Source of the DNA: Planctomycetota bacterium
GTDB taxonomy: Bacteria; Planctomycetota; Planctomycetia; Pirellulales; Pirellulaceae
Assembly (NCBI GenBank): GCA_963205385.1
Contig: CAUJKE010000150.1
Span: 1-36,906, forward strand
DNA: 36,906 nucleotides
Direction of reading: 5' to 3'
Position numbers and translations under genes: made by a program. Shown here piece by piece: positions 1 to 36,906 of the stretch. Each line of letters starts with the position of its first letter. Within the stretch, counting starts at the first letter, position 1. The notes under the pieces are model-generated. The model worked only from the letters and a program-made list of their open reading frames with translations, made no database searches and was not told the DNA's origin.

Positions 1-378
1 CGCCGCGGCGGCCGGCGCTGCAGACGGCGCTGCGGCTTCTAAGAGGCCGCTCGTTCCGGCTTCACGGGCGAGTCCGTAACTGGCCTCTTGCGCTGGGACG
101 GAGTCGTCGTCGACGGCCGGAAGGCGGCGCATGGCGGCTTGCTCGCGCGACAGCGACTCAATGTGCCCTTCGGCCGCTTCGAGCCGCCGGGCGAGGTCTT
201 GATAGTCCTGCCAGGAAGGGCCTTGATCCGCAATCGTCGCATGCGCCGCTGGCTGCACTTCTTGAGCGTTGCCTGGCCTGGCCGCAGAGGCGCCACACAA
301 GCCAAGAATCATCGCCAGCAGCCTGGTCCAAGATGTGACTTTCATGCAGCCGGAATCCTTTCCGCGGTTCATGTTCAT
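1..378 (-). CDS. Exported protein, N-terminal fragment (possibly porin-like)
   Basis: An open minus-strand frame runs without a stop from the ATG at 378 to the left edge, so only the first 126 residues are visible. The start lies just downstream of GGGAG (5-base spacing). In-frame ATGs at 372 and 345 are alternatives, and the one at 345 gives the cleanest signal peptide (MKVTSW, then a hydrophobic stretch LLAMILGLCGA, then an AQE-type cleavage region). The mature part begins with a short charged helix (around DYQDLARRLEAAEGHIESL), which looks like a coiled coil, followed by an Ala/Pro-rich stretch. Planctomycete outer-membrane porins often begin with a signal peptide and a short coiled coil, so a porin is my best guess. 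The barrel, which would decide this, is outside the window. The frame is well supported; the function is not. Confidence 0.6.
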   Translation of the reverse strand, partial: MNMNRGKDSGCMKVTSWTRLLAMILGLCGASAARPGNAQEVQPAAHATIADQGPSWQDYQDLARRLEAAEGHIESLSREQAAMRRLPAVDDDSVPAQEASYGLAREAGTSGLLEAAAPSAAPAAAA

Positions 379-411
379 GGTGCTCCCGATTGAACGAAGA
401 GGAGGGGGAGC

Positions 412-533
412 CAGCAGTGCTAGCGCTGCGGAATTCTCCAGTTAGAACTTTCTTCGACACTCGCGAGCGATTGTCTTAGTTTAGACCCGGGAGTTGTAAT
501 CTAACTGTTGCAGAGTGCGTCAGCAGTGCTAGC
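412..533. repeat. Pair of 13-bp direct repeats in the 379-538 intergenic region
   Basis: The sequence CAGCAGTGCTAGC occurs at 412-424 and again at 521-533. Both copies lie between the methyltransferase stop (539) and the exported-protein start (378), upstream of the latter. They could be a paired regulator site or a chance or recombination remnant. No strong sigma-70 promoter or terminator was found in this 160-base gap. Confidence 0.4.
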
Positions 534-538
534 CATGC

Positions 539-1834
539 TTACATCTTCCGCATCCACTCCGCGTGCAGGTATTCCGTCTCTGGGCAATGCGCGCCGACGG
601 GATGATCCGCCGCGGCGCCAGTGCGGAAAAGAACCTGCATGCCTCGCGGCGCATGGCGGGCGGTCGTCGTGGCAGTGGCGGGACGCGCGAGCGGGCCGGC
701 TTGCCGCGAGGCATTGTAAAGCAAACGCAGAAATTCCTCGCCGGGCAGCAGTCCCGCACACGTGCAACTCAACAGCAAGCCGCCGGGCTTGACGAGTTGC
801 ATTGCCAGGCGATTGAGGTCGAAATGCTTGCGCGTCCCTTCTTCGAGTTCCGCCCGCGAGCGGATCAGCTTGGGCGGATCGAGGATGACGACGTCATACT
901 GCCGACCGAGTTGCAGCATGTCGCGCATGTAGGCGAACGCATCCGCTTGCACGAACTTGACGCGGACTTGATTAAGGTTAGCGTTTTCGCGCGCCAGCGC
1001 GAGCGGTTCTTCGTCGATATCCACGCCGACCACTTCCGCGGCATTCCCCAGTTTTTTCGCCTGCACGGCGAAGCCGCCGGTGTAGCAACACAAATCGAGC
1101 ACCGACTTCTCGCTGCAGAACTGGGTCAGCAGCCTGCGGTTATCGCGCTGGTCGCAGAAGAACCCGGTCTTGTGGCCCCCTTCGAACCGCACGCGGAAGC
1201 GCGTGCCGAATTCAGAAATGGTGACTTGCCGAGGGAGTTCCGGCGAAGCCAGTGGCTCGCTAAGAAAGCCCTCTTGTGCGAGCGATTGCGGGCTGGGCTG
1301 AACAATGGTGTGCGTCGTGCCGAGTTGTTTGGCCAAGAGGGCCAGCAAGGCTTCGCCGCGCTGAAACATCCCCACACTGAACGCTTCCGCCGAGAGCGTA
1401 TCGCCAAAGCGGTCGATCACCAAACCGGGGAAGCCATCGGATTCCGCATGCACGACGCGATAGGCATCCGTGACGGCATCCAGTTGCAGCGTGTTGCGGC
1501 GTAACTCGACCGCGCTCGCGAGGAGTCGCTCGAAGTACGTTTCGTCCGGCAGGGCGTCTCCGGTGCTAATCATCCGCACGGCAATCTCGCTGCGCGGATT
1601 GTAGAAACCGTAACCCAAAAGTTCGCGCTCGCCATAATACACCGCGACCCAATCGCCGGCGCGCACACGGGAATCGACCCGCTGAATTCGCTTCTGAAAG
1701 ACGTTCGCGTGCCACGAAGGCGTCTTCAAAAACACCGCAGGCAGCGGTTGTGCGGGATCGGGGCAGAGCGGTTGCGCAGCCAAGGAACCAGAGGCACGAG
1801 GAGTGGGGCGCGCGGGGCGAGGGGAAGGTTTCAT
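539..1834 (-). CDS. rlmI: Class I SAM-dependent rRNA methyltransferase, RlmI-like
   Basis: This is an RlmI/YccW-type enzyme, a family that methylates a cytosine (C5) in 23S rRNA using S-adenosylmethionine in the cytoplasm. The N-terminus holds a PUA-like RNA-binding region (VFLKTPSWHANVFQKRI, then RVRAGDWVAVYYGERELLGYGFYNPRSEI). The Rossmann domain shows the SAM motif VLDLCCYTGGF around residue 242 and the catalytic-loop motif VVILDPPKL around residue 314. A conserved SCTCAGLL Cys region and the C-terminal DHPVGAHCPET motif follow, so the C-terminus is intact. I chose the ATG at 1834 (431 residues); an in-frame TTG at 1855 would add seven residues, and neither has a strong ribosome site. It stands alone, about 100 bases after the DUF3754 gene on the same strand. 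The family is clear; the exact target base is inferred. Confidence 0.88.
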   Translation of the reverse strand: MKPSPRPARPTPRASGSLAAQPLCPDPAQPLPAVFLKTPSWHANVFQKRIQRVDSRVRAGDWVAVYYGERELLGYGFYNPRSEIAVRMISTGDALPDETYFERLLASAVELRRNTLQLDAVTDAYRVVHAESDGFPGLVIDRFGDTLSAEAFSVGMFQRGEALLALLAKQLGTTHTIVQPSPQSLAQEGFLSEPLASPELPRQVTISEFGTRFRVRFEGGHKTGFFCDQRDNRRLLTQFCSEKSVLDLCCYTGGFAVQAKKLGNAAEVVGVDIDEEPLALARENANLNQVRVKFVQADAFAYMRDMLQLGRQYDVVILDPPKLIRSRAELEEGTRKHFDLNRLAMQLVKPGGLLLSCTCAGLLPGEEFLRLLYNASRQAGPLARPATATTTARHAPRGMQVLFRTGAAADHPVGAHCPETEYLHAEWMRKM

Positions 1835-1935
1835 CCGTATATCGTAGCCGAGCAAAGCCTGCGGCTCTAGCGGCGTGGCGCGTTACCGCGCCCGTCGTCA
1901 CACCTCCAGAGATTCGCGCCATGTCGCCTGCCGCG

Positions 1936-3264
1936 TCACGCGCAGTAGGTCGCCGTTGCGGATGCCGAGTACCACCCGTCCCAGAGAGCATCCAGGCGGC
2001 GGCAAGCTTCCTCCGGCGTCACGGCGCGCAATCTGCCGTCGGAGAGTCTTTCCAGCAGTTTCCAGCGCTCGAGTTTTTCCAAGGCGTCGTCCACTTCAAA
2101 ATCCACCGGCATCTCCAGCAAAGCTTGCAGCCAGACTTCGGCCAGGCGATCGATCTCGGCCGGCAAGAGGCCTTGCTCCCCTGCGTGCTGCCGCAGCAAA
2201 GCGTAAGCGACGAGGGCCTCGCGCACCTCTTGTTGCTCCGCTTCATATACCAGGCGCGCGAACACGCCTGCGTTGTTATCCAGGTTTTGATAGTAGAGGC
2301 TGCGCGTCAGATGCAGGTCGTATTTGTTCTTGGTTTGCAAGTAGCCAAAAAACGACTTCAGGCCGTAACCCAGCGTGCCGCCGACAAATCCTAAAAAAGC
2401 CAGCAAGCCGTACACGCCAGCAAAAGCAAAGATCACCGCGCCTTTGGCGATTTTGAGGCCGGCGATCGCCAGCCCGCTAACGGTGGGGAGCAGGATGCGG
2501 CCCCGATCGAACCAGGTCATGTGAATGCCTGTGCCGGGGAGCAGCATGTCGACATCCACCTTCGGCACATCCTTGAAGAACTTAACGAACACCGGCTGCA
2601 CCTGACTCGTGCGGGGGCGAGCATGTTCGGAGAGCAAATGCGCGAGCGGCGCTTCCTCCTTGAGGCGAAACAAGACGACCAGCCGTTGGTAAATCGGCAC
2701 TTCGACGCGCTGCTGGCGATACCAGGTGCGCCACGTGCAACGCACGCGGTGGTTCATCGTGTCACCGCGGGCAAAGACGGCGAGGCGCTCAAAGGAGTTC
2801 GTATCGACCTGTAATCTAACGCCCCACTCGCTCGCGGCGGCCAGCGCATCAGCGATATCCTGTTGCGAGAGCTGAACGAAATTCGCCTTGAGCAAGAGTC
2901 CTCGACAAATGTGAAACAACCGCTCGAGTGCGGCGGCGCCATCGTCGGGACTCATGGCGGTGCGCAGCGGCAATTCTTCATCGGGATCGAACGGGCGATA
3001 CGCCTCGAAGAGTTGCGTGAGTTGATCGTGATACTCGTGGTGGAGGAGGGCCTGCAAGACGCGCGTGACGCTGGGCCAACTGGCCCGATCCTCTTCCGGC
3101 AGCAACGGTTGCAACGCCTGAATCAAATCGGCGACGGCGATCGGCAAATAATGCTCGCGCGTGAGATTGGGGTGGGCCGTTGAGAGAAGCTCCGGCTCAT
3201 CCTGAGGCGCGCGCGTGCGCGGATGCGGTCCGTCGGCGCGTGAAGTTGTTTGTAGATCCGTCAT
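1936..3264 (-). CDS. DUF3754 (TMEM143-like) membrane protein
   Basis: A 442-residue protein of unknown function that matches the DUF3754/TMEM143 family, which also occurs in plants and animals. The hallmark stretch is FFKDVPKVDVDMLLPG around residue 226, followed by the conserved WFDRGRILLP segment. Two adjacent membrane helices lie at about residues 258-298 (AGLKIAKGAVIFAFAGVYG and LLAFLGFVGGTLGYGL). The soluble helical C-terminus contains YYQNLDNNAGVFARLVYEAE, the usual family signature as I recall it. The start at 3264 is set by GAGGAAAGC directly before ATG; the frame stays open to 3468, but the extra residues are Arg/Pro-rich and unlike the family. It is divergent from the acyltransferase at 3483, across a 218-base gap holding a perfect hairpin. 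No enzymatic role is known to me. Confidence 0.8.
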   Translation of the reverse strand: MTDLQTTSRADGPHPRTRAPQDEPELLSTAHPNLTREHYLPIAVADLIQALQPLLPEEDRASWPSVTRVLQALLHHEYHDQLTQLFEAYRPFDPDEELPLRTAMSPDDGAAALERLFHICRGLLLKANFVQLSQQDIADALAAASEWGVRLQVDTNSFERLAVFARGDTMNHRVRCTWRTWYRQQRVEVPIYQRLVVLFRLKEEAPLAHLLSEHARPRTSQVQPVFVKFFKDVPKVDVDMLLPGTGIHMTWFDRGRILLPTVSGLAIAGLKIAKGAVIFAFAGVYGLLAFLGFVGGTLGYGLKSFFGYLQTKNKYDLHLTRSLYYQNLDNNAGVFARLVYEAEQQEVREALVAYALLRQHAGEQGLLPAEIDRLAEVWLQALLEMPVDFEVDDALEKLERWKLLERLSDGRLRAVTPEEACRRLDALWDGWYSASATATYCA

Positions 3265-3340
3265 GCTTTCCTCGCCGCCAGGCGTGTGAACGCGAGCGTC
3301 GCAGGCTTGAACTGTCTGGTGTCGCTGGGGCCGATTGTAA

Positions 3341-3366
3341 GCATTTTGCGGCCGGCGGCAAAATGC
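3341..3366. promoter_or_regulatory. Perfect 9-bp inverted repeat in a divergent intergenic region
   Basis: GCATTTTGC at 3341-3349 and GCAAAATGC at 3358-3366 are perfect complements around an 8-base GC-rich loop. The element lies in the 218-base gap between divergent genes (starts at 3264 and 3483). There is no T-run on either side, so a terminator is unlikely. An operator or a 5' leader hairpin of the DUF3754 transcript is more plausible. Confidence 0.4.
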
Positions 3367-3482
3367 CAGCGGCGGAAACCGGCGATTTCTTGCCACGGTT
3401 TCGCGGGGACAACCGGCGGCGGCGACCCAGACGACTTGTATAACGCATATTTGCTCAATACCACTCACCAGACGATGGCCCC

Positions 3483-4631
3483 ATGCTCCGCTTGCTGCAC
3501 CTCCGCTCCCTCGACGCCCTGCTCACCCACGCTGCGGCATGGGACGATTTATGGCGGCGTAGCGACGTGACGATTCCCACGGTTCAGGCCCGGCTGGTTG
3601 CGCAGTGGGTGCGACAGTTTGGGCCGCGTGCGTTGGGCTCACGCGCGTTTCAGGCGTTGGCGATCGAGGAGGACGGACAATTCGTCGCGGCGCTCCCGTT
3701 GTGCGCGCAACGGCTCGGAGGCTGGCTCGCCGCCGGGGGACTGACCGGCAATGCCTGGACGCCAGCGGCAGATCTACTCGTCGACCCAAATACTAATAGA
3801 GAAGCGGTTTTGGATCACCTGGCGCGCGCCGTCTCGCGCTTGCCGTGGCAATTGCTGTGGCTCGATAACGCGATCATCGACGCGCCCCGCTGGCAAGACT
3901 TTCTGGCCGCGTGCGAGCGCGTCGGTTGGAGCCATGAAGTGCAGGAACGGTTCCGCATCTCGCAAGTCGAGATCGCAGGCTCCTGGGATGAGTATCGCGC
4001 GACGTGGTCGAAGAATCATCGGCAGAATATGCCGCGCTATCGACGCAAGCTGTGCGCGGCACAGGGCGACGTGTCGCTCCGCGTCTTGCGACCGCAGTCG
4101 TCGGAAGACATTGCCGCGGCGCTGCGGCGCGGCTTCGAAATCGAAAACCGTTCGTGGAAAGGAGCGGCGCGCAGCGCGGTGCTGAAGTCACCGGGAATGT
4201 TCGAGTTCTTTACCCAGCAAGCGGAGCTGCTGGCGGAGCAAGGTCAATTGGAGCTGGCGTTTCTCGATGCCGGCGGACGCCCCATTGCCTTTCATTACGC
4301 GTGGCGCGCGAAGAACGTGTATCATCCTTTCAAGTGCGGCTACGACGAAGCGTTCGCCGCTTATAGTCCCGGGCAACTCTTGATCGACGAAGTTCTGCGA
4401 GAGTTCTTTGCGACGGGCGAAACGGCGGTCTTCGACTGCGTGGGGCCAGCGACCGACTTCACGCGCAAATGGCAAACACGCGAATACACCGTGGGGCGAG
4501 TCGCGATCGCGCCGGGACGACTCCTGGGACAAGCGGTGCTCGCGGCCTATAAGCATGTCTGGCCGACGCTCAAGGCGTGGCGACCAGAACCCCGGCGCAG
4601 CGCGCCGCGCGTCGCCAACGAACGGACTTGA
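3483..4631 (+). CDS. GNAT-fold acyltransferase, BioF2/FemAB-like
   Basis: A 382-residue protein with the organisation of the BioF2-like (CelD/FemAB-related) double-GNAT family: two tandem acyltransferase folds that transfer acyl or aminoacyl groups, often in cell-envelope or exopolysaccharide pathways. Visible signatures are an N-terminal WDDLW element, the WSKNHRQNMPRYRRKL segment around residue 174, the GRPIAFHYAW strand around residue 266 and the terminal YSPGQLLIDEVLREFF helix around residue 293. No membrane segment is evident. The ATG at 3483 is used; no good ribosome site precedes it, and the nearby ATG at 3476 is out of frame. The gene converges on the giant minus-strand gene with only 11 bases between the stops. 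The substrate cannot be told from sequence, and there is no polysaccharide operon beside it to help. Confidence 0.78.
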   Translation: MLRLLHLRSLDALLTHAAAWDDLWRRSDVTIPTVQARLVAQWVRQFGPRALGSRAFQALAIEEDGQFVAALPLCAQRLGGWLAAGGLTGNAWTPAADLLVDPNTNREAVLDHLARAVSRLPWQLLWLDNAIIDAPRWQDFLAACERVGWSHEVQERFRISQVEIAGSWDEYRATWSKNHRQNMPRYRRKLCAAQGDVSLRVLRPQSSEDIAAALRRGFEIENRSWKGAARSAVLKSPGMFEFFTQQAELLAEQGQLELAFLDAGGRPIAFHYAWRAKNVYHPFKCGYDEAFAAYSPGQLLIDEVLREFFATGETAVFDCVGPATDFTRKWQTREYTVGRVAIAPGRLLGQAVLAAYKHVWPTLKAWRPEPRRSAPRVANERT

Positions 4632-4642
4632 ACTCGACCCGC

Positions 4643-7600
4643 CTACGAGCGTGATCGCGAAGAGATCGCGCGCCGCGTCGCAGGCGAGGGGAGTAAATCG
4701 CCGGTGCGCGGCCAACGCCAACGCCAGGCGCTCGCAGCGAAGAGCAGCGCGATCACTAGTCCGAAGCCTGCCGGTTCAAGCAACAGCCACCACGCCAGCC
4801 CAAGCCCCACCCCGATCACGTGCGGCGCGCGCTCGACGAACTCTCGCATCGCCTGCATTTGCAACAGCCACAAGAGGCCCGCGGCCAAGAGCAGCAGCGC
4901 CAACACCGCGACGGCGCGGGCCATCCAGGGGCTGCTACGCTGGAGGCGGGTCTCGACTTCGATAGCGCTGGCGGAGCCGGGTAGCATCGCACGAATGGTC
5001 CCTGGGGAAGTCTGTTCCCACTGACGCTGCACAGCGACGAACGAGCGAGGGGGCGCGCGATTGGCAAATACTTTCTCCGCCAAACCAGTGGCGCCCCATT
5101 GTTCTTCGACGGCTTCCAACTCGCGGTGCAACGTTTGCGATTCGGCTGACAACGTGGAGGACGGCTCATCTCCAAGTTGATCCCGCGCGACGAACGCCAG
5201 CGCCGGGCGAGCATTGCGCGCCCAGTTCGAGAGCCACGCCGTCGCTTCCGGACCGCCGGACTCCGCCATCAGCCCGGCCGCGCGCTCAAGCATCGTGGTG
5301 GCGTTCTTCAGAGCGAATGTCGCGTGGCGAACGTCGTCGATGGTTTGGTTGGGGTCCGCAAGCGACAACTGCCGGTGGGGATTGGAGGAGGAAATGGTCC
5401 ACAAGGTCCGCTCGACCGGAAGTTGCGCAAGCGCCGGCGCCGCCAATGGCAACGGTTCATTCCCGCTCCAGACGAACCCTCCGCCGCTGGTGAACAGGAC
5501 TTCCAAACGCTGCGGCAGTTGTTCGTGGCGGAGGAGTATCTGCCATCGCCGCGCGTTTCGCTTTTGCACGATGGCCGGCGATTCATCGACCAATGCCCGA
5601 ATGAATTCCAACGACGGGGGCATTTCGAGCGTGACGTTCGCCAGCCCGGCCGGTTCGAGATCAAAACTCGCCGCGCCTACCAATTGGCCGCCGGCGGCAA
5701 CATGCAAGTGAATGTCGGCCAGGCGTACTTGCGGCACGCCTGCAATCCGTTCGATGCGCCGAATCGTGGCTTGAAAGCGAGGTCCGCCGGCCAAGAACAA
5801 CTGCCCATCCTCCGGCAAGTCAGCGAATAGTTCGGCGGGTCGATCAATCGCGTGCAAGCCAGGCGTCTCCCAGGCGATCGGTTGATCGTCGAGTCGCGCA
5901 GGGAGCCAAACGTAGGACTCTTGGTGCGCAGCATCGAGGATTCGAATATCGGGCGCTTGCCAACGCTCCGCAGGCGCGGTGGTGAGCGGCGCGGTGAGTT
6001 GGAGCCGAAAGTCGCCTGTCTGTGGTTCATCGAGATGGACCACGAGGTGTGGTCGAGATTGTCCTGGGATGGCGACAACTTCGACGCGCCCCGGCAAGTT
6101 CATGCGAAACGAAGTGGGGATGTCCGCCGGAGCATCGAAACGGAGACGCTCCACCTCGCCTGAGAGCACTTTGCAGCGCACATCGAGATCGAGTTGCCAG
6201 TCGCCGTTGTTGCGCGTGAGACTGGTCAATTGCTGGGCTTCGAGTTCCGTGTGATTGGGGCGGACGTCGAGGGAAAGTTCGCGTGCCTTCGTCGTTGCGT
6301 TCAGCGGCCGCAGCAAGGCGACGCGGCGGAAACCGTCCGCCGGCGCAGGTTGATCGTCCTGTGGCGGCAACGCTTCGAGCCCCTCCAGGTCGAGCAGCTT
6401 CACGCGAACGGAGGGCCCGCGCTCGATAAACACCGCCAACGGAGGCTCAGCCCCCTGTAGTTCTAGCAGCGACAATTTCCAAGGCGAACGCGCCGGCCAG
6501 TCCGCCTTTGCTTTCACGATCAGTCGATAACTGGCGCTCGTCCCGGCAGGCAAGCTTAGCATGAGTGCATCCTTCGCGGCGCGGGTGATCCGCACCTCGC
6601 GCGAGGCGCCTTCTGCGGTAATCGAGGCCTCCACAGGCTCAAAACCTGCAGGCAACAAGACACGATGTTGAAACAGTGTGCCGGACGTCACGTTGACGAG
6701 CGCTTCGAGTTCGGCTCGCATTTCGCCGGCCGTGACGGCATACGTCAGCGCTTGGCGGGCGGTGAATTGCGGGGCTTGTGGTTCGACATGGACGATCAGC
6801 CGAGAGTCGCCTGACGAGAGCGCAATGGCCTGCTGCGGCAGTTCTGCACTTCCCCACGCCGTGGCGAACTCGTTGGTTGCGAGCGGTTTGTGGGGCGCTG
6901 CCTGCGGAATTGCCGCTTGCAAAGGCGGCGCGGCGGTAATGGCGAGCCAGCGTCGCGTCGTCCGGTCCGCGACAGCATCAACGCGCGGCAAAATGAGATC
7001 GCCGATGCCAGAGGCGCCGCTCAGCGTGAAACTTGTTTGCAGCGATAGTTCCTGGGGGTAAGGCTCCTTTAGTATCAACTGAATGGCCTGCACGTCGCCA
7101 TCGCGCACCGCCTGCTCCGCAACGGGCGCATCGGGCGAAAGAGGCAACAGCCGCAGTCGCGGGTCAGTAACGAGGCGAATCTCGCGGAGCGGTTGTCCGC
7201 TGCTCTTGAATTTCCAATGCACATCGAGCACGACCGACCCTGGCCGGATTCGCCACCACATTAGCTGCGCTGTTTCTACATCGCTACTGACGCTCGCATT
7301 GGCCTGGTTCACCGGCCATTGAATGGCGAGCCGCGTCGTCGGGCCAAGCTCCAGTTGCAATTCGCCGGGCGCTGCCTGGGTTGACTGGCCAACGGCGCGC
7401 GGAGTTTGGATGCCCAGGGCCTCCGCTGGATAACGCAATAGCAGTCGCGAGCGGGCGATGGTGGGAATCCGAAAGTCGATCTCCTCCCGCGAGGCAATGG
7501 TGCGCGTCGTGGGCTGTAACTCGAGCTCCAGGCGATAGCGTCCCGGTTGTTCTACATTAAACGCAAAGCCCTCGCCCCCTTCGAGCCATTTGACATCGAT

Positions 7601-10600
7601 TGGCTCGCCATCGAGGCTGACGCGATCATCAACGGGATGGACGTTTTCGCGGCCCAGAGCAATGGTGACGTTGGCCTTGGGTTGAAAAACTTCCAAATCG
7701 TAGGAAGTCACGATATTGCCCATTTCCAGTTGCTCACCGACGCTTTCCCACTGCAATTGCGCGCGGTAAGTGGCCGCATAGAGCATCCAGCCCCGCGGGA
7801 TCGCCTTGGCGGCCGCGGCGTCGCGATACAACGCTTCGTAGAACGACTTGGGCAAATAGACATACTTGTTGGCAGGCTGCTGGTCTTCGTTCACCGGAAA
7901 CAGGACACGATACGCACTGTCGCGCGGCGTCGCATTGGCTGGCGCGGCGGGAGACTGGGCCTGGCTCCATCCGGCAACGAGCAGTCCGAGCGCTGCGAGC
8001 AAGACGGCTGTCATCGCTGGCGACTTGGGCGCGCCCGACGTCGACGAACTGACGGAAGAAGCATTCCGCGCGAGCGGTTCGAAACGCGCCGCGCCGCGGC
8101 GCGGAGGCAGCAGCAACATGACCGCAGCCGAGGCCAACATCGCCAGAAAGAATGCCGTCGCACAGGGAACGAGCGGCGCTGGGAGGACTAGCGCCGTGAT
8201 TCCCGAGAGAACCGTCAGGAACAAGAGCGTCTTCCAGCGGCGCTGGCGCCACCACAGCGCTGCGGCGCAAGCGACGAGGAAGAGGCCCCAGGCCAGGGCT
8301 TGAATGTCGCGCGGACGATAGACCACAAACGGCAGCGTGCTGGCGCCAGTCGTCGGCACGTCGTATGCTTGCCAACCGACGGCGAGCAACTCCCGCGACG
8401 AGGTGACGCTGTCCGCTGGCCAAGGTGAATGCGCAGGCTGCGGTTCGGCCAGCCATTGGGCGACGGTGATGAAGGACGACTGCTCAAGGGGCGCCGAGGA
8501 AATGAGCGGCGACGCGCCGGTGTGCACGGAAACATCCAGCCGATGAGCCGCGCTGGCCGGCGGGGCATTGTAACTTGTGAGCAAGACGAAATCGTCGTGA
8601 AAGACGAACGCCACGCCAGCATCGGCCACGGCCTGGTGGAGGCGGAGCGCGGGAGGCTCGCCGCCAGCAGCGAGCGCGTCCGTACCGGTGAGCACGGTCT
8701 GGGCATCGATTCCCACCGCGGCGAGGCGCGGCGCATCGACGCGCAGCGGCAACAAGCCGTGGGCCTCATCCGTTGCCAGCAAAGCATAGTTTTGCAGCCA
8801 GCGACCCCACGTCGGCGCCGGCGAGCTTTCGTGTGTGGTCGTGAGGAGTTGGTCCAGCGCGTTCCAACACCGGTCAGCGCGCGCTTGGGCCGCGGAGTTC
8901 GCAGGGGCTGCAGGGAACGGCAGTTCCCAGGCTGCACGCGAAAACAGCGACGGCGGCGGCAGTTCGGAGGGGCGCGCGAGGAACCCAAACAACCGTTCCC
9001 GAACGCCGAGCGCCGCCGTCCAGCCCATACTGTTCGGTGCTTGCGAGTCCGCCAGCGCCATCTCTGGGGGCAACCACAGTTGCGCTTGTGAGGCCAAGAC
9101 CGGGAATTCGACGGTCGGCCAGGCGAGTGTCGCGCGGCCGTACAGCGTGGGCAACTCCACAGGCAGCTCATATTCGAGCGCCACGTTGACGTACCGCGTG
9201 TTCATGGGAAGCGGCAGGAGTAGTTCATGCGTGGTGCTCGCCGTCAGCGCGATGCGCTGATCGTTCACGAGCGCGAATCTCGGCCGCGCCTCGGCGGGAA
9301 GCTGGACGTGCAAATTCGGCGCCCCGTGGTTCTCGATTTGATAGCTTGCGGAGCAGACCGCCGTGCCGCTGCTTTCCGCGCGGCAAATCAGGTTCTGCTT
9401 CCACGCCCACAGCGCTCGACGCCCCTCGTTGGCCGCGGCGAGTCCCACCGTGAGCGTTTGATCTTGCCCCGGCGTATAGCGAAAGGTCGCCCGGTTGCTT
9501 TCACTCGTCGCTTGCTCAGCCGGTAATAACGGCTTAAGCGCTTTCGGCTCCACCACTAGCGCCGCGCCGCCTGCGGAGTCGACGCTGACCTCGCCGGTTT
9601 GCGATTCCGCTTCGGGGAAAGACGCCAAGGCGACGGACGTGGTTGGCGAGTTCGTCGGCAGCGCGACTTCTCGCTGAGCCGAGAGTTCGAACGGCGCGTC
9701 GTACGAGTGCGGCAGCGTGAGTTCCCAGGTTTCTCCGTCTGTCAGTGCGAGTTGGCGTTGCTCCGCGGAATCCAGTTGACGGGCAAGGAGTTCCTGTTCG
9801 TCCAACTTTCGCCACGCCAGTTGCGACTGCTGGGCAGGCGAGAAATGAACGAGCACGCGCGCGACGGGCGTGTTTTCGGGCGAGATGACCAGGCGATGCG
9901 TCTGGGTGACATGCTCGGGACCGACGATCGCCGTGGTAAACGCCGCCGCCGCGTAGCGGGGACTCTCGGGTCTGAGGCCCATGGCGAATTGCGGGCCGGC
10001 GGAAGCCTCCGCAAACACCACGCGGCTCCCCGTCGTTTCCAAACGCGACCGCTCGAGTGGAGACAGCGCCGTGACGTCGCTCCGCTGCAGTCCCGCGTCA
10101 CCGGTGAGCAACAACTTCTGCCGCGCGTCGGCATGCACGCTGACGAGTCGTTGATCGACCGCCGCATCCTGCCAGAACAGGGGCTGATATTGACGGGCAC
10201 GTAGCGTCGCTTTCTGGCTGGCGACGGGTCGATGCGCCCTGATTTGCACGCGCGCCCCGCGCTCGGCGTTGACGGATTGCGCGAATCGCAAGGTCAAGTT
10301 TTGATTGCTTTTCGGCTGCGGCGCGAAGCTCCAGTCCTGCAACAGTTCAGGCGGACTCGTTTCGACCGCGTCAATAATCCACGGCGCCGGCACATTCGCC
10401 TGCATTTCAAAGCACTGCCCGCGACTGGCCTTCACGTCGGTAATGAGCCGCGCGGCGAGGTTCGCTTCCTCCCACTTCAAGGTCAAGCCTTCGCGCACTT
10501 GGAGCGCAGGCGTGGCTTCCGCCGCGACGATCTCCAGGCGAGCGTCCGCGCGGTAGCACTGAAACTGGTAGGTCTCGCCGCCACGCGGCGCTGGCCCAAG

Positions 10601-11800
10601 CCTCGTCTGCTGACACGCCTGGGGCTGCAAATCGCGCAGTTCAATGAGCGGCGAGACCGCGAGCGTGAGCATCCCTTCCTGCCAGAGGGCATCGCGACAA
10701 GTCAGGGTGGGCAGCGACCATTGGCCTCCCCACTTCGCACTGGCCCAACCTTGAATGTGCAACGTGCGGCCGACGCCTTGGAGCGGTTCCTCAAACTCGA
10801 TGGCCAGGCTTTGCTGGTGGGATTCGTCACTGGGAGATATCGCCCATTCGAGTTCCTTTTCACCCAGCTTGACCGACGTAATCTGTATGTCGCCAGCGAC
10901 ATCGAACGTCAGTTGCTGGAGCGCCTCGTGAAAGATGTCCAGATCGACGGCGGCATCCACTTGCAACCCCTGAGGCTGCAAATCGTAGCTCACGGCCTGA
11001 CGCGAGAGGACATAACGACGGGTCTGGCGGAGCAGTTCATCGGCGACCAGGCTCAGCGTCGTGCGCGTGTCGCCGCCAAGTTCGACCAACCAACGTTGAC
11101 GTTTGTTATCCGCCGGCGCGCCTTCGTCCGCCGCCGGTGCAGGCATACGGGCGACGATGCCTCGCGTGACCAGCGGCGTCGTTCCCAGCGGCAAGTCCAA
11201 TTCCAGGCGTGCTGCGGGGCACGCCGGCGTGCGCAAGTCAAACACCAACGCCCCCGCTGGATCGCGGGCGCCGCGCAACGACCAGTCGAACAGTAACCGC
11301 GAAGTTCGCGGCAGGGCTGCGCCTGCTTCCGCGGGTTCTACAATCACGCTCAGTTGGCCTTCAGCGTTGCTCCCCAAGCGGGCCGGCGCACGGCGCGCGT
11401 CATCCCACTGCGGCGTCGCGATGGCCAGCGAACAGGGCTCCAGCCGGACCGTCGCGGACTCGGCGGCATTGCATTGAAGCTCAATTTGCGCTTGGCCAAT
11501 GAGGAGTCCCTGATCCAGTCGCGCGACGTACGAGGCGCTGGTCGTTCGCGCGCTCGCGCCGCCGGGACCGCTGGGTGCGGCGTTGATCGTATCGAGTAAC
11601 TGTTGAAACTCCTCGCGCTCGAGGATCATGTAGCCGGTGCCCATCTTGGCGAGTTGATCGACCGGCACATAGACGCGGCGATACTCGAGCGCCACCGGCG
11701 CGACCGTTGGCGCTGCCGGTTGCGCGGGGACGTGGCCGCTGGTCAATAGCAGCGCCAGTAAGCCCCAGGCGGCGAGGGCCAGTCGCCAGGCGTGACTCAT
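4643..11800 (-). CDS. Giant exported membrane-anchored protein, two fused units
   Basis: A 2385-residue protein I cannot assign to a named family. It begins with a signal peptide (MSHAWRLALAAWGLLALLL, then PAQPA). A short alpha-helical motif follows (VYVPVDQLAKM, then EREEFQQLLD), and then about 1100 residues that look like strings of beta-sandwich domains. Residues about 1163-1237 hold several membrane helices. At residue 1263 (base 8014) the chain starts again: a hydrophobic segment MTAVLLAALGLLVAGWSQAQ resembles a second signal peptide, then YVYLPKSFYEALYRD repeats the opening motif, and another ~1000 beta-rich residues follow. Membrane helices at about residues 2289-2360 end the chain. 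The protein therefore reads as two full-length units fused head to tail. The start ATG overlaps the stop of the upstream gene (ATGA), indicating translational coupling. The ectodomains should face the periplasm. No catalytic motif was recognised. Confidence 0.85.
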   Translation of the reverse strand: MSHAWRLALAAWGLLALLLTSGHVPAQPAAPTVAPVALEYRRVYVPVDQLAKMGTGYMILEREEFQQLLDTINAAPSGPGGASARTTSASYVARLDQGLLIGQAQIELQCNAAESATVRLEPCSLAIATPQWDDARRAPARLGSNAEGQLSVIVEPAEAGAALPRTSRLLFDWSLRGARDPAGALVFDLRTPACPAARLELDLPLGTTPLVTRGIVARMPAPAADEGAPADNKRQRWLVELGGDTRTTLSLVADELLRQTRRYVLSRQAVSYDLQPQGLQVDAAVDLDIFHEALQQLTFDVAGDIQITSVKLGEKELEWAISPSDESHQQSLAIEFEEPLQGVGRTLHIQGWASAKWGGQWSLPTLTCRDALWQEGMLTLAVSPLIELRDLQPQACQQTRLGPAPRGGETYQFQCYRADARLEIVAAEATPALQVREGLTLKWEEANLAARLITDVKASRGQCFEMQANVPAPWIIDAVETSPPELLQDWSFAPQPKSNQNLTLRFAQSVNAERGARVQIRAHRPVASQKATLRARQYQPLFWQDAAVDQRLVSVHADARQKLLLTGDAGLQRSDVTALSPLERSRLETTGSRVVFAEASAGPQFAMGLRPESPRYAAAAFTTAIVGPEHVTQTHRLVISPENTPVARVLVHFSPAQQSQLAWRKLDEQELLARQLDSAEQRQLALTDGETWELTLPHSYDAPFELSAQREVALPTNSPTTSVALASFPEAESQTGEVSVDSAGGAALVVEPKALKPLLPAEQATSESNRATFRYTPGQDQTLTVGLAAANEGRRALWAWKQNLICRAESSGTAVCSASYQIENHGAPNLHVQLPAEARPRFALVNDQRIALTASTTHELLLPLPMNTRYVNVALEYELPVELPTLYGRATLAWPTVEFPVLASQAQLWLPPEMALADSQAPNSMGWTAALGVRERLFGFLARPSELPPPSLFSRAAWELPFPAAPANSAAQARADRCWNALDQLLTTTHESSPAPTWGRWLQNYALLATDEAHGLLPLRVDAPRLAAVGIDAQTVLTGTDALAAGGEPPALRLHQAVADAGVAFVFHDDFVLLTSYNAPPASAAHRLDVSVHTGASPLISSAPLEQSSFITVAQWLAEPQPAHSPWPADSVTSSRELLAVGWQAYDVPTTGASTLPFVVYRPRDIQALAWGLFLVACAAALWWRQRRWKTLLFLTVLSGITALVLPAPLVPCATAFFLAMLASAAVMLLLPPRRGAARFEPLARNASSVSSSTSGAPKSPAMTAVLLAALGLLVAGWSQAQSPAAPANATPRDSAYRVLFPVNEDQQPANKYVYLPKSFYEALYRDAAAAKAIPRGWMLYAATYRAQLQWESVGEQLEMGNIVTSYDLEVFQPKANVTIALGRENVHPVDDRVSLDGEPIDVKWLEGGEGFAFNVEQPGRYRLELELQPTTRTIASREEIDFRIPTIARSRLLLRYPAEALGIQTPRAVGQSTQAAPGELQLELGPTTRLAIQWPVNQANASVSSDVETAQLMWWRIRPGSVVLDVHWKFKSSGQPLREIRLVTDPRLRLLPLSPDAPVAEQAVRDGDVQAIQLILKEPYPQELSLQTSFTLSGASGIGDLILPRVDAVADRTTRRWLAITAAPPLQAAIPQAAPHKPLATNEFATAWGSAELPQQAIALSSGDSRLIVHVEPQAPQFTARQALTYAVTAGEMRAELEALVNVTSGTLFQHRVLLPAGFEPVEASITAEGASREVRITRAAKDALMLSLPAGTSASYRLIVKAKADWPARSPWKLSLLELQGAEPPLAVFIERGPSVRVKLLDLEGLEALPPQDDQPAPADGFRRVALLRPLNATTKARELSLDVRPNHTELEAQQLTSLTRNNGDWQLDLDVRCKVLSGEVERLRFDAPADIPTSFRMNLPGRVEVVAIPGQSRPHLVVHLDEPQTGDFRLQLTAPLTTAPAERWQAPDIRILDAAHQESYVWLPARLDDQPIAWETPGLHAIDRPAELFADLPEDGQLFLAGGPRFQATIRRIERIAGVPQVRLADIHLHVAAGGQLVGAASFDLEPAGLANVTLEMPPSLEFIRALVDESPAIVQKRNARRWQILLRHEQLPQRLEVLFTSGGGFVWSGNEPLPLAAPALAQLPVERTLWTISSSNPHRQLSLADPNQTIDDVRHATFALKNATTMLERAAGLMAESGGPEATAWLSNWARNARPALAFVARDQLGDEPSSTLSAESQTLHRELEAVEEQWGATGLAEKVFANRAPPRSFVAVQRQWEQTSPGTIRAMLPGSASAIEVETRLQRSSPWMARAVAVLALLLLAAGLLWLLQMQAMREFVERAPHVIGVGLGLAWWLLLEPAGFGLVIALLFAASAWRWRWPRTGDLLPSPATRRAISSRSRS

Positions 11801-14800
11801 GATTCCGACTCCGCCGCCTGGCCAGCCATCGCCATGGGGCCCGCGGCCGTCGTGGCGTGCGAACCGTATTCAGGCCGCGGTTGCGAATCGCGCACGCGGC
11901 TGTCAATGCCAGAGGGGGCGGGAGTGCGCACGACGACTCCGGCAATTTCGCGCGGCCCCAAAATCGTTTTGAGCAGCCTGGCAAGCACGAGGCAAGCCAG
12001 TCCAACCACGGCGGCTTGCGCTATGATGGCGGCGAGCTCAGGGCTGGCCAGCGCAAACGCCACCAGGAACACGCCTGCAAATAGCAAGATCGCCGGGTGT
12101 CGCAACACCGGGAAATACAAGAGCGCCAGTCCGGCGACTAGCGCCATGCCAGAGCAAACGAGCAGCACGGTGCGACGAGCTTGGGTCCGCAGGGTCAATT
12201 GCTGGAGCGAACCGAAGCTGCTGAACAGATAAGCATTCGTGGCCTCTGGCAGTTCAGACTGATGCGAGGCCCCGATCCAACGCTCCAGTTCGTCCTGTGA
12301 GAGCGCACTCACCCGTCCGAAATACGCTCCGCGCCAGCGCCAATTCATATCCGCGGTCAAACGCGGCGGCGCGACGAGTAGATGCTCTTTATCCGGCAAA
12401 ATAAGTTGCCAATACGCGCGCCGCGCCTCGCTTCCGTTAATCACCTGCGGCGCCATGAGCTGCATTTCGCCGAGCGGGGGACGTCCCGCGGAAAAGTCGT
12501 ACCAGAGCTCAATCACCTCAGAAACCGGCTCCGGCCCGAGCGCCAGCGGCAACGACAGCGTCAACACGTCATCGCCATCCAGCGTCGCTTCGCTCACCCG
12601 CCGTCCATCGATCGCGACCGACAGATCCTGTTCGCGCGCTCCGGGAGGGAGTTTGATTTGGAGACGTTGGTTCGCGGTGGTAATCCGAAAGACGGCCCGG
12701 TCTTGCCGCTTGTCCGTGGACATCCAGGTTTGAATCCACATCTGCTCGACCGCCACCGCGCCGGTGCTTCCTGCGCGTTCGTGTTGAACTTGGAGCGCCA
12801 GTTGGTCTGCGGGGCCGGTATGTGTCCACTCACTCGCGCCGCGGCCGACGCGCTCGCTGCCAGCAGTCTTAATCCAACTCGTGTCCTGCGTCACGAGACG
12901 CAGCGCTGGATCATGCTCGACCGAAGCGGTCACGCTTGCGCCCAGGCGAGTTCCATCCAGCAAGGGAGACACCAACGGGAGCGACCACTGCCGCGCGCGG
13001 TCCTCCGCCGGCGGAGGCGCCAGCACCGCATAGCGGACGGTGAGTTCGAGCGGCCCAATGTGATCGCGCAATAAATCCACGCGCACCGCCAAGCGCGCAT
13101 CGTCGGGTTTGTCCGCGGCAGGCAACATCGAGACGGGCAGCAATTCGCCATCGAGCAGAACTTGAATGCGGCCGGCATCCCATAGCGACCGCGGAACCTC
13201 CAGATCGAGATGGCGCAGCGCCTCGAACGCAATCTGGTAATCGAGACGCTGGTCAACTTCCGCTTGCCGCTCGCCGAGCAGCACATTCACCTGCGACGAA
13301 ACCGTGAGCATCCGCTCGCGCACGCTCGCCGTGGCCACGAACCTGGCGGCGCCGCCTACCAGCTCGCGATAAACCAGCGGCGCTTGCTGCCGTTTCGGAA
13401 AGGGGAGCGTATCGGGGAGCGTGTCGGGAGTTAGCCCTTGCTGCTCGCTCGCGCGGGCGATGAGTTCGATATTGTCGGCCGGAACGATGAAAATGCTCCC
13501 CGGAGTAAGCATGGCTCCCACGGGACGCGGCAGGGTGACGTCGAGGCCGGCAATCGGCGGCGCCAGGTCGCGATGGGCTTGGACGCGCAGTTCGAATTCA
13601 CTCGCCGAGGATAGCGCGCTCGCCGCAATGGGAATCGCGAGCGGAGTCACTTTTGCGGTTAACAGCGACTCGCTCTGCACCAGATTTTCGGGACCGACAC
13701 GGTCGATCGTCCAACCGCTGAAGTCGTATTCCAAGGTGTAAATCTTTGCGCCGCGAACTTTGAACTTCAGCGTCGCATCGAGCCGCAACTGTTGAGCATC
13801 GACATACACGACATACGTTGGCTCGACGGAAACGCGCGTCTTCTTGGGAACCGTTTGAACCTTCAGCGAAAAAGGCTGCGCATCGAATTCAAACCTCGCC
13901 AGACTCTTGGCGGCGCTCGCCGGATCGGTCAAGCTGGGATCGTCCACTCGGCGGACATTCGCCCCCTCGGTCCACACGGCCGATTGCTCACCTTCGACGA
14001 CCAGGTCGATCGTGCCTGCTTGCTTGACCGCGTCGAGCACCTCGAAACCGCCGACTTCCAGCGGTTGCTCGGCGGCGATCGCGTCCCGCAGGTACTCCGC
14101 CGCGAGCAACGCCTCGATCGGACCGTTGGTCTTGGCGGCGAGTCGCACTTCCACCAATTGCACCGGCTGCTGCGTGACGGGATCGACCTCCGGCTCGAGC
14201 GCCGTGAACTGCAGGTTGGGTTGATCGAGCGAGACGAGCCGCATTCCCGGCGGCAACCGCACGACGAACGTTTCCAACGGTCCGCGGAGATTCTTGAGTT
14301 TGATCTTCGCCTCGCAGACGACCCGCCGTTTTCCCTCCAGGCGCACCGTGAGCGCCGTCGTCGCTTCGAGGAGTTGGCGCGTCAACGTCGGCGTTGACGA
14401 ACCGGCTCGCCAGGTGATTTGAAAATCGCTGGCGGGGCGATGCATTTCGATCAAGGAACCGCTGCCATCGGCCGTCACGGTGAGGACTTCTTCATTGCCG
14501 CGCCGTGAACAGGTAGCGATAGCGCGCGGCGCTGGGACGGCCAGGGTCAACGTGCCGCTGACCGCACTGGGCGCGGTCAGCGAGATTCGCGATTCCGCGC
14601 CGAGTTCTTGCACTTTCGCCAGGAACTTGCAACTCAGCGTGTGCTTACTCCCGGCCGGCGCGCGCATCCAGCAAACGTAGCCCTCCCCCGCAGCATCGAA
14701 TTCCAGAAACAACTCTCCTTCGCCTGTGTGCTGGGGAGGTTCGCGCAAGACGGAGTTGCCAAACCGGAGCGGGATTCGAACCCAAGCGTCTCCGGGGGCG

Positions 14801-15162
14801 TTGATCTCGATCGCGATCGTGACATCGAGCGCCGCGCTCGTCCCCTCAACTCGCCCGGTGATGTTCGTGCTTCCCAACGCAAAGGCGGGGACTTCGGAAT
14901 CGAGGCCTTGCGAGAGCTTGTAAAGACGCTGGAAATCCTCGAGCGTCATGTCCGGGACTTCGATGAGATCGCCATCTTTGTTCTTGAGATAGAACACTTT
15001 AGGCAAAGCCTCGCGGACGCCGGAAATTTTTGGCTTCACCTCGCTCGGCGGCGGCGCCTGGTTCGCTTCGCCTTGAGAGCTGGCGGTGCGCGGACACAGC
15101 GTGACGGCGGCTAACAGCGCAAGCGTGAACAACGACAGGCGCGAGCCGTTCGGCAGCGGCAT
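11797..15162 (-). CDS. Large exported beta-rich protein with C-terminal membrane helices
   Basis: A 1121-residue protein of unknown function, built like each half of the downstream giant. From the ATG at 15162 it has a clear signal peptide (RLSLFTLALLAAVTLCPRTASSQ). A VFYLKNKDGDLIEVPDMTLE / DFQRLYKL opening motif follows, then a long beta-strand-rich ectodomain, and three or four membrane helices at about residues 993-1070 (starting VLLVCSGMALVAGLALLYF). The tail is short and polar. A GTG at 15243 in the same frame would add 27 residues ahead of the signal peptide; I prefer 15162 because the signal then sits at the N-terminus. The stop overlaps the next gene's start by four bases, so the two are almost certainly one operon with linked roles, probably a complex in the inner membrane and periplasm. 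No enzyme motif was seen. Confidence 0.83.
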   Translation of the reverse strand: MPLPNGSRLSLFTLALLAAVTLCPRTASSQGEANQAPPPSEVKPKISGVREALPKVFYLKNKDGDLIEVPDMTLEDFQRLYKLSQGLDSEVPAFALGSTNITGRVEGTSAALDVTIAIEINAPGDAWVRIPLRFGNSVLREPPQHTGEGELFLEFDAAGEGYVCWMRAPAGSKHTLSCKFLAKVQELGAESRISLTAPSAVSGTLTLAVPAPRAIATCSRRGNEEVLTVTADGSGSLIEMHRPASDFQITWRAGSSTPTLTRQLLEATTALTVRLEGKRRVVCEAKIKLKNLRGPLETFVVRLPPGMRLVSLDQPNLQFTALEPEVDPVTQQPVQLVEVRLAAKTNGPIEALLAAEYLRDAIAAEQPLEVGGFEVLDAVKQAGTIDLVVEGEQSAVWTEGANVRRVDDPSLTDPASAAKSLARFEFDAQPFSLKVQTVPKKTRVSVEPTYVVYVDAQQLRLDATLKFKVRGAKIYTLEYDFSGWTIDRVGPENLVQSESLLTAKVTPLAIPIAASALSSASEFELRVQAHRDLAPPIAGLDVTLPRPVGAMLTPGSIFIVPADNIELIARASEQQGLTPDTLPDTLPFPKRQQAPLVYRELVGGAARFVATASVRERMLTVSSQVNVLLGERQAEVDQRLDYQIAFEALRHLDLEVPRSLWDAGRIQVLLDGELLPVSMLPAADKPDDARLAVRVDLLRDHIGPLELTVRYAVLAPPPAEDRARQWSLPLVSPLLDGTRLGASVTASVEHDPALRLVTQDTSWIKTAGSERVGRGASEWTHTGPADQLALQVQHERAGSTGAVAVEQMWIQTWMSTDKRQDRAVFRITTANQRLQIKLPPGAREQDLSVAIDGRRVSEATLDGDDVLTLSLPLALGPEPVSEVIELWYDFSAGRPPLGEMQLMAPQVINGSEARRAYWQLILPDKEHLLVAPPRLTADMNWRWRGAYFGRVSALSQDELERWIGASHQSELPEATNAYLFSSFGSLQQLTLRTQARRTVLLVCSGMALVAGLALLYFPVLRHPAILLFAGVFLVAFALASPELAAIIAQAAVVGLACLVLARLLKTILGPREIAGVVVRTPAPSGIDSRVRDSQPRPEYGSHATTAAGPMAMAGQAAESES

Positions 15163-15393
15163 GAAAGGTGGTTCGCGCACGGTGCATTTGGCGGAAGACG
15201 CCACTCCCTGTCTGCCGCATGTTCCGAAGAAAAGAAAAGTCACCCTTAGCCTTACAGTTTATCCAAACCGAACGCGCAACGAAAGTCGCGCACTACCCGC
15301 GAGAAGGGGAATAGGCTTAATTCAATAGGTTCGCTGCCGTTAAATACGGCGTTCGACTCTTAATCGTTCGCCCCGGCGGCGCGTGCTGCAGGC

Positions 15394-16218
15394 TTATTTC
15401 TCTTGCGCTGGGTCCATTTTGGCCAGATCCGTCCCAGTTTTCAACGTTTTCAGGAGTTGCGCTTGCAACTTGGGGGTGGCCGTGGCGACGATTTTGGGCT
15501 CCGCCAGGTCGAGCGGCGTCCCCTCCAGCGAAGTAATGACTCCGCCGGCTTCCAGCGCGATGAGCATTCCTGCGGCAATATCCCACCGTTGGACGCTCGT
15601 GGCCCAATAGCCATCGAATCGTCCGCAACCGACATAACAGAGATTGAGCGCCGCGGAGCCCATGCGGCGTAACGCCTGGCAACGGTGGAGGACTTCGATG
15701 AACCGGGTGACTTCCGCGGAACCGCGGGGAACGTTGGCTGCGAAACTCGCCGCGATCATCGCCGCTTCCAGGCTTTCGCAGTCACTGGTTTGCAGCTTTT
15801 CGCCGTTGAGCGTGGCCCCTGCGCCGCGCGCGGCGGCGAAGCATTCGTCGGCAGTGGGATCGTAAACAACCCCGCAGACGATCTCGCCTTGATGTTCCAA
15901 AGCGATGGAAACGGAGTAGTAAGGCAGGCCATGCACGTAATTCGTGGTGCCGTCGAGCGGATCCACCACCCAGCGAAACGGCGACGAACTCGCAGCGCCG
16001 GCGGACTTCGCGGCACTGAGATCTTCCTCACCTAAGAGGTCGTGATCCGGGTGCGCGGCGCGGAGCACGGCGAAAATTCTTTCCTGAGCGGCAATATCCG
16101 CTTCCGTCACCAGGTCGTGTCTCCCTTTTTCACGCCAGCGAATTCGACCTGCATACGCGCGCAGCACGTCACCCGCCTGGCGCGCGGCATCCTCACACAG
16201 CGGTAAAAACTCAACCAT
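15394..16218 (-). CDS. Inositol monophosphatase family protein
   Basis: A 274-residue member of the Mg-dependent, Li-sensitive phosphatase superfamily (IMPase/SuhB/CysQ type), of normal length. All metal-site signatures are present: DLVTEAD (residues 35-41), GEE at 63-65, the DPLDGTTN motif with Asp86 and Asp89, and WDIAAG with Asp213. These residues bind the metals and activate water to hydrolyse a sugar or inositol phosphate in the cytoplasm. The ATG at 16218 starts the conserved helix. The C-terminus carries about 25 extra polar residues. The gene is divergent from the structured RNA and gene at 16354-17264. It could act on inositol phosphate, fructose-1,6-bisphosphate or 3'-phosphoadenosine phosphate; sequence alone does not decide. 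Confidence 0.9.
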   Translation of the reverse strand: MVEFLPLCEDAARQAGDVLRAYAGRIRWREKGRHDLVTEADIAAQERIFAVLRAAHPDHDLLGEEDLSAAKSAGAASSSPFRWVVDPLDGTTNYVHGLPYYSVSIALEHQGEIVCGVVYDPTADECFAAARGAGATLNGEKLQTSDCESLEAAMIAASFAANVPRGSAEVTRFIEVLHRCQALRRMGSAALNLCYVGCGRFDGYWATSVQRWDIAAGMLIALEAGGVITSLEGTPLDLAEPKIVATATPKLQAQLLKTLKTGTDLAKMDPAQEK

Positions 16219-16353
16219 AAAGCCGTAACTTTCCCGAGTCAGAGTGATTGTTCGCGCCCTTTATCGTAGCGGCGCGACCGGCCATAAGAAACCCACGGAG
16301 CGTTCAGGTGGCAACGCCCCCGCCAGGCGAGTGGAAAATTTAACTGCGCGCTC

Positions 16354-16381
16354 TTGACAATTTTTAGAAGAAAACTATGGA
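16354..16381 (+). promoter_or_regulatory. Candidate sigma-70-type promoter
   Basis: A perfect -35 hexamer TTGACA lies at 16354-16359. With a 16-base spacer the -10 would be TATGGA at 16376-16381, which matches the consensus only in its first half. Transcription would begin near 16388 and immediately enter the structured region. The AT-rich spacer stands out from the GC-rich surroundings. Confidence 0.45.
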
Positions 16382-16403
16382 CAATGCCGTCGGCTTTGGT
16401 ATC

Positions 16404-16505
16404 ATCAGGGCCGTGGAGAAAATTATTCCTCTCCGCGATATACATTTCGGCCTCTTCTCTGTTCCGGCCCCGCTGTTTGCCTCGCTGCAAATGGCGGGGT
16501 TTTTT
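16404..16505 (+). ncRNA. Structured leader or small RNA with attenuator geometry
   Basis: The sequence can form GTGGAGA (16413-16419) with TCTCCGC (16430-16436), enclosed by GGCCG (16409-16413) with CGGCC (16448-16452). It ends in a strong terminator hairpin. Alternatively GGGCCG (16408-16413) can pair with CGGCCC (16465-16470); this pairing overlaps the CCCC of the terminator's 5' arm and would block it. The two folds exclude each other, as in riboswitch-like attenuators. The transcript would be about 115-120 bases, ending 33 bases before the ATG at 16539. I do not recognise a known RNA family: it is too short for typical 6S RNA and shows no SRP or tmRNA signature. An independent small RNA is the alternative. 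Confidence 0.45.
16468..16505 (+). terminator. Intrinsic terminator ahead of the gene at 16539
   Basis: CCCCGC (16468-16473) pairs with GCGGGG (16494-16499), and TTTGC (16476-16480) pairs with GCAAA (16487-16491), separated by a symmetric TG/TG internal loop and a six-base apical loop. Six Ts follow directly (16500-16505). This is a near-textbook intrinsic terminator. Its place between a promoter box and a coding start is what makes it notable. Confidence 0.8.
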
Positions 16506-16538
16506 CGTAAGCATTGTACCAAACGTATTTAGTATGTC

Positions 16539-17264
16539 ATGAGCAAATACTGGAATCTTCAAGGGACCATCGCGCGGGTCTCCCGCCACACGCTCGCTGG
16601 CCAGGTCGATGTCTCGTTTCCCTGGCGCGGATTTGAACCGGCGGCGGCGCCACGCGCAGGCGTCGCGCTGCTGAAGGTCTTCACGCGGGCCACGGCGCTC
16701 GATGCGCCTGAGACGCTTGTCGAGCACTACGATCGCGGCGTCGATCTGGTCGCGACCTATGCGCAAACGCCCGAGCGTAATTTTCGGCCGCAAGTCTATT
16801 GGCGCGTGATCGAACAGCCTGTGGATGCCGCCGCCGCAAGCGCCGGCTTGGAAGTTATCGTTTCCACGCAAACCAGTTTGCTCGATAGCCAACCGCTTGT
16901 CGCACTCGAAAGCGTTTTGCCCCCTGGAGAAGTCCAGTTGTGGTCCGCGCAAGGTGAACCGTTGACGGCATCGAGCGGCGTTTGGCAAACAGGCTCAGCG
17001 GCGGCTTGTGTGGTGCTCTTTCGCCCGCGAGATTGGTCGTTAAGTTACTGCGAGTTGGCGCAAGCGGCGGACATTTCCGCCATGCAGGTTGAATTGGGTG
17101 AATTTCCCAGCATCCGCTGGCAAATGTTTCCCGAGAGCCTGGAGAAAGGAGTCATTCGGCGCGGGCGAGTGCGCGGCGTCTTTTTGCCCCGCGAACAAGA
17201 CGAACAATTGGCCCGCGCCGCGTGGCGCGCGCTGGTCGACTCGCCGGACGTCCTCTCCGTGTGA
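16539..17264 (+). CDS. Conserved-looking protein of unknown function
   Basis: A 241-residue soluble protein that I do not recognise. It begins MSKYWNLQGTIARVSRHTL and has alternating hydrophobic strands (LEVIVSTQTSLLDSQPLVAL, ACVVLFRPRDWSLSYCELAQ), which suggest a mostly beta fold. There is no signal peptide, membrane helix or obvious catalytic motif. The C-terminal segment FPESLEKGVIRRGRVRGVFL leads into a short helix (QDEQLARAAWRALV). The overlapping minus-strand frame is Arg-rich and lacks protein character, so the plus strand is preferred. ATG at 16539 is chosen because the ATG at 16534 hits TGA after one codon. The gene has no Shine-Dalgarno sequence and sits behind the terminator described above, so readthrough control is plausible. 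It converges on the kinase with an 8-base gap. Confidence 0.72.
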   Translation: MSKYWNLQGTIARVSRHTLAGQVDVSFPWRGFEPAAAPRAGVALLKVFTRATALDAPETLVEHYDRGVDLVATYAQTPERNFRPQVYWRVIEQPVDAAAASAGLEVIVSTQTSLLDSQPLVALESVLPPGEVQLWSAQGEPLTASSGVWQTGSAAACVVLFRPRDWSLSYCELAQAADISAMQVELGEFPSIRWQMFPESLEKGVIRRGRVRGVFLPREQDEQLARAAWRALVDSPDVLSV

Positions 17265-17273
17265 CGCCGGTGG

Positions 17274-19064
17274 TCAACCGAGTTCTTTGTGGTAGTAGCG
17301 GCTGAGCGCGCGAATGCGATACACCTGGTACGCGACCATCACTCCCAGCGACGTGATGCCTGCCGCATAATACACCGCCAGGTACAGCGGCGAGCGCAGC
17401 GTCTCAAACGCATACGCCAAGACGCCAAAACCAATCAGGCAACTAGCCAGCGTGAAGAACACTAGCCGCACGCGAAAGAACATCCCGGCCGCAACAATCA
17501 ACAGCGGATAGCCGATCAGTAGCGATCCCAGCGGCGGCCCCGTCAGGAACAGCGCGAGCGTCAGCAGGCACACGTCGGTCGCCGCCCACAGAAAGCGGGC
17601 GGACTCGGCCAATTGCCGCGGCGCGAGGAGCCACTGGGGGAAACTCGACATGCCAACTGGGGCGTCGGCATCCAGCGCCAGCCGGGGGCGATCGAGCATC
17701 CATTGATAGCCGGTGATCGCTCCAGCCCAGACCAGAAAAATCAGATTCATGTTGATCAAGTAGCCCGTGGAGCCGCGGAGCACCACGTGCATAATCTGCA
17801 AAATAATCGCCATCACGACGAGCACGACCAGGTGCGATACGAGCGTCGGTTGCCGGCGCCACCAACGCCGCAGTTGCGGCCATAGTCCGGTGCGGTGCGC
17901 CTCGACCGGTTCCCCCATGAGCCAGCGCTCGAGGTCGTCGGCGAGTGCTTTGGCGGTGGGATAGCGATTGTCGGGCTTCTTCTCCAGGCAGCGCATGATG
18001 ATCCACTCCAACTCGCGCGGCGTTTCGCGGTTGAGTTGGCGCGGCAGCGTGGCTTCCGCTTCCAGCACGGCCAACAGCGTATCGAAGCGTGTCTCGGCTT
18101 GAAACGGCGGGCGGCCGGTCAAACAGGCATACAAAATCGAGCCCAGGCTATAGATATCCGCCGCCTCGTTCACTTCCTTCACGCGGCCGGCGGCTTGCTC
18201 CGGCGCCATATAGCTAGGTGTGCCTACGATGTCGCCGGTCCGCTCGTCGGTTCCCTGTCCATCGCGCATCGCCAGGCCGAAGTCGGCGATGCGGGGCTCC
18301 CCTTGACTGTCCATCAAGATGTTCGCCGGTTTGAGATCGCGATGCACGACGCCGCGCTCGTGAGCATATTCCACCGCGAGGGCGAGCTTGCGAACGATCT
18401 CCGCGGCCATTTCCGCCCGCAGCGGGTGCGCCTTGAGCACCTCGTCGAGCGTCGGCCCCTCGACGTAACCCATCGTGTAATAGTGGCGGCCGTCGCGGCC
18501 ATCCACGTCGTAGATGGGGACGATATGCGGGTGATCGAGCACCGCGGCGGCGGCGGCTTCCGCATAAAAGCGGCGCACTTCTTGGGCATTCGCCAATTGC
18601 CCGGTCAAAATCATCTTCAGCGCGACGGTGCGCCCCAGACTTTTCTGCCGCGCCCGATAGACGATGCCCATACCGCCGCGGCCAATTTCCTCGAGCAGGT
18701 CGAAGTCGCCAAAATCGGCAATGGCAGGCAAATCGAGCGAAGCGGAAGGCGAGGAACGCGCGCCGCCGCTCGGCGAACCACTTTCCGGCGAACCACTTTC
18801 CGGCGAACCGCTTTCCGGCGAACGACCGGCCCGCAAGTCGATGGTCGCGTCGCACGCCTCGTTCGTGCCGTCGCCCCCTTCTATCTCCGCTTGGGACGCG
18901 CCCAAGGCTTCTTCCAGACGCATGCACAACTCAGGGTGCTGCTCGAGGATATCCTGAAGCACGGCGGTAAGATCCGCGTCGGCGTCCTTGAGCCACGGCT
19001 GAAACAATTGCCGCCACGACGCTTCCGCCGAGGTACTCGCGCGATCGTGTTGAAAATCGTTCAT
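17274..19064 (-). CDS. Transmembrane Ser/Thr protein kinase (PknB/Hanks type)
   Basis: A 596-residue Hanks-type kinase. The N-terminus (1-115) is acidic and variable and holds a Ser/Pro/Gly repeat. The kinase domain begins at about residue 117, with the Gly loop GRGGMGIVY, the ATP-binding Lys in VALKMI, the catalytic loop HRDLKPANI near residue 238, the Mg-binding DFGLA near 260, and GTPSYMAPEQ as activation and P+1 loop. All catalytic residues are present, so it should phosphorylate Ser/Thr. Residues from about 405 onward form five or six membrane helices rather than the PASTA or WD ectodomain seen in many kinases, so the kinase domain faces the cytoplasm on a polytopic anchor. ATG 19064 is preceded by AGG at a 9-base spacing. 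It lies downstream of the pilus-like cluster but behind a terminator, so it is probably its own unit. Confidence 0.93.
   Translation of the reverse strand: MNDFQHDRASTSAEASWRQLFQPWLKDADADLTAVLQDILEQHPELCMRLEEALGASQAEIEGGDGTNEACDATIDLRAGRSPESGSPESGSPESGSPSGGARSSPSASLDLPAIADFGDFDLLEEIGRGGMGIVYRARQKSLGRTVALKMILTGQLANAQEVRRFYAEAAAAAVLDHPHIVPIYDVDGRDGRHYYTMGYVEGPTLDEVLKAHPLRAEMAAEIVRKLALAVEYAHERGVVHRDLKPANILMDSQGEPRIADFGLAMRDGQGTDERTGDIVGTPSYMAPEQAAGRVKEVNEAADIYSLGSILYACLTGRPPFQAETRFDTLLAVLEAEATLPRQLNRETPRELEWIIMRCLEKKPDNRYPTAKALADDLERWLMGEPVEAHRTGLWPQLRRWWRRQPTLVSHLVVLVVMAIILQIMHVVLRGSTGYLINMNLIFLVWAGAITGYQWMLDRPRLALDADAPVGMSSFPQWLLAPRQLAESARFLWAATDVCLLTLALFLTGPPLGSLLIGYPLLIVAAGMFFRVRLVFFTLASCLIGFGVLAYAFETLRSPLYLAVYYAAGITSLGVMVAYQVYRIRALSRYYHKELG
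18771..18830. repeat. 15-bp tandem repeat inside the kinase gene
   Basis: The unit CGGCGAACCACTTTC is repeated perfectly at 18771-18785 and 18786-18800, with one change at 18801-18815 and a decayed fourth copy to 18830. On the coding strand it gives ESGSP repeats in the linker between the N-terminus and the kinase domain. The unit keeps frame, so copy-number change would lengthen or shorten the linker without breaking the gene. Confidence 0.85.
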
Positions 19065-19107
19065 GGAGAATACCTGCGCCTAACCGCAATACTCCCCTTA
19101 TTGTGGC

Positions 19108-19156
19108 ATAATTGCGGCTCGGGTGTAAAGCATTTACGAGTGGAGGCCGCAATTAT
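19108..19156. promoter_or_regulatory. Nested inverted repeat upstream of the kinase
   Basis: ATAATTGCGGC (19108-19118) and GCCGCAATTAT (19146-19156) are perfect 11-base complements. Between them lies a smaller dyad GTAAA-GCA-TTTAC (19125-19137). A partial extra copy, CCGCAAT, is at 19084-19090. The element is about 45 bases upstream of the kinase start and may be an operator overlapping its promoter. A weak minus-strand TTTACA box with CACAAT 18 bases on overlaps it. There is no T-run, so a terminator is unlikely. Confidence 0.5.
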
Positions 19157-19214
19157 CCGGGCCCCCACCGCATTCCAAAGTCTCGGCGCCTGCGATGGCG
19201 ACTTGATGCAACAA

Positions 19215-19244
19215 CAAACCCAGCGCTTCGCAGCGCTGGGTTTG
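19215..19244 (-). terminator. Terminator of the pilus-like cluster
   Basis: CAAACCCAGCGC and GCGCTGGGTTTG form a perfect 12-base stem with a six-base loop, 31 bases past the last gene of the cluster. On the minus strand the stem runs into TTTGTTGTTG, a T-rich though interrupted tail. It separates the cluster from the kinase gene. Confidence 0.65.
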
Positions 19245-19274
19245 GGAGAGATTGCGGATTCGGACGACTGGCGG

Positions 19275-21404
19275 CTACTCGCGCCCGCGACGGCCACTGC
19301 CGCCGGGGATGAGTAAATCTCGATCGCGACTGCCGCCACGTCCCGGCTCGATGGTGGGACCGTAACCGCTGTCGTCGGCAATGACCACCGGCGCCATCTT
19401 GATGTCGCCGTAGCGCTGCCAATCTTCCATGTCTTGCCCTTCGCGCTGGATGAGCAGATTTCCCTTAGCGTCGATGAGCGCGACTGCACCGGGCGCGTCG
19501 AGCGCTCGCTTGCCGCCGGTGAGCCTATCTCCGCCGCGCACGTCCACCACGAAGGCGCCTGTGCGGAATTGATAGTCCTTGAGCTTGAAGAACACCAGCT
19601 TGGTGGGATGCAGCGTTTCGCCGTCAGCGGCGAAGTTCATCACGGCGCCCCGTTCCACTTCGTGCTCCGCCGCGACATGCGCGGCGTAGAGATCGTTCCA
19701 GTCCACGACCAAAACATTCGCCTTGGGCTCGCCGACCGCGACGCGGATGTTGGTGCCTGGAATCGGCGGGCCTTCACGCGCCGGAGTTACCTTGCCGGCG
19801 GCCAGGATGAGCGGCTCGGGAATCGTGACGATGTCACTCACTTCACTCCAGTCGGTATCGCGCCAGAAAATGCGGCGTTTGTTCTTGCGCTCTTCCTGTT
19901 CCAATTCGCGCAAGCGTTGTTCGACATCGGGCATGAGCGAGGTCGGCGGCGGATCGTTCGTATTCGTATCGCCGCTCAACGTTCCACCGGTCGATTGCGC
20001 CAACGGGGGATGGTTGGGGTCGATCAGCGTCAACTTCGCGCGATACCGGTACTGATGCCCGCGCTGAACATCAAAATCGATGATCCGCAGCAGTTGGTAG
20101 TCAATTTCACGTTCGGTGTAACCGCCACTGGTCGAGCTGGGATATCCGCCGCGTCCGGACTCACGGCCGCCGCCGTAAGGCGAAGGGCCGCCGCGCGGAG
20201 TGGGACCGCCACGGACAGCGGGCCCACCACTGGGCGTGGGGCCGCCACGCCCCGGTTCGACGCCCGACGGGCCACCAGGCGTGCCGAACTCCGGCGGGAA
20301 GTTGGGGCCATCCATGCCGGGAATGCCGGGCCCAAAGTCTGGAATGTCGGGACCGACATTGGTCTGCTGTTCCTCGATGAGGTCGGCGGCAAACGCAATG
20401 TCCGAATGGCCTGCAAGTTTCTTGATATCGGCCAACAGCACCGGTGGGACGGGGAGCGTCAGACCCGCTAGCACGGCGGCGGGGTCGATCAATTCCTCGG
20501 CGGCCATTTCCCAAACCGCGCCCCGTTGATAGGGCAACGCGCGTAACGCGCCGGCATTGAGGTTCACCCACTTGAGATCCGCCGGCGCGGCGCTGGGATT
20601 ATCCGTCACATCCGCGCGCTCAATGTAGAACCAAAAATAATTGGGCCGATCGCGCTCCTCGTTGAAGTTCTGGCTATTGCCGGCCAGAGCCTCAAGATAC
20701 TCGCGCGTTTGCTTCTTGACCGGAATCAACATTTTGAACGCGACGATATTCCGCGACAAAGGCGTCCCCTGCCCGATGGATCGTCCCCCGGTCCACTGCT
20801 CCCGTTCGCTCTCCGTCAGTTCGCGGGGCTGATTGCGCATCGTCATGGATGGCGTGGGAATCAGCTCCTCTTCGTCCCGTCCACGACGCCTACTCTTGCG
20901 ATCGTCCACGGGAGCGACCGGGGGAGGCGCGTTGAGCTCTTCCTGGTATTCGAGATATTTTTCATCGATGGGAGCGAGCGTGTTTTCCTCCGGCTGGGTG
21001 GAGATCGCCGCGACCATCGCCACGACTTCCGGCTTCAGCGGCGGATACAAATTCGGATCCCGCCGCTTGCTCCGCGAGGGGAGAATCGGCGGGCTCATGT
21101 GGGCGAGCATCCACGTCTCGGGGCGGGTGTTGATGACAATGGGGTTGTCGATCGGCGGTGGGGAGAGCTCCTTTTGGACCTCCGCCCACGTATTGGTGTT
21201 CATGTGGGTCTTGGCATTGCTCACCTGCGAGGCCAAAGTTTCAGGCGTTTTGCTGGCGGGGAAGGTTTCCACCCGCGAGCCCATAAACGCAAACACCAAG
21301 ACCAGGAACAAAGCCAGACCGAGCACGAACTTTTCCACATGCTCGATGAGAAACCCCTTAAGGCCATTGGGACCGAAATTGAAACGTGATTTTTTAGGTT
21401 TCAT
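19275..21404 (-). CDS. Single-pass membrane protein in the PilP position of a pilus-like cluster
   Basis: A 709-residue protein with a short basic cytoplasmic N-terminus (MKPKKSRFNFG), one membrane helix at residues 20-41 (KFVLGLALFLVLVFAFMG) and a long periplasmic part. The middle (about 355-426) is Gly/Pro/Arg-rich, with several GRGG and PTPRGG units, and separates two folded-looking parts. The C-terminal part, from about residue 430, has beta strands (DYQLLRIIDFDVQRGHQYRY and ANVLVVDWNDLYAAHV). ATG 21404 follows GGAAAACT. It is the third gene after pilM-N and the PilO-like gene, where PilP sits in classical pilMNOP operons, but I see no PilP lipobox or clear PilP domain. The PilP role is therefore positional inference only. 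Its motif EPGRGG is shared with the upstream neighbour. Confidence 0.72.
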   Translation of the reverse strand: MKPKKSRFNFGPNGLKGFLIEHVEKFVLGLALFLVLVFAFMGSRVETFPASKTPETLASQVSNAKTHMNTNTWAEVQKELSPPPIDNPIVINTRPETWMLAHMSPPILPSRSKRRDPNLYPPLKPEVVAMVAAISTQPEENTLAPIDEKYLEYQEELNAPPPVAPVDDRKSRRRGRDEEELIPTPSMTMRNQPRELTESEREQWTGGRSIGQGTPLSRNIVAFKMLIPVKKQTREYLEALAGNSQNFNEERDRPNYFWFYIERADVTDNPSAAPADLKWVNLNAGALRALPYQRGAVWEMAAEELIDPAAVLAGLTLPVPPVLLADIKKLAGHSDIAFAADLIEEQQTNVGPDIPDFGPGIPGMDGPNFPPEFGTPGGPSGVEPGRGGPTPSGGPAVRGGPTPRGGPSPYGGGRESGRGGYPSSTSGGYTEREIDYQLLRIIDFDVQRGHQYRYRAKLTLIDPNHPPLAQSTGGTLSGDTNTNDPPPTSLMPDVEQRLRELEQEERKNKRRIFWRDTDWSEVSDIVTIPEPLILAAGKVTPAREGPPIPGTNIRVAVGEPKANVLVVDWNDLYAAHVAAEHEVERGAVMNFAADGETLHPTKLVFFKLKDYQFRTGAFVVDVRGGDRLTGGKRALDAPGAVALIDAKGNLLIQREGQDMEDWQRYGDIKMAPVVIADDSGYGPTIEPGRGGSRDRDLLIPGGSGRRGRE

Positions 21405-21524
21405 AGTTTTCCATGCTCCGAGAGCAGCGCGGCGATTTTTTCGGCCATGGCCACGCGGACCTGCGTCGTCCCTACAGTGTATCGCCGCGAAAATATCGCC
21501 GGCGAACGATTTAATCGAATAGTG

Positions 21525-23255
21525 TTACGGGTTAGGCGCCGGCGCTGGGGCCGGCGTGTTTTGCGGATCTTGCGGCGGCGCCGGCGCGACATCCATCGGT
21601 GCTGGCGCGGGCGCAGGCACGGGCGCTGCCGGGTCGACCGGCATTGGCTCAACAGGCATCGGCTCCGCCGGCATGGGTTCCGCCGGGGTCGGTGGGACGG
21701 CCATCGGGTCCGGTGTCACCGCAGGCTCGGTCGTTTCCGGCACGGGGACTTCAGTCGGCGGCGACTCGCCTGCTTCGGTTCCCAGCGCGGACACCAGGCC
21801 TTCGTTCACGGGATTATAAATGTACACGATTCCATACAGTTCCAGGTCCACGTCGTGTGGTGAAAGGACTTCAGTGCCGTCCCCCATGCCACCGACTTCA
21901 CGGCCTCCAATTCCGCCGCCGCCGAACCCACCGCCGCCGCGTTCCATGGCAAAGCCGCCGCCGCCGCGGCCTGGCTCACGCCCGCCGCTCATGGCCAGCG
22001 GATTGGCATAACCGCCCCCACTGCCGCCGCTCATTCCGCCCCCGTCAAACACCGGCCGATTCATCCGCAACTGGCGGATCTCGACGATTAAATTAGAGTT
22101 GCCGCACTCCGCGAGCAGGCGGTTGAGGTAACGCTGATCAACGACCAGATGCATTCGGACCGGCATCCGCTTGGCAACCGCCAGGAACGCTTCGTCCGAC
22201 TTCGTGGAAGTAAACGCCAACCGCAAACGATCCGGCGGAATCGGTTGGTAATTCACGTCCACATAGCGACCTTCGGCCGGATCGCGCGAAACCGTCGCTC
22301 TCGGATCGCCTGGCATCAACTGTCCGCCGCGGAGGGGATCTTCCGGCATGCTTCCCGGTTGCGGCCCCGAAGGCGCGCCGTCAGGGCCGACTTCCGGCAC
22401 GCTTAGGCGGAGCACCTGGCCGGAAAAGCCGACTGCGTCCGCCCCCATCTTGACGTACTTGATTTCCTTCACCACCGCGTTGTGCGGGGCGTCCGCGTCT
22501 TGATTGGTTTTAGCGATGATGTTAATCAACGTTTCCAGCACCCACAAATCCTCCTGCGCGTAGAGGATTTGCAAGGTTGAGGGGCGTCCGCCCACCTCGC
22601 CGCGCCAATCGAAACGTGTATCTTGCAAATACTTCTGATTATCCGCGTGCCATTCCACAATCCGCTTCTCGCCGGTGGCCAATAGCGTTGGTCGATCCGC
22701 CACGGAGCCGGTAGCGCCGCTAGCGGCGCCTTCCTCGGCCGGATGCCACACCGCGCCGATGATCCGCGCCAAGCGAGGCAGTTCCGTCGTCTTCACGAAG
22801 TTGACGTACTGCGACTTGAAGTTGTCCTTCAACTTGTCCAGGCTCTTGTTCTCTGGCTCGTAGGGAACCGTGGTTTCGATGGGACGTAGCGGACGAACCT
22901 GCTCCACGAACTCTTCCGTCAGCCCGCGGTAGGTAGCCGTTTCGACCGGCCACTGCAGGTTAACTCCCTGCTCGACATATTGCTTTTCCCACAGTTTTTT
23001 CAGATTGGTCTTGTAGCGACTGATGATCGCGTCGATCTGCTGCAGATGATTGGCGTTGGCGTGATTGACGGTGCTCTGGATCGTACTGACCGTCGATTCG
23101 CCGGAGGTGATCTTACCGGCGTTGGTCTTGAACTGCTGTGTCAGCCCCGCGCTGGCGACATACCAACTTCCGAGCGTGAGCACAGTTACCAGGCCGCATA
23201 GAATCCAAAAATGGTACTTCGCGGCGAGCCGGAGATAATGCTTGACTTGATCCAT
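21525..23255 (-). CDS. PilO-like pilus/secretion inner-membrane protein
   Basis: A 576-residue protein with one N-terminal membrane helix (FWILCGLVTVLTLGSWYVA, residues about 16-38). A coiled-coil segment follows (about 45-95), the PilO/GspM topology of a bitopic inner-membrane protein that pairs with PilN. The periplasmic part contains WVLETLINIIAKTN and RMPVRMHLVVDQRYLNRLL, ferredoxin-like strand-helix elements of the kind PilO uses. Residues about 402-458 are almost pure Gly with Arg, and the last 75 residues are Pro/Ala-rich with PMPAEPMPVEPMP-type repeats. Both are much longer than in a classical PilO of about 200 residues. It starts 20 bases after the pilM-N stop, with AGGA upstream. 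The PilO call rests on topology and gene order. Confidence 0.72.
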   Translation of the reverse strand: MDQVKHYLRLAAKYHFWILCGLVTVLTLGSWYVASAGLTQQFKTNAGKITSGESTVSTIQSTVNHANANHLQQIDAIISRYKTNLKKLWEKQYVEQGVNLQWPVETATYRGLTEEFVEQVRPLRPIETTVPYEPENKSLDKLKDNFKSQYVNFVKTTELPRLARIIGAVWHPAEEGAASGATGSVADRPTLLATGEKRIVEWHADNQKYLQDTRFDWRGEVGGRPSTLQILYAQEDLWVLETLINIIAKTNQDADAPHNAVVKEIKYVKMGADAVGFSGQVLRLSVPEVGPDGAPSGPQPGSMPEDPLRGGQLMPGDPRATVSRDPAEGRYVDVNYQPIPPDRLRLAFTSTKSDEAFLAVAKRMPVRMHLVVDQRYLNRLLAECGNSNLIVEIRQLRMNRPVFDGGGMSGGSGGGYANPLAMSGGREPGRGGGGFAMERGGGGFGGGGIGGREVGGMGDGTEVLSPHDVDLELYGIVYIYNPVNEGLVSALGTEAGESPPTEVPVPETTEPAVTPDPMAVPPTPAEPMPAEPMPVEPMPVDPAAPVPAPAPAPMDVAPAPPQDPQNTPAPAPAPNP

Positions 23256-23275
23256 GACGACGATTCCTCAAGGGC

Positions 23276-25591
23276 TCACGTGCCGGTGGTCGGGAGAGTG
23301 GGAGTATTGGCGGCCTCCGCGGCTGCCTTGGCGCGGGCTTCTTCTTCCAGAAGCTTCCGCTCGCGCTCTTGCAGGCGAGCCCGCAAGTGCTTGGGTTTCC
23401 ACGCGAATTGAATCGTGAAGGAATACTTGGGCACGGTCCACTGCGGCGGGTTGTTGGGGTCCACTGGGAGATTCTCCGGCTGCCTGTTGGGCGCGGCGCC
23501 AAATGCATCCCCTGCGCTCAAGGTGGCCGGATCGATGTAATCGACGTTGGGAATCTTGAAGTACGGGTCGATTTCCTCATCGGTCGCGAGGATGACAAAA
23601 CCGATCCCCAGTTCCTTCATCGTGAACCGATCCAACTTCACGCTACCGGCCTCTTCGCCGGACGAGAACGCGACCGGAAGCATCACGCTCCCTTCTTCGA
23701 GTTCCTTGATGAGCGTGTTGCGCAAATGGGTAACGCCGGCGGTGCCGCGCGACTTGTTGTAAAAGTGATGCCCGCGAATTTCGATCACCCATCCGGACTT
23801 GTCGGGATTGTCTTCCGCCAGGATGGTGTTGATGTCCGCCGCGAAAGCGTCATCGGCAGCGCCGGGCGCGGGAGCGACCGGCGGCGCGGCATCTACCGGC
23901 GGAGTCTGGCCGTCGGCCGGCGGCGCGGCGGCATCTTCCGCAGCAGGCGCCGCAGGGGCGTTTTCTTCGGCAATCCGGCGTTCTTCCGCGTACTTCGCAA
24001 GCACGGCCGGATCCTTGATCCACGTCGTCAAATCGGGGAAATACTCCGATTCGATGTACTCGACATAAATCTCCTTGCGCTGATCAATCGGATACTCTTT
24101 ATGATCCGGAATCGTGCCGGGGACGTAGTCGGTCGGCTTACCATTGAGGACCGTGAAGTCCGTCGTGGGAAGCGCCTGGCTAATCGCTTTCAGCATTTCC
24201 AGCCAAAGCAAACGGCGATCCACATTGCCGACCAGTTCTTCCCCAATGTTGATGACCTTGGTGAGCTCGTCCTTGCGCTCCTTGAATTCGTTTTGGAAAC
24301 GCGTGCTTTCCGCTTGCAGGCTATCCACTTCTTGCAGGCGGGCATTCCAGCGCTCGGGATAAACTTTGGACCAGGCGTTGTAGTGAAAGAAGAAGTTGAA
24401 CGAACAGGCCAATAGCAAGCCCGCGTAAGAAGCGAGCGCCCAAGGTTTCTTGGCCCGAATCAAACGCTCCGTCACGAGTTCACGCGGAACTAAGTTCGTG
24501 CGCAGTTTTCCCAGCCCCATCCCTTGCAGGCACAAACCGTAGCACACGCCGAAGGACAACACGTTATCCTTGAACGAAGGGGAAGCCACCACGCCGGCGC
24601 CGGTCAAGCGGTTGAAGCCTTCGAAGTTGGCGATTTCCAGCCCGAGGTTCTTAGCGAGGTACTGCGACAAGCCAGGAAGTTTGACCGCGTTGCCCAGCAG
24701 CACCAGTCCTTTGATCTTGGCCTTGCGATCCACGCTTTGGAAAAAGGCCAGCGACCGCTGGACTTCGGTCACCATGTCGTTGAACACGCTCCGCATGGCC
24801 TGAAAGACCGCCTTGGGGTCTTCCGCCTGGCGCGCGTTTCGCTTGAGGTGCTCCGCCTTGGCGAACGTGAGCTTGAGTTCCTTGGAAAGCTGCTTGGTGA
24901 AATGGTTGCCGCCGATCGGAATGCTCCGCTGCCACAAGCGAAAGCCATTGGTCACGACCAGGTCGCTCGTGTCCGTTCCCATCGAGAGGACCGCCAAACT
25001 TGGCGGCGGATTATCGGCGTCATAGTCTTCCCCCGCGCCAGCGTCCTGAATCACGTCGTACCCGACGAAATTAAAAATCGCCTCAGGCGAAAGCTGCACG
25101 ATATCAACTTCGATCTCTGCTTGATCGTACGGTTCGAGCGCACGGAACACTGCGTCGCGCTTCATGGCGAAAAGGCCGATCTCCGCATCCAGCGTGAAGC
25201 CGTCGACTTCGGTTCCACCCCCCATCATTTGCCAGTCCCAAATCACGTCTTCCAGCGCGAACGGAATCTGGTTGCGGGCTTCGTACTTGACGAGTTCAGG
25301 CAGCTTCTTCGCGTCGACCGGAGGGGGCTTGAAGAACCGGGCCAGGCCGCTCTGACCGGAAACGCACATCGCGAGCTTGTCGCCTTTGACCTTGTTCCGC
25401 GAGAGGAACTGGGTGAGCGCCTCCTGAACCATCGCCTTGGGGTCGGCTTCCGGTTGATTCAGAATCTTGGGATATTCGATATAGTCGAACGCATCGGCCA
25501 CGACGACATCGCCGGGGCCGACGGTGCATCGCAACGCTTTGAGGGCGCATTGACCGATATCAATGCCCCAAATGCCGCCTGAACCTGCCAT
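23276..25591 (-). CDS. pilM: PilM-PilN fusion, type IV pilus assembly
   Basis: A 771-residue fusion. Residues 1 to about 375 are PilM, an actin-like ATPase: GIDIGQCALKAL is the first phosphate motif, SMGTDTSDLVV the second, and LVLLGNAVKLPGLSQYL the adenosine motif. A membrane helix at about 384-403 (ALASYAGLLLACSFNFFFHY) and a coiled coil (LQEVDSLQAESTRFQNEFKE) begin the PilN-like half, with the LLWLEMLKAISQALP segment typical of PilN. A Pro/Ala-rich linker (about 555-590) precedes a WVIEIRGHHFYN strand and a C-terminal basic/acidic coiled coil. In most bacteria PilM binds the cytoplasmic tail of a separate PilN; here the two are covalently joined. AAAGGA lies 9 bases before the ATG. It is the first gene of the operon. 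Confidence 0.88.
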   Translation of the reverse strand: MAGSGGIWGIDIGQCALKALRCTVGPGDVVVADAFDYIEYPKILNQPEADPKAMVQEALTQFLSRNKVKGDKLAMCVSGQSGLARFFKPPPVDAKKLPELVKYEARNQIPFALEDVIWDWQMMGGGTEVDGFTLDAEIGLFAMKRDAVFRALEPYDQAEIEVDIVQLSPEAIFNFVGYDVIQDAGAGEDYDADNPPPSLAVLSMGTDTSDLVVTNGFRLWQRSIPIGGNHFTKQLSKELKLTFAKAEHLKRNARQAEDPKAVFQAMRSVFNDMVTEVQRSLAFFQSVDRKAKIKGLVLLGNAVKLPGLSQYLAKNLGLEIANFEGFNRLTGAGVVASPSFKDNVLSFGVCYGLCLQGMGLGKLRTNLVPRELVTERLIRAKKPWALASYAGLLLACSFNFFFHYNAWSKVYPERWNARLQEVDSLQAESTRFQNEFKERKDELTKVINIGEELVGNVDRRLLWLEMLKAISQALPTTDFTVLNGKPTDYVPGTIPDHKEYPIDQRKEIYVEYIESEYFPDLTTWIKDPAVLAKYAEERRIAEENAPAAPAAEDAAAPPADGQTPPVDAAPPVAPAPGAADDAFAADINTILAEDNPDKSGWVIEIRGHHFYNKSRGTAGVTHLRNTLIKELEEGSVMLPVAFSSGEEAGSVKLDRFTMKELGIGFVILATDEEIDPYFKIPNVDYIDPATLSAGDAFGAAPNRQPENLPVDPNNPPQWTVPKYSFTIQFAWKPKHLRARLQERERKLLEEEARAKAAAEAANTPTLPTTGT

Positions 25592-25996
25592 TTGCTGTTA
25601 TCCTTTGCGAGCGACCCTCAACCGGGAGGGCACAAAGCCGTCAACCTCTGCGAGAATTTGAATGGTTGCAAACCCGCGGCTCGGTTCGCCAAACTCATCG
25701 GTCTTCCGAACGAAGCGCCCATGCGAACGACCGCCTACCTTGCCAGGAACCAAAAGATGAGGGATGAAAGAAACGGATGGTTGACTGGCAACGGTTTCAA
25801 GCTGTTCCGTATTCCAATGTACTAGGGTAAGGTGCTAAATGTCAACAATTTAACGATTTTCGCGGGCAACTTACGGGACTCTGGGGCCTACTCCCACGAC
25901 TCCTTGCCACCGACTACCCTAAAGTGAGAATCCCGCCTCCCTTTCGCGCCTGCCACATCGCTCCGTCGGGTGCGTGTCACTGTCCACGATTGCTCC
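25592..25996. other. 405-base divergent intergenic region
   Basis: This separates the minus-strand pilus-like operon from the plus-strand GH38-like gene. It holds one good minus-strand promoter candidate (25816-25845). A 77-codon plus-strand frame (25592-25825) has no ribosome site or protein character and is not called. The stretch 25835-25865 is AT-rich compared with its surroundings, as expected of a promoter region. No hairpin terminator was seen. Confidence 0.6.
25816..25845 (-). promoter_or_regulatory. Candidate promoter of the pilus-like operon
   Basis: On the minus strand TTGACA (25840-25845) is followed, after an 18-base spacer, by TACATT (25816-25821), a 4/6 match to the -10 consensus. 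Transcription would start near 25809, about 220 bases before pilM-N, leaving a long 5' leader. Confidence 0.5.
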
Positions 25997-28870
25997 ATGA
26001 AATATCAACAACTGATCATCGCCTTGCCCTGCCATAGTTTGGAGGATTTCCCCCTCTACCATCAAGGCGAAGCGGCCGAAGGGCTGCTGGCCAATTGGAC
26101 GGCGCTCTGGCACCCCGCCTTGATTGCCGCGGCCGAGGCGATTGTCACCTGGTGCCGCTGCGATACCCCACCGGAAGACCTCGCCAACCGACTGCTCGTA
26201 ATCCCGTCCGTCGGCGCTGCCGACTTGCCGACCGGGTTCGCGCAGCGGGCTCAGGAACAAGGGGCCTGCGTCGTTCGCAAACAACATGTCCGGGACGAAA
26301 TTGTCGCGGCGGCCTTGGCCGAACTCGATGGGGGGGGCGGCGGGGCGCCTGCCGATCTTGTCAATGATTTCTACGCGCTCGGCTATTGCTATCTCCAGGT
26401 GCAACTCCTCACGCGACAAATGCGTTACGCAAGCAATCTCGATGAGGTTCATTTCAAAAACGTCGCCGTGGACGCCGCGCAGGCCGCGCTGCGGGGGGAC
26501 GAAGCACACGCCCGCGAGCGGCTGGCCGCAGGCTTCAACCTGCTGGCCGAGGAGCGTGACCGCTACTATCCGGTCGAAGCGTTCATTCTGGATCTGACCT
26601 TAGTCGGCTCGACGACGATCGGGGCCTCGCTGCGCGACGAGATCGCCGCCGCCATGTCCAGTTCGCGGGACATCGCGACCAACGACGCCGCCACCGGTAG
26701 CGCCGCCCACAGTTCGACCACGTCCGCCCCGCGCGCGAACTTCCTCCTCTCAGGTGAAGTCCTCGCGGAGTTGGCCGCAAAGGAACCGGACTCGCTCGCG
26801 ATGTTGCGCGCGGCCACCGAGTCAGGCCAGGTCGCGTTGATTGGTGGACATTTCCACGAAGGAATGTCTGCGCTGTTGTCCCGCGAGTCGCTCCTCGCCG
26901 ACTTGCTCCACGGGCTAGACACTTACCAGCACTGGTTGGGGACGCGGCCTCACGTTTACGGCCGGTGGCGGCACGGGTTGTCCCCGGCGCTGCCGGGAAT
27001 TTTGAACGGGCTAGGCTTCACCGGGGCGCTGCACGTGCCGTTTGAAGAAGGGCGCGTGCCGGAAGGGACGCAATTCAAGGTGCGGTGGGAAGGGAGCGAC
27101 GGCGCGGCGATCGACGCCATCGCCCGTCCGCCGCTGGATGCCAGTCTCGGCGAAACGTTTTTGGGCCTGGCGGTGAAGATGGGCGAATCGATGGATCGTG
27201 ACCACGTCGCCACGGTCTGCCTGGCGCATTGGCCCGGCCAGTCGAGCGTGTGGTATGAAGACCTGCGCCGCATCGCCTCGTACTGCCCCGCGCTGGGCAA
27301 GTTCATTTCGATCGACGAATACTTCGCCCACACCGATATCTCGGGCCAGGTCGATGAGTACCGCTTCGATCAATACCGCGCACCCTATCTCAAACAGCAG
27401 GTCATCCGCCGCGCCGACAATCCAATCACGAGCGTCGTCCAGTATTGGCGTCGCCGTGCTGCACGGCAGGCCATGGCAGCGCTGGATACTTTGGCCGCGC
27501 TGGTGAGCGGCGATCCTTCGTCTGCGGAGAAAGACGAGAACCAGGGCGACAACATCCTCCTGGACAACGCCGCCGATGCCGCGCTCGCTTCGCAGCTAGA
27601 AAAGTCGCTCGAGCGGAGCATCGCCCGCTTCGCCGCCGCGCTGCCCACCGCGCAGACGCCGGCCGAAGTGGGATACCTGGTGTTCAATCCGTGCAGCTTC
27701 GTACGACGAATGGGAGTTACGCTGCCCAAGCTGACCGGCACGCCGGCCATTGAACGGCCGGTCTATGCCGCGGCGGCGGATAAGGACGTTCAACACGTTG
27801 TCGTGGATGTCCCCCCGCTAGGCTTCGCGTGGGTGGCGTCGGGTGCTGGCGCTGCCAGCGGTAAAAAGGAAGTGCCGCTGGCTGAGGACTTGACGCTCCG
27901 CAACGAGTATTTCGAGGCGCTGATCAACGCGACCACCGGTTCGCTCCAATCGATTCACGAATACAACGCCCGCGCGAATCGGTTGTCGCAACAACTGGCC
28001 CTGCGGCTGTCGTCCGGCGATGAAGAGGTCGACGATGGCTCGGAGTATTCGGTCATGGCGGCCGACAAAGTCGAAGTCACGGCCAGCAGCACCGCGCACG
28101 GCGAAATCACCTCCACCGGACGCCTGCTCGACCGCAAAGGCAAAACCCTGGCGAAGTTCGTGCAGCGCTTTCAAGTCTGGCGCGGCAGCCGCGTGCTGAA
28201 GATCGAAATCGAACTCGATCCCGTCGCGGAACTGAAGTCCGACCCGTGGAATTCGTATTATTGCCTCCGCTGGGCCTGGGGAGACGAAGCGGCGGAGGTG
28301 GTGCGAATGGTCAACGAGGTTCCCGTCCCGACCGACGCCAAACGCTTCGAAGCCCCGCAATACACCGAGATTGCCGACGCCAAAACGCGGACCACCATCC
28401 TCACCGGCGGCTTGCCTTACCATCGGCGGCACGAATATCGCAAGCTCGATACGATCCTGTTGGTGCGCGGCGATACAGGTCGCAAGTTCACGCTGGGAAT
28501 TGGGGTGGAGCTTGCCGAGCCGCTGCACGAAGCGCTCAGCCTTGTGATGCCGCCGACACTACTCGCGCGCACATCCCCTCCGCCGCTGCCGGCCACGTCG
28601 AGCTGGCTGTTCCATCTGGATTCCAAGCATTTCGTTGCGACCCATTGGGCGCCGCTGGTGCTGGAGGGCCGCGTCGCTGGATTTCGTATCCGCGTGGCGG
28701 AAATCGGCGGTCGCGCTGGGCAAGTCAAGCTCAGCGCTTTCCGCCCGGTGACGCGCGCGCGGATTTGCAACCTCCGCGGCGAGTCGCCAACCGACGCAAC
28801 TGTGGACGAGGGGCGCGTCGTGCTCGACCTGGCGGCCAGCGAGTGGCTGGAGGTCGAAGCGGAGTGGTAG
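25997..28870 (+). CDS. GH38/57-like (alpha-mannosidase-fold) protein, divergent
   Basis: A 957-residue cytoplasmic protein (no signal peptide). The N-terminal half resembles the GH38/GH57 barrel. At about residues 282-335, GGHFHEGMSALLSRESLL and YGRWRHGLSPALPGILNGLG can be laid against the GH38 region that normally reads ESLVRQ then WxPDxFGxS. The C-terminal half, from about residue 635 (NEYFEALINATTGSLQSI), matches the GH38 beta-sandwich region. The canonical HxHWDxxW metal motif is replaced by PCHSLEDFP near the N-terminus, and the Asp nucleophile position appears to be Trp or Arg. It may be inactive on mannosides or use another mechanism. A Ser/Thr/Ala-rich insert lies near residues 220-245. 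ATG 25997 is preferred over the GTG at 25970, which only adds residues before the first strand. It precedes cmk by 31 bases. Confidence 0.75.
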   Translation: MKYQQLIIALPCHSLEDFPLYHQGEAAEGLLANWTALWHPALIAAAEAIVTWCRCDTPPEDLANRLLVIPSVGAADLPTGFAQRAQEQGACVVRKQHVRDEIVAAALAELDGGGGGAPADLVNDFYALGYCYLQVQLLTRQMRYASNLDEVHFKNVAVDAAQAALRGDEAHARERLAAGFNLLAEERDRYYPVEAFILDLTLVGSTTIGASLRDEIAAAMSSSRDIATNDAATGSAAHSSTTSAPRANFLLSGEVLAELAAKEPDSLAMLRAATESGQVALIGGHFHEGMSALLSRESLLADLLHGLDTYQHWLGTRPHVYGRWRHGLSPALPGILNGLGFTGALHVPFEEGRVPEGTQFKVRWEGSDGAAIDAIARPPLDASLGETFLGLAVKMGESMDRDHVATVCLAHWPGQSSVWYEDLRRIASYCPALGKFISIDEYFAHTDISGQVDEYRFDQYRAPYLKQQVIRRADNPITSVVQYWRRRAARQAMAALDTLAALVSGDPSSAEKDENQGDNILLDNAADAALASQLEKSLERSIARFAAALPTAQTPAEVGYLVFNPCSFVRRMGVTLPKLTGTPAIERPVYAAAADKDVQHVVVDVPPLGFAWVASGAGAASGKKEVPLAEDLTLRNEYFEALINATTGSLQSIHEYNARANRLSQQLALRLSSGDEEVDDGSEYSVMAADKVEVTASSTAHGEITSTGRLLDRKGKTLAKFVQRFQVWRGSRVLKIEIELDPVAELKSDPWNSYYCLRWAWGDEAAEVVRMVNEVPVPTDAKRFEAPQYTEIADAKTRTTILTGGLPYHRRHEYRKLDTILLVRGDTGRKFTLGIGVELAEPLHEALSLVMPPTLLARTSPPPLPATSSWLFHLDSKHFVATHWAPLVLEGRVAGFRIRVAEIGGRAGQVKLSAFRPVTRARICNLRGESPTDATVDEGRVVLDLAASEWLEVEAEW

Positions 28871-28901
28871 AATTCGAGCTTTGTTAATGGATTGAGGATT
28901 C

Positions 28902-29594
28902 ATGATTGTCACCATTGACGGTCCCTCGGGGGCCGGCAAGAGCAGCGTTTCGCGGGAACTCGCCCGGCGACTTGGTTTCCGGTTCCTGGACACCGGCGCG
29001 ATGTACCGCGCGATTGCGCTGGCCGTGATGCAGCAGGGGGTTGATTGGCAAGACCGCGCCGACGTCGAGGCGATCGCCAGCGCGGCCCGCTTGGAACTGA
29101 CCGACGACCAGGTCTTGCTAAACGGCCGCGACGTCTCGCACAAAATTCGCAGGCCGGAAGTGACCGCCGCGATTCATCACGTCGCCGACAACCCCTACAT
29201 TCGCGGGCTAATGGTCGATCTCCAACAGCGCCTGGCGAGTTGCGGCGCGACCGTTACCGAAGGGCGCGACCAGGGAACGGTCGCGTTTCCGCAAGCGGAA
29301 TGCAAGATCTTTCTCACCGCTTCCGCGCTTGAGCGGGCGCGGCGGCGAGTCGCCGATCTGCAGGCTCGTGGATTGCACGCGGAACTCGACGACGTACTTG
29401 CGCAACAAGCAGAGCGCGATCACCGTGACATGACCCGCGCTGTCGGCCGCTTGATGCAGACGGAGGAGATGATCGAACTCGTCACCGACGGTTTGACGCC
29501 GGAAGAAGTCGTCGACCGCCTGGAAGAGATTGTCCGCGCCCGCATGGCGGAGCTCCATCTGGCTCCCGCCAAACAACTCCCCACCGAAACCTGA
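28902..29594 (+). CDS. cmk: Cytidylate kinase
   Basis: A 230-residue (d)CMP kinase, the usual length. It transfers phosphate from ATP to CMP or dCMP in pyrimidine nucleotide synthesis. The P-loop is GPSGAGKSS (residues 7-15), followed by FLDTGAMYRAIAL, the NMP-binding signature of Cmk. The EGRDQGTVAFPQAECKIFLTA segment is the family-specific core, with Gln in place of the more usual Met or Ile after GRD. The lid region (ALERARRRVADLQ) and the C-terminal helix are complete. GAGG lies 6 bases before the ATG, a strong start. It is followed 16 bases later by plsC, an association of cmk and acyltransferase genes seen in many bacteria. Confidence 0.96.
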   Translation: MIVTIDGPSGAGKSSVSRELARRLGFRFLDTGAMYRAIALAVMQQGVDWQDRADVEAIASAARLELTDDQVLLNGRDVSHKIRRPEVTAAIHHVADNPYIRGLMVDLQQRLASCGATVTEGRDQGTVAFPQAECKIFLTASALERARRRVADLQARGLHAELDDVLAQQAERDHRDMTRAVGRLMQTEEMIELVTDGLTPEEVVDRLEEIVRARMAELHLAPAKQLPTET

Positions 29595-29610
29595 ACGGAA
29601 TCTTGCCTGC

Positions 29611-30258
29611 ATGGCCGCACGCCCGTTCTCGAAGCGCATCGGTTACAACGCCTTGCATCTGGCCTGCCGTTTGACAGCCGTGTTTGGCTTTGGCGTGCGC
29701 GTGTGGGGCCGCAAGCACGCTCCGCCAGGCGGCGCTGCGCTCGTGTGCGCGAATCACCAAAGCTTCTTCGATCCCGTGCTGGTCGGGCTCGCACTCGATG
29801 CCCGGCTGAACTATCTCGCCCGCCAATCGCTGTTCCAAGTGCCGGTGCTGAAACAACTCATCACCTATCTCGATGCGATCCCGATCGACCGCGATGGTTT
29901 CGGTTTGGCAGGCATCAAAGAGACGCTCAAGCGGCTGAAGCGGAATGAACAAGTGCTGATTTTTCCCGAAGGAACGCGCAGCCGCGATGGCGAAGTCGCG
30001 CCGCTGAAGCCCGGCTTCGTCACGCTCGCCCGCCGCGCCCACGCGCCGCTGGTTCCCGTGGCCATTGATGGCGCCTATCAGGCCTGGCCGCGCACCGAGA
30101 AATTTCCCTCGCTGTCGCAAATTGTCGTGGTGATTGGCGAGCCGATCGCCGCCGGGGATGTCGCACGCTTGGACGTTGCGACGCTCGTGGCGGAACTCGA
30201 ACGGCGCATTCGCGCCAGCCACGCGCAAGCGCGTCGCTATCGTTTGTCCTGCCAGTAA
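29611..30258 (+). CDS. plsC: 1-acyl-sn-glycerol-3-phosphate acyltransferase
   Basis: A 215-residue acyltransferase that makes phosphatidic acid from lysophosphatidic acid at the inner membrane. The HX4D catalytic motif is His49 and Asp54 in NHQSFFDP. Block II is around PIDRD (91-95), block III is FPEGTRS (118-124), and block IV is around LVPVAIDGAY. An N-terminal hydrophobic helix (ALHLACRLTAVFGFGV) anchors it. An in-frame TTG at 29530 inside cmk would extend it, but ATG 29611 fits the family length. It follows cmk by 16 bases and precedes the glycosylase gene by 9, so the three are probably co-transcribed. Confidence 0.94.
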   Translation: MAARPFSKRIGYNALHLACRLTAVFGFGVRVWGRKHAPPGGAALVCANHQSFFDPVLVGLALDARLNYLARQSLFQVPVLKQLITYLDAIPIDRDGFGLAGIKETLKRLKRNEQVLIFPEGTRSRDGEVAPLKPGFVTLARRAHAPLVPVAIDGAYQAWPRTEKFPSLSQIVVVIGEPIAAGDVARLDVATLVAELERRIRASHAQARRYRLSCQ

Positions 30259-30267
30259 GGGGTGTAC

Positions 30268-30900
30268 ATGTCGCTCACCTATGATCCCGTGGAAGCGGTC
30301 GCCGCGCTGCAGAAGTCTGATAAGCAACTCGCCCGCGTCATTCGCCGCGCCGGCGAATTCACCATGCGTCCCGAACGCATGCAAAGCCTGTTTCAGGCAT
30401 TGCTGCGGGCGATCGTTTATCAGCAGCTTTCCGGCAAGGCGGCGGGAACGATTCTGGGGCGCGTGCATGCACTATACGAGCAAGGCCCGCGCGTCCCGCC
30501 GGAAGCCGTCATCGCGACGCCGGACGAACAACTGCGCGGCGCGGGACTGTCGCGCAACAAACTGCTCGCGGTCAAGGACCTCGCAGCCAAGACCATCGAC
30601 GGAACCGTGCCGACCATCGGCCAGCTGCGCAAACTCGATGACGAGGAGATCATCCAGCGGCTCACGACCGTCCGCGGCATCGGGCGTTGGACCGTGGAAA
30701 TGCTCCTCATCTTTCGCCTTGGCCGCCCCGACGTCTTGCCGGTCTCCGACCTCGGCGTACGCAAGGGCTTTCAGCTCACGTACGGCTTGGAAGAGCTCCC
30801 CCATTCCAAAACCATGCACGAACAAGCCGAGCAGTGGCGGCCCTATCGGAGCGTCGCCAGTTGGTACCTGTGGCGCGCGACGGAATTCGAGGGAAAATGA
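30268..30900 (+). CDS. DNA-3-methyladenine glycosylase II (AlkA-type HhH-GPD)
   Basis: A 210-residue base-excision repair glycosylase that removes alkylated purines from DNA. The helix-hairpin-helix is at about 131-150 (VRGIGRWTVEMLLIF), and the catalytic Asp is Asp161 in LPVSDLGVRKGF, which aligns with the essential Asp of E. coli AlkA. The N-terminal helix contains the YQQLSGKAA element common to the family. It lacks the iron-sulphur Cys cluster of endonuclease III, and also the extra N-terminal domain of E. coli AlkA, so it is the short form. AGGGG at a 7-base spacing supports ATG 30268 over the GTG at 30262. Confidence 0.92.
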   Translation: MSLTYDPVEAVAALQKSDKQLARVIRRAGEFTMRPERMQSLFQALLRAIVYQQLSGKAAGTILGRVHALYEQGPRVPPEAVIATPDEQLRGAGLSRNKLLAVKDLAAKTIDGTVPTIGQLRKLDDEEIIQRLTTVRGIGRWTVEMLLIFRLGRPDVLPVSDLGVRKGFQLTYGLEELPHSKTMHEQAEQWRPYRSVASWYLWRATEFEGK

Positions 30901-31005
30901 AGCCCTGCGTTTCATTCACCATCCGCACCAACGGGAGCGGGTCCAGAAAGACACAAGGTGCCCGCCGTCTTTCCGCTGGCAAGCTGGCTCAACTTGCAGG
31001 AACTT

Positions 31006-31035
31006 CTGTCATCACAACCGCGTCTGAGGTATAAG
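31006..31035 (+). promoter_or_regulatory. Candidate promoter of the lipoprotein gene
   Basis: CTGTCA (31006-31011) and TATAAG (31030-31035) are separated by 18 bases. Each matches the consensus in four or five of six positions. The start would be near 31042, about 48 bases before the ATG. The 189-base gap after the glycosylase gene otherwise holds no terminator I can see. Confidence 0.4.
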
Positions 31036-31089
31036 TGTGCTGACGCGCGGGGAAGCGCTCCCGAGAATGCGGATTGCGGAGGATTTGAG

Positions 31090-31602
31090 ATGTCACGTTC
31101 GCTCCAAGGCTGGATGTTGTTGCTCGCGGCCCTGCTACTGGGCTGTGAATCCGGTTCAGCGCCGCCTACGCCGCCTCCGCCGCGTGTTGTTGTTGCCGAT
31201 CCGACTCCGTCGCCGCCGGTCGAACCGTTCGTTCCCCCGCCTGCGCCCACTCCGCTCCCGCCGCCCCAAACCTACACTCGCCCGGAAGAGGCCGCGGTGC
31301 AGGCGCTCGCCGAGACTCCGGTTGAGGAACTTATCGGGCTGCTGGCCAATCCCGCGCAGCGCGACGCGGCATCCCGCGCGGCGATCCTGCGCGGGGGCGT
31401 GGTCGTGGCCCCGTTGGTAGCAGCGCTTGAGAATGAAGACCCCCAGGTGCGCGCGGCGGCGGCGTTTACTTTGGGGCAACTTGGCGGCGCGGCGAAGTCG
31501 GCCGTGACGACTCTTCAGCAACAAGCCCGCGGCGACCAAAATGAAATCGCGCGCGATGCCGCCGCGTTCGCGCTGGATGCCATCGAAGGAAAATCACCTT
31601 GA
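31090..31602 (+). CDS. HEAT-repeat lipoprotein
   Basis: A 170-residue predicted lipoprotein. The signal peptide ends in the lipobox LLGC with the lipidated Cys at residue 19 (signal peptidase II site). Residues 20-65 are a Pro/Thr-rich stalk, including PPTPPPP and PPPAPTPLPPP. The rest is one or two HEAT-like helix pairs (VVVAPLVAALENEDPQVRAAAAFTLGQLG), of the PBS-lyase/HEAT type that usually mediates protein contacts. GGAGG lies 8 bases before the ATG, one of the best ribosome sites in the window. The stop TGA overlaps the next gene's TTG start. Its role is unknown; it may be a scaffold at the membrane. Confidence 0.82.
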   Translation: MSRSLQGWMLLLAALLLGCESGSAPPTPPPPRVVVADPTPSPPVEPFVPPPAPTPLPPPQTYTRPEEAAVQALAETPVEELIGLLANPAQRDAASRAAILRGGVVVAPLVAALENEDPQVRAAAAFTLGQLGGAAKSAVTTLQQQARGDQNEIARDAAAFALDAIEGKSP

Positions 31603-32573
31603 GTTCTCGCAAAATTCGCTCCGCGGCGGTCCAGTTTCAACACGCAGCAGGCGACAAAGCCGCGAACCTGGCGACGATCGACCACTTCGTCGCCACGGCG
31701 GCCGCGCAAGATGTCCGGCTGATCGCGTTTAGCGAGTGTTGCATCTCTGGTTATTGGCACTTGCGGCATCTCTCGCGCGACGCCCTGGACGAACTCGCGG
31801 AACCGGCGTTTGCAGGCCCGTCGTCCGCGCATCTCATGCGGCTATCGCAACAATTCAACATGACGATCGGCGCCGGCCTCATCGAGCGGGACGCCGACGG
31901 CCGCCTGTACAACACCTACGTGGTCGCCATGCCGGACGGCAACTTCGCGCGGCATCGCAAGCTGCATGTGTTTGTCAACGAGCATCTCTCCGCCGGCGAT
32001 TCGTACACCGTCTTCAATACGCCGCTGGGGGCGAAGCTCGGCGTGCTGATCTGTTACGACAACAACCTCATCGAGAACGCCCGCGCTACGGCGCTCTTAG
32101 GCGCGGACGTGCTCCTGGCGCCGCATCAAACCGGCGGCTGCAAGTCGGGGAGTCCACTGGCGATGGGCGTCATCGACCGCGCGATTTGGGAGCGGCGCGC
32201 GGAAGACCCCGCCGCGATTCACGCGGAGATCTGCGGCGACAAAGGGCGCGGCTGGCTGCTGCGGTGGCTCCCCGCGCGGGCCCATGATAATGGCCTGTTT
32301 CTGTTGTTCGCCAACGGCATCGGTCCGGACGACAACGAAGTCCGCACCGGCAACGCCATGATCCTCGACTGCTACGGCCGCATCCTGGCCGAAACGATCC
32401 GCGCCGGCGACGACCTGGTCATCGCCGATCTCGACCTCTCCCTCCGCGAGCGCTCGACCGGCGCGCGGTGGATCAAAGCCCGGCGACCAGAGTTGTATGG
32501 GCTACTGACGGAAAAGACCGGGCGGGAGCAAGAGACGCGCGCGGTGCGGTTTGAGTTCGATGAGGAGCGGTGA
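31599..32573 (+). CDS. Nitrilase/carbon-nitrogen hydrolase superfamily protein
   Basis: A 324-residue carbon-nitrogen hydrolase. The catalytic triad is visible: Glu46 in FSECC, Lys121 in RHRKLH and Cys152 in GVLICYDN. Members hydrolyse amides or nitriles through a thioester on the Cys. The GVLICYDNN context and ADVLLAPHQTGG look more like an amidase or carbamoylase than a true nitrilase. No membrane helices are present, so it is not the lipoprotein acyltransferase Lnt. The start is TTG at 31599, overlapping the lipoprotein TGA (TTGA), with AGGA 8 bases upstream; no nearby ATG fits. The family is sure; the substrate is unknown. Confidence 0.9.
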   Translation: MSSRKIRSAAVQFQHAAGDKAANLATIDHFVATAAAQDVRLIAFSECCISGYWHLRHLSRDALDELAEPAFAGPSSAHLMRLSQQFNMTIGAGLIERDADGRLYNTYVVAMPDGNFARHRKLHVFVNEHLSAGDSYTVFNTPLGAKLGVLICYDNNLIENARATALLGADVLLAPHQTGGCKSGSPLAMGVIDRAIWERRAEDPAAIHAEICGDKGRGWLLRWLPARAHDNGLFLLFANGIGPDDNEVRTGNAMILDCYGRILAETIRAGDDLVIADLDLSLRERSTGARWIKARRPELYGLLTEKTGREQETRAVRFEFDEER

Positions 32574-32582
32574 GGGGGGAAG

Positions 32583-32634
32583 TCCAAATCTCAAGCTCCA
32601 AGATTCAAGACCGAAGCGCCAAATTCCAAGAACC
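32583..32634. repeat. Degenerate CCAA-rich short repeats
   Basis: Between the hydrolase stop and the secretin terminator, a 7-12 base motif recurs with variation: TCCAAATCTCAAG, CTCCAAGATTCAAG, GCCAAATTCCAAG, AACC. The purine-rich run differs in composition from the coding sequence on both sides. Similar short CCAA repeats are common in gaps of many large bacterial genomes. No function is assigned. Confidence 0.45.
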
Positions 32635-32676
32635 AAAAAAAACCGCCGCAGCTTCCCAGGGGGGAGCATGCGGCGG
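32635..32676 (-). terminator. Intrinsic terminator of the secretin gene
   Basis: CCGCCGCA-GCTTCCC (32643-32657) pairs with GGGGAGC-A-TGCGGCGG (32661-32676), a 15-base stem with one G-T pair and one bulged A around a three-base loop. On the minus strand it runs into eight Ts (bases 32642 to 32635). This is a very strong terminator, about 70 bases past the secretin stop. Confidence 0.88.
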
Positions 32677-32705
32677 CCGGAGAACCTGAGCTCTCGTGTG
32701 GGGTG

Positions 32706-32730
32706 AAGGTGAGCCCCCGCGGCTCACCTT
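32706..32730. repeat. Perfect 10-bp hairpin just after the secretin stop
   Basis: AAGGTGAGCC (32706-32715) and GGCTCACCTT (32721-32730) are perfect complements around CCCGC. No T-run follows on either strand. It may stabilise the 3' end of the secretin mRNA, upstream of the true terminator. Confidence 0.6.
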
Positions 32731-32745
32731 CGCACGCATTCTCGA

Positions 32746-35700
32746 TCAGTTGCCGATGTCGATGCCTAGTTTGGCTTCTTCCTCTTCCTGGATGATGATT
32801 CGGGGCGTGACCATCATCATCAGGCTTTGCGTTTGACGGCCGATGCCGACGTTTTTGAACAACCGGCTGGCATAGGGAATCTTGTTCAAGAGCGGCACGC
32901 CACGCTCGGTGCGCCCTTCGCTGAGACGTTTAATGCCGCCCAGCAGCACTGTGCCGCCGTCAGGCACGCTCACCGTAGTGGTTACCGTGGTGAACGAGAA
33001 GGTCGGGAGCTGCACCGTGGTGCCGGAGCGAGTCGTCGAGTTGTCATCGTTCAACGTCCGTCCCGGGTTTGTCGGATCGACCACCGCGGTGCCGGTGTTG
33101 GTCGTGGTCGTTCCCGTAAAGGTGAACTCTTCCACGTCGCCAATCTGGCTGAAGAAGGGGACCAGTGTCAGGCGGACGAAGCGGCGGTCGGCCGAGACGA
33201 CAGCTTGCACACTCATCGAAGTCCCTTCGCTCAGCACCGTGATCACCGGTTGGTGAGCCGCGGCGAAGTCGCCGACGACCGGCACCACGCTGGTCACGAA
33301 CGGCTTTTGCGACGTATCCGAGACCACCGCTTGTTGACCGTTGAACAACGTCACCTTCGGAGCTTGCAGCACGTTGGTGCGGGTGTCGCCGGAGGCGGCT
33401 TGCAGCAGGAAGTAGACTTCAATATCGCTGAGGATAGCGAAGCCGAAGTTGGCGGCGGTCGAGGGATCGAATCCGCCGAACTGAGGAATCGCGGTCGCAA
33501 AGCTATTCTGCCGGAACTGCACGTCCCGATCGTTCGTGAGCTGGCCGGTGGGATCAAGACCGACAACCATGCTGGGCCCCGTGTCGTCCGGCAGAATCGG
33601 AATCCCGCCGGTGTTGTCGTCGATGTTGAAGTCGAAGTCGACGCCGATCCGCTCGAAGAAGTTGTCGTTGAGCGTAATGAAGCGCACTTCAATCGTCACT
33701 TGCAAGTCTTGCAAGCGGCGGAGTTGTTCCAGTAGATCGCCGATGTCCTTATGGACTTCTTCCGTCTGGCTGACGACGATGCTGAGGTTGGTCGGGAAGG
33801 GCGCGATGGTTCCTTCGCCGGTGCCGCCCCCTTCTTTCCACGAATCGGGATGGACGGTGGAGGTAATCAGGTCGATCAGCGAATCGAAGTCCGCCGCGGC
33901 CGCTCCACCCAAGCTGCCGGGACCGCTCATGACCTGATCGGGACGGCCGCCGCCGAACGAACCGCTGCCGCCCATCTGGCCCAGGGCCAGGGGATTGATC
34001 GCCGTTGGGCCTTGGGCCGAAGCGAGCGTCATGGGAGCACTTCCGGAAGCCGCGAACGCTCCGCCGTAACCCAACGTGTTATGGGCTTCGCGAATGGCGC
34101 CCGGCAGGCCCATGTTGTAGCTCGGCGTGAAGTTTGGAATCGGAATCACGAGGTCGCCGACGTTGTAAACCACTCGCACCAGGTTCGATTGGCTCGCCTG
34201 TTTGCTTGTGACCTTGAGGACTTCGTTCTGAATCACATAGGCCATGCGGAGCTGATCGAGGATCAAGTCGAGCGCGCTGCGGAGGGAGATCGGCGTCGCC
34301 AGGTTCAAGTTGACCGGCGTGTTGCTATCGATCCCTTCCGCGTGCATTCCCTGCGGATCGAGATAGATGTTGATGTTGGCCATCTTGCCGAGCGTGTCCA
34401 TCACTTCCGCGAGCGGGCGATTGACGAAGTTGACCTCCACCGGCTTATCAAGCGAGGCTTGGATGGCCAGTTCGGTCGGGGTGTACTTGCGGCGAGTTTG
34501 CTCCAGCAGCGTCATGCGACGCTTGGTCAAGTCGCCCCAGATTTTCGTGTTGAACGTAATCGGTTCGTTGTCGTTGTAGGGGGTGCTGGAATCTTCGACG
34601 CTCCCCAAAGCCGCCAACACGCCCGCCTCTTTCCGCTCCCGAATCGCCATTTGGGCGGCGTATTCGCGGGCGAACTTCGATTGCCACACCATGTTGACCA
34701 CCACGCCTTCCTCAGGCGCGATTTCACGCGCCCGCTTGGCGATAACTTCGGCTTCGTGGTAGCGTTGCTCTTTCATCAGCGAGTTGAACTCCTCGACGAG
34801 CTCGGCCAGCTTGGTTTGCGTGGCGACCAGCCGTTCGCTTTCGAGTTCGATGCCGTCTCGCACGCGGCGATTGGCCTTATCGAGATCGATTTGCACCCGG
34901 TTCTCTTCCAAATAGCGCTCCATATCGCCAATCTTGCGATCGACGAAGACCAGGAGTTGCTTGCGCGAAGGGCCGTCGAGTTCCGCGGCGTTCACGCGCT
35001 CGCGGAGCGTGCGGAGGCGATCCAGAGCCCGCTCGGGATCGGTCGTCGCCAGGCGTTCTACTTCTTTGTCTTCCGCCTGAATCTCCTTGAGAATCTTCTG
35101 GCGAAGAACGTCTGTCTTTTGATCGACCTGGGCCAGCGGCGAGGCGTTGCCGGTCGGCAGCGGCTCGGGACGCGGGGCGTCAAGCGCGAGGAGTTTGTCC
35201 TTGAGTTGGCTGCGTAGCGCCGGCTCGAGTTGGGCGTTGAACTTCCACGCCTGCTTGAAATGCTGATGAGCCGTTTCGCGGTCGCCGGCGGTGAAGGCTT
35301 TCATCCCGGCTTCGTAGTATTGCAAGCCTGCGGTGTCCAGATCGCCGTTGAAGACCGAACGCTCGCGAGCGTCTTCGGCGGCGGACGCGGCCATGTTCCG
35401 CGAGGGATCGTTGGACGGGTCATACACGCCAGGCTGCACGGCGTATTCGCCCCGTTCGTTGAAGTTCGGGTTCTGAATGATATTGCCCGCCTGCATCACT
35501 TGTGGACCACCTTGACGCAAATTGAGCGCCCGGCTGGTATCGAGCACGAGTTGCCAGGGGCGCATTTCTTCGCCGCTGAACTCCGTTTCCGGCACCCGCA
35601 GATTCTGGGCTTCCAGCGCCATGCGGTGCGCCACTTCAACATCCCCCCGATCCAAAGCCAGGCGAGCGTTGGCCATCAGACGGAGCGCTTCCTGTTTGAC

Positions 35701-36906
35701 AGGACTAGGCGCGGACGCAGCTTGCGGCGCCGGCAAACGGCGCGGCGATGTTGGCATCGCGAGCGCCCGCGGTTCAGCCGCTTGCGATTCAGCCGCGGCA
35801 GGGCGATTCTGCAAGGCGGCAATGTGGCCTAGCAGTTGATCAGGCGTCCGTTCGTTACTGCCGTAGCGAACGTTGAGCCCCTTGGCCTGCTGCGCAAGTT
35901 GCTCGGCCTCGCCATACAATTGATAACGCAGCAGTCCCTCGGATTGCTCCATCAGGAACTGGGCGTAGGCTTGCGAGAATTGGGCCGGATCAGTTCCCGG
36001 ACGGGGACCCGCCGAGAGCTGGTTCGACTTCTGAATGAGCGCGTCGATCGCATCCGGCGAGTCGCCTTGATGCGCGATCACCCCTTGCGCCCGAGCTTGC
36101 TTCGCAAGTTCGGCGGCGCCGCGGACATTTCCGGCAGCGACAGCCTTGCGGGCTTCAGCGAGGATGCGAGCGGCGCCCAAGGTGTTGTTCTGAATAACCT
36201 GCGGACCGCCGCGCGTGAGCGGGTTCGTATCCGGTTGAATTTGATCCAGGCTCGTGATGGCCGTGCGGGGCATCGCATCGGGTTCATAGCTGGGGACGCG
36301 CGTCGCGAGATCCCGTTCGCCTTCGGGAGCGAAGTGGGAATCGAACCGAGGGGCCGCGGCGGCCGTTAAGCGGTTCGCATCGACGCCGGCGCGACGCAGT
36401 TCGTCGGCCAGCGACTGGGGGGAATATTCCCCTGGACCGAACGTCGCTTGTTCGGCGGTCGCTTTTTGCTGCCAGGCGATGGCGCCGGGAATATCGCGAG
36501 CGGCCAACGCTTGGCGGCCATTCTCGAGGTACTTCACAGCTTTGCTCTTGTTGTCGCTCGTGAGCCGGTCGAGCGTTCCTTCGCCGGCACGGGCCGCGAA
36601 CGGATCTTGAGGCGCCTTCTCCGCGCTGACGCCTCGGGCGCTCGCTGAGGAGCTGCCGGGCCAGGCCGAGAAACGGCTCGAAGGCGTGCGCGGCTCGTTT
36701 TGGCTGCGCAATTTTTCGAGATCGCGACGCGCCTTCTCCGGCGAGTCCTTGCCGATCAAGCCGCCAGCCCAGAGCGAATCACGCTGGGTGGGATGTTTTT
36801 CGGCTTCCGCAATGAAGCGTTCCGCCTCGTCCAGCTTCCCGGCCGACATCGCGTCGCGGGCTTTGGTGAGGTTATCCGCTTCTAAATCCGTTGCTGTGGG
36901 GGCCAA
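32746..36906 (-). CDS. Secretin (GspD/PilQ family) with long helical-repeat N-terminus, partial
   Basis: The open frame runs off the right edge, so at least 1386 residues are visible and the true start is outside; the TTG at the edge is not taken as a start. Counting from the edge, residues 1 to about 580 hold at least six copies of a 50-60 residue helical unit (pattern A..A...GD...A...A..A, often followed by SPxxL), resembling TPR repeats. A coiled coil follows (about 600-800). A secretin N0/STN-like domain starts near residue 817 (VEVNFVNRPLAEVMDTLGKM). The C-terminal secretin barrel begins near 1055 (LQVTIEVRFITLNDNFFERI) and ends with VPDGGTVLLGG and VTPRIIIQ near 1310-1372. It should form the outer-membrane channel of a pilus or type II secretion machine. 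Typical secretins are 450-750 residues. Confidence 0.93.
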   Translation of the reverse strand: MAPTATDLEADNLTKARDAMSAGKLDEAERFIAEAEKHPTQRDSLWAGGLIGKDSPEKARRDLEKLRSQNEPRTPSSRFSAWPGSSSASARGVSAEKAPQDPFAARAGEGTLDRLTSDNKSKAVKYLENGRQALAARDIPGAIAWQQKATAEQATFGPGEYSPQSLADELRRAGVDANRLTAAAAPRFDSHFAPEGERDLATRVPSYEPDAMPRTAITSLDQIQPDTNPLTRGGPQVIQNNTLGAARILAEARKAVAAGNVRGAAELAKQARAQGVIAHQGDSPDAIDALIQKSNQLSAGPRPGTDPAQFSQAYAQFLMEQSEGLLRYQLYGEAEQLAQQAKGLNVRYGSNERTPDQLLGHIAALQNRPAAAESQAAEPRALAMPTSPRRLPAPQAASAPSPVKQEALRLMANARLALDRGDVEVAHRMALEAQNLRVPETEFSGEEMRPWQLVLDTSRALNLRQGGPQVMQAGNIIQNPNFNERGEYAVQPGVYDPSNDPSRNMAASAAEDARERSVFNGDLDTAGLQYYEAGMKAFTAGDRETAHQHFKQAWKFNAQLEPALRSQLKDKLLALDAPRPEPLPTGNASPLAQVDQKTDVLRQKILKEIQAEDKEVERLATTDPERALDRLRTLRERVNAAELDGPSRKQLLVFVDRKIGDMERYLEENRVQIDLDKANRRVRDGIELESERLVATQTKLAELVEEFNSLMKEQRYHEAEVIAKRAREIAPEEGVVVNMVWQSKFAREYAAQMAIRERKEAGVLAALGSVEDSSTPYNDNEPITFNTKIWGDLTKRRMTLLEQTRRKYTPTELAIQASLDKPVEVNFVNRPLAEVMDTLGKMANINIYLDPQGMHAEGIDSNTPVNLNLATPISLRSALDLILDQLRMAYVIQNEVLKVTSKQASQSNLVRVVYNVGDLVIPIPNFTPSYNMGLPGAIREAHNTLGYGGAFAASGSAPMTLASAQGPTAINPLALGQMGGSGSFGGGRPDQVMSGPGSLGGAAAADFDSLIDLITSTVHPDSWKEGGGTGEGTIAPFPTNLSIVVSQTEEVHKDIGDLLEQLRRLQDLQVTIEVRFITLNDNFFERIGVDFDFNIDDNTGGIPILPDDTGPSMVVGLDPTGQLTNDRDVQFRQNSFATAIPQFGGFDPSTAANFGFAILSDIEVYFLLQAASGDTRTNVLQAPKVTLFNGQQAVVSDTSQKPFVTSVVPVVGDFAAAHQPVITVLSEGTSMSVQAVVSADRRFVRLTLVPFFSQIGDVEEFTFTGTTTTNTGTAVVDPTNPGRTLNDDNSTTRSGTTVQLPTFSFTTVTTTVSVPDGGTVLLGGIKRLSEGRTERGVPLLNKIPYASRLFKNVGIGRQTQSLMMMVTPRIIIQEEEEAKLGIDIGN

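Follow-up and report, generated by a model that had tools for sequence, protein, structure and literature searches.

The window, i.e., the whole 36,906-nt stretch of planctomycete DNA that was analysed, carries two giant genes on the minus strand, at 15162-11797 (1121 aa) and at 11800-4643 (2385 aa), which overlap by ATGA at 11800-11797. A previous reading of the sequence without database searches (the sequence-only reading) had described two such overlapping genes of 1121 and 2385 residues, which the ORFs bear out, and had left the strand unstated. The first gene encodes one unit (C) and the second encodes two (A and B). GC3 is 0.73 in both giant genes, the same as in the neighbouring genes, and the source genome has only one copy of the locus at this similarity level. 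The features are as follows (all on the minus strand; a slash marks a putative cleavage site):

11797-15162, minus strand: gene 1, unit C, an exported single-unit protein of 1121 aa (ORF and translation; homologues)
15076-15162, minus strand: N-terminal signal peptide of unit C, residues about 1-29, ...RTASS/QGE (hydrophobic N-terminus; putative cleavage site)
12178-15003, minus strand: beta region of unit C, residues about 54-995, ~5 predicted tandem M1-N/ribophorin-like domains (AlphaFold2, Foldseek/VIA, internal repeats)
11959-12177, minus strand: three membrane helices of unit C, residues about 996-1068 (hydropathy; helices in the model)
4643-11800, minus strand: gene 2, fused units A and B, 2385 aa (ORF and translation; full-length fused homologues in many genomes)
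11723-11800, minus strand: N-terminal signal peptide of unit A, residues about 1-26, ...GHVPA/Q (sequence; putative cleavage site)
9050-11686, minus strand: beta region of unit A, residues about 39-917 (AlphaFold2 pLDDT mostly 70-90; VIA match to Ost1)
8321-9049, minus strand: poorly predicted segment of unit A ahead of its helices, residues about 918-1160 (pLDDT mostly <50)
8099-8308, minus strand: three membrane helices of unit A, residues about 1165-1234 (hydropathy)
8015-8098, minus strand: basic Ser/Pro linker, predicted cytoplasmic, residues 1235-1262 (sequence; charge in 44 chains)
7958-8014, minus strand: internal signal-peptide-like segment, residues 1263-1281, ending SQA/Q (sequence and motif; predicted signal peptidase I site)
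5375-7912, minus strand: beta region of unit B, residues about 1297-2142 (about 800 columns aligned with A and C by hhalign)
4721-4930, minus strand: membrane helices of unit B, likely three, residues about 2291-2360 (hydropathy and sequence inspection)
15394-16218, minus strand: inositol-monophosphatase-family gene upstream of unit C (Pfam PF00459, E 4.7e-68)

The three units share a common layout, that is, a signal-like helix, a short P-containing motif, ~850-940 beta-rich residues and three membrane helices, with ~240 additional residues in unit A ahead of its helices. Hence, the layout given in the sequence-only reading holds for all three units, but what it gives as one short motif is better described as a pair of P-boxes (in distant members, e.g., VYVPYDEL...VFLPYxEFxxLW).

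The homology of the units was computed directly, by building per-unit family alignments from relatives in 60 genomes and comparing them by hhalign, the pairwise profile comparison that had been suggested previously. The alignments spanned 801 columns for A-B (E 3e-31), 837 columns for A-C (E 8e-34) and 808 columns for B-C (E 1e-31), compared with a best E of 7e-3 (A) and 0.016 (B) against a reversed-C profile, and with E 4e-4 within 65 columns for C against its own reversal. At the level of sequence profiles, the homology of the three units, which extends over 800+ residues, is thus near certain. Self-comparison of every unit gave a further, off-diagonal match shifted by about 175-180 residues (E 1e-6 to 4e-13), and each unit is therefore a chain of related domains, about five per unit based on the offsets and the structural models. 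No match was found in Pfam, NCBIfam, PADLOC or PDB sequences beyond stray membrane-helix or chance matches (TgpA_N, DUF5693 and designed Ig domains, which we dismissed as such), and these proteins were found described nowhere in the papers searched. That is, the protein family is unmatched in the curated libraries searched, while its domain fold and internal-signal-peptide strategy have precedents.

Of 60 relatives, 55 had a unit C homologue and 45 had the A-B chain, adjoining C. The window protein as query matched all 12 same-class (family f21) genomes sampled plus 11 more distant genomes, and with a distant member as query, matches came from 44 of the 140 good planctomycete genomes; these counts are lower bounds because single queries overlook divergent copies. 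The order C then A-B was kept in most of the distant loci inspected at full length, and C plus fused A-B recurs in Pirellulales, other Planctomycetia and several further planctomycete families as two ancient versions. Searching for the units in other planctomycetes, as had been proposed, thus recovers the same gene order across much of the phylum. A narrower related-locus search returned 16 loci, all from planctomycete records except one labelled Candidatus Nealsonbacteria (JABMRB010001437.1); the latter encodes unit A as well as a unit C with 33% identity, and is probably a misbinned planctomycete contig. The junction in a same-order genome (G047, locus L034) is the same as that of L092, from a Pirellulales bacterium, which makes Pirellulales the probable order of the window.

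A tree of 57 units, whose long end branches leave the deep order without resolution, shows two deep versions. The window falls in version I, together with other Pirellulales and one family f21 locus, and version II comprises the distant families and a second locus of f21 genomes. A, B and C each form one supported cluster in version I; B and C form supported clusters in version II, where A is not resolved as one. Since the units group largely by type within each deep version, the triplication predates the lineages sampled, and both this clustering and the homology of the units support the ancestral duplication that had been proposed from the window alone. Both versions were seen together in f21 genomes (L160 of G083 and L164 of G210, compared with L146-L155), including G295, where they lie at C1:1351670 onward and C1:7433338-7443351. 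Among the version II A-B chains L158, L159, L160, L161 and L164, several unit A's have both an additional helix pair and a long disordered Gly/Pro/charged insert ahead of the junction helices.

Directly upstream of unit C, an inositol-monophosphatase-family gene was present in 16 of 20 relatives and in 8 same-class loci, and may be a housekeeping neighbour. Elsewhere in the window, sequence reading alone suggests a PilM-like protein (23276-25591, minus strand), two proteins that each have a single membrane helix at the N-terminus (21525-23255 and 19275-21404, both minus strand), a serine/threonine kinase (17274-19064, minus strand) and a large secretin-like protein (32746-36906, minus strand). 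Together, 17274-25591 and 32746-36906 look like a planctomycete type IV pilus/secretion-like gene group; a functional link of the giant units to the pilM-like genes or the secretin was dropped, as these genes are not conserved beside the locus in relatives.

AlphaFold2 models of unit C (mean pLDDT 74, pTM 0.37) and of residues 1-1200 of unit A (pLDDT 65, pTM 0.32) were built on shallow alignments (17 and 7 sequences, respectively), and their domains are good while the mutual orientation of the domains is uncertain; the likeness of unit B to A and C comes from the profile alignments. Foldseek returned ribophorin I/Ost1 as the best PDB match for both models (E about 3e-9). With VIA-align, A 261-431 superposed on yeast Ost1 228-444 (Z 15.6, rmsd 2.6, 165 residues) and C 617-996 on human ribophorin I 29-430 (Z 15.0, 327 residues, rmsd 12.2), while C 616-997 against Ost1 28-443 and human ribophorin I 29-431 gave Z 14.4-15.0, a likeness at the fold level only, as the domains are oriented differently (rmsd about 12 A). 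The N-terminal domain of M1 aminopeptidases was tied with Ost1 on A (LTA4H 14-207 on A 262-425, Z 14.8, rmsd 3.1) and reached Z 12.7 on C 617-795. A match to 6fpy, an inter-alpha-inhibitor heavy chain with a VIT-vWA architecture, was weaker (E 2e-4) than that to ribophorin I and came with no Pfam VIT match; integrin and complement matches were set aside (TM-score about 0.1, rmsd >20 A). What can safely be said is that the models present the units as arrays of the M1-N-type beta domain.

The resemblance to ribophorin I extends beyond the single domain in the model of unit C, where the last two domains, both ribophorin-like, lead straight into the membrane helices, the same order of two tandem M1-N-like lumenal domains and a membrane helix as in ribophorin I/Ost1. 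Ribophorin I holds substrates during export as part of the oligosaccharyltransferase, and by analogy the units might be its bacterial counterpart, doing the same in partnership with a glycosyltransferase or with the Sec translocon. We consider this quite improbable in spite of the top matches of both models, since the aminopeptidase domains score almost as high per domain and the inter-domain rmsd is 12 A. The units also differ in having about five domains rather than two and three helices rather than the one membrane helix of Ost1. No sequence signal accompanies the fold: ribophorin I (PF04597) was over the cut-off in 0 of 20 genomes and had no Pfam match among the proteins, and a profile of the C-terminal two domains found no PDB chain at E<=10. 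The tandem-plus-helix likeness is thus a fold-level resemblance between models and structures without sequence support. STT3 (PF02516) was also over the cut-off in 0 of the 20 genomes, with archaeal controls positive, and therefore the units are not oligosaccharyltransferase subunits. A survey of the non-catalytic subunits of this enzyme found no promising prokaryotic relatives (PMC4973528).

The M1 aminopeptidases themselves (LTA4 hydrolase, APN, ERAP1) share the single N-terminal domain fold with the units, but the units have no catalytic domain and form arrays of the domain. HExxH and GxMEN are absent from both proteins, and a metallopeptidase reading was rejected for want of HExxH; most of the positions that each unit conserves hold W, P, G or L, i.e., structural residues. 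Based on this absence of catalytic motifs, the units would rather probably act as a scaffold and not as an enzyme.

A different function, namely an envelope sensing or adhesion apparatus in which the giant arms bind a ligand and signal through partners, is suggested by a YfbK-type vWA gene that abuts or overlaps the start of the locus, directly upstream, in five distant lineages (L189, L190, L192, L193 and L194). In at least one of these (L192) an anti-sigma match stands in front of the vWA domain, and other vWA proteins have a similar N-terminal region as judged by eye. We regard this function as unlikely because the vWA gene is absent beside the locus in the window and its close relatives, where the inositol-monophosphatase-family gene lies upstream instead. 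VIT-vWA proteins offer a parallel in that vWA genes adjoin the locus in some lineages, but the units themselves have no vWA domain.

At the junction between A and B, the second half of gene 2 opens with MTAVLLAALGLLVAGWSQA/Q (residue 1263, base 8014), directly after the three helices of unit A and a basic Ser/Pro linker, the restart point given in the sequence-only reading. Fused A-B ORFs of about 2000-2980 residues occur in dozens of genomes, a recurrence that rules out an assembly artefact, and their junctions have 2 to 4 or more hydrophobic helices (mostly three), then a basic Ser/Pro-rich linker and then a signal-peptide-like segment. This internal hydrophobic segment was present in essentially all fused chains examined, and the counter-case named in the sequence-only reading, homologues that lack it, did not arise. 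It ends SQA/Q in the window and SVA/Q, VEA/Q, TWA/Q, VMA/Q or IAA/Q in other chains. A strict signal-peptidase motif near the end of the hydrophobic core, [AVSTGCIL]xA[QED], was found in 29 of 44 internal segments and is missing from the other 15. The controls, which were the remaining membrane helices of these chains around the junction or the C-terminus, had it in 6 of 195 cases, and the N-terminal signals in 12 of 31; the looser [..]xA form was found in 40/44 vs. 111/195. This count omits chains in which the scan misplaced the core, and one duplicate. The associated tests (Fisher p 1e-20, Wilcoxon p 1e-8) ignore shared ancestry and are descriptive, and the former overstates the case because homologous sequences are not independent. 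Net charge around the segment averages +2.48 before and -1.61 after, and is higher before than after in 41 of 44 chains.

A and B form one ORF in most lineages, and a clean fission was seen in one lineage only (L179 of G120), where three separate genes encode C (1129 aa), A (1262 aa) and B (1148 aa). Unit B has its own ATG and signal peptide there, with the start MNRVIVRVCVLAACLAVVLRSAVRA/EES, and these separable halves uphold the proposed fusion of two copies. In G070, the A and B frames are separated inside the junction helices by a single in-frame TAG (L180:9278-9280), which may reflect real fission, readthrough or a sequencing error, and we rejected this genome as a second split because one in-frame stop is no clean case. 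The small-genome lineages G158 and G071 have two single-unit genes in place of the usual set.

We infer the following route for these proteins. Unit A would be exported by Sec via its N-terminal signal, its three helices would bring the chain back to the cytoplasm, with the basic linker remaining inside, and the internal signal peptide would launch a second export that carries unit B across. Signal peptidase I, a family encoded in the source genome, would most likely cut after SQA (residue 1281) and release B, which ends in three helices of its own; unit C would be made alone from the upstream gene, coupled through the ATGA overlap. The outcome would be three membrane-anchored periplasmic subunits of about 1000-1250 residues, with A and B at 1:1, each consisting of a Sec signal, a short P-box hairpin, ~5 beta domains in tandem, with the M1-aminopeptidase-N/ribophorin-I fold, and three helices at the C-terminus. 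We hold this overall account, of an exported A-B polyprotein split by signal peptidase I and three giant membrane-anchored periplasmic scaffold proteins, with moderate confidence. Its parts differ in strength: the periplasmic orientation is very probable, and the surface location that was also offered earlier now appears less likely than a periplasmic one on the cytoplasmic membrane; cleavage at the junction, predicted from its sequence features, is probable; and for a physical complex of A, B and C, in which the three subunits would assemble into a non-enzymatic envelope scaffold, we see about even chances.

Alternatively, the internal segment might be an uncleaved signal anchor, in which case A and B would remain joined in a single polytopic chain of about 2400 residues that extends two arms into the periplasm. 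The fusion is retained in most lineages and in both ancient versions, and could matter as one chain, and the hydrophobic core of the segment could act as a membrane helix. We find this rather unlikely, given that the strict signal-peptidase motif is much commoner at the end of this core than in the remaining helices of these chains, and that the equivalent segment in G120 is a true N-terminal signal peptide. The suggestion that the internal segment lets the chain cross the membrane again is thus kept, with the charge asymmetry as expected, and refined from a re-crossing helix to a likely cleavable signal peptide. Processing of A-B by signal peptidase also has a precedent in FbcH of Bradyrhizobium, a cytochrome b/c1 membrane polyprotein with an internal signal sequence, from which signal peptidase produces two subunits of one complex. 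As in FbcH, the internal signal peptide of A-B follows membrane helices in the correct topology, the motif is conserved at the junction and the halves are separable; the proteins are unrelated, however, and the halves of FbcH differ whereas A and B are paralogous and their cleavage is predicted.

It is important to note that the cell plan of planctomycetes is unusual in its large, invaginated periplasm, a compartment for which, to our knowledge, few structural proteins have been identified. A ~10-kb gene pair with its order kept across many planctomycete lineages and no match among the curated families searched is a strong candidate envelope component. If the cut is real, A-B would be a deeply conserved bacterial polyprotein that re-uses signal peptidase, a strategy that we otherwise know best from viruses. 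Further, it is tempting to consider, albeit only tentatively, that the locus encodes an envelope machine of ancient origin and phylum-wide occurrence in planctomycetes, made up of three paralogues with ribophorin-I-like arrays, two of them from a signal-peptidase-cleaved polyprotein. The ribophorin-like tandem fold bears on the origin of the eukaryotic oligosaccharyltransferase subunit, and, if this broader model is true, these would be bacterial proteins in which the lumenal domains are arranged in tandem as in ribophorin I, a subunit so far reported from eukaryotes only.
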